From IMG/VR virus record IMGVR_UViG_3300046003_004487, positions 1 through 45,631 of that record: a stretch of 45,631 nt of DNA; one strand, written 5' to 3'. The first letter of the stretch is position 1. Each line of letters starts with the position of its first letter. The translations under genes and the position numbers were made by a program. The stretch is from a virus. Positions 1 to 45,631 of the stretch are shown here, piece by piece. A model generated the notes under the pieces. The model made no database searches. It was not told the origin of the DNA and saw only the letters and a program-made list of their open reading frames with translations.

Positions 1-2
1 GA

Positions 3-3000
3 GAAAAAAAGAATGGTACCGGAGGTACAAGCGGAACATCAGGAACAACCGGTACATCGGGAACTTCAGGTACTAGAGGAACTTCAGGAACAACAGGAAC
101 TAGCGGAACATCAGGGACTAATGGTACCGGAGGTACAAGTGGTACTTCAGGAACTAGCGGAACAACCGGAACTAGCGGTACATCAGGAACTAGCGGTACT
201 TCAGGAACTTCAGGTACTAGAGGAACTTCAGGAACAACAGGAACTAGCGGAACATCAGGGACTAATGGTACCGGAGGTACAAGTGGTACTTCAGGAACAA
301 CCGGAACTAGCGGTACTTCAGGAACAAGTGGTTCATCGGGTGTAAATATTGGTTCATCAGCGGTTATTGTTTTAGGTGCGGGTAAGAATTCATCTGTTAG
401 ATGTGGTGTTTCAAATACTTCGATAGGAAATTATTCAGCTTCTTTAGGTGGTTTTAATAATACATCAACAGGTCCTTATTCAGCAATTGTTGGTGGTTGT
501 TGTAATAATAGCCCAGGTGGTTATTCGTTTATTGGTGGTGGTAAATATAATAGCGCTTTTTGTGATAATTCAGCAATTGTTGGTGGTTGTCAAAACTCGA
601 TTAGTGGTACTTGTTCATCAATAGTTGGTGGTTCTTATAATACGACAAATGCTAGATTCTCATTTATTGGTGGTGGTCAAAGAAATATAATTCAATCATT
701 AACAAACGAATGTAATTCTTTAGGTGTAACAATCGGTGGAGGTATTGGACATAATACTTCAGGGGGAACATTTAATGCGACTACAGGAATTTTAACCGGA
801 CCAGTTGCTTGTTGTGATGCAGGTAAATTATCAACCATTGGTGGTGGTTTTAGAAACTGTGCCATAGGTGATTATACATTTATTGGTGGTGGTAGTTTTA
901 ACTCATCTCGTGGTAGTTATTCAATAATTAATGGAGGATGTCGTAATATTTTAAATTCTAGATTCTCAACAATTGGAGGTGGTCAAAGAAATATACTTCT
1001 ATCAACACCAAACGAATGTTGTTCTTTAGGAGCAACTATTGGTGGGGGTATTGGACATAACACAACCGGAGGGACATTTACAACATCAACAGGTATTTTA
1101 TCAGGAGTAATTACTTGTTTTGAAGGTGGTAGATTATCAACCATAGGTGGTGGATTTAGAAACCGTGCAACGGCTAAGTATTCAACAATTGCTGGTGGAT
1201 ATTGTAATTATGCTTCTATAACAGGAGCAACAATTGGTGGAGGGTCATTAAATTGTTCTAGAGGTGCTTATTCAACAATTGGAGGAGGAGTATGGAATAC
1301 TGCTTCTGGTAGTCGGTCAACCGTTGGTGGAGGACAATGTAATGTTTCTTCTTGTTATTCCTCAACAGTAGGGGGTGGTTTAGATAATACTGCTTCTAAT
1401 GGACGTGCAACAGTTGGTGGGGGTTCAGGAAATACAGCATCGGGATGTTTTTCATTTGTTGGTGGGGGTCGTTTTAACACCTCTTCTTGTTATGATTCAA
1501 CAGTTGTTGGTGGTTCTTGTAATATAAACAATGCTCGTTGTGGGTTTATTGGTGGGGGATTTAGAAATAATACTTCTGGAAATACCTCAACAATATCTGG
1601 TGGATATTGTAATAGAACAAGTACTAGAATGTCATTTATTGGTGGTGGACATAGAAACATAATTCAATCTGCAACTGACGAATGTGGTTCTTTAGGTGTA
1701 ACAATTGGTGGTGGTATTGGACATAATACTTCAGGTGGAACATTTACAACATCAACAGGGATTTTATCAGGAACAATTGTTTGTTGTAATGCTGGTAGAT
1801 TATCAACAATTGGTGGTGGATTTAGAAACTGTAATTTAGCAATATACTCTACAATCGCGGGTGGTTGTAATAATCTAATCATTTCTACATCCACATCTTC
1901 ATCTATTGGTGGAGGTTATTGTAATAAAATTTGTTGTATTGGTTCAACAATTGGTGGTGGTTATAAAAATACGGCTTCTGGTATTCGTTCAACAATTGGT
2001 GGTGGAAGTATTAATACTGCTGGTGGTGATAATTCGATAGTTGGCGGTGGAAATAGTAATACTGCTTCCGGTAATACCTCAACAGTTGGTGGAGGGTCAA
2101 AAAATCTTGTTTCTGTTTTAGGTGATTGTGCATTTATTGGTGGTGGTTGTGGTAATACTGCGGCATATGCATTTACAACAATTGGTGGAGGAAAATGTAA
2201 TTTGGCACAGGGTACTTGTTCATTCATTGGTGGTGGTGAATGCAATTCTACGGCACCTACGGCTCATCATTCAACAATTGGTGGTGGTCAATCCAATTGT
2301 ACGTGGACTTCTGCTTGCCATGGAACAATTGCAGGAGGTAGAGGAAACTGTGTTTCTTGTTGTTCCGGATTTATTGGAGGAGGTGCGGTAAATGTTGCGT
2401 CAAATTTTTACACATCAATTATGGGTGGTAAATGTAATAGGGCGTCTGATGGGTATGCAACAGTTGGTGGTGGTTATTGTAATCAAGCGGCTGGTCATTC
2501 TTCGACAATTGGAGGAGGTAGATTTAATCTTATATGTGGTAATTCTCGTTGTTCAACAATTGCTGGAGGGTGTTGTAATCTTATACAAACTAATGGTTAT
2601 TTTTCAACAATTGCTGGTGGTTCGGGAAATACTATCTCAGTATGTTCTTCATTTATTGGAGGTGGTGAATTAAATGTTATTGCCGCAAGTTCGGCGTGGT
2701 CTATAATTGGAGGTGGTCGTTGTAATATTGCTTCTGGTCAAACTTCAACAATTACGGGTGGTTTTAAAAACTGTAATGGAGGAGTATATGCGACAATTGG
2801 TGGTGGTTGTGGTAATTTAATCTTTTCTGCTTCCACAAGTTCAACAATAGGTGGTGGTACTTCTAATACTGCTTGTGGTAATCGTTCTACAATTTCTGGT
2901 GGTGGTCAAAATACTGCTTCTGATTTTTATTCTACAATTTCTGGTGGTGGTCAAAATACTGCTTCTGGAGATAGTTCATTTATTGGTAGTGGTCGAAATA

Positions 3001-5105
3001 ATACTTCTGGAGGGAATTATTCAACAATTGCTGGTGGTAAAAATAATATTGCTACTAATGTTAGTTCAACAATTGGTGGTGGTAAGGTAAATTTAAATAA
3101 ATCTCAATCCGGTTTTATTGGTGGTGGTAATTTAAACATAACATCTAATGAAACTATATTTAAATCATATTGTGTTAATTCTAATTGTTTTGTTATTTAT
3201 GGCGACCAAACATCATCATTTACTATTGGAGATAATTTTATTTCATCTAATTATAATAATACCACTTACGTAGGACAAATCACTAATGTTGTTTATTCTA
3301 GTTATTATACTTGTTTATATACAAACCAAACGTTTACTTATGGAAATAATCCAAGATTAGTAAATACAACTACCGCCCCTAATGGATGTAATTTTGCAAC
3401 AATCGGTGGTGGTTTTGCAAATAAAAGTTTTGGTTGTTTTTCGTTTATCGGTGGTGGAAGATATGGTATTTCTTCTGGTAATTTTTCAACAATTGGTGGC
3501 GGTTCTGCTAACACTGCATCTGGTATTGTATCAACAATTGCGGGAGGGTCAAATAATCTTGCTTCTAATACTGCTTCTTTTGTTGGTGGTGGTAATTCCA
3601 ATAGTGCTTCTGGTTGTTATTCAACAATTGGTGGTGGGGTATTAAATTGTGCTTGTGGTAATTTCACATTTATTGGTGGAGGTTGTAATAACAAAACTTC
3701 TACAGCTATTTTTTCAACAATTGGTGGTGGGTTATTAAATTGTGCTTGTGGTAATTTCACATTTATTGGTGGAGGTTGTAAGAACACTACTTCTACATCT
3801 ATTTTCTCAACAATTGGTGGGGGTTATTTAAATTGTTCAATTAGTTGTTATTCAACAGTCGGTGGAGGAAAGTCAAATTTTGCTTGTAGTCTTTTCTCAA
3901 CAATTGGTGGAGGATGTACTAACAAAAGTGCTGGTAATCATTGTTTTGGAACAATTGGTGGTGGTCGTGGTAATTTTGTAAAAGGAAACTACGGAGTTAC
4001 TAATAGTAAAGCATCAACAATTGCTGGTGGTTACAATAATTATACTTGTGGTGAATATAGTTCTATTGGTGGAGGACAAAACAATAGAATTACAAGTGCG
4101 GGTCATGGAACAATTGCAGGAGGTAGAGCAAACTGTGTTTCTTGTTGTTCCGGATTTATTGGAGGAGGTGCGGTAAATGTTGCGTTAAATTCATATACAT
4201 CCGTCATGGGTGGTAAATGTAATAGGGCATCTGATGGGTGTGCAACAGTTGGTGGTGGTTATTTTAATCACGCGTGTGGTCATTCTTCGACGATTGGAGG
4301 AGGTAGATTTAATCTTACATGTGGTAATTCTCGTTGTTCAACAATTGCTGGAGGGTGTTGTAATACTATCCAAAATGATGGTTGTTTTTCAACAATTGCT
4401 GGTGGTTCGGGAAATACTATCTCAGTATGTTCTTCATTTATTGGAGGTGGTGAATTAAATGTTATTGCCGCAAGTTCGGCGTGGTCTATAATTGGAGGTG
4501 GTCGTTGTAATATTGCTTCTGGTCAAACTTCAACAATTACGGGTGGTTTTAAAAACTGTGCAACAGGGACTCAGTCAACAATTGGTGGTGGTTGTGGTAA
4601 TACTGCTTCTGGTAATTGTTCATCTATTTTGGGGGGAGCGTCAAATACTGTTACTCACTATAATTCTCACATAATTGGTTCTAATTTAACATCAAGTGCT
4701 AGTAATACAACATTTGTTCAGGCATTATCTAAAACATCCGGAACATTTAGAATTAACCACCCTGACCCAAATAAAACAGAAACGAAATACTTACAACATT
4801 CATTTGTTGAATCACCTACAGAAGGAGATAATATATATAGATATGTTGTTGATGTTGTAAATGGGACCTCTATTATTAAGTTACCTGATTATTATAAGTA
4901 TTTGAATAAAAATACTCAAGTATGGGTGAGTCCTTTTAATGGTTTTGGAATTGCATATGGGGTTATTGATGATATTGAAGAAAATATTAATATATTTGCA
5001 GACAAGGATATTCGATATAATGTTCTTGTAATTGGAACAAGAAAGGATAAAGATGCCATTGAAAATTGGAATGGTATTGAAATACTTAAACCAAATAATA
5101 AATAA
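3..5105 (+). CDS. Giant collagen-like / beta-roll repeat fibre (adhesin), 5' end missing
   Basis: The frame is open from the left edge (first whole codon at 3) to TAA at 5103, about 1700 residues, and the true start lies upstream. Positions 15-329 encode 35 consecutive Gly-Thr-X triplets (X is Ser, Thr, Asn, Arg or Gly), a collagen-like pattern. From about 350 to 4700 there are roughly 80 copies of a 14-18 residue unit with core (S/T)-(T/F)-I-G-G-G-x-x-N, often followed by A-S-G. This resembles the head repeats of YadA-like trimeric adhesins (Hep_Hag type), which form a left-handed beta-roll. The unit is unusually rich in Cys and Asn. A non-repeat stretch interrupts it near 3140-3390. The last ~140 residues are a non-repetitive, charged domain likely to be the trimerising or receptor-binding tip. 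Triple helix and YadA-type rolls are both homotrimeric, which fits a long tail fibre. No signal peptide can be judged. An internal ATG at 1629 is not a start. Confidence 0.85.
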   Translation, partial: EKKNGTGGTSGTSGTTGTSGTSGTRGTSGTTGTSGTSGTNGTGGTSGTSGTSGTTGTSGTSGTSGTSGTSGTRGTSGTTGTSGTSGTNGTGGTSGTSGTTGTSGTSGTSGSSGVNIGSSAVIVLGAGKNSSVRCGVSNTSIGNYSASLGGFNNTSTGPYSAIVGGCCNNSPGGYSFIGGGKYNSAFCDNSAIVGGCQNSISGTCSSIVGGSYNTTNARFSFIGGGQRNIIQSLTNECNSLGVTIGGGIGHNTSGGTFNATTGILTGPVACCDAGKLSTIGGGFRNCAIGDYTFIGGGSFNSSRGSYSIINGGCRNILNSRFSTIGGGQRNILLSTPNECCSLGATIGGGIGHNTTGGTFTTSTGILSGVITCFEGGRLSTIGGGFRNRATAKYSTIAGGYCNYASITGATIGGGSLNCSRGAYSTIGGGVWNTASGSRSTVGGGQCNVSSCYSSTVGGGLDNTASNGRATVGGGSGNTASGCFSFVGGGRFNTSSCYDSTVVGGSCNINNARCGFIGGGFRNNTSGNTSTISGGYCNRTSTRMSFIGGGHRNIIQSATDECGSLGVTIGGGIGHNTSGGTFTTSTGILSGTIVCCNAGRLSTIGGGFRNCNLAIYSTIAGGCNNLIISTSTSSSIGGGYCNKICCIGSTIGGGYKNTASGIRSTIGGGSINTAGGDNSIVGGGNSNTASGNTSTVGGGSKNLVSVLGDCAFIGGGCGNTAAYAFTTIGGGKCNLAQGTCSFIGGGECNSTAPTAHHSTIGGGQSNCTWTSACHGTIAGGRGNCVSCCSGFIGGGAVNVASNFYTSIMGGKCNRASDGYATVGGGYCNQAAGHSSTIGGGRFNLICGNSRCSTIAGGCCNLIQTNGYFSTIAGGSGNTISVCSSFIGGGELNVIAASSAWSIIGGGRCNIASGQTSTITGGFKNCNGGVYATIGGGCGNLIFSASTSSTIGGGTSNTACGNRSTISGGGQNTASDFYSTISGGGQNTASGDSSFIGSGRNNTSGGNYSTIAGGKNNIATNVSSTIGGGKVNLNKSQSGFIGGGNLNITSNETIFKSYCVNSNCFVIYGDQTSSFTIGDNFISSNYNNTTYVGQITNVVYSSYYTCLYTNQTFTYGNNPRLVNTTTAPNGCNFATIGGGFANKSFGCFSFIGGGRYGISSGNFSTIGGGSANTASGIVSTIAGGSNNLASNTASFVGGGNSNSASGCYSTIGGGVLNCACGNFTFIGGGCNNKTSTAIFSTIGGGLLNCACGNFTFIGGGCKNTTSTSIFSTIGGGYLNCSISCYSTVGGGKSNFACSLFSTIGGGCTNKSAGNHCFGTIGGGRGNFVKGNYGVTNSKASTIAGGYNNYTCGEYSSIGGGQNNRITSAGHGTIAGGRANCVSCCSGFIGGGAVNVALNSYTSVMGGKCNRASDGCATVGGGYFNHACGHSSTIGGGRFNLTCGNSRCSTIAGGCCNTIQNDGCFSTIAGGSGNTISVCSSFIGGGELNVIAASSAWSIIGGGRCNIASGQTSTITGGFKNCATGTQSTIGGGCGNTASGNCSSILGGASNTVTHYNSHIIGSNLTSSASNTTFVQALSKTSGTFRINHPDPNKTETKYLQHSFVESPTEGDNIYRYVVDVVNGTSIIKLPDYYKYLNKNTQVWVSPFNGFGIAYGVIDDIEENINIFADKDIRYNVLVIGTRKDKDAIENWNGIEILKPNNK
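15..347 (+). repeat. Collagen-like Gly-Thr-X repeat region
   Basis: There are 35 Gly-Thr-X triplets in a row, then Gly-Ser-Ser and Gly-Val-Asn. At DNA level blocks recur at 144-bp spacing: GGTACTAGA at 69 and 213, GGTACCGGA at 123 and 267. This points to expansion by tandem duplication. No prolines occur, so stability would have to come from Thr (possibly glycosylated) rather than hydroxyproline. Confidence 0.9.
2319..2774 (+). repeat. Intragenic duplication, copy 1 (456 bp)
   Basis: This segment of the fibre gene recurs with few differences at 4104-4559, exactly 1785 bp (595 codons) downstream in the same frame. It spans about ten beta-roll units. Confidence 0.9.
4104..4559 (+). repeat. Intragenic duplication, copy 2 (456 bp)
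   Basis: Second copy of the 2319-2774 segment. Its last part (from about 4391) is identical to copy 1, while the middle carries several substitutions. That pattern suggests duplication followed by partial divergence or gene conversion. Confidence 0.9.
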
Positions 5106-5112
5106 AAAGAAC

Positions 5113-5138
5113 ACCCCTCCAATAAAGAGGGGTTTTTT
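5113..5138 (+). terminator. Rho-independent terminator after fibre gene
   Basis: A 7-bp stem ACCCCTC/GAGGGGT (5113-5119 with 5127-5133), a 7-nt loop and a run of T begin 8 nt after the fibre stop codon. This separates the fibre transcript from the glycosyltransferase genes downstream. Confidence 0.85.
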
Positions 5139-5193
5139 GTTGTTATCAATTTACAAGTCACACAACTTATTTATGTTTATATAAAAAAAAATA

Positions 5194-6228
5194 ATGAAGT
5201 TATGTGCCATAACCAATTACCAAAATAAGGGATATATTAATGAAATGATTACCATTAATAAAATTTTAAATTCTCTATCTATATCCCAAGATGATACTTA
5301 CAATTTTATTTCTCCAAATATTACTTATGAAATAAATAAAACTTATACTCATGCGTTAATCTTTATGGATTATAAAGTTAGCAGTGTTGAGTTTTATAAA
5401 GAGTTCTTCAATGAAATCCAAATACCTAAAATATTCATAATTGATACGATTCCACACCATAATAAAGAACTTAATGATGAATTTATTGAGTTTAATATTA
5501 AAGGAATGATTAATAATTTTAATGGTCTCCCTATTAATCGACAATTATTTTTATATGAAAATTGTGCCGATGGATTTGTCTTTTTTAACGACAACGATGT
5601 TAATTTATTTCAAAAATACTACAAACTTAATAACCCTAAACCATTTTCAGTTATTTCACCACCTTTAGGGGATAAAGACCAAATCAATATAAATTTTAAT
5701 AATTTAATTCCCAATAAAAATATAGGTTTTAACGGATACCCATCAAACCAATCGGGGATGTTTGATTTATTAAATCTAATTGAGTTTAACCCCAAATATG
5801 TTTTGAATATGTATGGAACGCATGGGAGAGATGATATTTTAAATGAGATGATTGTAAATCATTTAACTTCAAAAAATAATAGAATTAAATTTAATGGTCG
5901 ATTAAAAAATGATGAGAAATTTTTTAAAGAAAATTATATATATTCTAATCTGTCTCTTTATGACACATACGATTATTATACCTTTTTTAGTTTGTTAAAT
6001 GGGTCTGTTCCCTTAATAAGTAAAAGTTCGGGAACATCGCAATTTTTTAAATCATATCCATTTATTGTTAATGATAAAGTAGATTCAATGTCTAATATGT
6101 TGGAAGTAATTAATAAAACTTCAATAGATGATATGAAAGACATATTAAAAACCTCATTAGAGGATATTAAAGAATTAAATAATGAAAATAATTATGAACA
6201 ATATAAAAAATTCCTTAATTCATTATGA
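5194..6228 (+). CDS. GT-B-type glycosyltransferase (GT4-like)
   Basis: A 344-residue protein laid out like a GT-B glycosyltransferase. The N-terminal half has alternating beta/alpha character. The C-terminal half begins with 'NIGFNGYPSNQSGM' near residue 180 and carries 'NMYGTHGRDD', 'IKFNGRL' and 'YYTFFSLLNGSVPLIS', which match the sugar-nucleotide-binding half of GT4-like enzymes where an acidic/turn segment precedes 'G.VPL'. No signal peptide or membrane segment is seen, so it should act in the cytoplasm. The start is supported by an A-rich leader and a TATTTAT motif at 5168. The stop overlaps the next start (ATGA at 6225), so the two are translationally coupled. The exact sugar donor and acceptor cannot be told; the neighbouring fibre is a candidate acceptor. 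Confidence 0.7.
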   Translation: MKLCAITNYQNKGYINEMITINKILNSLSISQDDTYNFISPNITYEINKTYTHALIFMDYKVSSVEFYKEFFNEIQIPKIFIIDTIPHHNKELNDEFIEFNIKGMINNFNGLPINRQLFLYENCADGFVFFNDNDVNLFQKYYKLNNPKPFSVISPPLGDKDQININFNNLIPNKNIGFNGYPSNQSGMFDLLNLIEFNPKYVLNMYGTHGRDDILNEMIVNHLTSKNNRIKFNGRLKNDEKFFKENYIYSNLSLYDTYDYYTFFSLLNGSVPLISKSSGTSQFFKSYPFIVNDKVDSMSNMLEVINKTSIDDMKDILKTSLEDIKELNNENNYEQYKKFLNSL

Positions 6229-7559
6229 TTAATAAAACATCAACATTAGGTTTTGATAAAATATATGTGATTAATTTAAAGCGTAGACCCGATAGAAAAG
6301 AAGCACTTATTAAAACTCTTCCGGGTCTTGATTTGACATTTATTGAAGCTGTTGACGGTAAGTTATTATCTGTTGAACAATTGATTACTGAAAAAAAACT
6401 GAATAAATCATTTTTAGACCCTTGGGGTAAAGTAACTATGGGTGTTTTTGCTTGTGCATTATCACATAAAAAGGCATGGGAACAAGCCTTAATAGATGGT
6501 GTTGAGACCGCATTGTTTTTAGAGGACGATGTTTATCTAACAAACCCTGTTTTAGAGAATGGGAGTTTTACACCACAATATGAAAGTATATTTAATGAAA
6601 TCCAACAATATGATTGGGATTTAATTCATTTAGGTAAGAAAACCGGAGGACAAACGGGGATTAATGTGGGGAAACATTTAGTAATCCCAAGATTTAATAC
6701 AAATTACAATGGAGCTCATGCTTATATTGCAACACGAGAGACGATAAAAACTATGTCAGACGAATATTATCCAATCAAATATGCCTCGGACCTTTATTTA
6801 GAACAATTTTATAATACTCATAATTCTTTCACTTTAAAAAATAATTTATTTAAACAAATAAGTGATGGTTTTAATCCTGAAAATGCGGATTCTGATACCT
6901 ACTATAATGAATTTAGAGAAAATAGCGGACGTGTGGGGCTTTCATTTGACCAAGATGGAAATGTTTTAAATAAAAAAATTGTAAATTATTTAAAACAGCC
7001 TAAAGACATTACTGATAGATATTTTGAAATGGTTTTAGATAAACCAAAATTTGGAATACAAAAATTTAATAAATCTAATTTTTTTGGGATTTCCGGTTTA
7101 TTAGGATTTCTTTTAACTCAGTTAGGTGAAAATGAGACCATGATTGAACTTTATCCTCATCTTGGGGAATTAACTTTCTTTTTTGGTAGTTGTGGGTTAT
7201 TTACTAATATCTATTCAATAGACCCTTTATTTGGAGAAGATGAATTTAATGTTAATAACGAAGTTACTTGGGAAGATGTTAGAATTGGGTTTCACAGTAA
7301 TACCTATCACTTTAAAAATATATCTCATATTGAAAAAAAACCTGAAGATGTGGTTGATAATTTTAATGACATTTCATTTTTATTTATTAATAATAGAAAA
7401 AACGAAGATATATTACCTTTAATTAATCAATATTATGATAAAATTAAAGATGATGGGTATATTGGAGGTAATTGTTATGAAAATGTTAACATACCTAACG
7501 CAAAAATATTTGACAATGGATATTGGATTATTAAAAAAAACGAACTTAATTTAAATTAA
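6225..7559 (+). CDS. GT25-type glycosyltransferase fused to a methyltransferase-like domain
   Basis: A 444-residue protein. Residues ~10-230 match glycosyltransferase family 25 (LPS galactosyltransferase / procollagen galactosyltransferase type): 'YVINLKRRPDRKEAL' near residue 14, 'FIEAVDG' near 38, and the acidic 'LFLEDDV' near 97 as the metal-binding site. Residues ~275-440 look like a Rossmann class I methyltransferase of the Methyltransf_24 kind ('ELTFFFGSCGLFTNIYSIDP', 'SFLFINNRKNEDILPLINQY'), but the SAM-binding glycine loop is degenerate, so it may be inactive or bind something else. It is coupled to the upstream glycosyltransferase by a 4-nt overlap. GT25 enzymes in animals and a mimivirus glycosylate collagen, which is notable beside a collagen-like phage protein; that substrate is an inference. 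Confidence 0.8.
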   Translation: MINKTSTLGFDKIYVINLKRRPDRKEALIKTLPGLDLTFIEAVDGKLLSVEQLITEKKLNKSFLDPWGKVTMGVFACALSHKKAWEQALIDGVETALFLEDDVYLTNPVLENGSFTPQYESIFNEIQQYDWDLIHLGKKTGGQTGINVGKHLVIPRFNTNYNGAHAYIATRETIKTMSDEYYPIKYASDLYLEQFYNTHNSFTLKNNLFKQISDGFNPENADSDTYYNEFRENSGRVGLSFDQDGNVLNKKIVNYLKQPKDITDRYFEMVLDKPKFGIQKFNKSNFFGISGLLGFLLTQLGENETMIELYPHLGELTFFFGSCGLFTNIYSIDPLFGEDEFNVNNEVTWEDVRIGFHSNTYHFKNISHIEKKPEDVVDNFNDISFLFINNRKNEDILPLINQYYDKIKDDGYIGGNCYENVNIPNAKIFDNGYWIIKKNELNLN

Positions 7560-7560
7560 A

Positions 7561-7584
7561 AAAACCCTCATATGAGGGTTTTTT
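7561..7584. terminator. Bidirectional terminator between convergent operons
   Basis: A perfect 22-bp palindrome (AAAACCCTCAT with ATGAGGGTTTT, 7561-7582) is flanked by A on the left and T on the right. It lies between the stops of two convergent genes (7559 and 7586) and can serve both strands. Confidence 0.85.
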
Positions 7585-7585
7585 G

Positions 7586-8461
7586 TTATTGTTTATTAAT
7601 TGCATCTATAATTTTTTGAGTATCAAAAACTTCATACAGGTCGTTATAAGGTATGGAGCTAATATCTTGGAATAATAGATATTTAGAATAATGTGGGTGA
7701 TTTAAATCAGGTGTTTTGGTTGGTTCATTAGCCACAATATTATTATGAATATCATAACCAAACATTTTTGGATTTGTCCCAACCCAAGTCACCACTGATG
7801 GTAAATTTAACGCAGTTGCGATGTGCATCACACTACTATCAATTAACAATCTTTTTGTTGACATACTCAATAATACTGCAATACTTCTAAATGAATCTAA
7901 CGCTTGAAACGTATTTTCATAAATAATTTGGTCTTCTCGTTTAACATGTAAGATAGCATAATCATTTGCAAAATGATTTATAATGTCTTGCATAATTGGT
8001 TGAGGGATATCTCTTGTCCAACTATATTTTAATGGTTGATTAAATGCTCCCCCATGAGGTTGAATAACCATAATTGGTTTATCTAACTTATAGAACCCTT
8101 CAAAGTATTGTCTTTCGGCTTTACTAATAAATAATTCAGGTTTTTCACCGTTGTAATTTAGACCATACATTTCACACCATAATTGAATTAGATGTTTTTC
8201 TTCAGTGATATAATCAGAAGTTGCATATGGGTCAGATACAAACACTTTTGCATCTTTATTTAGAATGTATTTTTCATACACACCACTTATTGTTTCGTGA
8301 GTCAAAACTTTGTTAACATTTGGGTTGTTAACAAAAACGTCCGGATAACTAGTAACTACAATTATATTTGCCTTACTGTATTGTTTTTTTATTGCTTTTA
8401 ATACTGCGGTTCCCAAGATACTTTTACCTAGTCCACCATCTATTTGAAAAATTACATTCAT
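7586..8461 (-). CDS. GT9-like (heptosyltransferase-type) glycosyltransferase
   Basis: A 291-residue GT-B protein resembling glycosyltransferase family 9 (ADP-heptose:LPS heptosyltransferase). The N-terminus has the short strand and Gly-rich turn 'FQIDGGLGKSILGTAVLKAI'. The C-terminal half has 'LLIDSSVMHIATALNLPSV' and 'WVGTNPKMFGY', the family's donor-binding signature, in which an Asp/Ser pair precedes M-H-I-A. It is shorter than cellular heptosyltransferases (about 320-350 residues). It is the last gene of the minus-strand run and starts 1 nt after the stop of the DUF2061 gene. The acceptor is unknown: host LPS or a phage protein. Confidence 0.75.
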   Translation of the reverse strand: MNVIFQIDGGLGKSILGTAVLKAIKKQYSKANIIVVTSYPDVFVNNPNVNKVLTHETISGVYEKYILNKDAKVFVSDPYATSDYITEEKHLIQLWCEMYGLNYNGEKPELFISKAERQYFEGFYKLDKPIMVIQPHGGAFNQPLKYSWTRDIPQPIMQDIINHFANDYAILHVKREDQIIYENTFQALDSFRSIAVLLSMSTKRLLIDSSVMHIATALNLPSVVTWVGTNPKMFGYDIHNNIVANEPTKTPDLNHPHYSKYLLFQDISSIPYNDLYEVFDTQKIIDAINKQ

Positions 8462-8462
8462 A

Positions 8463-8678
8463 TTATTCTTTATTTTTTTTTAATCCAAATTTTATCCATT
8501 TATACCACACTCTTTCGTGTAGGAAATATATTAATGGTTTTATACATAACTCTGTTAACCCTATACTACCTGAAACCCAAAAATTCCCTGTAAATGCGTA
8601 TGATATTAAACAGGTTTGTATTGAACCTAGCATTCTATAACTAACGGCTTTACCTATGTGTCGTTTTATTTCTACCAT
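8463..8678 (-). CDS. DUF2061 small membrane protein
   Basis: A 71-residue protein that fits DUF2061: 'KAVSYRMLGSIQTCLISYAFTG' near the N-terminus (split here only for description) and the hallmark 'KPLIYFLHERVWYKW' near the C-terminus. Two hydrophobic segments are likely to span the membrane. Its start overlaps the stop of the upstream nucleotidyltransferase (TAATG). From memory, DUF2061 genes often sit beside cysC or nucleotidyltransferase genes in bacteria and phages, and that neighbourhood is repeated here. Its biochemical role is not known. A part in sulfur or nucleotide handling at the membrane is only suggested by context. Confidence 0.85.
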   Translation of the reverse strand: MVEIKRHIGKAVSYRMLGSIQTCLISYAFTGNFWVSGSIGLTELCIKPLIYFLHERVWYKWIKFGLKKNKE

Positions 8679-9103
8679 TATAGTTTACCGTCTTTTTTCA
8701 TTTGTTCTCTAATTTTTGTTGCGGAAATGTTTTTAATATCGTCAGGTGGAAAATGTTCATAAACATCATATCCGACACCTCTACCAATGTTAACACTTTC
8801 TATATCCGGAATTACCTGAATTACTAATCTTCCTTCGTCAATTAGGTCTTTTAATTCTTTATTTAAGTTTTCAATAACCCATTCTGTTGAAAATGGATTT
8901 TTATCATCAATTTCAACATCTCTAACGCATAGTAAAATATTTTTACCTCTATCCAATTGTTGGTCAATTAATGCTCTATGACCATGATGCCACGGTTGCC
9001 ATCTACCCACAAACATTGAATATTTTTTATTTGATGATGATGAAGCAAATGCTGCTTGTACGTGTGTTTTTCTTTCCCAATTACCCATTTGTTTTAAATT
9101 CAA
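8678..9103 (-). CDS. Small HxGH-motif nucleotidyltransferase
   Basis: A 141-residue member of the HIGH nucleotidyltransferase superfamily. 'MFVGRWQPWHHGHRAL' holds the HxGH motif (H39, H42), and 'ISATKIREQM' near residue 126 corresponds to the ISSTxxR triphosphate-binding motif. The family includes cytidylyl-, NMN- and pantetheine-adenylyltransferases and, more distantly, ATP sulfurylase. The substrate cannot be read from sequence. The gene overlaps the 3' end of the APS kinase gene by 23 nt if the ATG at 9103 is used; an ATG at 9088 would overlap by 8 nt. Sitting directly after APS kinase, it could supply an activated precursor, but at this length it is much smaller than ATP sulfurylase. Confidence 0.75.
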   Translation of the reverse strand: MNLKQMGNWERKTHVQAAFASSSSNKKYSMFVGRWQPWHHGHRALIDQQLDRGKNILLCVRDVEIDDKNPFSTEWVIENLNKELKDLIDEGRLVIQVIPDIESVNIGRGVGYDVYEHFPPDDIKNISATKIREQMKKDGKL

Positions 9104-9533
9104 TAATTTTGTTTATTATTTCCCCAACAGATTTTTGTTCAATAACATTTGTCGTATTAATGTCCACAAAATTCTCAGTAGGTGGTTCATAGTTTGATAC
9201 ATGATAATCTTCTCTACCTCTAACATCTTCAGTATGAATGTAAAATTCTAATACGTTATGATTGTTTTTAAATTCATCTCGTTGGTCTTTATAAGGTGAA
9301 ACTAATGAGACTATCACATCAAATCCTTTTGAATCTAAAAATAATGAAATGTCTTGAGCTTTCTCAATATTTTTTCTTCTCCCTATTTCAGAGTAATCTT
9401 TATTTTGGAAGACATCTCTAATGTCATCACCATCTACTAATATAACATTACTTGGTTGTAGATAATCTTTAACGTGTTTTGCTAATGTGGTCTTACCAGC
9501 GCCTGGTTGACCTGTAAACCAATATATTGCCAT
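9081..9533 (-). CDS. cysC: Adenylylsulfate (APS) kinase
   Basis: A 150-residue P-loop kinase. The Walker A is 'GQPGAGKTT' (residues 8-16), followed by 'LVDGDDIR' near 32 and 'GRRKNIEKAQDIS' near 50. 'VSLVSPYKDQRDEFK' near 80 matches the 'SPyr.dR' segment of APS kinases. The enzyme phosphorylates adenosine-5'-phosphosulfate to PAPS, the universal sulfate donor, in the cytoplasm. It is somewhat shorter than bacterial CysC (about 200 residues). It lies 19 nt after the sulfotransferase gene in the same direction, so donor synthesis and use appear co-transcribed. A general nucleotide or polynucleotide kinase is a less likely alternative because the DGDD and SPY segments fit CysC. Confidence 0.85.
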   Translation of the reverse strand: MAIYWFTGQPGAGKTTLAKHVKDYLQPSNVILVDGDDIRDVFQNKDYSEIGRRKNIEKAQDISLFLDSKGFDVIVSLVSPYKDQRDEFKNNHNVLEFYIHTEDVRGREDYHVSNYEPPTENFVDINTTNVIEQKSVGEIINKIIEFKTNG

Positions 9534-9552
9534 TCTTTATTTTTTTAAAATT

Positions 9553-10371
9553 TTATACATAACCAAAATAGTCATAAAACCATTTGTAATGATTCTTAAT
9601 ATTCATTGATAGTTCATAACCTAAAACTTCCATATAGTCATCCGGTTTTTTTTCAAATTTTGGTCTTAACTTATGGTCACCATATATCCCATGTACCCTA
9701 TCATCTTCATGAGTTAATTGTGATATGTTCTCAAAATCATGCCCATCATAATTCGGTACACCCAAATATTCGTATATTCTCGACATTTCTTGTTCAGGAT
9801 TACTCATTAAATCTTCGTAACGAATAAATAACATTTTATCGTCAATTCCTTGTTGTATAATATCTAATAATCTATCAATAGAAGTTCCAACAGGTACTCC
9901 ACCCGCCCAAATATCAATACGTTTATTTAATGTCGTACCAATTAATTCTGCCGGTCTTTGAATCCCGTTTTCCCTATGAGGATTTTTTCTAAAATTCTTT
10001 TCCATTGAACTATAGACCGCTCTAACATCTCTAACCATACAAATAATTTTTGGGTTTGGATTTATCATTTCCAATAAACTATAATTGATACCCCATTCTC
10101 TACTTTTATCTATTACGATTGGTTTGTCAGTAAGTCTTTTAAAATAACCTTGCATACCATCTTGACAAAAATCAACAAACGCTTTGGTCATTTCATCTTG
10201 ATTTTGTGCTTGAAATGCTTGAGAGTGATTGTAATTGTTTTTACAGGCGATTACAAAATCCACCAACCCTGATGTTGGTGTTGAGTAAATTTCAGGATTT
10301 TGAGCTAATAAATTCTGAATTAATGTACTTCCACTTCTGGGTAGGGAAGAGTTAAAAAATATTTGTTTCAT
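9553..10371 (-). CDS. PAPS-dependent sulfotransferase
   Basis: A 272-residue sulfotransferase of the Sulfotransfer_1/3 type. The 5'-phosphosulfate-binding loop is 'SSLPRSGSTLIQNLL' (residues 8-22, with R12-S13-G14-S15-T16). The 3'-phosphate-binding segment is 'CMVRDVRAVYSSMEK' (R114, S121/S122). 'FIRYEDLMSNPEQEM' further on is the usual third element. It transfers sulfate from PAPS to a hydroxyl or amine. No signal peptide or membrane anchor is present, so it works in the host cytoplasm. It sits between an FkbM methyltransferase and APS kinase in one operon surrounded by glycosyltransferases, so a sulfated glycan or a tyrosyl/seryl group on a virion protein is the likely product. The acceptor is inference. 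Confidence 0.88.
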   Translation of the reverse strand: MKQIFFNSSLPRSGSTLIQNLLAQNPEIYSTPTSGLVDFVIACKNNYNHSQAFQAQNQDEMTKAFVDFCQDGMQGYFKRLTDKPIVIDKSREWGINYSLLEMINPNPKIICMVRDVRAVYSSMEKNFRKNPHRENGIQRPAELIGTTLNKRIDIWAGGVPVGTSIDRLLDIIQQGIDDKMLFIRYEDLMSNPEQEMSRIYEYLGVPNYDGHDFENISQLTHEDDRVHGIYGDHKLRPKFEKKPDDYMEVLGYELSMNIKNHYKWFYDYFGYV

Positions 10372-10375
10372 TTAA

Positions 10376-11053
10376 TTAAACGTTATATATGTGTATTATT
10401 ATTTCTGTATAGTGTTCTAAAAAATTATCAGACATTAAATTCCATTTTACATTAACACCATCAATCGAGTATACCTCAACATTTATAAAATATTGTAAGT
10501 AAGTGTCTCTAAATTTTTTAAATTTTTCTTTTAAAATTGGTGTACCTAAATGCCATTCACCTGTAATTTTTTTAACATTATTTTTAATAAATTCAAAATT
10601 CTCATCATTAAAAATATCGTATTCACCACCCTCACAATCTGTTTTTAAAAAATCTATGGTTTTTAAATTGTATAACTCACAAAGTTTTTTAAAAGTGATT
10701 CCTTCCATTTGTTTTGAACCCCCATAAATGTCATTACAGTCAGTATATGTGTTGGTATTTGAGATACCCTTCAATATTGGTGTAACCGGATAACCGACAG
10801 TGTTATTAACTAATGTAGGAAATTCATATTCACTCGGTTCAAGACAATATACGTGTTTTGGTTTTTTTGATAAAATACTATAAGTAAATGGTCCAACACT
10901 AGCCCCAAAATCTAAAACAATATCACCCTCAGAAACTTCAAAAAACTTTTCATATATTTTATCAATAAATGTTTCTTGAGTTATTTGTTCTTTATGAAAC
11001 AAACCTTCTTCACTTTGCTCCATCCATCCCCAATCAAAATTAGTTAAGTTCAT
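10376..11053 (-). CDS. FkbM-family methyltransferase
   Basis: A 225-residue class I SAM-dependent methyltransferase. Motif I is 'IVLDFGASVGPFT' near residue 45, followed by an acidic 'YCLEPSEYEF'. 'TIDFLKTDCEGGEYDIF' near 130 is the FkbM hallmark, in which D-x-E-G-x-E lines the active site. Members methylate sugar hydroxyls in polyketide glycosides, LPS O-antigen and glycans. The stop of the 1447-residue enzyme gene overlaps this gene's start at 11053, so translation is coupled. In this context it probably caps or decorates a glycan built by the adjacent transferases. Confidence 0.85.
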   Translation of the reverse strand: MNLTNFDWGWMEQSEEGLFHKEQITQETFIDKIYEKFFEVSEGDIVLDFGASVGPFTYSILSKKPKHVYCLEPSEYEFPTLVNNTVGYPVTPILKGISNTNTYTDCNDIYGGSKQMEGITFKKLCELYNLKTIDFLKTDCEGGEYDIFNDENFEFIKNNVKKITGEWHLGTPILKEKFKKFRDTYLQYFINVEVYSIDGVNVKWNLMSDNFLEHYTEIIIHIYNV

Positions 11054-14000
11054 TATAGTAAATGTTGTATTTGTTTAATAACCATTTCCGGCGTTATTGA
11101 TGTATGACATTCAAATTGTTTTTCAGTCCCTTTATTGATGGGACACCAATTCCAATCCCCTTTATCAAAGGTGAATTCAGGTTTATTCCAACATCCATTA
11201 CAAACTGAACGGTTTACAATTCTAGTACAATTAAGTATAAACTCATGGTCTTCATTTGTAAAGTTAGAAATCATAACAACTTTTTTACCTAAACCCCACG
11301 CTAACCAAGATAAACCACTAGATAAACCAATAAAGAATTCACTATGATTAATCACATTCATAGTATGATGAATTGATGTGTTTTTAATTTTATTTGCATT
11401 ATAAAATGGGTTATCTTCTTTTGACACATTAATAATTTTATAACCTAAATTATGAAGATAGTTAATTAGTTCTTGCCAACCTTCTCTTGTCCAAAATTTA
11501 CATCCCGCAGTTGAATTGGTTGCGATAGTTATATATTTCTGTTTATAAGGTCTTGTGTTAACGGTACTATGTATTGTAGGTTTAATTTCTTCAAAATCTA
11601 AACCTAAAATATTTGTAATAGTTTGTTGTAAAGGTATTGTGTTTGGTAAAATTGGTTCTTTGTTTTTATCATAAAACCACCCAATTGAGTACATAGCATA
11701 AAGATTATGTGTTGTAACTCCGGGCACCACAAATTCAATCTCCGGATATTCATTTTCAAACAAATGATTCCAAAAGGTTGACACAATTACTTTACAATTA
11801 TGTTTCTTTTTAAACTCTAACACATATGGAATCCAAGCAATTGAATCCCCTAATGATTTACTCTCAAATGAGATATAAACTCTCTTATTAGTTAAATCCA
11901 ATGTATTGTCATAAATTACAATATTATCTCTACTCACAACTGCTCTCCATTTGGTGTAATAACTACGACTTAATTTAACCCAATGATTTGGTTTTATTGT
12001 GTTCTCATAATGACAAACACCATTTTCATCAAAGAATTTTACATTATAATCTTTATCACCACTACCTTTTATTTCTAAGAAGGGTTCCTTAACAAAATGT
12101 TGGAGTACTTGTACTTCTTCGTCAATCATTGTTTGTTTTTTTATAGGTTGATTTAGTATTTGTTGATATAATTGGTAATTTTTTTCAGCAAATTCTTTAA
12201 CCCCATATGATGGAAATCCATAATTAATATTATCATTAATTAAATCTAAAAGTTGATTTTTCATATCAAAAATATCACCATAAATTGGTTTAATATACGG
12301 TGTAAACATATCCATATATTGTGGTAAATTTCTTGATAAGATTTTTAACCCATAAGATATTCCTTCTCTTAATACTAATGGGTTACATTCCCAAGTTGAG
12401 TTAAACATTAACACATCGGCTGCCATCATAAAGTCATTAACATTATCTTTCTCACCCCATACTCTAACATTGGTTGGCAGGTCTTTCATTATAGGTTCCC
12501 AATAATTTTGAAAGTTAGGAGCTTGATTCCCAATAAAATGAAATTCTAATTCAGGGTAAACCCCTTCAACTAATCTAGCAATCTCAACACCCTCACCTTG
12601 ATTTTTACCCGATGTCCATAATCCAACATTTATAATGTGAGTTTTGTTTGGGTCTAAACCTAATTTTTCTTTACTACTTTTTTTTGATAATATGATTGTA
12701 GGTGTGTAGGGAAATTCAATTAGTTCACCATATGATGGCATATTAACGAATGTAACTTCTTTATGAAAAGGAGAACAAAATGAATATGCGTCAGGATGAA
12801 ATATTTTTTCTTTATCCGGTTGAAACATTATGTTATGACAAGTTTCCACGACTCTCCATGTTCGGTCATTTTTATAAATAAAATTTATTAAGTTGTTTGA
12901 CAATTTATTATGAGAATCAAACGCTTCAATCATTTCATCTAAATGGATAATGTCAAAATAATTTTCCTCAATAATTTTCTTTAATTCATTCTTATCTTCA
13001 CCTAACGTCCAAAAATGTGACGAAGGTACTAATTCTTTAATTCTATTTTTTTGAACAACAAAATGGTCACTATGATTTGAATATTCCACAACAAAAAGTT
13101 CTGTTTTATCTTCATAATATTCCAATAATGATTCAATCCTTTTTAATAGAAATGATGGCATTCCTCCGGTTGATAGATGTGGTGCCAAGAATAAAACTCT
13201 AATTTTTTCTTTATGATGGTTTTTGATTTTTGATATCATTTTACCCATTTCTAAAATATTTTTTTCTCCGTGAATAAATAACAAACCATCTTTCTTGTTT
13301 GGAATCTTAACCCATAAACTTTCTTCATTAATATTATAATTTGAATAAATATTATCTATTAATTCTAAATTTCCGTTAGCATAAATGTAAGGTAACCCAT
13401 CAAATATTAATTTTTTCCACAATAACACATTTAAGATGGTCTCCTCATTATACGCCGCATAATATGGGATATTATTTAATACTTCAGGGTGAGAACACAT
13501 TTGATACCATTCAGATAAAAAATCAACACATTTTTCATTTGATACATAATAACCTGTTTGTCGGTATTTTTCTCTAACATATTGATTAACATTAAATAAT
13601 TCACATGCCGGGTATTCCAACGTGGTTGACATATCATCTCTAGTCATCGCACCACCTCGTTCACCTACGTGTAGATAATCATAAATCCCTTCAACAAAAT
13701 AAGGATAATCTTTATCATTATCGTATAAGTCAAAGATTCTATCAACATATGGTGTTGCAATTGAATCGCAATCAACAAACGCAACCGTTTTAGTGTATTT
13801 AGATAAAACGTCTTTAGTGATTAATGGTTTTTGTATTAAGATGTTGTAAATTGTTTTATTGGTTCTATTAATATAGAAATTTTCGCCCTCTTGAATGTAT
13901 CTATTGGAATTGTCATCAACTAAGTCTAAATCCCACATTATTGTGACCACATCTTTAATGTTTATCACTTTATCAGAGTTAATTAGATATAAGAAAATGG

Positions 14001-15396
14001 GTAAATCACTATATTCACGAATTGATTTAATACACATTTTAGCAACATCAAAATAATTTTCAGTTGCTAATAATAGATATGATTTTTCTACTTTATTTTT
14101 TAATATTAAAGGTTCTTTTCTTGAGAATGATTTTTCAATTATTTTGTGATGATGAACAGGTGTTGACACATATTGTAATCCAATTTCATTTTCTAATAAA
14201 AATTCTCTAACAGGAGAATCAAAACGATTTGTTTTGTGGATATTCAACAAGTTTAAAATTCCTTTGCTATAAGCGATTGGTCCGGTAACTCTTAATACCG
14301 AATTCTTATCCGCGCCACCAATGTAATTTCTAATATTATCTTTAACTACTTCAATAACATTTTCTAAAAATGGGTGGTTTGGTTTACAGATGATGTGCCA
14401 ATTTTGAAATTCACCAAAATAATATTTTAATTCATCCGCCCAATCTAGACCCTCCCAATGTGTTAATAGATACTCGTCAGTTGGTAATAAGACTTCTTCT
14501 AATGGTTTTGTAGTACAACTTTTAATATCTAAATAAACACCACCAACTTTATACATTAAAAGATATCTAAATAAATCAGCTCTTGCCGACCCATAATTTG
14601 GGTTAATACTTAAATAAAGATTAAGGGTTTCTTCATCATAATTTTCTTTAATAAATTTAACACAATCATCATTATTGTAGAATTTATAGTCAAATGTTGG
14701 GTTCATATCTTTTAACCTTTGAACTACTTCAATTATTTCAGTTGGTAAATCATTAGTTTTATATGTTTGATGAATCACTCTTGGTATTTGAGGTTTAATT
14801 AATGTAATATCACTAACATGTCTTATCATTTGATAATCCGATAGTTCTGAAACTAACTTATCAATCTCAATTTTGTTTGAAACACCATCGTGATATTCTA
14901 ACGTTATTTTACTCGGTATTGGAAAAGAGTGTTCCTTACAATAGTCCAAAAAATCTCTAAAGATAATGTGGTCATGACCTTCAGTGTCAATTTTTAAATA
15001 ATCAACCGACCCAATATTATATGTGTTAATTAACGTTTTCCAACTAATCGTTGGTACTTTTTCAATGGTGACCAAACTATTGTATAGTTCTTCACCTAAT
15101 TCTTTAATCGCAAAAGGGTGGGGATTATTTATTGAGTTACTTCCTCTAACCCACCAAGGCAAGTTATTTTCTTCAATTTTCCAATCATCGATATAATATA
15201 CATCAACTTCACCATCAGTTGTTGATAACGCCGCTTGGACTTTAATGATGTTCTGTTTATCTGGTAATCTATTTATGTAATATTTTATAGGTTCAATACT
15301 AATACCGACAGTCTTGTCATTAGAAGTTTCAATTAAAGTATCAAAATCTGAAGTACCAATTTCAATAAAATCGTAATGTTTGATGTTTAATGACAT
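11053..15396 (-). CDS. 1447-residue multi-domain glycan enzyme: FkbM MT + GT32 + GT-A + GT4 + autotransporter-type heptosyltransferase
   Basis: Domains in order. Residues 1-200: FkbM-like methyltransferase ('DYLKIDTEGHDHIIF' near 132). 203-430: GT32/OCH1-like sugar transferase ('IPRVIHQTYK', then 'ARADLFRYLL' and 'GGVYLDIKSC' at 271-294). 435-710: GT-A domain resembling GT8 ('AFVDCDSIATPYVDRIFDLY' at 539-558). 730-1080: GT4 GT-B ('LFLAPHLSTGGMPSFLLKRI', 'INVGLWTSGKNQGEGVEIAR', 'FNSTWECNPLVLREGISYG'). 1100-1447: strong resemblance to bacterial autotransporter O-heptosyltransferases (TibC/AAH type): a beta-strand lead-in, 'SFESKSLGDSIAWIPYV', 'CKVIVSTFWN', and four cysteines at 1399, 1402, 1418 and 1430 spaced C-x2-C-x15-C-x11-C as in the TibC iron finger. 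No signal peptide is visible, so it is a cytoplasmic polyenzyme. It is the first gene of the minus-strand operon, with an A-rich leader. The last domain points to a protein rather than lipid acceptor. Confidence 0.85.
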   Translation of the reverse strand: MSLNIKHYDFIEIGTSDFDTLIETSNDKTVGISIEPIKYYINRLPDKQNIIKVQAALSTTDGEVDVYYIDDWKIEENNLPWWVRGSNSINNPHPFAIKELGEELYNSLVTIEKVPTISWKTLINTYNIGSVDYLKIDTEGHDHIIFRDFLDYCKEHSFPIPSKITLEYHDGVSNKIEIDKLVSELSDYQMIRHVSDITLIKPQIPRVIHQTYKTNDLPTEIIEVVQRLKDMNPTFDYKFYNNDDCVKFIKENYDEETLNLYLSINPNYGSARADLFRYLLMYKVGGVYLDIKSCTTKPLEEVLLPTDEYLLTHWEGLDWADELKYYFGEFQNWHIICKPNHPFLENVIEVVKDNIRNYIGGADKNSVLRVTGPIAYSKGILNLLNIHKTNRFDSPVREFLLENEIGLQYVSTPVHHHKIIEKSFSRKEPLILKNKVEKSYLLLATENYFDVAKMCIKSIREYSDLPIFLYLINSDKVINIKDVVTIMWDLDLVDDNSNRYIQEGENFYINRTNKTIYNILIQKPLITKDVLSKYTKTVAFVDCDSIATPYVDRIFDLYDNDKDYPYFVEGIYDYLHVGERGGAMTRDDMSTTLEYPACELFNVNQYVREKYRQTGYYVSNEKCVDFLSEWYQMCSHPEVLNNIPYYAAYNEETILNVLLWKKLIFDGLPYIYANGNLELIDNIYSNYNINEESLWVKIPNKKDGLLFIHGEKNILEMGKMISKIKNHHKEKIRVLFLAPHLSTGGMPSFLLKRIESLLEYYEDKTELFVVEYSNHSDHFVVQKNRIKELVPSSHFWTLGEDKNELKKIIEENYFDIIHLDEMIEAFDSHNKLSNNLINFIYKNDRTWRVVETCHNIMFQPDKEKIFHPDAYSFCSPFHKEVTFVNMPSYGELIEFPYTPTIILSKKSSKEKLGLDPNKTHIINVGLWTSGKNQGEGVEIARLVEGVYPELEFHFIGNQAPNFQNYWEPIMKDLPTNVRVWGEKDNVNDFMMAADVLMFNSTWECNPLVLREGISYGLKILSRNLPQYMDMFTPYIKPIYGDIFDMKNQLLDLINDNINYGFPSYGVKEFAEKNYQLYQQILNQPIKKQTMIDEEVQVLQHFVKEPFLEIKGSGDKDYNVKFFDENGVCHYENTIKPNHWVKLSRSYYTKWRAVVSRDNIVIYDNTLDLTNKRVYISFESKSLGDSIAWIPYVLEFKKKHNCKVIVSTFWNHLFENEYPEIEFVVPGVTTHNLYAMYSIGWFYDKNKEPILPNTIPLQQTITNILGLDFEEIKPTIHSTVNTRPYKQKYITIATNSTAGCKFWTREGWQELINYLHNLGYKIINVSKEDNPFYNANKIKNTSIHHTMNVINHSEFFIGLSSGLSWLAWGLGKKVVMISNFTNEDHEFILNCTRIVNRSVCNGCWNKPEFTFDKGDWNWCPINKGTEKQFECHTSITPEMVIKQIQHLL

Positions 15397-15499
15397 ATTT
15401 TTTTTATTACAAAAATAATAAATTACTAATAAAGTTCCATAGTAAATATTAAAATTGTTAAGTATTTATGGTAAAATAATTCTATCTATATTTATTGTA
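15397..15499. promoter_or_regulatory. Divergent intergenic region
   Basis: A 103-nt AT-rich gap lies between the minus-strand glycan operon and the plus-strand mucin-like gene. It holds TATTTAT at 15463 and 15489 on the plus strand and a near-match to ATAAATA (GTAAATA, about 15442) in the other orientation. Promoters for both operons are expected here. Confidence 0.5.
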
Positions 15500-17347
15500 A
15501 TGCAAGTAATAGAAATAACCAGTTTAAACGGACACTCACCATTTGATATATCAATATGTGATTTAACATTAACGTATTGTTATGTGGTTGCGACCGGCGT
15601 TGTTTCTGTTCCTCCAACACTTTTATTGACTATTCCAATAGAACTATATGGGGCTAACCAAGTTTTAGTCGTTGTTACCGATTCAATTGGTTGTGATGAA
15701 TTTATTTTACAAAGTTGTCCGGGAACACCAACTCCGACACCAACAACAACAGCAACTCCGACCCCAACAATGGTTGTTGTTTGTAATTGTATATCATTTG
15801 AAAATACAACTTCGGGGGCTTTAAACTTTAGTTTAACCCTATGTAATAACGTTGTGTTAAACAGCGTTATTCAATCAGGGACTATCTTATATTATTGTGG
15901 TAGATTACCATCGGCTGAGGTAGGGGTAAACATAATTATTAATGAGATATGTATTGATAATACTTGTGTACCAATACCAAGTGAGACTCCGACGCCAACT
16001 CCAACATCAACTCCAACAAATACTCCGACTATTACACCTACATTAACATCTACACCAACATCAACTCCAACAAATACGCAAACACCAACATTAACGCCAA
16101 CTAACACGCCAACATTAACATCTACGCCAACATTAACTCCAACTAATACACCTACATTAACTTCTACGCCAACATTAACTCCAACTAATACGCCTACATT
16201 AACTTCTACGCCAACATTAACACCAACTAATACACCTACATTAACTTCTACGCCAACATTAACACCAACTAATATACCTACAGAAACGCCAACAAATACT
16301 CCAACTAACACACCTACATTAACTTCTACACCAACATTAACTCCAACTAATACACCTACAGAAACGCCAACAAATACTCCAACACCAACATTAACTCCAA
16401 CAAATACCGCAACTCAAACGCCAACAAATACTCCAACACCAACATTAACTCCAACAAATACCGCAACTCAAACTCCAACAAATACTCCAACACCAACATT
16501 AACTCCAACAAATACCGCAACTCAAACTCCAACAAATACTCCAACACCAACATTAACTCCAACAAATACCACAACTCAAACTCCAACAAATACTCCAACA
16601 TTAACACCAACTAATACACCTACATTAACTTCTACACCAACATTAACACCAACAAGTACACAAACAACATTTATAGCGTCACTTGCCCCTTGTTCTAACC
16701 CTACTGCATCACCAACCGCTGAAATGGTATTACCGATTGAATATTTACCTTATACTAGTGGACCTTTTTCTACTTGGTATTCTTATACTGTTATTGATAA
16801 TTTAGGGAATTGTTGGAATGTTAAAGGAATTGCTGGTTCAATTTACCCTCTCATTACTTGGGGTGGTACGAACACATTAAATTTAATAAATTATTTTGGT
16901 CAAGGTCAATATAGTGGTTGTACTCAATGTCTTCCACCAACACCTACTCCAACAAACACGCCTACATTAACGCCAACTAATACGCCAACTAATACACCAA
17001 CATTAACACCAACAAATACCGCAACTCAAACTCCAACAAATACACCAACAAATACGGGAACACCAACATCAACTGCGACTCCGACATCATATCAATTTAC
17101 TGTAGAGCTTGGTAGTGCATATTGTAATACTGGTGTTTGTTATCTTGATGGAACTCCAACTATCCAAATTGTTTATCTTCCAATAAATGAGCAACCAACT
17201 ATAGGTGGTTATCTATATACAGACCCATCATTAGAAACTCCATTTGTAACAAGTCAAATTATAAGCACTTATAACATGTTATTAACAACTGACCCTACTG
17301 GTGTATTATTATGGATATGTAATGAAGGTACAACATGTCCAGAATAA
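15500..17347 (+). CDS. Mucin-like Thr/Pro-repeat virion-type protein
   Basis: About 615 residues from the ATG at 15500. An upstream in-frame ATG at 15455 would add 15 hydrophobic residues and lies before the TATTTAT motifs, so 15500 is preferred. Four small Cys-containing domains (15500-15730, 15780-15980, 16676-16936, 17093-17347) are linked by Pro/Thr/Ser-rich stretches built of 'TPT', 'TNTPT' and 'TLTPT' units. The long linker (about 15985-16670) has no predicted fold and would be extended. The last domain resembles other short beta-rich phage domains, but I cannot name a family. The composition is that of an O-glycosylated mucin. The gene heads a plus-strand run whose next gene is a GT60-type polypeptide GlcNAc-transferase, so this is a plausible acceptor. 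It is probably a fibre or decoration protein on the virion. Confidence 0.7.
16097..16264 (+). repeat. 4 x 42-bp tandem repeat in mucin-like gene
   Basis: Four consecutive 42-bp units encode [14 protein letters not shown], differing only at synonymous wobble positions plus one changed base. This is the signature of recent tandem duplication inside the Thr/Pro linker. Confidence 0.85.
16382..16597 (+). repeat. 4 x 54-bp tandem repeat in mucin-like gene
   Basis: Four near-identical 54-bp units (starts 16382, 16436, 16490, 16544) encode [18 protein letters not shown]. The fourth has ACA for GCA (Thr for Ala). Copy number is likely to vary between isolates. Confidence 0.88.
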
Positions 17348-17413
17348 TATTATCGAAACTTTATTAGTTTTTTAATGACCCTATATTATTAAAAACATAC
17401 ACAAAAAACACTT

Positions 17414-17435
17414 ATATCTTATAATTATAAGATAT
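17414..17435. promoter_or_regulatory. 22-bp perfect palindrome
   Basis: ATATCTTATAA followed directly by its reverse complement. It has no T tail in either direction, so an operator or structured leader is likelier than a terminator. It ends at the ATG of a short frame. Confidence 0.5.
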
Positions 17436-17535
17436 GATAAATAAAAAAAAAATGGTGATAGGTTGTAGATTAGGGTTAATAGTGGATGATGATGGTTGTA
17501 CAATAGTGGGAGTTGAAAGTGTGAACTTAACATAG
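17434..17535 (+). CDS. Possible 33-residue protein
   Basis: ATG at 17434, a second ATG at 17452 and TAG at 17533. The product begins Met-Ile-Asn-Lys-Lys-Lys and continues with a short hydrophobic and acidic segment ('LGLIVDDDGCTIVGVESV'). Base composition is richer in G than the surrounding gap, which looks coding-like. No family is recognised and no clear ribosome site is present. It could be a remnant of a longer gene. Confidence 0.3.
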   Translation: MINKKKMVIGCRLGLIVDDDGCTIVGVESVNLT

Positions 17536-17660
17536 ACTTTTTAATTATATAAAATAAAATAAACATACTATTATATCAAGTTCAATTTCGTCATAATAAT
17601 TAAATAAAATTATTTATATTTAATTATAAATTATTATCTTTTGTATAAAACAAGAGATAA

Positions 17661-18908
17661 ATGAAAATATTTGTACAGATAGCTTCCTATCGTGACCCCC
17701 AACTTATTCCAACATTAGATAGTATGTTGGAAAATGCTAAAAGACCTAAGAACTTAAGAATAGGTATATGTCGCCAATATCACCCTGAAGATGGGTTTGA
17801 TAATTTAGAGAAATTTAAAAAAGACAAACGATTTAGAGTTAAGGATGTTTTATATTCTGACGCTAAAGGTGTTTGTTGGGCAAGAAATCAAGTACAACAA
17901 TTATACGATGGTGAGGAATATACTCTTCAAATAGATTCTCATATGAGATTTGAAAAAGATTGGGACGATACATTAATCAAAATGATTAAACAACTTCAAA
18001 AGAAAGGATTTAACAAACCTTTATTAACAGGATATGTTTCTTCATTTGACCCTGATAATGACCCGGCAGGGAGAGTTAGAGACCCATGGAGAATGTCGTT
18101 TGACAGATTTATACCAGAAGGTGCTGTCTTCTTCTTACCTGAAACAATTCCGGGGTGGGAAAAACTTAAACAACCAATTACTTCTCGTTTTTATTCTGCT
18201 CACATGGCGTTCACATTAGGTCAATTTAGTGTTGAGGTTCAACACGACCCTGAGTTTTATTTTCATGGTGAAGAAATTTCCATAGCAGTTAGAGCATTTA
18301 CTCACGGATATGATTTATTCCACCCACATAAAACAGTTATTTGGCATGAGTATACTCGTAAAGGTAGGGTAAAACAATGGGATGACGATAAAGAGTGGGG
18401 TAAAAAGAATGAGTTATCTCACAAAAAGAATAGACAACTTTTTGGAATGGATGGTGAAGAAGTTAATATGGATTTTAGTAAGTATGGATTTGGAACTGAA
18501 AGAACATTAAAAGATTATGAAATTTATTCAGGTCTTAAATTTTCAAATAGAGCTGTTCAACAATATACTTTAGATAAAAAATACGCACCAAATCCTACTA
18601 TATTTGAGACTGAAGAAGAATGGTTGGCAAGTTTCGCTAGTATTTTCAAACATTGTATTGATATCTCATTTAAACAAGTTCCGGAAAAAGATTACGAATT
18701 TTGGGTTGTTGCATTCCACGATGAAAAAGATGAAACTCTTTATAGAAAAGATGCTGACATCAATGAAATAAACGGTATGATGAAAGACCCTGATGGGTAT
18801 TGTAAAGTTTGGAGAGATTTCCAAACAACATCTAAACCAAAATATTGGGTTGTATGGCCTTATAGCACATCAAAAGGATGGTGTGATAGATTAACTGGTA
18901 ATTTATAA
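17661..18908 (+). CDS. GT60-type polypeptide GlcNAc-transferase
   Basis: A 415-residue protein that fits the GlcNAc (PF11397/GT60) family. The N-terminus 'FVQIASYRDPQLIPTLDSML' (4-23) and 'NLRIGICRQYHPEDG' (31-45) are its signature. 'GVCWARNQVQQLYDGEEYTL' leads into the metal-binding 'QIDSHMRFEKDWD' with D92-S-H94. 'WHEYTRKGR' further on is also typical. Characterised members add GlcNAc to hydroxyproline of Skp1 or to Thr of mucin-like proteins in protists. No signal peptide is seen. It is separated by only 3 nt from the next gene and lies downstream of the Thr/Pro-repeat gene. Thr side chains of phage mucin-like domains are therefore the suggested acceptor; no prolyl hydroxylase is visible in the window. 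Confidence 0.8.
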   Translation: MKIFVQIASYRDPQLIPTLDSMLENAKRPKNLRIGICRQYHPEDGFDNLEKFKKDKRFRVKDVLYSDAKGVCWARNQVQQLYDGEEYTLQIDSHMRFEKDWDDTLIKMIKQLQKKGFNKPLLTGYVSSFDPDNDPAGRVRDPWRMSFDRFIPEGAVFFLPETIPGWEKLKQPITSRFYSAHMAFTLGQFSVEVQHDPEFYFHGEEISIAVRAFTHGYDLFHPHKTVIWHEYTRKGRVKQWDDDKEWGKKNELSHKKNRQLFGMDGEEVNMDFSKYGFGTERTLKDYEIYSGLKFSNRAVQQYTLDKKYAPNPTIFETEEEWLASFASIFKHCIDISFKQVPEKDYEFWVVAFHDEKDETLYRKDADINEINGMMKDPDGYCKVWRDFQTTSKPKYWVVWPYSTSKGWCDRLTGNL

Positions 18909-18911
18909 AAT

Positions 18912-19589
18912 ATGGACATAATTGGGGATGGGATGATTGCAGAATCTTTTAAAAATTATAATTTTAAATCTGTATGTGTTTTTGCTTCAGGGGTTGCGGA
19001 TTCAACAGAAAATGATATTTTAAAATATAAAAAAGAATATGATTTACTAAAACAAGTTTTAAAAAAAAATCAGAACAATTTGATAATATATTTTAGTACG
19101 TTAAGTGTGTTAAGGTATGATTACACAAATTATGTTATGCATAAATTATTTATTGAATCATATATTGAAAATAATTCAAATAATTTTTTGATTTTAAGAT
19201 TACCTAATATTATTGGTAGAACAAAAAACACAAAACAATTAGTACCATTTATGTATAATTCATTATTAAATAAAAAAGTTATACAAATAAAAAACGGTAC
19301 TTATAGAGATTTAATAGATGTTGAAGATTTACCAAAAATTGTTGATTTTTTAATTAATAAAAAAATAAATGGTAAAATTAACGTTACTTTAGGTAACAAA
19401 ATTAAAGTAGTTGATATTGTTAATTATTTAATTGAAATAAATAAAATAAGTGATTATCAAATTGAAATGTTAGAAGATAATGAAACTATTTTATTTGAAA
19501 ACCATATTGATAAATTTTACAATGATTTAGACATTAAAAATTTAAATACTAATCCGCATAAAATTATAAAAAAATATTATAAAAAATGA
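18912..19589 (+). CDS. Short NAD-dependent epimerase/dehydratase-like (SDR) protein
   Basis: A 225-residue protein resembling extended SDR sugar-nucleotide epimerases or reductases. It has a nucleotide-binding turn 'IIGDGMIAESF' (G5-x-G7-x-x-A10), a catalytic 'Y-x3-K' pair (Y74, K78) preceded by 'FSTLSV', and 'ILRLPNIIGR' plus 'RDLIDVEDLPKIVDFL', which match the usual downstream motifs. It is shorter than typical members (280-340 residues), with a reduced N-terminal region. It probably alters a sugar nucleotide used by the transferases on either side. The stop overlaps the next start by 4 nt. Confidence 0.7.
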   Translation: MDIIGDGMIAESFKNYNFKSVCVFASGVADSTENDILKYKKEYDLLKQVLKKNQNNLIIYFSTLSVLRYDYTNYVMHKLFIESYIENNSNNFLILRLPNIIGRTKNTKQLVPFMYNSLLNKKVIQIKNGTYRDLIDVEDLPKIVDFLINKKINGKINVTLGNKIKVVDIVNYLIEINKISDYQIEMLEDNETILFENHIDKFYNDLDIKNLNTNPHKIIKKYYKK

Positions 19590-22108
19590 AATTAATTGTC
19601 TTGGCCTACACTTCAAAAAATTATATGAGTGAAAAGTTATATATACCATTTGACCCAATACAATCAGATAGAGCTGATTTAACTAGAAAATTACCATGTA
19701 TGGATACTTGGGTATCTAAATTAAAGGATAAAAATATTGAAGTTATTTTTTTTGATGGAGACAATCCGGAAGTATCTTTTGATGAAAAAAATCAAATTTT
19801 ACATTTAACCGAAACCGACACATACGACTATTATTATTTACATCATCAAAAAAAACCATCTAATATGGTTAAAAAACTTCAAGGGGCTATAACATGGTTA
19901 TTAAAAAATAGAGAATTTGATTATATTTTAAGAGTTGACGATGGTACCTATGTTAATTCATTTGTTTTAGAGAAATATTTTAACGAAATTATTGATAAAG
20001 ACATTATATGGTCCGGACAAGGTGGTGGAGGAGGAATATTCTTCAGTAAAAAAATATGTGAAGAAATTTTAAATATACATGATGAAACTAATCATTTGGA
20101 AGATGCCACATTAATGCAACACTTTTCAAAAATACCGGAAGTTAAATTTCATATAATAGACACTATGTCTGCTTTTTATAATTTAGGTGAAAAAAATCTA
20201 ACAATTCATTATTCAACGGGTAAACGAATGTATTATTGTGATTTTATTATTAGTAATTACTATAATAATTTAAAAACTAATAGAAAAGTTATTCTAAATT
20301 ATGAATGGTCTTCAGGTATTGAATTAAATACTAATAGAGTTAGTGGTACAGAGGGTAAGACAGGTGCTTGGTATGGGTTAGACCGAGATAAAAATAATTG
20401 GGAATACTATGGTGGTTATGCTAGAAGTATATCTGATATATATGATAGAACAATAACATATGGTGATGAAGTTATACAAAATTTATGTGTTTTTAATTTC
20501 AAAAATCCCCATGACCTAAAAATTAAAAACACATTTAATAATTTACTTAAAACAATAGTAAAAGACGGTGAAATTAATATCTTTTTTAGTTTAAATGATG
20601 GTGTTATAACTAATGAAAATACTTATAATATTATTTTAAAAATGATTAAAAATTTAAATTATGAATATGAAATTTTAAATGATGTGAATTTTAAAGAATA
20701 TACTCAAGCTCAATATATCCAACCGGACGAAAAAGGATTAATTATTAGAATTTTAAAAACAAATAAAATTAAAAAAATTTACATCGCACAATATTACACA
20801 AGTAATTTAACTCATGGACCATTTGCTGAAAAAATAAATAAGAAATATTGTGATGAAAATGGATATGGATATTTTTGTGAAAAATCAAATCAAACAATAA
20901 CGGATTACATAAATGGTGCTGCACCTACTTGGTACAAACCAAAGTTAATATTAGACGTTATTGAAAATTTTGACCCTGAATATATACTATTTTTAGATAC
21001 GGATGCTATAATATCTGATTTTAATATTAGAATTGAAGAATTTATTGACAAAGATTATAATTTTATTGCCTCATTAGATGAAAGCACTCATAGTCTAATG
21101 AATGCTGGAGTATTTTTAATAAAAAATAATGAATGGGGTAAAAAATTTCTTAATGATTGGGCTTTTTGTTGTAAAACCCTAAAACCTATTGATTGTGAAT
21201 TAAGACCTGAAGTTGGTGAACATGATTTAAATCATGAAGGATTTTATTCTAACAGATTATGGATGGACCAAACCGCATTAACTCATTTATATAAAGATAG
21301 AGGTGAGTATGTTAGTAAAATGAAAATTATTTCAAATAGAAGTTTTAATTGGAATAAATATAATGATAATAATTTTATTTTTCATGCGTATGCGTATGGT
21401 AGTATTAAAAATAGAACAATAGATAAGATTCATAATAAAATTTTTAATATAAACGAAAATTATGATTATTCAAAATTAAGTGGTTTAGCAGAAAAATATA
21501 CGACAGATAAACATTATGGACATGATTTTTTTGATAAAGTTTATCAACTTGAATTTGATAAAATCAAAGAATCTGCAAAAAAAGTTGTTGAATTAGGTGT
21601 TCATGAAGGACAATCAATTAACATATGGAGAGAATTTTTCACTAATGCGGAAATAATAGGTGTTGATTTTGAAATGAATAGGGCTAATATTGATGATTTT
21701 AATCGAGTTAAATTATTAGAATTTAATGTTAATGTTGGTAATACTTTAATCGAGTTTTCAAATGATAATGTGGATATAGATTTATTTATTGACGATGGAA
21801 GTCACGCAATGAAAGACCAACAAGTTGTTTTAGCTAAATTATTTAAAAGTATAAAAAGTGGTGGTATGTACGTATTAGAAGATTTACATACAAGTGTTAG
21901 TGTAAAGAATGATGTTAATTCAATATGGAAATCTGAAAAAAATACGATAACACTTGATATGTTAGAAATGTTTAATAAAACAGGTAAACTAGTTTCAGAT
22001 TATATGACAGATGAAGAATGTGATTATCTTGAAAAAAATATTGAATCGTGTGAAATTTTTAAACTTAAACCTGAATGGAGTTATACCAGTATAATTAGAA
22101 AAAAATAA
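19586..22108 (+). CDS. Triple-domain enzyme: GT31-like + GT34-like + methyltransferase
   Basis: An 840-residue fusion. Residues 1-225 resemble GT31/Fringe-type transferases ('DYILRVDDGTYVN' with D118-D119, then a Gly-rich 'GQGGGGGIFFS'). Residues ~395-615 resemble GT34 galactosyl/mannosyltransferases ('KIYIAQYYTSN', 'PTWYKPKLILDVI', 'YILFLDTDAIISDF' with the DTD at about 471, and 'MNAGVFLIKN'). Residues ~625-840 form a class I methyltransferase like macrolide/aminocoumarin sugar O-methyltransferases ('VVELGVHEGQSINIWREFF', 'LFIDDGSHAMKDQQ', 'GGMYVLEDLHTS'). The segment between the first two domains (about 230-390) is not recognised. A two-sugar extension followed by methyl capping by one polypeptide is plausible. 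It is coupled to the SDR gene upstream and 1 nt from the next gene. Confidence 0.75.
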   Translation: MKLIVLAYTSKNYMSEKLYIPFDPIQSDRADLTRKLPCMDTWVSKLKDKNIEVIFFDGDNPEVSFDEKNQILHLTETDTYDYYYLHHQKKPSNMVKKLQGAITWLLKNREFDYILRVDDGTYVNSFVLEKYFNEIIDKDIIWSGQGGGGGIFFSKKICEEILNIHDETNHLEDATLMQHFSKIPEVKFHIIDTMSAFYNLGEKNLTIHYSTGKRMYYCDFIISNYYNNLKTNRKVILNYEWSSGIELNTNRVSGTEGKTGAWYGLDRDKNNWEYYGGYARSISDIYDRTITYGDEVIQNLCVFNFKNPHDLKIKNTFNNLLKTIVKDGEINIFFSLNDGVITNENTYNIILKMIKNLNYEYEILNDVNFKEYTQAQYIQPDEKGLIIRILKTNKIKKIYIAQYYTSNLTHGPFAEKINKKYCDENGYGYFCEKSNQTITDYINGAAPTWYKPKLILDVIENFDPEYILFLDTDAIISDFNIRIEEFIDKDYNFIASLDESTHSLMNAGVFLIKNNEWGKKFLNDWAFCCKTLKPIDCELRPEVGEHDLNHEGFYSNRLWMDQTALTHLYKDRGEYVSKMKIISNRSFNWNKYNDNNFIFHAYAYGSIKNRTIDKIHNKIFNINENYDYSKLSGLAEKYTTDKHYGHDFFDKVYQLEFDKIKESAKKVVELGVHEGQSINIWREFFTNAEIIGVDFEMNRANIDDFNRVKLLEFNVNVGNTLIEFSNDNVDIDLFIDDGSHAMKDQQVVLAKLFKSIKSGGMYVLEDLHTSVSVKNDVNSIWKSEKNTITLDMLEMFNKTGKLVSDYMTDEECDYLEKNIESCEIFKLKPEWSYTSIIRKK

Positions 22109-22109
22109 T

Positions 22110-23792
22110 ATGAATAGTAATGTGACAATAGTTACCGGTCTTTGGGATTTAGGTCGCGGTAATCTTGATGGTTGGGGTAAAAGAGATTTTTCAAATTACA
22201 AAACAAAGTTTTTTGAAATGTTAGAAACAAATGTTCAAATGTGTATTTGGATTCCCCAAGAATTAGAAGAAGAAGTATTAAAAATTAGAGGCGATAAACC
22301 TACTAAAATATTTATTAAGAATGTTGAGGATTTTGAAGTTTGGAATCCTTTTTTTGAAGATATTCAAAAAATTAGAATCCAAGATAGTTGGAAAAATTTT
22401 GCAGGATGGTTATCTGAATCTCCTCAAGCCGGGTTAAAATATTATAACCCAATGATGTTTACTAAATTTTTTATGTTAAATGATTCCGCAATTGTGAATC
22501 CATTTAATAGTGAATATTTCTTTTGGGTTGATGGTGGATTAACTAATACGGTTAATCGAGGTTATTTTAGTCACGATAATGTATTAGATAATTTGGAAAA
22601 TTATGTTCGATTTAACAATAATAAATTTATTCAGATATCATATCCTTATGATGGTAATGTAGAGATTCATGGATTTGAAAGAAAGGATATGGCTCGTTAT
22701 TGTAATACCGATTACGTTAGTTATGTGTGTCGAGGCGGTTTTTTTGGTGGGAGTAAAGATAACATTCACCAAATGAATGACTATTATTATTCAGTAATGC
22801 ACGATACGTTAAAAGAAGGGTTAATGGGTGCCGACGAATGTTTATTTACAATACTTTCTTATAAACATAAAGATTTAATATATAGATTTGAAATTGAGGG
22901 TAATGGTTTAGTTTGGCCGTTCTTTGAAGAGTTAAAAAAATACACAAAAGATTTTATACAAAATAATAAAACACAACCAAGTACTGATAATGTTGGGTTA
23001 TATGTTATAACATTTAACTCACCTAAACAATTAGAAGTGTTAATACAATCTATGTTAGATTATGACAAAGATTTTATAGAAAAACCTAAAAAATATTTAT
23101 TAAATAATTCAACTGATTTAACAACAACCCCAAGATATATTGAACTATGTGAACAATATGGGTTTGAACACATTAAAAAAGATAACATTGGTATAGTTGG
23201 TGGTCGTATTTTTGTTGCTGACCATTTTGATAAAACAAATCACGATTATTATTTTTGGTTTGAGGATGATATGGCATTTTATCCTAAAAAAAATGAGACT
23301 TGTAAAAATGGGTTTAATAGATGGGTACCAAATTTATATAACAAATCTTTAGAAATAATTAAAAAAGAAAATTTTGATTTTTTAAAACTTAATTTTACCG
23401 AGTTTTTTGGTGATAATAGTACTCAATGGAGTTGGTATAATGTTCCACAAGATTTCAGACAAAGACATTGGCCTAATAACCCTAAATTGCCTGAACATGG
23501 ATTAGACGCAAACTCACCTAAAACAAAATTTGAGAACATTAAGTCTTATAAAGGACTTCCATATGCAACTGGTGAGGTCTATGTGTGTAATTGGCCAATT
23601 GTTGTTGGTAGAGAAGGAAACTATAAATGTTTTTTAGAAACAAAATGGTCTCATCCTTTTGAACAAACTTTAATGTCATATGTTTACCAAGAAACTGTCA
23701 TGGGTAACATTAAACCTGGCTTATTACTATTAACTCCAACAGAACACGATAGATTTGAACATTATGATGGTTCATTAAGAAAAGAAAGTTAA
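22110..23792 (+). CDS. YibB/HtrL-like domain fused to a GT-A (GT2-like) domain
   Basis: A 560-residue two-domain protein. Residues 1-285 resemble the YibB/HtrL family ('TIVTGLWDLGRGNLDGWGKR' at the N-terminus, 'MCIWIPQELEEEVL', 'NPMMFTKFFMLNDS', 'FFWVDGGL', 'RGGFFGGSKD'), which are GT-A-like proteins found in polysaccharide loci. Residues ~295-560 form a second GT-A domain: 'GLYVITFNSPKQLEVLIQSM' at the start and 'YYFWFEDDMAFYP' near 380, with the acidic EDD replacing the usual DxD. It is the last gene of the plus-strand glycan run, 1 nt after the preceding stop. It probably contributes two transferase steps. Confidence 0.7.
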   Translation: MNSNVTIVTGLWDLGRGNLDGWGKRDFSNYKTKFFEMLETNVQMCIWIPQELEEEVLKIRGDKPTKIFIKNVEDFEVWNPFFEDIQKIRIQDSWKNFAGWLSESPQAGLKYYNPMMFTKFFMLNDSAIVNPFNSEYFFWVDGGLTNTVNRGYFSHDNVLDNLENYVRFNNNKFIQISYPYDGNVEIHGFERKDMARYCNTDYVSYVCRGGFFGGSKDNIHQMNDYYYSVMHDTLKEGLMGADECLFTILSYKHKDLIYRFEIEGNGLVWPFFEELKKYTKDFIQNNKTQPSTDNVGLYVITFNSPKQLEVLIQSMLDYDKDFIEKPKKYLLNNSTDLTTTPRYIELCEQYGFEHIKKDNIGIVGGRIFVADHFDKTNHDYYFWFEDDMAFYPKKNETCKNGFNRWVPNLYNKSLEIIKKENFDFLKLNFTEFFGDNSTQWSWYNVPQDFRQRHWPNNPKLPEHGLDANSPKTKFENIKSYKGLPYATGEVYVCNWPIVVGREGNYKCFLETKWSHPFEQTLMSYVYQETVMGNIKPGLLLLTPTEHDRFEHYDGSLRKES

Positions 23793-23838
23793 TTTGTTTA
23801 TTTTTGTAAAGCAAAGTATTTATAAATAAAAACAATAG

Positions 23839-24675
23839 ATGGATTTTTTTATTAAGAAAAACGCAACCTTACCGGTATTAAAATTACAAGTGGTTAAAGA
23901 CGGAAGAAGCGACTATAATAAGTTTATGGATATGATTGAAGAATCTGCCATTTTCTTCTCAATGGTTGATGTAGAAACCGGTATTCCAAAAATAAGTTCA
24001 AGACCTGCAGGGTTTGTTGAAAAAACTTTTGTTGACTTGAATGCTGGTCCTGAATATTACATATATTATCAGTTTACTCCAAGAGATACTAATAGAGTTG
24101 GTAGATACGCTGGTCAATTTATGTTAAGAAATTCCGATGGAGTTCTTATATTACCAATACGCGAAGATTTATTTATAAATGTACAAGATTCTTTTATTGC
24201 TGATGATTTAGTTTATGATAGTTGTTACGTATCAGAATTCCCTTGTTGTATCAATGGTCCTTATACTACAACAACAACTACAGAATGTTGTCCTTGTACC
24301 ACAACGACTACCACAATTAATCATACTACAACTACAACAACAATTAATCATACAACCACAACAACAACAAGTTCTCCTACGCCTACTCAAACTGAAACAC
24401 CTACGCCGACGCCAACTGAAACTTCTACTCCGACGCCAACTGAAACACCTACGCCGACGCCAACTGAAACTTCTACGCCGACGCCAACTGAAACTTCTAC
24501 TCCGACGCCAACTGAAACTTCTACTCCGACGCCAACTGAAACTTCTACTCCGACGCCAACAGAAACACCTACACCTACTCAAACACCTACATCAACACCA
24601 TCTATATCATATCTTTTACAAGATGATTTATTTTATCTTTTACAAGATGATTTAAGTAAAATAATTATAACATAA
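23839..24675 (+). CDS. Virion-type protein with Thr/Pro-Glu repeat tail
   Basis: A 278-residue protein. Residues 1-135 form a folded domain beginning 'MDFFIKKNATLPVLKLQVVK', typical of short phage structural proteins that resemble baseplate upper or fibre adaptor domains. I do not assign a firm family. Residues ~137-178 are Thr runs broken by Cys-Cys and 'INH'. Residues ~180-255 are 'TPTPTETS' repeats (24-bp DNA units). The last ~20 residues repeat 'LLQDDL' twice. The leader holds TATTTAT at 23817, 15 nt from the ATG. The Thr-rich tail would be extended and is another likely O-glycosylation target. Confidence 0.65.
   Translation: MDFFIKKNATLPVLKLQVVKDGRSDYNKFMDMIEESAIFFSMVDVETGIPKISSRPAGFVEKTFVDLNAGPEYYIYYQFTPRDTNRVGRYAGQFMLRNSDGVLILPIREDLFINVQDSFIADDLVYDSCYVSEFPCCINGPYTTTTTTECCPCTTTTTTINHTTTTTTINHTTTTTTSSPTPTQTETPTPTPTETSTPTPTETPTPTPTETSTPTPTETSTPTPTETSTPTPTETSTPTPTETPTPTQTPTSTPSISYLLQDDLFYLLQDDLSKIIIT
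24403..24570 (+). repeat. 7 x 24-bp tandem repeat (TPTPTET-S/P)
   Basis: Seven consecutive 24-bp units, ACGCCGACGCCAACTGAAAC followed by TTCT or ACCT, with a few synonymous changes. Each encodes eight residues of the Thr/Pro/Glu tail. Confidence 0.9.
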
Positions 24676-24699
24676 ACTATTTATTAATAAAAAAAAAAC

Positions 24700-25278
24700 A
24701 TGCCTGATTTACCAATAGCATTATTGCCCGAAATAACCGGAATAACAACAGACACTTTATTTGTGGTATCTGACGGTGGTACAACATATAAAGTTAAAGC
24801 AGGAAATACTTCCGGAGATGCCGCTCATGGTCAATTTTTATCAACTGTTGACCAATTTATTACAGGAACCACATCTCAATCATATATAATGAGTGCAGAT
24901 ACTGTAATTGATTCTGAGGGAGTTACAGTTGTTGATGGTAGTAAATTTACATTTTTATCTGGTGGAACTTATAATTTCTCCTTTTCATCTCAATTAATAA
25001 AAACAACAGGTGCTGGTGCATACACTATTAGTATATGGTTAAATCAAAATGGGAATCCAATTATTGACAGTACCGGTGACGTAGTACTTGCTGGTACACC
25101 AATATCATCTCCATTAATTGCGGCATGGACTTATCTTTTAACAGTGGAATCAGGTGATAATGTTGAGTTAGTGTGGTCTTCAGATGTTGCTGATGTTAAG
25201 TTATATGCGATACCAATAAGAAGTAATCCATCTAGACCGACAAGTCCATCTGTATCTGTGATAATAACACAATTATAA
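24700..25278 (+). CDS. Beta-rich virion decoration/fibre-head protein
   Basis: A 192-residue protein. The N-terminus 'PDLPIALLPEITGITTDTLF' is a typical phage structural opening, in which short proteins state a list of parameters and attach to a fibre. Residues ~75-190 have the pattern of a TNF/C1q-like jelly roll: 'GTYNFSFSSQLIKT', 'TISIWLNQNGNPI', 'LTVESGDNVELVWSS', and the C-terminal 'PSVSVIITQL'. This arrangement is common in trimeric phage head or tail decoration domains. The leader holds TATTTAT at 24678, 15 nt from the ATG. The exact site on the virion is unknown. Confidence 0.65.
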   Translation: MPDLPIALLPEITGITTDTLFVVSDGGTTYKVKAGNTSGDAAHGQFLSTVDQFITGTTSQSYIMSADTVIDSEGVTVVDGSKFTFLSGGTYNFSFSSQLIKTTGAGAYTISIWLNQNGNPIIDSTGDVVLAGTPISSPLIAAWTYLLTVESGDNVELVWSSDVADVKLYAIPIRSNPSRPTSPSVSVIITQL

Positions 25279-25376
25279 TATAAAATTGATTTATTAATTA
25301 ATATCATTTATATTTATAGAAACAAGACAAACCTGATTTATGTCAGAGCCAATATGTCATTCTAAAAAATATATTT

Positions 25377-28166
25377 ATGGTAACACAAGAAGAAATTAAG
25401 GCATTCCTTGAAGGAAATGACCCGGAAGAGCACATCGTTGCTATTGAGTATGACTATGGGTCAGACTCAATATACAAAATTAAAGAAATCCCTGGTCAGG
25501 GAAAAATAATCAAAAAAGATACATTTACGGCATTTGCTTGGGTTGGTGATTTGAGAGATTTGAATTTTTATTCAAAGTCCAAAGACCAACAAAAAGAGGC
25601 GATGAAAAAACACGGAATCATCATTGATAAGTTAGAAACCAAAGGTAATGAGAGATTAGAAAAAGGTCTCAAATATATGGTTAAATCAATGAAGGGTTAT
25701 CGTTCACTTATCCAATTCTTTAGAGATGGTGGTGTTGACCCCTGGGGTGAAAAAACAAAAGGTAAACTTACGGTACTTCCACCGGTAGAACAGTTCCTTA
25801 TTTCAAGAGAGAAGAGATTATTTAAAGGGTATGAAGAATACAACGACATCACCCGACTCGGATTTGACTTGGAGACGACCGCTTTAGAACCTAAGGATGG
25901 TCGTATATTTATGATTGGAATCAAAACCAATAAAGGATACCAAAAAGTTATTGAGTGTGCTGACGAAGACCAAGAACGAAGAGGTTTGGTGGAATTCTTT
26001 AACATCATTGATGAACTTAAACCATCAATCATTGGTGGATACAATTCTGCAAACTTTGACTGGTTTTGGATATTTGAGAGATGTAAAGCTCTTAACTTAG
26101 ACATCAAAAAGATTGCTAAATCCCTAAATCCGGCAAGACCTATCTCTCAAAAGGATGGTATGTTAAAACTTGCCAACGAGGTGGAGAGATTCTCACAAAC
26201 TCAATTGTGGGGTTATAATATTATTGATATTATCCACTCAGTTCGTAGAGCTCAGGCGATTAACTCAAGTATTAAATCAGCGGGTCTTAAATACATTACC
26301 CAATATATTAAAGCGGAAGCTCCCGACCGAGTTTATATTGACCACTTAGAGATTGGACCGATGTATGCTAAAAAAGAGGAATATTGGTTAAATGTTGAGA
26401 ATGGGAAATATAAGAAAGCCGACAATCCGGACTTCAATAACTTAGACACAAGATTTCCCGGAAAATATATTAAAGTGACGGGGGATAATGTTGTGGAGAG
26501 ATATCTTGACGACGATTTAGAGGAAACGTTAACGGTGGATGATGAATTCAATCAGGGAACGTTTCTATTAGCGTCGATGGTACCAACAACTTATGAGAGA
26601 GTTTCCACAATGGGAACCGCAACTCTATGGAGAATGATTATGTTGGCTTGGTCATTCAAGAACAATTTGGCTATTCCTGCAAAAGAAGAGAAGACTGACT
26701 TCGTAGGAGGACTTTCAAGACTACTTAAGGTGGGTTACTCTACCAACGTACTAAAACTAGATTACTCTTCCCTATATCCATCTATTCAGTTGGTGCACGA
26801 CGTGTTCCCTGAGTGTGATGTTATGGGTGGAATGAAAGGAATGTTAACTTACTTCCGTAACGCTCGTATTATGTATAAAAACTTAGCAACGGAATATAAG
26901 TCAACTGATTCTAAAAAATCATTATCGTATGACCGTAAACAGTTACCGTTAAAAATCTTCATTAACTCAATGTTTGGTGGTTTATCTGCTCCACACGTTT
27001 ATGAGTGGGGAGAAATGAATAGTGGGGAAAGAATTACCTGTACCGGAAGACAATATCTTCGTCAAATGGTAAAGTACTTTGTTAAGAGAGGATACACTCC
27101 TTTGGTACTTGATACGGATGGTGTCAACTTTAGTTTACCTGAAGGTGGTGTTGACGACAGGGTTTACATCGGAAAAGGTTTGAATTGGTTGGTTAAAGAG
27201 GGTCAAGAATATAGAGGTTATTATGCCGATACCGCCGAATACAACGATTTGTTTATGAAAGGTGAAATGGGTCTTGATTGTGATGGAACTTGGGATTCGT
27301 GTATCAATTTAAGTAGAAAGAATTACGCTACGATGGAATCTAACGGTAAGATTAAATTAACCGGAAACTCAATTAAATCTAAAAAATTACCATTATATAT
27401 TGAGGTATTTTTAGATAAAGGAGTGAAGCTATTGTTGGAAGGAAAAGGTCAGGAGTTTATTGAATGGTATTTTGAATACCACCAAAGAATATATGATAAA
27501 CAAATACCCTTAAAACAAATTGCCCAAAGAGCGAGAGTTAAACTATCTATCGATGATTACAAAAAACGATGTGGTATGAAAACAAAGGCGGGTTCTTTAA
27601 TGAGTAGAATGGCTCATATGGAATTAGCTATTAAACACAATTTAAAGGTGTCGTTGGGTGATGTAATCAGTTATGTTAATAATGGATTAAAAGCGTCACA
27701 CGGGGATGTTCAAAAATTGACTAAAAATAATTATACCAAGAAAGAGTTGGATTTATTTACATCAGTTAATGGACAGGAACCGGAAAACAAAACAACCTCA
27801 ACCATACAACTTAATTGTTATATGTTAGACCAAACTGAAATTGAGAACAATCCCGATTTAACAGGAGATTACAATATTGCGAGAGCAATCTCTACATTCA
27901 ATAAGAAAGTTGAACCATTATTAATTGTTTTTAATAAAGAGTTAAGAGAAAGTTTGTTAATTGCTAATCCCGAAGATAGAGGATTCTTTACTAAGACCCA
28001 ATGTGAGTTAATTGGTGGTATTCCGAATAAAGAAGGTGACCAAGACACTATTGAGGACCTATTAACCATTACAGATTTGGAATTAAAGTTTTGGGATAGA
28101 GTTGGGGTTAGTTCTGAATATATTTATGAATTAGCAGAACCTGGTTGGGAAGAACATATTAACTAA
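25377..28166 (+). CDS. Family B DNA polymerase with 3'-5' exonuclease
   Basis: A 929-residue replicative polymerase, close in length to T4 gp43 (898). Exo I is 'GFDLETTALEP' (D164, E166). Exo II is 'GYNSANFDWFWI'. Polymerase motif A is 'KLDYSSLYPSIQ' with D462. Motif B is 'KIFINSMFGG', with Phe for the usual Tyr. Motif C is 'VLDTDGVNFSL' (D579, D581), which has Gly where many family B enzymes have Ser or other residues. All catalytic acids are present, so both activities should be intact. No intein or split is seen. The ATG at 25377 overlaps a 19-codon frame that starts at 25340. A terminator follows directly. Confidence 0.93.
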   Translation: MVTQEEIKAFLEGNDPEEHIVAIEYDYGSDSIYKIKEIPGQGKIIKKDTFTAFAWVGDLRDLNFYSKSKDQQKEAMKKHGIIIDKLETKGNERLEKGLKYMVKSMKGYRSLIQFFRDGGVDPWGEKTKGKLTVLPPVEQFLISREKRLFKGYEEYNDITRLGFDLETTALEPKDGRIFMIGIKTNKGYQKVIECADEDQERRGLVEFFNIIDELKPSIIGGYNSANFDWFWIFERCKALNLDIKKIAKSLNPARPISQKDGMLKLANEVERFSQTQLWGYNIIDIIHSVRRAQAINSSIKSAGLKYITQYIKAEAPDRVYIDHLEIGPMYAKKEEYWLNVENGKYKKADNPDFNNLDTRFPGKYIKVTGDNVVERYLDDDLEETLTVDDEFNQGTFLLASMVPTTYERVSTMGTATLWRMIMLAWSFKNNLAIPAKEEKTDFVGGLSRLLKVGYSTNVLKLDYSSLYPSIQLVHDVFPECDVMGGMKGMLTYFRNARIMYKNLATEYKSTDSKKSLSYDRKQLPLKIFINSMFGGLSAPHVYEWGEMNSGERITCTGRQYLRQMVKYFVKRGYTPLVLDTDGVNFSLPEGGVDDRVYIGKGLNWLVKEGQEYRGYYADTAEYNDLFMKGEMGLDCDGTWDSCINLSRKNYATMESNGKIKLTGNSIKSKKLPLYIEVFLDKGVKLLLEGKGQEFIEWYFEYHQRIYDKQIPLKQIAQRARVKLSIDDYKKRCGMKTKAGSLMSRMAHMELAIKHNLKVSLGDVISYVNNGLKASHGDVQKLTKNNYTKKELDLFTSVNGQEPENKTTSTIQLNCYMLDQTEIENNPDLTGDYNIARAISTFNKKVEPLLIVFNKELRESLLIANPEDRGFFTKTQCELIGGIPNKEGDQDTIEDLLTITDLELKFWDRVGVSSEYIYELAEPGWEEHIN

Positions 28167-28170
28167 AACA

Positions 28171-28200
28171 AAAAAGGTGTCTAATACGACACCTTTTTTT
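28171..28200. terminator. Bidirectional terminator after DNA polymerase
   Basis: An 11-bp stem AAAAAGGTGTC/GACACCTTTTT (28171-28181 with 28188-28198) and a 6-nt loop, with T after and A before. It serves the polymerase gene and the convergent minus-strand operon, whose last stop is at 28199. Confidence 0.9.
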
Positions 28201-28585
28201 ATTCTAATTTTAAACCATCTGAGGAAACTATGTACCAATTATTCTCTAATAAGTAAAATTCTACACACGCACCCAAATCAATTAATATTTCATCATAATA
28301 TTCGTCTATCTTACCAAAACTTGGTCTAATATAAACTTTAGTAAATGCTTTAATTATGATATGGTCGGTCGTATTTGAATCTAAAGTAAGATTACAAGAA
28401 TCAACTTCTTTTATTACTATTAATATTTCACCATTTGTTTTATATTCGGAGTTAGTAATTATTTTTTTCATTGGAATTATTTTAGGGTTTTGTATTTTAA
28501 TTTCTTCTATTTCAATTAAAGTGTCTCCTAAAAATTGTTTTTCGTTAATTGTTTTTCTAGTTAATCTATTGGATATTGTATTCAT
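28199..28585 (-). CDS. Hypothetical 128-residue protein
   Basis: I do not recognise this protein. It is predicted to be mostly beta-strand, with alternating hydrophobic/charged stretches ('TLIEIEEIKI', 'GEILIVIKEV', 'HIIIKAFTKVYIRPSFGK', 'ACVEFYLLENNWYIVSS'). No signal peptide or membrane segment is seen. It starts 3 nt after the stop of the neck-protein gene in the same direction, so it may be a small head-tail connector or decoration protein. The last residues lie inside the terminator. Confidence 0.6.
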   Translation of the reverse strand: MNTISNRLTRKTINEKQFLGDTLIEIEEIKIQNPKIIPMKKIITNSEYKTNGEILIVIKEVDSCNLTLDSNTTDHIIIKAFTKVYIRPSFGKIDEYYDEILIDLGACVEFYLLENNWYIVSSDGLKLE

Positions 28586-28588
28586 AAG

Positions 28589-29731
28589 TTATATAACATA
28601 AATTTGTCTTGGCATTGCTCTAAACTTAAGTTGTTTGTTTAAATTTTCAGCAAGTAACGCTTCACGTTCCATCATTTTCTCAGGACGTAATCTTTCAAGT
28701 CTTAACTTTAATTCTTCTTCAAGTTTTGTTTTTTCATCTTTACCTTCAGTCGCTAAAGTAGCGTAATCCATTGTTAATTCACTATCAGGTGTTTTAATAT
28801 TACCACTAAATTTACCTCTAACTCTTGATAACGTTTCTTTACAATAAGCGGTAAACCATCTTCGTACAAATTGTTGTGCTGGATTATTTAAATCAATCCA
28901 AGACATTGAATCTATTGGAACGTCTGATGGTAGTTTAATAATATCCGGATTGTTTTTTAAACAATTATCTCTGTCCGCAGGACCAACATCGTAATACCAA
29001 TACCAAACTTTACCTCTAGCCATTTGTTGATTACCAAAATCAAATTTACCTCCAGGTGTGTTCATTAAGTGAAGAGCTTTTTTACCTTCAGGTAATGCTG
29101 TGATGGTATAAGTTAAATCTCCCGCAATAATTCTTCTTTGAATATTAATTTCTTGCATTCTCAATAACATATCAAATGCCGGCATCATAAAGTAAGAACC
29201 TGACGCACCCATTTGAGCAAAACCACCCGGTCCACCAAAACCACCACCACCTAAACCACCAAAAGTCCAGGGGTCAAATAATAACCCATTTAATTCTGAA
29301 GGTGTAAACCATAATACTTCATTTATTTCTCGGTTTGCAGGAATTTCATATATTTGTTGGTTTGGTACTAATTGAACAAAATCTTTTTTCAAAACCCAAT
29401 CACCACCGGCTTGTAATCCGACAATTTTAGAGTATGCGTAAGTATATCTTGTTTCCCAATCTAAACTTTTGGTTACAAAGGCTCTTGATAACGATTCTGT
29501 ATCCAAATTTAAATTGTACAATGAAGTCCATTGAGATTCAATTAACCAATCTTGTATATATTGAGAATAATCACCAATAGACAATTCTAATAAACTATCC
29601 ATTTGTTCATCTTCTAATTCAACACTCCTTAATGGTGCACCTAAAAGATGTTTAATTCTTGTATATAATTTAGTTCTTTCTGGTTCCGGTATAATAGCTG
29701 TTTGATATGTAGCCCCTGTTAATATTCCCAT
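28589..29731 (-). CDS. Neck / head-completion protein (T4 gp13-like)
   Basis: A 380-residue structural protein. The N-terminal 'LLGAPLRSVELEDEQMDSLL' and 'DYSQYIQDWLIESQW' are characteristic of gp13-like neck proteins in T4-type phages. 'NQQIYEIPANREINEVLWFT' follows. A Gly/Phe-rich loop ('GGLGGGGFGGPGGFAQMG') interrupts the middle. 'CKETLSRVRGKFSGNI' and 'SELTMDYATL' near the C-terminus also recur in this group. It acts at the portal-tail interface. The length exceeds T4 gp13 (309). TATTTAT lies on the minus strand at 29752-29746, 14 nt before the start. Confidence 0.7.
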   Translation of the reverse strand: MGILTGATYQTAIIPEPERTKLYTRIKHLLGAPLRSVELEDEQMDSLLELSIGDYSQYIQDWLIESQWTSLYNLNLDTESLSRAFVTKSLDWETRYTYAYSKIVGLQAGGDWVLKKDFVQLVPNQQIYEIPANREINEVLWFTPSELNGLLFDPWTFGGLGGGGFGGPGGFAQMGASGSYFMMPAFDMLLRMQEINIQRRIIAGDLTYTITALPEGKKALHLMNTPGGKFDFGNQQMARGKVWYWYYDVGPADRDNCLKNNPDIIKLPSDVPIDSMSWIDLNNPAQQFVRRWFTAYCKETLSRVRGKFSGNIKTPDSELTMDYATLATEGKDEKTKLEEELKLRLERLRPEKMMEREALLAENLNKQLKFRAMPRQIYVI

Positions 29732-29752
29732 AACGTTTTTATTTTATAAATA

Positions 29753-30682
29753 TCAACTTAATGTATAAATCAGGTCTTCTTTAGGGAAAATATACTGACC
29801 ACCCATTATTTTTGAGTGTTTATTATCAAAGACCAATACTTCTTTATTATTTCTAGTAAAAATTAACCAATCGGTTGAATATCTTTTAACATTTGCGGTT
29901 CCTAAAATCATAACAGAATTATCAATTTCTTTTTCCCCCGTAAAAGGTTTAATTTGTGCGGTTTTTTTAACTCCATCAATAATAACTTCACAATCAATAC
30001 CACCAATCATGTCTTCTTTACTACCAAGTTTACCAATGGCGTTAACATTTTTTTCACCAAATTGTTTTTTTAATATTTGAATTGTTCTATCTTCACGAGC
30101 TTGACCCCAACTATCTGTTTGAGTTAAAACTTTCATAAGATTTTGAAATGTTGAGGATTTTTGTGAAAAAATTCTAGACTTATATTCATCTAAAACATTA
30201 ACAAGTTTTTTAACTTCACTAATTTGCTCAAAAGGTTTTAAACCAATAATTTTTATTTCGGGTTCGTTTTTTGATTTTAAGACTTGATTAACATCGTTTA
30301 ATAAGATACAAAAACAACTATAGTTTGTGTTTAATTTATTTAAAACAGAACGACCATCTTTTTCTAAATCATATACTCCGGCAACTTCTCCTTCACTATA
30401 TTCATTATTTCCATAATAGTTATCAGGGAAGACTTCTTTCATCATTCGATTAATACCGTCTTTAAAAATTGTTTTAACTTTAGGGTTAATGTTAAACACC
30501 ATTCTAATCGATTCGTTCATTTCTCTACTACATCTTTCCGATTTACCTTCAGATATAATAGATTTAAGTTTTTCAATTTCTATTTTTTTCATTTCATTAA
30601 TGGATGGTTTTCGATTACTAAGGTTTTCCACCGATTTAATCTTTTCTATAATGAGTTTAATTTTATTTTTAATATTTTTCAT
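29753..30682 (-). CDS. PD-(D/E)XK nuclease-like protein
   Basis: A 309-residue protein. The N-terminal ~90 residues are Lys-rich and helical. Residues ~190-270 have the order of a PD-(D/E)XK fold: a helix with E197 ('QAREDRTIQILKKQFGE'), then 'MIGGIDCEVIIDG' with D230, then 'KKTAQIKPF' with Q243-x-K245 in place of E-x-K, followed by a helix. The Gln substitution occurs in some active members, but activity is uncertain. It could be a DNA-end nuclease or a resolvase-like enzyme. A minus-strand TATTTAT at 30707-30701 lies 18 nt before the start. It sits between the helicase and neck genes. Confidence 0.55.
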   Translation of the reverse strand: MKNIKNKIKLIIEKIKSVENLSNRKPSINEMKKIEIEKLKSIISEGKSERCSREMNESIRMVFNINPKVKTIFKDGINRMMKEVFPDNYYGNNEYSEGEVAGVYDLEKDGRSVLNKLNTNYSCFCILLNDVNQVLKSKNEPEIKIIGLKPFEQISEVKKLVNVLDEYKSRIFSQKSSTFQNLMKVLTQTDSWGQAREDRTIQILKKQFGEKNVNAIGKLGSKEDMIGGIDCEVIIDGVKKTAQIKPFTGEKEIDNSVMILGTANVKRYSTDWLIFTRNNKEVLVFDNKHSKIMGGQYIFPKEDLIYTLS

Positions 30683-30721
30683 GTAGGCTTGTTTATTATG
30701 ATAAATATCTAAACAACCGGA

Positions 30722-32497
30722 TTATCCCCGATTGTTTATCTTATTCATAAGTTCTCCAATAAAATCTCCTCTTTCAGAGATGTTGTCTCCCATAACGGTT
30801 CCAATATTTTGTTTCTTTTGATTTACCATGTCGTAAATGATTCCTTCTATTGAGTTATCGAATATTGGGTAGTAAACTGACACCGAATTTTTCTGTCCAT
30901 ATCTGTATGCTCGGTCTTCCGCTTGTGCTAAATCACCCGGAACAAATGATAAGTCATTAATGATTACAGCTTCGGCTGCGGTTAGTGTGATTCCAACACC
31001 AGCGGCTTTTACGTTTCCAACAAACACCTTAATCTTTTCATTATCTTGAAATTGGTCAACAGCATATTGTCGTTGAGGTTTTGAGGTTGAACCATCTAAT
31101 CTCACAGCTTGTTTTCCAAAATGGTCGGCAATTCTGTTTAATGTCTCAGTAAAGTTGGTAAAGATGATAACTTTTTTATCTTGTTCCAAAATATTCTCAG
31201 CTAATTCTATGGTATCTTTAATTTTTTCTTCAGCAATCACTTGACGAACCTTCATTAACTTACTGAACTGAACTGTTAGAGATGTTGACTCATCGGGGTT
31301 TTTATTGTACCAATCATAGTATTCACCCATTAATCCTTCATAGAGTTTTGACTTCAATCTCAAATAAACTGGTGTAATAATTTTCTCAGGTAAATCTAAA
31401 ACTTCCGTTTTTAATCTACGTAAAACTTGTCTTGATGTTCTGTCTCTCAATTCTTCTAAGTTAGATGCTCCGGTTACGTTCCATATCTTACGAGTTCCCG
31501 CTGTGAATTGATAACCTTGACAATATCTAATAGCGTAAGCCATCCAATTCTGAGCCACCGGACTTTCAATAAGAGCCAATAGGTTGAAATAATTCATCGG
31601 TCGGTTAGTCATCGGTGTTCCGGTTAATAACCACACTCTTTCACAACTTTTAGAGAAACTATTAACAAGTTTGGTTCTTGCTGCTTGTCCATTACTAACA
31701 TAATGTGCCTCATCCAAAATAATTAAATCAAAGTTTCCTTGTGAGATTAAAGATTCTGTTTTACTTTTTAAATCATAGAAGTTTTTAAGAATATCGTAAT
31801 TAATAATCACAAAATCGTGTTCTATTGAGAAATTCTTACCTTCGGAGATATAAACACTTCTATCGGTATAGTTCTCAATCTCTCTTTGCCAGTTAATCTT
31901 CAGAGATGCCGGACAAACTATAAGTATTTTCTTCGCACCTGTCTCTAAAGCAGCAATAATGGTTGCGGTAGTCTTACCCAATCCCATATCATCGGCAAGG
32001 ATAAACCTTTTAGACCCAGCAAGTTTTTCAATAGCTTCTTTTTGATGTTCTAACGGTGGTCTATTGGAGTATTTTGAATAATCCACAACAATATTCTTTA
32101 TTGTGTGTGTTTTAATCAAAGCTCCTTTTGGTAACCAAAAATCGTGGATTGTTTCAGATTCTAATACTTTTCCCCAAACGTGGTAAGACTTTTCTTTCTC
32201 AACTAATAACTTTTCAACCCAAACCTGTTCAGGGATTTTAATTAATAATTTTTCATCAGCAATTTTTTTAGCGAAGTAAGGGTCTAAATCAACCCATCTT
32301 TTTGCAACCTTAGGAGTTACTTCATTAAAATTCATAATGTAGTCAGATTGTGCCCGAGTTGGGAAGAATCTTTTGTTAGTTTCCTTTTGGTGTTTTAATT
32401 TTAGGATATAGTTGTTTGCCCCCTGATAAGTTTCAAGGATAGATATTGCTCGTTGTTCTATTGTTAAATTAGAATTTTCAGATGTATTGTTTTCCAA
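30722..32497 (-). CDS. SNF2-family (SF2) helicase/ATPase
   Basis: A 591-residue SNF2 ATPase. Motif I is 'ILADDMGLGKTT' (168-177), Ia 'ILIVCPASLKINW', II 'LDEAH' at 261-265, III 'LLTGTP', IV 'KVIIFTNF', V 'AAGVGITLTAA' and VI 'QAEDRAYRYGQ'. All are intact. The two RecA-like lobes lie at about 145-320 and 400-560. The N-terminal ~140 residues resemble the lead-in of SMARCAL1/phage SNF2-like helicases. In T4 relatives such enzymes remodel replication forks or promote branch migration. It is the first gene of the minus-strand run, and its start is 48 nt from the divergent structural operon. Confidence 0.9.
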   Translation of the reverse strand: MENNTSENSNLTIEQRAISILETYQGANNYILKLKHQKETNKRFFPTRAQSDYIMNFNEVTPKVAKRWVDLDPYFAKKIADEKLLIKIPEQVWVEKLLVEKEKSYHVWGKVLESETIHDFWLPKGALIKTHTIKNIVVDYSKYSNRPPLEHQKEAIEKLAGSKRFILADDMGLGKTTATIIAALETGAKKILIVCPASLKINWQREIENYTDRSVYISEGKNFSIEHDFVIINYDILKNFYDLKSKTESLISQGNFDLIILDEAHYVSNGQAARTKLVNSFSKSCERVWLLTGTPMTNRPMNYFNLLALIESPVAQNWMAYAIRYCQGYQFTAGTRKIWNVTGASNLEELRDRTSRQVLRRLKTEVLDLPEKIITPVYLRLKSKLYEGLMGEYYDWYNKNPDESTSLTVQFSKLMKVRQVIAEEKIKDTIELAENILEQDKKVIIFTNFTETLNRIADHFGKQAVRLDGSTSKPQRQYAVDQFQDNEKIKVFVGNVKAAGVGITLTAAEAVIINDLSFVPGDLAQAEDRAYRYGQKNSVSVYYPIFDNSIEGIIYDMVNQKKQNIGTVMGDNISERGDFIGELMNKINNRG

Positions 32498-32545
32498 ATT
32501 TAATCTTTTAATAGAAATATAATAAATTATTTAATATTTATCAAT

Positions 32546-33061
32546 ATGAGCAGACAATTAGTACCAATTACACGAATAGGTAAGTTCTTCGGAGCGGAGG
32601 ATTACGACTTAGACATCTCTATGGGGGAGGAATGGTTATATGGTGATATGAACTTTACGTTAGTACTATATAAGATAGATAGATTAAAAACTAAAACAGA
32701 TGATGTTTATGGTGAGGTTATGACCGATGGTATCAAATATTTACCACCAATTGAGATTAAAGCTTACGTTCAAATACTCCCACCTGAGACCAAATATTTA
32801 GGTAATTCTAAAATTGCTCAATCAGAACCTGGAAATCTTAAATTCTCAATTTACGCTGCTCAACTTAATGATTTAGGTATTCAGATTAATTATGGTGACT
32901 ATATTGGTTATTACGAAACTGAAACCAAAGTTAGATATTATGTGGTTAGTGATGATGGAAGAATTAACTCAGACAATAAACATACATATGCCGGTTACAA
33001 ACCATTTTACAAGTCATATATAGCAACTCCTGTTACGGAGAACGAATTTAGAGGATTATAA
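32546..33061 (+). CDS. Virion connector/neck protein candidate
   Basis: A 171-residue beta-rich protein. 'ITRIGKFFGAEDYDLDISMG' opens it and 'YGDYIGYYETETKVRYYVVSD' with 'YAGYKPFYKSYIATPV' closes it. This resembles head-tail connector (gp14-like) proteins of T4-type phages, but the match is weak. Its place, before two small genes and a tail-completion-like gene and ahead of the sheath and tube, parallels the T4 order 13-14-15-18-19. TATTTAT at 32535 ends 4 nt before the ATG. The stop overlaps the next start (TAATG). Confidence 0.5.
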   Translation: MSRQLVPITRIGKFFGAEDYDLDISMGEEWLYGDMNFTLVLYKIDRLKTKTDDVYGEVMTDGIKYLPPIEIKAYVQILPPETKYLGNSKIAQSEPGNLKFSIYAAQLNDLGIQINYGDYIGYYETETKVRYYVVSDDGRINSDNKHTYAGYKPFYKSYIATPVTENEFRGL

Positions 33062-33366
33062 TGAAATTAATTATAACAGAAAATAAATTAAATTCAATTA
33101 TTATAAATTGGTTAAATAAACATTATAGTGATTTAGAAAGATTTAATCGTACTGAATTTAGAGAAATTTATTTATCCAAAAATGGATTGTTTAAAATTAT
33201 GTATAATTTGAGAGGAAAACAATTATATATTGTTAGGGAATTATGGGATTTTGTTAGTGAAGTGTTTAGTTTAGATTATGAAGAAACGGGAAAAATCTTA
33301 CTAAATTGGTGTAATAATAAATTTGGATTTAGAGCTAGAGTCTTTTATCGAGTAAATGAAATATGA
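33061..33366 (+). CDS. Hypothetical 101-residue protein with MK-x-IITE N-terminus
   Basis: I do not recognise the family. The N-terminus 'MKLIITENKLNSIIINWLNK' closely matches that of the next gene. The rest is a mixed alpha/beta small domain ending 'GFRAVFYRVNEI'-like, with no membrane segment. It overlaps both neighbours by 1-4 nt. The product is probably part of the connector operon, but its function is unknown. Confidence 0.6.
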   Translation: MKLIITENKLNSIIINWLNKHYSDLERFNRTEFREIYLSKNGLFKIMYNLRGKQLYIVRELWDFVSEVFSLDYEETGKILLNWCNNKFGFRARVFYRVNEI

Positions 33367-33809
33367 AAATAATAATAACAGAATCTCAAGCAAACAGAAT
33401 ATTTGAAAATTTTTCAGATGAAGAAGAAAATGATTACATAGGTAAGAAAGTTATGATTTATTATAACTTACATAAACAGACATTCTCAATAATCTATAAA
33501 GGATTAGTTGTTAATCATTGTGACTATATTAAATTAAGTGACGTTGAATTCAGAGTTAGACCCGGAGGTAGAGAAAAGGTTATAAAAGAAAAAAGAAAGA
33601 ATGTTCATTCATTTGTGATTGGAACATTAATGGATTATTGTAAGTTCCCTTGTGAAAATCTACCAAGTGAACCAAATAGTAATATCGTAACCTATAACCC
33701 TTACAAATATAATTCTTATGTTATGAAAGACACCGAAGAACCAATATATCGTGCCGGTGAGGTAGAAATGATAAATTCAAGAAACAAAATATTTATAACA
33801 AAACAATAA
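33363..33809 (+). CDS. Hypothetical 148-residue protein with MK-x-IITE N-terminus
   Basis: The N-terminus 'MKIIITESQANRIFENF' parallels the gene before it. The middle is a beta-rich domain ('KKVMIYYNLHKQTFSIIYKG', 'DVEFRVRPGGREKVIKE') and a Cys-Pro-Cys-like segment follows ('DYCKFPCENLPS'). The central domain recalls small phage proteins that handle an RNA or protein partner, but I cannot name a family. Translation is coupled to the gene upstream (ATGA overlap). Confidence 0.6.
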   Translation: MKIIITESQANRIFENFSDEEENDYIGKKVMIYYNLHKQTFSIIYKGLVVNHCDYIKLSDVEFRVRPGGREKVIKEKRKNVHSFVIGTLMDYCKFPCENLPSEPNSNIVTYNPYKYNSYVMKDTEEPIYRAGEVEMINSRNKIFITKQ

Positions 33810-33810
33810 A

Positions 33811-34848
33811 ATGGGTTTACCTAACAAAATAAAGAAAACAATACCGTTAACGTTTCCAAAAACTCTATATCCACGAAGAGAAGAGTTATTGGAAAAAATT
33901 AATAAAGATGGAACTTATTTACCTAAGTCCATTTTACATGCCGATTTGGATGGGGGAATGTTAAACTTTGTTCAGAATGAATTACAGACTATTGTGGATG
34001 GTAATGTTATACCATCAATTGATATTTTGATAACGGCTCAAAATTGGTCTCAATTTACTGAAACTTGGAATTTTCAAGATTTGGATTCTAATGTCTCACC
34101 CCCATTTATTACGGTTGTTAGAAATCCCGAAGTTAAATTTGGTACTAACCCTGCATTACTATATAACATACCAAATAGAAAACAATATTTTTATGCTCAA
34201 GTACCAACGTGGGATGGTAATAGAAATGGTATGGATATTTATAAAATACCTCAACCGGTACCTGTTGATATTACATATAGTGTTAAAATAATTTGTAATA
34301 GAATGAGAGAATTAAACGAGTTTAATAAAAATATTCTTGAAATGTTTTCCTCTCGTCAAGCATATACAACTATCAAAGGTCATTATATTCCAATCATTAT
34401 GAATAACATTACCGATGAGTCAGTTATGAATATTGATAAAAGGAAATATTATATTCAAAGTTATGATTTTACAATGTTAGGATTCTTAATTGATGAAAAC
34501 GAATTTGAAGTTGCTCCGGCGGTTTCAAGAGTTTTAACTGTTATTGAATTTGAAAAAGAATCGTTCATGCGTGGAAGAAGAAAAAATATTGCAGATGAAG
34601 GAACCTCAACAAATATTTTATTTATTGTTGGGAACAATATTATTTCACAAGTTTTTGATTATACTGTTGATTTAAATTTAGGTGAAACAACTAATATTGA
34701 TTCGTTTGATGTGTACATTAATAATCAATATTATGGGTCAGATTTGTATCAAATACAAATCAATACCAATGATGTTTTAAAAATTATTGTAGTTAAATCT
34801 AATGATACTCAAGAGGGTTCAATTGTGTTAGAAAACCAATTAGTTTAA
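33811..34848 (+). CDS. Tail completion/terminator-like structural protein
   Basis: A 345-residue protein. Residues ~155-250 have a pattern seen in tail-terminator or completion proteins: 'VDITYSVKIICNRMRELNEF', 'SRQAYTTIKGHYIPI', 'YYIQSYDFTMLGFLIDENEF'. The C-terminal ~80 residues form a separate beta-rich segment. By position it fits T4 gp15 or gp3, which cap the sheath or tube, but the family is not certain. It starts 2 nt after the previous stop. The last codons overlap the convergent small gene by 4 nt. Confidence 0.55.
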   Translation: MGLPNKIKKTIPLTFPKTLYPRREELLEKINKDGTYLPKSILHADLDGGMLNFVQNELQTIVDGNVIPSIDILITAQNWSQFTETWNFQDLDSNVSPPFITVVRNPEVKFGTNPALLYNIPNRKQYFYAQVPTWDGNRNGMDIYKIPQPVPVDITYSVKIICNRMRELNEFNKNILEMFSSRQAYTTIKGHYIPIIMNNITDESVMNIDKRKYYIQSYDFTMLGFLIDENEFEVAPAVSRVLTVIEFEKESFMRGRRKNIADEGTSTNILFIVGNNIISQVFDYTVDLNLGETTNIDSFDVYINNQYYGSDLYQIQINTNDVLKIIVVKSNDTQEGSIVLENQLV

Positions 34849-35009
34849 TTCTCGCCGTATATATCCTTCTTTTCTTTACAATTCTCAACAATCATTCTTT
34901 CTAAAAAACGATACATTTTGATACCCCTCTTTTCGCAATAGGTCTTTAGGACGTTATGAACCTCAATTGATATCTTTAGGTTCTTTATCTTTTTTTCGTT
35001 GTCTGCCAT
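34845..35009 (-). CDS. 54-residue ribbon-helix-helix DNA-binding protein candidate
   Basis: A short minus-strand gene reading Met-Ala-Asp-Asn-Glu-Lys-Lys, then 'IKNLKISIEVHNVLKTYCEK' and 'RGIKMYRFLERMIVENC'. The pattern of a short strand with alternating residues ('LKISIE'), a helix ('VHNVLKTYCEKRG') and a second helix ('MYRFLERMIVENCK') is that of Arc/CopG-type ribbon-helix-helix repressors. It overlaps the stop of the convergent structural gene by 4 nt. An 11-bp inverted repeat abuts its start codon. It probably regulates itself and perhaps the divergent tail sheath gene. Codon use (AGG, CTA, GTC) is richer in C and G than its neighbours. Confidence 0.72.
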   Translation of the reverse strand: MADNEKKIKNLKISIEVHNVLKTYCEKRGIKMYRFLERMIVENCKEKKDIYGEN

Positions 35010-35038
35010 GGTAGAATAAAGGCAGAATTTATTCTACC
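35010..35038. promoter_or_regulatory. Inverted repeat, likely operator of the RHH gene
   Basis: GGTAGAATAAA (35010-35020) and TTTATTCTACC (35028-35038) are exact reverse complements, 7 nt apart. They touch the start codon of the 54-residue gene and lie about 95 nt before the sheath ATG. RHH proteins bind such repeats as dimers of dimers. Confidence 0.6.
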
Positions 35039-35132
35039 TAATTTATAAATACTTCTTATGAAGTAAAGTATTTTGGTTTTTTTTATAATATTTATCAATA
35101 AAAATAAATTTACAAATAAAAAAGACAAACTA

Positions 35133-38100
35133 ATGGCATCAAATCAAAAAGTATTCGTATCTCCCGGAGTATATACTTCTGAAGTTGATTTAAGTTTCGT
35201 AGCACAAAGTGTGGGAGTTACCACGTTGGGTATTGTGGGTGAGACCTTAAAAGGTCCCGCTTTCGAGCCTATCTTTATACGAAATTTTGATGAATTCACA
35301 AATTTCTTCGGTGGAACTTCCCCAGAAAAATTTATAAATACACAAATTCCAAAGTACGAAGCGGCTTATATTGCTAAATCATACTTACAACAATCTAACC
35401 AATTATTCGTAACAAGAGTGTTAGGATTATCTGGTTACGATGCAGGACCATCTTGGTCTATAACTACAAAAGCAAATGTTGACCCAACAACGGTTGATTT
35501 CTTTTGTGAAAGTGCAACTACAGTTAATTGTGTTACTGAATGTATAGACTTTAAAACTATAAACTATTCTGTTGAATTTTCAGCGTGTACTAATAGTATT
35601 AACACTGTTAGTTTTACAAACACATCTAGTTTACCATCTGAAATATCTTCAATTTTGTATGAACCTTACGAACAATTTGATGGTTCAATGTCAACATTGT
35701 TTGATGATATGTCAAGTCAAATTTTTGATATCGTTTCAACACCGGCTAAAGAAGATACTTCAATTAATTATTATGGTGCAATACCAACTAGTGTTTATTC
35801 GGGTTTAAGTTCAGTATATACTGGTGAAACTAATGTTTACGGAGTGGATAATGTAAGTTCAAATTTATGTAATTATTCAGCACCTCAAAATGACCCTTGG
35901 TATTACTCATTATTTGATAATGTTGGTAATGCTTCTTATACAGGATTTTCATTTTGGTCTGTTGTTACAGGATTAACATTGACACCAATAATTACAACAA
36001 CAACATCAACTTCAACGACGACATCAACAACAAACCCTTGTACAACAACAACATCAACATCAACTACTTCAACAACAACAGCAAAACCTGTTAATTGTTA
36101 TACAGGTACATTGATTGGGGTGATTTATATTTATTCGGGTACGGCATATACAGATTATGATGACTTAGTTGTTGCAACACTTCGTTCAAGAGGATTGTCA
36201 ACATATGGTTTGGAAAATGGACCTGTTTATGAAGTTTCGGGTTTAACGGATGTTAGTTTAGATTGTACCGGGACATATTCAGGTGTAACTAAGAACCCAT
36301 TTTCAACTTTTGGTGTTAATATTACAAGTAAAGATGGTGACCAATATTTCTTTGAAACATCATTATCAAATTCAGATTCAAAATACATTAGTAAAGTGTT
36401 TGGTTCAACTAACTTCTCAAAACCAAGAACAGTAGTTCCATTATTTGTTGAAGAAAGATTCCAAGCTTTATTAACGAATGCTTGGAGAATGGGTTATATT
36501 AGAGGTTTAAATTGTGAATTAACAGCTTTACCTGATGCTCGTCAATCGATTGACCCAACATCAATAGCGTTTTACTTAGAAAAATTCCAATCACCGGTTT
36601 CACCGTGGGTTGTTTCAGAATTAAGAGGTAATAAAGTTTATAACTTATTTAAATTTACAACTATTGCAGATGGTGATTCAGCAAATATTGATATTAAAAT
36701 ATCAATTGCAAATATGTCATTTAACAATGGTACTTTTGATGTATTAATTAGAGATTTCTTTGATACTGATTCCTCACCTGTTGTTCTTGAAAAATACACT
36801 AATTGTAGTATGAACCCTCAAGATAATTCATTTGTTGGTAAAAAAATCGGTAGTTTAGATGGTGAATATCCTTTATTGTCAAGTTATGTTATGGTTGAAA
36901 TTAATGAGGATGCACCAATAGATGCTCTTCCTTGTGGATTCTTAGGATACGATTATAGAGAATATGCTGGTGTAAGACCACCATTCCCATTAATTAAATC
37001 TAAATATTATTATCCTGGTGAAGTAGTTTATAACCCACCGTTTGGGTTGGCTTCAGGAGCGGATGATTCAACAACAAGTGCTGGTGATAATGTAAGAAGA
37101 ACTTATTTAGGTATTTCAGATACTGAAGGTATTGATGTTGATTTCTTCCAATATAAAGGAACTCAACTTCCTTTAGATATTTGTAATGATACTGAAGGTA
37201 ATCCTTGGAATTTTAGAACAAGAGGTTTCCACATGGACAAAAACGCAAGTGGTATTACAATTCCAAATATATTTGTAACAAGTGGTACTCCGGCATTCTT
37301 TTGTGGTGACGCACCTTTTACATCAGACCCTGATAGTGAACTTAACCCTTATTATAGAATTTACGCACGTAAATTTACATTCTTAGTAAAAGGTGGTTTT
37401 GATGGTTGGGATATCTATAGAGAATTTAGAACAAATAAAGATGAGTTTATGTTAGGTAGAACAGGTTACTTAAAAGGTTCTTGTCCTACAATAAAATATC
37501 CAACAGCATCGGGTTGGGGAGCATTTAAACAAATTATTGTCGCAGGTAACACTCAAGATTGGGCAAACACCGATTATTACGCTTATTTATTAGGACAACA
37601 AACATTTGCGAATCCTGAGGCGGTAAACATCAATGTCTTTGTTACACCGGGTATTGATTATGTTAATAACTCTAATTTAGTTGAGAGTGCTATTGATATG
37701 ATTGAATATAGTAGAGCGGATTCATTGTACGTATGTACAACTCCTGACTACAATATGTATGTTCCGTCAACTGGTAATCAATTAGATTTTATTTACCCAC
37801 AAGAAGCTGTAGATAATTTGGCAAATTCAGGTATTGACTCTAACTATACCGCTACTTATTACCCTTGGGTATTAATGAGAGATACTGTTAACAATACTCA
37901 GATTTACTTACCGGCAACTGCTGAGGTAACAAGAAACTTAGCGTTAACGGATAATATTGCATTTCCTTGGTTCGCTGCGGCGGGTTACACAAGAGGTATC
38001 GTAAACGCTGTTAAAGCGAGAGTTAAATTGACACAAGAGAATAGAGATACTTTATATCAAGGTCGTTTAAATCCAATAGCAACGTTCTCAGATGTTGGAA

Positions 38101-38459
38101 CGGTAATTTGGGGTAACAAAACTCTTCAAATTAGACAATCGGCACTTGATAGAATTAATGTTAGAAGATTATTACTTCAAGCTCGTAAATTAATATCAGC
38201 AGTTTCTGTTAGATTATTATTTGAACAAAATGACGCTAAGGTAAGACAAGATTTCTTAGATTCTGTTAACCCAATATTAGACTCTATTAGAAGAGATAGA
38301 GGTCTTTATGATTTCCGTGTAACTGTTTCGTCTGACGCAGCTGATTTAGACAGAAATCAAATGACTGGTAAGATTTATATCAAACCAACCAAATCGTTAG
38401 AATTTATAGACATTACGTTCTATATTACTCCAACCGGAGCTTCTTTCGAGAATATATAA
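35133..38459 (+). CDS. Tail sheath protein (gp18-like) with large insertion
   Basis: A 1108-residue contractile sheath subunit. The ATG at 35133 (Met-Ala-Ser-Asn-Gln) is preferred: it begins the family opening 'VFVSPGVYTSEVDLSFVAQS', while an in-frame ATG at 35073 lies before the TATTTAT motif. Conserved blocks are 'TTLGIVGETLKGPAFEPI' near residue 30, 'PWFAAAGYTRG' near 950, and the C-terminal 'YDFRVTVSSDAADLDRNQMT' and 'FIDITFYITP'. T4 gp18 has 659 residues. The excess is in the N-terminal two-thirds and includes Thr/Ser runs ('TTTTSTSTTTSTTNPC') at about 290-320. The N-terminal and C-terminal arms that weave the sheath lattice are intact, so this should be a working subunit with a surface domain. 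Confidence 0.9.
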   Translation: MASNQKVFVSPGVYTSEVDLSFVAQSVGVTTLGIVGETLKGPAFEPIFIRNFDEFTNFFGGTSPEKFINTQIPKYEAAYIAKSYLQQSNQLFVTRVLGLSGYDAGPSWSITTKANVDPTTVDFFCESATTVNCVTECIDFKTINYSVEFSACTNSINTVSFTNTSSLPSEISSILYEPYEQFDGSMSTLFDDMSSQIFDIVSTPAKEDTSINYYGAIPTSVYSGLSSVYTGETNVYGVDNVSSNLCNYSAPQNDPWYYSLFDNVGNASYTGFSFWSVVTGLTLTPIITTTTSTSTTTSTTNPCTTTTSTSTTSTTTAKPVNCYTGTLIGVIYIYSGTAYTDYDDLVVATLRSRGLSTYGLENGPVYEVSGLTDVSLDCTGTYSGVTKNPFSTFGVNITSKDGDQYFFETSLSNSDSKYISKVFGSTNFSKPRTVVPLFVEERFQALLTNAWRMGYIRGLNCELTALPDARQSIDPTSIAFYLEKFQSPVSPWVVSELRGNKVYNLFKFTTIADGDSANIDIKISIANMSFNNGTFDVLIRDFFDTDSSPVVLEKYTNCSMNPQDNSFVGKKIGSLDGEYPLLSSYVMVEINEDAPIDALPCGFLGYDYREYAGVRPPFPLIKSKYYYPGEVVYNPPFGLASGADDSTTSAGDNVRRTYLGISDTEGIDVDFFQYKGTQLPLDICNDTEGNPWNFRTRGFHMDKNASGITIPNIFVTSGTPAFFCGDAPFTSDPDSELNPYYRIYARKFTFLVKGGFDGWDIYREFRTNKDEFMLGRTGYLKGSCPTIKYPTASGWGAFKQIIVAGNTQDWANTDYYAYLLGQQTFANPEAVNINVFVTPGIDYVNNSNLVESAIDMIEYSRADSLYVCTTPDYNMYVPSTGNQLDFIYPQEAVDNLANSGIDSNYTATYYPWVLMRDTVNNTQIYLPATAEVTRNLALTDNIAFPWFAAAGYTRGIVNAVKARVKLTQENRDTLYQGRLNPIATFSDVGTVIWGNKTLQIRQSALDRINVRRLLLQARKLISAVSVRLLFEQNDAKVRQDFLDSVNPILDSIRRDRGLYDFRVTVSSDAADLDRNQMTGKIYIKPTKSLEFIDITFYITPTGASFENI

Positions 38460-38466
38460 TTAATAA

Positions 38467-38499
38467 AATTATGACCCATTGTAATAGTGGGTCATAATT
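38467..38499 (+). terminator. Hairpin after tail sheath gene
   Basis: A 12-bp stem AATTATGACCCA/TGGGTCATAATT with a 9-nt loop starts 8 nt after the sheath stop. It lacks a T tail, so it may stabilise the 3' end or act as a partial terminator. Confidence 0.6.
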
Positions 38500-38517
38500 A
38501 AGCCTTATAACAAAAAT

Positions 38518-39336
38518 ATGTTAAAAAATAAAATAATTGAAGGAATTGACGAGGAAGGTGCTCCGGATGAGAAGTATTACGCTTTTGATTGGGACGATAA
38601 TATAGTTTCAATGCCAACTAAAATAATCTTAAAAGATGAAGATGGTGATGAGGTTGGAATGTCAACTGAAGATTTCGCAACTTATCGAGAAATTATAGGT
38701 AAGGAACCATTTGAATTTGATAAACACACCATTGTTGGATTTTCAGAAGACCCTTTTAGATATTTCGGGGTTAAAGGTGATAAACAATTTATTGTTGATT
38801 CTATGTTAGCAAAACCGGGACCGGCTTGGGCTGATTTTGTTGAAGCAATTAATAATGGGTCAATTTTTTCTATAGTTACTGCGAGAGGGCACACACCATC
38901 AGTATTAAAAGAGGCTTGTTATAATTATATTGTATCAAACCGTAATGGAATTAATTCAACTGAGTTAGTTAAAAATTTAGAAAAATATAGAGATTTAGCT
39001 GATGAGGAAAATGTTTCTAAAAAGGAGATGATTAGAGAATATTTAGATTTATGTAAATTTTATCCTGTAAGTTATGGAGAAGGTTCCGCAACAAATCCGG
39101 AAGAAGGGAAAATTAAAGCTTTAAAAGAATTTGTTCAATATGTTAAAGCAATGTCTCAACATATTCAAAAAAAGGCGTTCTTAAAAAATAAAATAAATAA
39201 TTATTTTGTTCCTAAAGTAGGTTTTTCAGATGACGACATAAAAAATGTGGATGTAGTAAAGAAACATTTTGAGCAAGACCCAGAAAATATTATTAAAACT
39301 TATTCAACAGCAGGAGGAATAAAAAAAGAATATTAA
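38518..39336 (+). CDS. HAD-like phosphatase
   Basis: A 272-residue protein. 'YYAFDWDDNIVSMPT' carries the HAD motif I D-x-D (D24, D26). 'SIFSIVTARGHTPSVL' near residue 118 is motif II with Thr. 'VGFSDDDIKNVDVV' near 235 is a candidate motif IV. The family dephosphorylates small molecules or nucleic acid ends. Phages encode such enzymes as parts of polynucleotide kinase/phosphatase, but no kinase domain is seen. A structural insert lies between motifs I and II ('DEDGDEVGMSTEDF'). It sits between sheath and tube genes, where T4 has none, so its link to the tail is unknown. Confidence 0.7.
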   Translation: MLKNKIIEGIDEEGAPDEKYYAFDWDDNIVSMPTKIILKDEDGDEVGMSTEDFATYREIIGKEPFEFDKHTIVGFSEDPFRYFGVKGDKQFIVDSMLAKPGPAWADFVEAINNGSIFSIVTARGHTPSVLKEACYNYIVSNRNGINSTELVKNLEKYRDLADEENVSKKEMIREYLDLCKFYPVSYGEGSATNPEEGKIKALKEFVQYVKAMSQHIQKKAFLKNKINNYFVPKVGFSDDDIKNVDVVKKHFEQDPENIIKTYSTAGGIKKEY

Positions 39337-39515
39337 ATACTTATAATAAAATAGAATTAAATAAAAAAAAACTAGTTAAAAAAAAACTAGTATTAAATAA
39401 ACTAGACTGGATTATAATTATAATAAATTAAATTCTAAAAGTCAAGATAAATATTTTTTAAATAGAGATATTTATTAAATAAAGATAAATAAAATAAAAT
39501 TAAAAACAATTTGAA
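39337..39515. other. Non-coding leader of tail tube gene
   Basis: A 179-nt, extremely AT-rich stretch. ACTAGT preceded by a run of A occurs twice (39371-39390), and ACTAG a third time at about 39401. TATTTAT lies at 39469. No gene or RNA is recognised. Confidence 0.55.
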
Positions 39516-40004
39516 ATGGCTGATTTATTAATGAAAATGCCCATACCTTACGAACCTAAAAGACAAAATAGGTTTATACTACGTTTTCCTTCAACATTAG
39601 GAATTAATGAATGGTTCGTAGAATCGGCAGCAAGACCACATATAACAATTAATCCGGTTGCAATTCCTTTCTTAAATACAGAAACATATGTTGCTGGTCG
39701 TTTTACTTGGGGAACAATTAACGTGAAATTCCGTGACCCAATCGGACCTTCAGCGTCACAAGCTCTTATGGAGTGGGTACGTTTATGTGCTGAATCAGTT
39801 ACAGGTCGTATGGGATATGCTGCGGGATATAAGAAAAACATTGACCTTGAGATGTTAGACCCAACAGGTGTTGTTGTGGAAAAATGGATATTAGAAGGTA
39901 CTTTCTTATCTGATGTTAACTTTGATGGTTTAGGGTATAGTCAAGATGCTTTAGCAACTATTTCTACAACATTACGTATGGATAGATGTATATTAGTTTA
40001 CTAA
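39516..40004 (+). CDS. Tail tube protein (gp19-like)
   Basis: A 162-residue protein, essentially the length of T4 gp19 (163). 'EPKRQNRFILRFPSTLGI' and 'WFVESAARPHITIN' open it, 'VKFRDPIGPSASQALMEWVR' marks the centre, and 'ATISTTLRMDRCILVY' closes it. This is the standard T4-like tail tube layout. It forms the hexameric rings of the inner tube inside the sheath. It has its own leader and a strong terminator downstream, which suits a protein needed in high copy. Confidence 0.92.
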   Translation: MADLLMKMPIPYEPKRQNRFILRFPSTLGINEWFVESAARPHITINPVAIPFLNTETYVAGRFTWGTINVKFRDPIGPSASQALMEWVRLCAESVTGRMGYAAGYKKNIDLEMLDPTGVVVEKWILEGTFLSDVNFDGLGYSQDALATISTTLRMDRCILVY

Positions 40005-40030
40005 AATAATATTTTATATTTAAATTTAAG

Positions 40031-40061
40031 AATCCACATATCAAAAATATGTGGATTTTTT
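40031..40061 (+). terminator. Rho-independent terminator after tail tube
   Basis: An 11-bp stem AATCCACATAT/ATATGTGGATT with a 5-nt loop, followed by TTTTTATT, begins 26 nt after the tail tube stop. Confidence 0.9.
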
Positions 40062-40118
40062 ATTAACTATTTATAAAAAAAAGTATACATTTATTATTTA
40101 TAATAAAAACAAATTTAT

Positions 40119-40874
40119 ATGGATGAGAGTTTAATTAATGCAGGAACAGAAAATTTCACATTACCACATGATGTGGTATCATTACCTAGTGGTGGAATTT
40201 TTTATAAATCTAAAAGAAAATCGGTTAAAATCGGTTACTTAACAGCGTCTGATGAAAATTATTTAATTGGTGCGCTAGCGGGTAAAGAAAATGTAGTATT
40301 AACTTTATTACGTAATAAATTATATGAACATGATTTACGTCCTGAAGAACTACTTGATGGTGATGTTGAAGCTATTTTGATATTTTTAAGAAATACTTCA
40401 TTTGGTGCTGAATACACAGTTAATTTAACTGACCCACAAACTAACAAATTATTTGCTCATACTGTTATATTGGATGAGTTAAATATTAAAAAAAACCAAA
40501 ATCAACCGGATGAAAATGGATTTTTCTTAACTAAATTACCTAAAACAGGTATTACTGTTAAATTAAGACCAACAACTTTCTATGATACTATTGAGTTAGA
40601 TAAAATGGTTGAACAATATCCTGCTGGAAGACAGGCACCAAGAATTACTTGGAAATTACAAAAACAAATTGTTGAAATTGATGGGGATAACGATAGAGGT
40701 AAAATAGCTATGTTTGTTGATACTTTACCTATTATGGACTCTAAATACATAAGAACTTTTTTAAGGGAGAATGAACCGTCATTGGACCTTAAGAGAACAG
40801 CAAACGCCCCGTCAGGAGAACTGGTATCTTTCGAGATAACCTTTGGGGTGGAGTTTTTTCGGCCTTTCTTTTAA
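40119..40874 (+). CDS. Baseplate hub subunit (T4 gp26-like)
   Basis: A 251-residue protein with the layout of gp26-like hub proteins (T4_baseplate family). 'FTLPHDVVSLPSGGIFYKSK' is the usual opening, 'VKIGYLTASDENYLIG' follows, and 'FEITFGVEFFRPFF' closes it. It has two domains: a strand-rich N-terminal half and a helical C-terminal half ('DTIELDKMVEQY'). It would act in hub assembly. TATTTAT lies at 40068 and 40095. The 3' end (UUC UUU UAA C) resembles a +1 shift site leading into the frame that encodes the small downstream protein (see next entry). Confidence 0.85.
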   Translation: MDESLINAGTENFTLPHDVVSLPSGGIFYKSKRKSVKIGYLTASDENYLIGALAGKENVVLTLLRNKLYEHDLRPEELLDGDVEAILIFLRNTSFGAEYTVNLTDPQTNKLFAHTVILDELNIKKNQNQPDENGFFLTKLPKTGITVKLRPTTFYDTIELDKMVEQYPAGRQAPRITWKLQKQIVEIDGDNDRGKIAMFVDTLPIMDSKYIRTFLRENEPSLDLKRTANAPSGELVSFEITFGVEFFRPFF

Positions 40875-41016
40875 CTATCGGCAACTTCTAATTGAGGAAT
40901 ATTACTTGATGGCTAAATTTATAAGGACTTCTTATAATGATTTCAACGAGATGCCCACTTATGTTAGAAAATTTTTAATAAACAGAATAATAGAAGATAA
41001 TACACCAAAGACGTAA
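40870..41016 (+). CDS. Small tail-assembly chaperone-like frame, probably made by frameshift
   Basis: The frame opens at 40840 and ends at TAA 41014. From 40870 it reads 'FNYRQLLIEEYYLMAKF', then 'IRTSYNDFNEMPTYVRKFLI' and a short tail. The 'NYR-LLIEEYY' segment followed by an acidic turn and 'MP-YVR-FL' looks like the C-terminal part of phage tail assembly chaperones and gp51-like proteins. The conserved segment begins before any start codon; the only ATG (40909) would cut it in half. The upstream gene ends at 40874 in the frame that a +1 shift (or -2) would leave. Its place between hub and tape-measure genes is where such chaperones lie. Confidence 0.6.
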   Translation, partial: FNYRQLLIEEYYLMAKFIRTSYNDFNEMPTYVRKFLINRIIEDNTPKT

Positions 41017-41040
41017 ATTAAAATATGTCTTTGGTGTATT
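40999..41040 (+). terminator. Hairpin before tape-measure gene
   Basis: A 14-bp stem (40999-41012 with 41027-41040, ATACACCAAAGAC type) with a 14-nt loop overlaps the stop of the small frame. The tail is TATTTAT rather than a T run, so it may attenuate transcription or mark an RNA end. Confidence 0.6.
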
Positions 41041-41061
41041 TATTTATAAAAGAAATTTAAT

Positions 41062-42957
41062 ATGCAAGATGCTGGAAGTAATTTAGAGGCTAGTGAAAAA
41101 AAAGGTAAGGATATTCTTAAGTCGTTAGGAGATGCTTTAGAAAGTAATTTTAGTGTTGCTGCGGTTGGTAAGGTTGTTGCAGAACTAGATGCGGGTGCGA
41201 GTCAACTTTTAAAACAGTTTGGTCTTGGTCAACAAATGGCTCAAACATTAAGTGCAACAATGGCAGACGCGGTTAGTAGTGTTAGAGTTTTAGGTGGTGA
41301 TATTAAAGATGTAATTGAGACTCAAAGAGATGCGTCAAAAGAGTTGGGTAGAAATGTTGTATTATCTGCTGAAGTAAATAAAGACCTTTACGCAACGATG
41401 AAAGTTACTGGAGAACAAATTGGTCCATTAGTTAAAGGATTTAAAGATGCGGGATATGGTGCGGGACAAGTCGCTAAGGAAATGAAAAATGTTGTGGATA
41501 TTGCGGCTCAATCAGGTGTTAACGCACAAAAAGTGTCTTCAGCTGTTTTACAAAATATGGACTCTCTTAGTAAATATAATTTTGAAGGTGGTGTATCAGG
41601 TTTAGCAAAAATGGCGGCACAAGCGGCGATGTTAAGAATTGATATGAAAACAACGTTAGGTTTTGCTGAAAAAGTTTTTGACCCTGAAGGGGCTATTGAA
41701 ATGGCGGCAGCTATGCAAAGATTAGGTGTTACTCAAAGTAGTTTACTTGACCCGTTAAAATTAATGGACTTAGCTCAGAATGACCCCGCTGAATTACAAA
41801 ATCAAATGGCGGAGATGGGTAAATCATTTACTCAATTAAATGAAAAAGGTCAATTTGAAATTATGCCGGGAGCAAAACGTCAAATGAGGGAGTTAGAGAA
41901 GGCGATGGGATTACCCGCAGGTGAATTGGCAAAAATGTCTTTGGCAAGTGCGGAGTTAGAGGATAAAATGAGTAAAATTCGTTTTCCTGAGTTACCTGAG
42001 TTAGACGAAGATAAGCAAAAGATGATAGCCAATATGGCTGAAATGGGTGCTGGAGGTAAATATGAGGTACAAGTAACTGACCCAGAAACAGGAAAAACAG
42101 TTGCAAAGGCTATAGATGAATTAAATGCTAAAGATGTTGCAAATCTTGAAAAAATGGCTAATACCGCTCCAAAAACTATGGAGGAGTTGGCTAAAGAACA
42201 ATTGAGTACTTTGGAATCTATTGCTGCTGATATTAAATCATTAGCCGATAAACCGGGATTAGCTCTCGCCGGTAGTAAAAGTATGACTGGTGTTCAAAAA
42301 TATACTAGAGCAGCAACAACAAGTGCTAGAAAAGTTCTATCACCAAAAGAATTAGATTCAAAAAATCTTAGAGGGACAATTGATACAGGGATTGATAGAA
42401 GTTTAGACACTCTTAAAAGATTAACAGATGGTGAAATAACCGCTGCTGAGGCTAGAAAGGAAGTTGGGGAAAATTTATCAAAGTTAAATACATTGATTAA
42501 ATCAGCATTTCAAACAGGAATGAATATCGCTAAAGAAGAAGGAGAAAAGTTAAATAAAGATTTTCCTAATGTTGCCCGAATGGAACAATTAATGACAGGT
42601 AAGATGAAAGGGGTATCAAGTGCTAAAAAAGAATCATCAGATGCTAATCCGATGAATGTTAAAAGAGATATTAGTAATGTTAGAAATACGTCAACAATGT
42701 CTACTAATGAACAACAAAGTTCAAATAGTAATACAACAAAAACACCAATTGAAATTACTTTAAATCATAATGTTGATTTAAAGACTAATGGTAATGTAGA
42801 CACTAATCAAATTGTTATGGCACTTAAGAATACGGATGTTCAACAAGGTATTGTTATGGCGATAAAAGAGGGAATGTTTAGTAATGGTTTATTAGCTCCA
42901 ACAGCAAACAAAACACAGTTAATGAACTCTAATTTAAGTTCAACATTAACAACATAA
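41062..42957 (+). CDS. Tail tape-measure / gp29-like protein
   Basis: A 631-residue, Ala/Met/Lys-rich and mostly helical protein of about the same length as T4 gp29 (590). There are long amphipathic helices throughout ('ASEKKGKDILKSLGDALESN', 'GLAKMAAQAAMLRIDMKTTL', 'AEMGKSFTQLNEKG'), and a Gly-rich 'KDAGYGAGQVAKEMK' segment in the first third. The C-terminal ~90 residues are low-complexity (Asn/Ser/Thr) and end in a short beta segment. This composition and its place right after the hub and chaperone-like genes and before a large baseplate-type gene indicate the tape measure that sets tail length. A TATTTAT pair lies at 41037-41047. Confidence 0.7.
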   Translation: MQDAGSNLEASEKKGKDILKSLGDALESNFSVAAVGKVVAELDAGASQLLKQFGLGQQMAQTLSATMADAVSSVRVLGGDIKDVIETQRDASKELGRNVVLSAEVNKDLYATMKVTGEQIGPLVKGFKDAGYGAGQVAKEMKNVVDIAAQSGVNAQKVSSAVLQNMDSLSKYNFEGGVSGLAKMAAQAAMLRIDMKTTLGFAEKVFDPEGAIEMAAAMQRLGVTQSSLLDPLKLMDLAQNDPAELQNQMAEMGKSFTQLNEKGQFEIMPGAKRQMRELEKAMGLPAGELAKMSLASAELEDKMSKIRFPELPELDEDKQKMIANMAEMGAGGKYEVQVTDPETGKTVAKAIDELNAKDVANLEKMANTAPKTMEELAKEQLSTLESIAADIKSLADKPGLALAGSKSMTGVQKYTRAATTSARKVLSPKELDSKNLRGTIDTGIDRSLDTLKRLTDGEITAAEARKEVGENLSKLNTLIKSAFQTGMNIAKEEGEKLNKDFPNVARMEQLMTGKMKGVSSAKKESSDANPMNVKRDISNVRNTSTMSTNEQQSSNSNTTKTPIEITLNHNVDLKTNGNVDTNQIVMALKNTDVQQGIVMAIKEGMFSNGLLAPTANKTQLMNSNLSSTLTT

Positions 42958-42994
42958 AATAAAGTACAATCTATTTATAGATAAATTAGAATAT

Positions 42995-45631
42995 ATGGCA
43001 GAGAGTTCATTATCATTTGCGTCCACGTCTTCCTTTAGAAATTCTCTAATGGCGAAAAACTTGGCACCTTATAGTGTTCAAGGAGTGTACACCCCACCGG
43101 CAAATCAAGTTAATTACGAAACCATTTTAGGTGTAAGTAATGTTATTGATTCACCAGGTGAGTTAATAACGAATGACCCATATGGTAATTTATTATATCC
43201 ATTGAACGAATATGGTCCTAATGGTGGTTATAATTTAGAAATTAATTTTAACGGACCTCCTTTACCTGTTAATTCAAATCAGGGGGAATATAACCCCAAC
43301 GACACAGCGTTAGATTTACTTAATGAATTTTTTATTGATGCTGCTTATATTCAAAATGGGTATGGACCGGCGGGTGGTTATAATGATTTAGTTATTATAA
43401 CAGATGTTGAAAATAACAATAAGATATATCAACCTTATTGGGAACCACCAAGTTTTGCTCCATCAACTTATTCACCTTATAATATTTTATTATCAAATAA
43501 TCCTATTGGAAGTAATGGGTTACTATCTCAGGATTCTTTTATTGCGAGATTTGGAGCTCTTGAATTAAATTCGTTATTGAAAAAAAGAATTGATGCTGAA
43601 TTATTTCAAAACACATTAGGTCAAATAAATTTACAATCTCTACAAGACCCGTTTGAGATTAGTATGATGTTGTCAGGTCAACAACCTTTAATTTATAAAA
43701 ATTGGAAGATTACAGTACCTGAAAACCCTGTTGTTGCCGCTGCCGACTTCTTAACAAGATTGGCGGGAGCTTATTGGCCGGTTTCATTAATACCTGGAGA
43801 TTATTTCAATGATAATAACGAAAATAGTCAAACACAACAAACATCAAACGCTTTAAGTACTGTTAATCAATTAACAGGTGGTTTATTAGGTCCAATATTA
43901 AATCTTAGTAGAAGTGGTTCACAAATATTTTTAGCCAATACAGGTAATGGTCAAAGGTCTGTTTTATTTGCAAATATTAATTATAATAGATATCAACCAT
44001 CTTATGATAAAGATTATGGTTTATTATTTGGGGTTGCTCAAGGATTAGTTAACTTATTAGTCCCAAATATTAATCCGGGTAATGGTACATTAGTTGGTGG
44101 TTACTATGTTGGTAATAAAACATCGGAACCGTCTTATATTACATCACCCCCAAATCAAATACCGGTTAACGCATTTGGTCAACAAGACCCTTCACCTGTA
44201 TATGGTCCATCAGAGATGGGTATTTTATATGAAGGTAATGAATCAACACTTAACAATTTTGGTTTAGGAGGTAAGTCCTATAGTGACGGTGGGGGTATTG
44301 ACGGAGGATTTGTTTGGGTATCTCCAAAATATAAAGCCAATGCAGGATTCAGAGCGATACCGGGTGGTGGTTCCGGAACTATGGATGAGGACTATCAATT
44401 GGTTAGTGGAAACATCACTAGAGATGAATCAACAAACATTGAATTTAAATCAACATCAATATTAGACCAAACTCAAAGATTAATTGATTCTGCGGATAAT
44501 GTTACGGGTATTGCTCGATTGAAACACGTTGGTAACGCAATGAATCAGATTAGTAAGGTATTCAATGATGGTTATAAAGAAATTACTAAAGGTTCTCAAG
44601 TTTTATCGTATACTGATAATACAACAGGTGGGGCTGCCGGTATTGAATATTGTAGAGTTTTCACAAAAGATAATCCTTATTACGCGTATAATGATTTACA
44701 AAAAACAGATGGTATAACTACATCAGGTAGAAGATTTACTCATTCTGTTTTGGATAACACATATAATTTGAATATTGCTCCATTAAGAAATCCGGGCTCA
44801 ACAAACATTATTGCGAATAATGTTAATGGAACGGGGGGATATGCTAAAAAATATATGTTCTCAATTGAGAATTTAGCTTGGAGAACATCAAGTAGACCTG
44901 GTTTTACTTATGATGAATTACCTGTTTGTGAGAAAGGTCCAAATGGTGGTAGAGTTATGTGGTTTCCTCCGTATGATTTAAAGTTTTCAGATAGTAGTAC
45001 TGCTAATTGGAATGATACTTCTTTCTTAGGTAGACCTGAACCAATTTACACATATAAAAATACAAGTAGAACAGGGAGTTTAAGTTGGAAGATTATAGTT
45101 GATAGTCCATCTGTAATGAATGCTGTTGTGGAAAAACAATTAAAAGGACAAAATAAAGAAAGGATTAATTCAATTATTGATTCATTTTTTGCTGGTTGTG
45201 TTAAGTATGATATTTATGAATTGGCGTTAAAATTTAATACTATACCAACAAAGGATTTATATACGTATCAAGAGATTTTAAGTAAACCAAATTTAACGGA
45301 TGAAGAATTAAAAAGTGTAAGTGCTAGTATTCCAAGAGAAAATTCTGTAACTCAAGGAGGTGCGGGAACGCCTGGTGATGCAACAAATAGTACGACAAAT
45401 CCGGATACTTCAATTGACGATTTCAAAAAGAATTATTCTCAGTTAGCATTTTATTTTGATAATGATATTCCTGACCCAAACTCAAAAGGTGTTGTTTCTT
45501 CAGTGCCATATGATGTCACGTATTCGTCATATACTAGTGTTGGAAATAAAAAAACATATGTTGATACCGCAAGTGCAATTTTTAATGTTGGTGTTACTAA
45601 TAGAAATGTTGGTGAGTTCTTTACAAATATT
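42995..45631 (+). CDS. Large tail/baseplate structural protein, 3' end missing
   Basis: The frame from ATG 42995 is open to the right edge (879 codons). It begins Met-Ala-Glu-Ser-Ser-Leu-Ser-Phe. It is rich in Asn, Gly, Tyr and Pro and mostly beta/loop. Recognisable pieces include 'AAADFLTRLAGAYWPVSLIP', 'GFRAIPGGGSGTMDEDY', 'RTGSLSWKIIVDSPSVMNAV' and, near the edge, 'LAFYFDNDIPDPNSKG'. The last is reminiscent of the lead-in to OmpA-like domains of Bacteroidetes proteins, but too little is present to call. Its place after the tape measure suggests a baseplate hub or wedge protein. TATTTAT at 42972 lies 16 nt before the ATG. Confidence 0.75.
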   Translation, partial: MAESSLSFASTSSFRNSLMAKNLAPYSVQGVYTPPANQVNYETILGVSNVIDSPGELITNDPYGNLLYPLNEYGPNGGYNLEINFNGPPLPVNSNQGEYNPNDTALDLLNEFFIDAAYIQNGYGPAGGYNDLVIITDVENNNKIYQPYWEPPSFAPSTYSPYNILLSNNPIGSNGLLSQDSFIARFGALELNSLLKKRIDAELFQNTLGQINLQSLQDPFEISMMLSGQQPLIYKNWKITVPENPVVAAADFLTRLAGAYWPVSLIPGDYFNDNNENSQTQQTSNALSTVNQLTGGLLGPILNLSRSGSQIFLANTGNGQRSVLFANINYNRYQPSYDKDYGLLFGVAQGLVNLLVPNINPGNGTLVGGYYVGNKTSEPSYITSPPNQIPVNAFGQQDPSPVYGPSEMGILYEGNESTLNNFGLGGKSYSDGGGIDGGFVWVSPKYKANAGFRAIPGGGSGTMDEDYQLVSGNITRDESTNIEFKSTSILDQTQRLIDSADNVTGIARLKHVGNAMNQISKVFNDGYKEITKGSQVLSYTDNTTGGAAGIEYCRVFTKDNPYYAYNDLQKTDGITTSGRRFTHSVLDNTYNLNIAPLRNPGSTNIIANNVNGTGGYAKKYMFSIENLAWRTSSRPGFTYDELPVCEKGPNGGRVMWFPPYDLKFSDSSTANWNDTSFLGRPEPIYTYKNTSRTGSLSWKIIVDSPSVMNAVVEKQLKGQNKERINSIIDSFFAGCVKYDIYELALKFNTIPTKDLYTYQEILSKPNLTDEELKSVSASIPRENSVTQGGAGTPGDATNSTTNPDTSIDDFKKNYSQLAFYFDNDIPDPNSKGVVSSVPYDVTYSSYTSVGNKKTYVDTASAIFNVGVTNRNVGEFFTNI

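Follow-up and report, generated by a model that had tools for sequence, protein, structure and literature searches.

A probable phage sulfation cassette encoding a candidate compact sulfate adenylyltransferase

The DNA analyzed here, a 45,631-base virus record referred to as the window, encodes a tail sheath, a tail tube, and a B-family DNA polymerase, which mark it as a fragment from a contractile-tailed phage. It carries a cassette that likely serves as a phage-encoded, self-sufficient sulfation module. A small HxGH nucleotidyltransferase (NT) would make APS, an APS-kinase-like protein (KIN) would make PAPS, a sulfotransferase (ST) would sulfate an acceptor, and a DUF2061 protein would act as a membrane accessory. 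This reading draws on what the genes encode, how the operon is laid out, which folds are predicted, and which gene neighbors recur. The window NT is a good candidate for a member of an unrecognized sulfate adenylyltransferase family. On balance, NT (~115-135 aa) probably represents a minimal family of sulfate adenylyltransferases that stands as a third one beside Sat and CysDN and is present in jumbo phages, SAR11, Marinimicrobia, marine Bacteroidota, Nitrospirales, Omnitrophota, and haloarchaea. Such a family would take the place of the sat that the SAR11 aprBA pathway is missing, and it would let phages produce PAPS from sulfate alone. No paper describing the NT family as a sulfurylase was found in the open-licence literature.

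Results

The cassette forms part of one continuous row of minus-strand genes, in the order FkbM-ST-KIN-NT-DUF2061-GT9-like, with spacing of +19 bp to -8 bp. The initial annotation had grouped four of these genes, ST, KIN, NT, and DUF2061, in one compact cassette, and all four are found there, in one operon, each above its Pfam gathering score. ST (9553..10371, 272 aa) matches PF13469 with 79.9 bits (cut-off 27) and PF00685 with 63.4 bits (cut-off 22). KIN (9081..9533, 150 aa) matches PF01583 with 59.9 bits (cut-off 21.1). NT (8678..9088 from an ATG, or 8678..9103 from a TTG) matches PF01467 with 27.6 bits (cut-off 21), and the small predicted membrane protein DUF2061 (8463..8678, 71 aa) matches PF09834 with 67 bits (cut-off 23.1). 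NT had been described as an enzyme of 141 residues, the product of the TTG start. The gene is present, but its start is probably the ATG at 9088, which gives 136 aa and overlaps the KIN stop by 8 bases, since the relatives of NT align from this ATG.

Glycosyltransferase and FkbM-type methyltransferase genes flank the cassette. The first upstream neighbor in the operon, 4 bp before ST, encodes an FkbM-type methyltransferase (10376..11053, minus strand; PF05050 34.6 bits, cut-off 22.7; TIGR01444 38.6 bits, cut-off 37.7). It is preceded by a gene for a 1447-aa multi-domain protein (11053..15396, minus strand) with an FkbM methyltransferase domain and several glycosyltransferase domains (PF05050, PF04488, PF01075, and PF00534, all over cut-off), which possibly functions in assembly of the acceptor glycan. 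Directly 3' of DUF2061 is a GT9-like glycosyltransferase gene (7586..8461, minus strand; PF01075 23.3 bits, cut-off 22), and a GT9-like gene also follows DUF2061 in several relatives of the cassette. Virus records with closely related cassettes are up to 318 kb long.

KIN is a member of the APS kinase family PF01583 and has the APS-kinase fold; its AlphaFold model has a pLDDT of 95.2 and, among PDB structures, most resembles APS kinases (TM 0.85 to 5cb6). The ATP loop GQPGAGKTT is kept, and the DGDxxR and GRxxNI segments align with those of canonical APS kinases. Sequence comparison also reveals that KIN is without the RDxKGxYxxA lid of canonical APS kinases, and KIN scores 63.8 bits against a cut-off of 138.7 for the NCBIfam apsK equivalog TIGR00455. 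Judged by its sequence, KIN is not a standard APS kinase, because the lid is missing and the TIGR00455 score is under the cut-off. ST belongs to the sulfotransferase families PF13469 and PF00685 and contains the motifs LPRSGSTL and MVRDVRAVYSSMEK, which we take to be its PAPS-binding loops. ST has relatives at 26-34% among cyanophages and marine virus records. The binding loops of the kinase and the sulfotransferase had been called intact, which is correct for the ATP loop and DGDxxR segment of KIN and for the ST motifs, but not for the KIN lid. The proposal that an APS kinase makes PAPS and ST spends it agrees with the genomic context, whereas KIN departs from the standard enzyme.

The predicted structure of NT (pLDDT 90.8) has the PPAT/NMNAT fold (Z 9-10), and with its HxGH and ISxTxxR motifs and its score above the gathering threshold NT is a member of the HxGH nucleotidyltransferase superfamily PF01467. 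By sequence, its nearest relatives are NMN adenylyltransferases, which include its best PDB and NCBIfam matches. These matches, together with the NadM-like genes annotated in phages, would suit a shortened NMN or pantetheine-phosphate adenylyltransferase that supplies the phage with NAD or CoA and lies near sulfation genes by chance. This explanation is very improbable. NT misses every specific NCBIfam cut-off and falls far below that of NadM (TIGR01527, 29.9 bits vs 181.2), which rules out NT as NadM itself, and NT has APS-linked neighbors in 73 of 79 cellular loci examined, which come from the 80 best-scoring of at least 547 relatives.

NT was also considered as a trimmed Sat. The match of NT to the Sat family PF01747 is weak and under the cut-off (16.6 bits vs 24.3), and profile comparison of NT with Sat by hhalign gave a probability of 3.7%. 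The motifs QTRNxxHRxH and GRDHAG of intact Sat sequences do not occur in NT, which has GRWQPWHHGH and GRGVGY instead. The hhalign result and the differing motifs rule out a trimmed Sat. One Sat-APS kinase chain appears at Foldseek rank 34, and no ATP sulfurylase is among the 50 VIA-align rows listed for NT, a list that by itself excludes nothing.

Conserved residues distinguish NT from the NMN adenylyltransferases. Across 55 NT sequences, G28, R29, Q31, H34, H37, N64, P65, G102, R103, G106, Y107, T124, and R127 are invariant, and R56 is conserved in at least 90%. G102, R103, G106, Y107, and the near-invariant R56 fall outside the NMNAT-like ATP motifs, and in HMM alignments R56 aligns to a glycine or serine region of NMN adenylyltransferases. 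NT is also shorter than NMNAT before ISxTxxR, where NMN adenylyltransferases have extra residues before the SGTxxR end. The shortened acceptor side and the two family-specific arginines of NT would fit a small anion such as sulfate. In a tree of 58 rows, the NTs linked to lid-type kinases separate from the others; deep support in this tree is weak (78/83). The window NT clusters with other virus NTs, and a Marinimicrobia NT that lies beside a canonical APS kinase (L121) is placed among the virus NTs with weak support.

KIN and NT are consistently paired in phages. Of 52 loci retrieved with KIN, 50 include NT, and KIN is present in all 60 loci retrieved with NT. Dereplication at 85% identity leaves 33 KIN clusters; 31 of them have NT no more than 1.2 kb away, with KIN and NT in one frame in two, and 19 have DUF2061 within 2 kb. 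PHROG 10255 is a model of a KIN-NT fusion, in which window KIN matches the first half and window NT the second. The pairing of KIN and NT is not due to chance, because it is seen again and again in phages and cells that are independent of one another.

ST had been counted as a member of the set, which the survey does not bear out. ST is found within 1.2 kb in only 7 of 33 phage KIN clusters, leaving 26 without a nearby ST, which rules out ST as an obligate part of the KIN-NT unit. In whole virus records, a PF13469 protein is over cut-off in 16 of 48 and matches at E <=1e-3 in 18, and 30 have no match. ST is therefore a frequent customer of KIN-NT loci and not a constant partner. Some neighbors of KIN-NT in phage loci without ST are a carbamoyltransferase, MetK, and a DNA methylase, and one phage locus (L051) has ST, KIN, and DUF2061 without an adjoining NT.

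The many phage KIN-NT loci without a sulfotransferase could also indicate that KIN and NT serve to decorate a glycan with another small molecule, an alcohol that KIN would phosphorylate and NT would then join to a nucleotide. This activity is ascribed to APS-kinase-like and nucleotidyltransferase genes in Campylobacter phosphoramidate synthesis, and both the missing APS-kinase lid of KIN and the similarity of NT to NMN and phosphopantetheine adenylyltransferases are in line with it. Such a role is nonetheless unlikely: NT is found fused to canonical lid-bearing APS kinases, and kinase-free NT stands beside AprBA in some loci and beside an assimilatory APS reductase in others.

The claim that the phage has no ATP sulfurylase of normal size is borne out in a wider sample, as none of 49 virus records (the 45.6-kb fragment and 48 related records) has a PF01747 match over the cut-off. 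Weak PF01747 matches occur in seven of the 49, in frames of 132-143 aa, and the one in G413, placed by its coordinates, is the NT gene itself.

Searching contigs with only the NT profile yielded at least 547 cellular relatives, of which the 80 best-scoring were examined. One locus (L142), in which no NT frame was called, was left out of the context count, which leaves 79 loci. Among these loci, drawn from the 80 top relatives of at least 547, an APS enzyme adjoins or is fused to NT in 73, in agreement with an aside of the initial annotation, by which APS could come from the small enzyme. In the same best-80 set, a canonical lid-type APS kinase accompanies NT in 21 of the 79 loci (9 adjacent and 12 fused, in both orders), and a lid-less kinase does so in 11 loci outside Pelagibacter. 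Three Nitrospirales loci of this set have no kinase; instead, the gene upstream of NT, at a distance of 25-72 bp, encodes an assimilatory APS reductase. Six of the 79 best-scoring loci are without an adjoining APS enzyme (L138, L159, L180, L182, L183, and L191), and three of these six have a kinase 2-4 kb away. Representative neighbors of NT pass the NCBIfam cut-offs for aprA, aprB, thioredoxin-type APS_reductase, and apsK; a sulfite-reductase gene near NT encodes a NirA/sulfite-reductase-like protein that is under the cut-off.

Pelagibacter provides a second setting for NT. The gene after NT there, which gives a weak NCBIfam match to qmoC, is presumably aprM. Among the 43 Pelagibacter loci within the 80 top-scoring relatives (of at least 547), aprM is downstream of NT in 31 and is joined by aprB and aprA in 30, with NT directly before aprM-aprB-aprA; 27 of the 31 have no kinase. 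In 7 further Pelagibacter loci of the 43, a kinase is adjacent or fused to NT. APS is common to these NT settings, and NT is therefore read as a compact sulfate adenylyltransferase that would be neither Sat nor CysDN.

The Pelagibacter gene order could also mean that NT removes APS (APS + PPi -> ATP + sulfate, or APS + phosphate -> ADP + sulfate), with KIN alone feeding sulfation from host APS. This is quite unlikely as a separate explanation. The sulfate adenylyltransferase reaction is reversible, so a removal enzyme would be largely the same enzyme, and NT-APS kinase fusions beside sulfotransferases need APS to be made, not destroyed. What speaks for removal is that NT precedes aprM-aprB-aprA in Pelagibacter and that AprBA is thought, according to an excerpt of PMC5069961, to oxidize sulfite to APS. 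The excerpt also describes Ca. P. ubique as having AprBA and missing cysDNCHIJ and sat, and a table in that paper lists cysC for several strains.

The link between NT and AprA extends to whole genomes. Among 147 Pelagibacteraceae genomes, NT is found in 79 and AprA in 68; 59 have both, 20 have only NT, and 9 have only AprA (Fisher p = 2e-14, which is overstated, as these genomes are related and partly incomplete). NT and AprA lie within 7 kb of each other in 32 of the 59 genomes that hold both and farther apart in 27, so the association is not mere adjacency. In two further surveys, NT was found in 1 of 247 Bacteroidota genomes and in 1 of 120 genomes in the family of G018, the only match each time being the genome on which the survey was centered.

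Neither Sat nor CysDN was found in 14 of 21 genomes with a lid-type APS kinase and NT, which were assembled from single cells or metagenomes and whose completeness is unknown. Sat or CysDN is also carried by the other 7 of the 21 and by the three Nitrospirales with an APS reductase beside NT. The search for CysN matched 47 of 47 genomes through EF-Tu-like proteins; counted as CysN were 3 matches over the cut-off and 3 at 242-318 bits with a strong CysD-type match adjoining, and matches of 195-225 bits in two marine group III archaea were taken as elongation factor.

In the Nitrospirales family that holds G010, all four genomes have both NT and a canonical Sat-APS kinase. The Sat motifs are altered in three of the four (QTRN to QTRH or QTRS, and in two GRDHA to GWDYA or GQDYA) and intact in one, and the kinase motifs are kept in all four. 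Among four further genomes of the order, the Sat motifs are intact in three and altered in one (G670, outside the NT tally). The pattern is at most suggestive that selection on Sat may be relaxed.

Plasmids carry related sulfation cassettes. In nine of nine haloarchaeal plasmids with NT, NT is fused to APS kinase, and the fusion is annotated cysC in all eight annotated records. The kinase has the lid in the six translated haloarchaeal fusions and in L228. A sulfotransferase gene is upstream of the fusion in all nine, annotated in eight and recognized in the ninth by 86% identity to one of those eight. For DUF2061, the neighborhoods of 6 of 10 plasmid matches were opened. The four annotated Mesorhizobium symbiotic plasmids among them, which are closely related, all have the order nodC-nodI-permease-sulfotransferase-DUF2061-cysD-cysN, and the one cysN product scanned contains an APS kinase domain. 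This gene setting serves Nod-factor sulfation. Thus, DUF2061 stands between a sulfotransferase and PAPS synthesis in a known sulfation setting, with CysDN in place of NT. One Bradyrhizobium plasmid and one Pseudomonas plasmid have no sulfur genes beside DUF2061.

Discussion

We infer the activities of the cassette, the direction of the reactions, the acceptor, and the role of DUF2061 as follows. From genomic context, NT would act as a compact sulfate adenylyltransferase (sulfate + ATP -> APS) and KIN would phosphorylate the product (APS + ATP -> PAPS), so that NT and KIN together would be a minimal PAPS synthetase. As expected of its family, ST would transfer the sulfate of PAPS to an acceptor. 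A glycan is a plausible acceptor because GT25, GT9-like, FkbM, and 1447-aa multi-domain genes flank the cassette; it may be made by the flanking glycosyltransferases and reside on the virion or the host surface. DUF2061 may be a small membrane accessory for sulfate supply or membrane tethering.

The NT family resembles the bifunctional PAPS synthetases (Sat-CysC and animal PAPSS) in that an HxGH-type adenylyltransferase is paired with or fused to APS kinase in either order. Unlike these enzymes, NT is ~115-135 aa, is NMNAT/PPAT-like, and has neither the Sat N-terminal domain nor the QTRN and GRDHAG motifs, and the window KIN is without the lid. NT shares its fold (Z 9-10) and the HxGH and ISxTxxR motifs with NadM and CoaD, but differs in its shorter length before ISxTxxR, in the family-specific R56 and GRxVGY, and in its APS-metabolism context. 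The rhizobial genes for Nod-factor sulfation likewise place PAPS synthesis in a single row of genes with a sulfotransferase and DUF2061, yet use CysD and CysN with an APS kinase domain where the window has NT and KIN. PHROG 10255 covers both KIN and NT, but the two halves are separate genes in the window and the PHROG is annotated simply as 'kinase'.

If NT is a sulfate adenylyltransferase, an entry enzyme of sulfur metabolism has a widespread, unrecognized minimal form. The annotation of PAPS synthesis would change, since the NT-kinase fusion is now labeled simply cysC. The finding would account for the many marine genomes with an APS kinase but no visible source of APS, and for the fate of APS in SAR11, where AprBA occurs and no sat has been reported. 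An excerpt of a 2023 paper calls the function of phage sulfotransferases unclear (PMC10580990). Phages would gain a complete route from sulfate to a sulfated product, which would provide a concrete handle on these sulfotransferases.

Genomic neighborhoods of KIN and NT

The gene for a 1447-aa protein (window 11053-15396), which combines an FkbM methyltransferase with several glycosyltransferase domains, is co-transcribed with the cassette. Phage locus L051 (4276-6632) groups the sulfotransferase, the glycosyltransferase GT9, the lid-less APS kinase-like protein (KIN) and DUF2061, with no small HxGH nucleotidyltransferase (NT) beside them in this locus. An Omnitrophota protein (L144:1560-3215), encoded close to an NT-APS kinase fusion, joins a GT2 glycosyltransferase and a sulfotransferase domain in one chain. 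In several phages, KIN and NT are separated by a gene of about 112 aa (L079:5663-5998; L081:5663-5998; L089:5658-5996); the L079 product, the one scanned, has weak HAD-phosphatase similarity, below the cut-off.

NodU-type carbamoyltransferases are encoded immediately upstream of KIN-NT in some phages that have no sulfotransferase nearby (L087:3883-5436; L011:2788-4452). In a second recurring neighborhood, an S-adenosylmethionine synthetase gene adjoins KIN-NT in one virus (L106:187-2079), and metK and ahcY lie close by in several cells (L122, L124, L127, L135, L138 and L141).

The canonical Sat-APS kinase proteins of Nitrospirales (L208-L210, L212; L196, L199, L200) have altered ATP sulfurylase motifs and intact kinase motifs in three of the four NT-bearing genomes.

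Among the best 80 of at least 547 cellular NT relatives, aprM-aprB-aprA lies directly 3' of NT in 31 of the 43 Pelagibacteraceae loci (within L148-L193), with both aprA and aprB called in 30 of those 31. The Pelagibacteraceae NT is a candidate to fill the role of the sat gene that SAR11 lacks.

What the first reader, a model, noticed from the sequence alone, without database searches (positions are those of the whole stretch)
11053..12099. Phage-encoded autotransporter-type O-heptosyltransferase with a four-cysteine iron finger
The last ~345 residues of the 1447-residue protein look like TibC/AAH-type enzymes, which attach heptose to Ser/Thr of beta-helical autotransporter adhesins. The sequence shows the strand-rich lead-in, the GDSIAW segment and cysteines spaced C-x2-C-x15-C-x11-C (residues 1399, 1402, 1418, 1430). 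In bacteria this enzyme is found next to the adhesin it modifies. Here a giant beta-roll fibre with the same kind of repetitive surface is encoded 6 kb away. A phage that glycosylates its own fibre with heptose would be a new use of this family.
Basis: partly seen in the sequence, partly recalled or inferred. Interest (0 to 1): 0.88.

Follow-up and report, generated by a model that had tools for sequence, protein, structure and literature searches.

The report
Phage TibC-like enzyme paired with fibres
Large bacteriophages carry their own branch of a bacterial enzyme family that attaches sugars to surface adhesins, and they gain and lose it together with giant collagen-like tail-fibre genes, which suggests that they sugar-coat their own fibres.

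Summary
Residues ~1100-1447 of the 1447-aa protein (11053-15396, minus strand) are an AAH/TibC-family domain: TIGR04414 276.5 bits against a cut-off of 200; AlphaFold model pLDDT 91.6; best PDB match TibC (TM 0.91), with LPS heptosyltransferases far behind. The four cysteines and the catalytic Asp/Lys/Trp are present. It is not unique: 265 viral contigs encode relatives. Those compared form a clade separate from all bacterial members sampled.

Two interpretive points change. (1) 'Heptose' is not secured. In 61/61 phage domains the Arg that contacts adenine in TibC (R286) is Thr or Ala, against Arg in 83/84 bacterial members, and the dodecamer-forming thumb is about 10 residues shorter. (2) The conserved partner is not a beta-roll as such but collagen-like Gly-Thr/Ser-Ser fibres, alone or fused to a beta-roll as in the window. 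A fibre lies downstream and convergent in 28 of 41 non-redundant loci. Among polymerase-matched relatives, TibC and collagen-like repeats occur together in 7/7 and are both absent in 22/22.

Best reading: a phage protein O-glycosyltransferase, fused to further glycosyltransferases, that modifies Ser/Thr of the phage's own fibre. A new variant of a known family. Donor sugar and acceptor are untested.

The parts
11053..12096 (-). AAH/TibC-like O-glycosyltransferase domain (residues 1100-1447 of the 1447-aa protein)
   Evidence: TIGR04414 276.5 bits; PDB TibC E 5.7e-50; AlphaFold/Foldseek TibC TM 0.91
11107..11202 (-). Four-cysteine metal (iron) finger: C1399, C1402, C1418, C1430, equivalent to TibC C339/342/358/370
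   Evidence: Invariant in 61/61 distinct phage and 84/84 bacterial domains
11845..11847 (-). Putative catalytic base Asp1184 (GDSIAW), equivalent to TibC Asp110
   Evidence: Invariant in all sequences compared; role from eLife 2014 (PMC4358343)
11362..11364 (-). Thr1345 in place of TibC Arg286 (adenine contact)
   Evidence: Thr in 60/61 and Ala in 1/61 phage-clade domains; Arg in 83/84 bacterial domains
12097..15396 (-). N-terminal modules of the same protein: FkbM-type methyltransferase (26-148), Gly_transf_sug (219-302), GT4 (905-1035)
   Evidence: Pfam; a GT4 domain precedes the TibC domain in 9 of 9 other polyproteins scanned
10376..11053 (-). FkbM-type methyltransferase, start codon overlaps the TibC stop (TAATG)
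   Evidence: Pfam PF05050; sequence
9553..10371 (-). Sulfotransferase, same transcription direction
   Evidence: Pfam PF13469 E 4e-22
9081..9533 (-). APS-kinase-like protein
   Evidence: Pfam PF01583 E 4e-16
8678..9103 (-). Nucleotidyltransferase-like protein
   Evidence: Pfam CTP_transf_like, phrog_10255
7586..8461 (-). Second, GT9-like glycosyltransferase (weak)
   Evidence: Pfam PF01075 23.3 bits, cut-off 22
3..5105 (+). Candidate acceptor: fibre (5' open) with collagen-like Gly-Thr-Ser block then beta-solenoid repeats, convergent to the TibC gene
   Evidence: Pfam Collagen; translation; solenoid model pLDDT 90.9; a comparable fibre in L067 ends in the Peptidase_S74 chaperone
6225..7559 (+). 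GT25-type glycosyltransferase, same strand as the fibre and 1.1 kb downstream of it
   Evidence: Pfam PF01755 E 2e-20

Best explanation
The 1447-aa protein is a phage-encoded, multi-module protein-glycosylation enzyme. Its C-terminal TibC-fold domain most likely transfers one sugar from a nucleotide donor to Ser/Thr hydroxyls of the phage's own long fibre (the G-[T/S]-S collagen-like shaft and/or the beta-solenoid), probably before virion assembly. The fused GT4 and Gly_transf_sug modules and the co-transcribed methyltransferase and sulfotransferase could then elaborate the sugar. The family membership and its distinctive residues are shown by computation; the fibre as acceptor is inferred from linkage and co-occurrence; the order of elaboration is a guess. 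The donor is open: heptose is possible, but the loss of the adenine-contact Arg means it should not be assumed.
For: Fold and family. Catalytic Asp110/Lys230/Trp305/Thr226 and four Cys equivalents kept in 61/61 phage domains. In 14 large viral contigs read end to end or nearly so, collagen-like or beta-roll fibre ORFs number 1-3 per genome; in 11 of 14 one lies 0.4-6.1 kb from the domain, always on the opposite strand (random placement, Fisher-combined p 1.8e-7, not corrected for kinship). A fibre lies downstream in 28/41 non-redundant loci, all convergent, against 3/41 (weak) upstream. Polymerase-matched relatives, edge-truncated contigs excluded: collagen repeat in 7/7 TibC+ and 0/22 TibC- contigs; contigs >=90 kb 5/5 and 0/9; at least 4 gains/losses, 3/3 independent contrasts concordant. 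A distant member, Microcystis phage Mel-JY01 (39% identity), has a collagen-like ORF and an annotated 'structural protein' directly upstream. The 735-kb phage LR756501 has a collagen-like ORF whose near end is 4.8 kb upstream of the domain. Positive control: many bacterial family members have a large G/S/T/N/A/V-rich ORF next to them, none collagen-like.
Against: No biochemical data exist. The association may be linkage of a mobile fibre cassette without direct modification. One clade (L013-L024; G006, G010) has no collagen or beta-roll fibre beside the enzyme and has a mucin-like Thr/Pro protein nearby instead. Arg286 is lost and the thumb shortened, both reported to matter for TibC (PMC4358343), so activity on a similar acceptor or donor is not guaranteed. 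LR756504, a very divergent member, has no match to the collagen-repeat pattern anywhere in the record.
Confidence: 0.6

Rival explanations
1. One reading: a true ADP-heptose-dependent enzyme that heptosylates the beta-roll part of the fibre, as TibC does on beta-helical adhesins, using the host's ADP-heptose.
For: Family and fold; catalytic Asp, Lys, Trp kept; Ser at the P300 position as in AAH, which accepts both ADP-heptoses; the fibre repeats model as a beta-solenoid with Ser/Thr-rich turns.
Against: The adenine-contact Arg is lost in 61/61 phage-clade domains and kept in 83/84 bacterial ones; thumb shortened. No GmhA in the 27 viral-clade contigs or Mel-JY01. Most relatives pair with collagen fibres lacking any beta-roll.
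Confidence: 0.25
2. The enzyme acts on the mucin-like Thr/Pro-rich protein (15455-17347) that lies divergently upstream, not on the collagen/beta-roll fibre.
For: A mucin-like ORF flanks the enzyme in the window and several relatives, including the clade without a neighbouring fibre.
Against: Mucin-like ORFs persist in a TibC-lacking relative (three in G034) and are absent from many TibC-positive genomes. The mucin-like ORF has its own better candidate enzyme, a GT60-type polypeptide GlcNAc-transferase 10-317 bp downstream in five loci.
Confidence: 0.1
3. The domain modifies a host surface glycan or adhesin during infection, for example to block superinfection, and sits near fibres because both belong to the host-interaction region.
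For: Phages do carry surface-modifying glycosyltransferases (general knowledge); many other glycosyltransferases surround the gene.
Against: The characterised members of this family modify protein Ser/Thr (PMC4358343). TibC co-occurs with the collagen repeat, and a fibre lies immediately beside the gene in several loci (20-800 bp).
Confidence: 0.1

Closest known systems
TibC of enterotoxigenic E. coli / AAH of diffusely adhering E. coli (TIGR04414, bacterial autotransporter heptosyltransferases)
   Same: Fold (TM 0.91), N-terminal strand-rich lead-in, catalytic Asp, Lys and Trp, four-cysteine finger, gene beside a large repetitive surface protein
   Different: Phage clade separated from all bacterial members sampled (SH-aLRT 99); Arg286 replaced; thumb shortened; fused to GT4 and other modules; partner is a collagen-like or beta-roll fibre, not an autotransporter
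GT9 LPS heptosyltransferases WaaC and heptosyltransferase II
   Same: Shared GT-B family 9 core (Pfam PF01075)
   Different: TM only about 0.5 and far below NCBIfam cut-offs
A0A6J5SVC1 'Glycosyltransferase Aah/TibC' of an uncultured phage, and a Virus NIOZ-UU157 protein (UniProt entries in BFVD)
   Same: Same domain, TM 0.94-0.96
   Different: Database names only; no study of phage members was found in the library
Collagen-like proteins of phages and prophages (e.g. E. coli O157:H7 prophages, PMC3368898 abstract)
   Same: Gly-X-Y repeats in phage-borne genes
   Different: Here X and Y are mostly Thr/Ser with very little Pro, and a protein glycosyltransferase gene is attached

Membership tests
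AAH/TibC autotransporter O-heptosyltransferases (TIGR04414) | Score above the curated cut-off of the family model | tested here: met
   276.5 bits against 200; six other phage-type members 223-317 bits
AAH/TibC autotransporter O-heptosyltransferases (TIGR04414) | Four metal-binding cysteines of the iron finger | tested here: met
   Invariant in 61/61 phage domains; the actual metal is not testable here
AAH/TibC autotransporter O-heptosyltransferases (TIGR04414) | Catalytic Asp110 and donor residues Thr226, Lys230, Trp305 | tested here: met
   All four invariant in the phage clade
AAH/TibC autotransporter O-heptosyltransferases (TIGR04414) | Arg286 contacting adenine (ADP specificity) | tested here: not met
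   Thr/Ala in 61/61 phage domains, Arg in 83/84 bacterial; role from PMC4358343
AAH/TibC autotransporter O-heptosyltransferases (TIGR04414) | Beta-hairpin thumb mediating the ring dodecamer | tested here: not met
   Region of 39 residues in 83/84 bacterial domains is 28-29 in the phage clade, tip residues deleted
AAH/TibC autotransporter O-heptosyltransferases (TIGR04414) | Adjacent autotransporter adhesin as substrate | tested here: not met
   Neighbour is a collagen-like or beta-roll phage fibre
AAH/TibC autotransporter O-heptosyltransferases (TIGR04414) | Transfer of heptose from ADP-heptose to Ser/Thr | not testable with these tools
   Needs enzyme assay or glycopeptide mass spectrometry
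GT9 LPS heptosyltransferases | Best match to WaaC/WaaF-type models and folds | tested here: not met
   TIGR02193 21 bits against cut-off 185; TM about 0.5

The most novel reading that the evidence does not exclude
A phage-specific protein O-glycosylation system: the TibC-fold enzyme has switched nucleotide-sugar donor and oligomeric form and glycosylates hundreds of Thr/Ser in proline-poor G-T-S collagen-like shafts, so that sugar rather than (hydroxy)proline stiffens the fibre. This would be a bacterial-virus counterpart of glycosylated-Thr collagens.
Probability: 0.25. Interest if true: 0.88.

Novelty: new variant of a known kind. Interest (0 to 1): 0.64.

Why it matters
Glycosylation of phage fibres is little explored, and enzyme-substrate pairs are rarely known. 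This locus offers a testable pair: a defined enzyme clade with clear signature changes, and a repetitive Ser/Thr acceptor that is gained and lost with it. One member, Microcystis phage Mel-JY01, has a recorded host and might be tested directly. It also warns that the automatic name 'autotransporter heptosyltransferase' may misdescribe hundreds of viral proteins.

Tried and rejected
LPS heptosyltransferase reading: rejected by model scores and fold comparison. Chance motif or artefact: rejected (265 viral relatives; high-confidence model). Beta-roll as the conserved partner: rejected as general, since most relatives have collagen-like fibres without it. Phage-made ADP-heptose: GmhA absent from the viral clade and Mel-JY01, present only in the divergent LR756504; RfaE-II-like hits below cut-off. 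Mucin-like protein as main partner: less likely. No paper on phage TibC homologues was found; searches for glycosylated-Thr collagen and for Mel-JY01 gave nothing useful. Foldseek of the fibre solenoid gave no significant PDB match, so it cannot be called autotransporter-like.

Full report
CHECK. The 1447-aa ORF is on the minus strand at 11053-15396. Its last ~348 residues pass the TIGR04414 (Aah/TibC) curated cut-off by 76 bits and match TibC, PDB 4rap/4rb4, at E 5.7e-50 over almost the full domain. The AlphaFold model, built from relatives found here, is confident (pLDDT 91.6, pTM 0.89). Its best PDB matches are all TibC chains (TM 0.86-0.91), then a large gap to GT9 LPS heptosyltransferases at TM about 0.5. 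The cysteine spacing and residue numbers in the finding are exact and align with TibC's four iron ligands.

WHERE IT SITS. The contig is a viral record with DNA polymerase, helicase, tail sheath and tail tube genes. The protein also has an FkbM-type methyltransferase, a Gly_transf_sug and a GT4 domain. Its stop codon overlaps the start of a second FkbM gene as TAATG. A sulfotransferase, an APS-kinase-like protein, a nucleotidyltransferase-like protein and a GT9-like protein follow on the same strand. The fibre (3-5105, plus strand) is convergent to this operon; a GT25 gene lies 1.1 kb beyond the fibre's end.

A PHAGE CLADE. A scan of viral contigs found 265 encoding relatives; the best 80 were 59-100% identical. 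Bacterial and archaeal genomes gave at best 44% identity, and the three closest genome contigs (L083-L085) group with phage sequences. In the tree, the viral-contig sequences form one clade (SH-aLRT 100), and these plus reference phages and the three odd genome contigs are split from all bacterial members (SH-aLRT 99), including TibC. Nine of nine other polyproteins scanned have a GT4 domain in front of the TibC domain; a stand-alone version exists (L065, L073).

WHAT CHANGED. In TibC, Asp110 is the candidate base, Thr226/Lys230/Trp305 hold the phosphate and sugar, and Arg286 contacts adenine N1 and explains ADP preference; alanine at 286 abolished or largely reduced activity (PMC4358343). Asp110, Thr226, Lys230, Trp305 and the four Cys are all kept in 61/61 distinct phage domains, but Arg286 is Thr in 60 and Ala in 1. 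It is Arg in 83/84 bacterial domains. No gap lies between this position and the invariant SGLSW motif, so the alignment is firm. More distant phage-type sequences vary (Ile, Leu, Val; Arg in L084 and LR756501). Ser replaces Pro300, as in AAH, which accepts both ADP-heptose epimers. Heptose and a dodecamer are therefore not secured.

PARTNER. Fourteen large viral contigs were read end to end or nearly so. Collagen-like (Gly-X-Y) or beta-roll fibre ORFs number 1-3 per genome. In 11 of 14 genomes one lies 0.4-6.1 kb from the enzyme, always on the opposite strand. Placing the enzyme at random gives a Fisher-combined p of 1.8e-7; kinship between genomes is not corrected for. Over 41 non-redundant loci with at least 4 kb of downstream sequence, 28 have such a fibre downstream, all convergent; 3 have a weak upstream one. 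X and Y of the triplets are mostly Thr and Ser, with very little Pro. Collagen regions match PHROG tail-fibre families, largely through the repeat itself; one fibre (L067) combines collagen repeats, a sub-threshold beta-roll match and the Peptidase_S74 fibre chaperone. The window's own repeats model as a beta-solenoid without a significant PDB match.

CONTROL. To separate functional association from shared ancestry, relatives were fetched through the DNA polymerase instead. TibC is patchy among them, as is the collagen repeat. Leaving out two contigs cut at the relevant edge, the repeat is present in 7/7 TibC-positive and 0/22 TibC-negative contigs; for contigs of at least 90 kb, 5/5 and 0/9. 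Three of the seven positives (G001, G003, G013) were known beforehand to hold TibC, but all three also appear in the polymerase scan. On the polymerase tree TibC needs at least 4 gains or losses and the 3 independent contrasts are all concordant; three are too few for significance alone. Some contigs are near-identical and some are fragments, so the raw Fisher p values overstate the evidence. Independent lineages agree: the cultured Microcystis phage Mel-JY01 has a collagen-like ORF and a 'structural protein' just upstream, and a 735-kb phage has a collagen-like ORF whose near end is 4.8 kb upstream of the domain. Bacterial loci act as a positive control: many have large G/S/T/N/A/V-rich ORFs adjacent and none collagen-like.

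MECHANISM. Shown: a TibC-fold enzyme with an apparently intact catalytic site, in a phage operon, co-inherited with a Ser/Thr-rich fibre. Inferred: the fibre is the acceptor and the modification is O-linked. Conjectured: the donor is not necessarily ADP-heptose; the fused glycosyltransferases, methyltransferases and sulfotransferase decorate the first sugar; and sugars stabilise a proline-poor collagen-like shaft, as glycosylated threonine is known to do in some invertebrate collagens (own knowledge; the literature search did not supply a source). Exception: one clade (L013-L024) lacks a neighbouring fibre and has a mucin-like protein nearby.

NOVELTY. The enzyme family is known and one phage homologue already carries an Aah/TibC name in UniProt. 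The phage clade with altered donor and oligomer residues, its GT4 fusion and its tie to collagen-like fibres were not found described in the library searched, which lacks most subscription journals. I file it as a new variant of a known kind.

Noticed in passing
15455-18908 (+): A mucin-like protein of [11 protein letters not shown] repeats is followed by a homologue of GT60 polypeptide GlcNAc-transferases (PF11397, E 3e-71). The pair is 10-317 bp apart on the same strand in 5 of 9 loci with this enzyme: a second candidate enzyme-substrate pair.
   Followed up: partly
8678-10371 (-): Sulfotransferase, APS-kinase-like and nucleotidyltransferase-like genes in a row suggest phage-directed sulfation, perhaps of the same glycan; homologues lie near the enzyme in G001, G023 and G025.
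   Followed up: partly
L082 (PP395634.1) 2-3049: In Microcystis phage Mel-JY01 the collagen-like ORF is not annotated as such; the record places hypothetical proteins on the opposite strand (739-2298) and at 2519-3052.
   Followed up: no
LR756504.1 (W03) 430182-430640: A 636-kb phage with a divergent TibC-like protein encodes GmhA (251.5 bits, cut-off 209), the first enzyme of ADP-heptose synthesis, 27 kb away.
   Followed up: no
G021:C1:11888-12673 and G015:C1:30436-31176: Second, partial or divergent TIGR04414 matches in genomes that already hold one.
   Followed up: no
35073-38459 (+): The tail sheath ORF is long (1128 aa); only its C-terminal quarter matches sheath families.
   Followed up: no
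19586-23792 (+): Further glycosyltransferase-type genes: a GT34/methyltransferase fusion and an HtrL_YibB-type protein.
   Followed up: no
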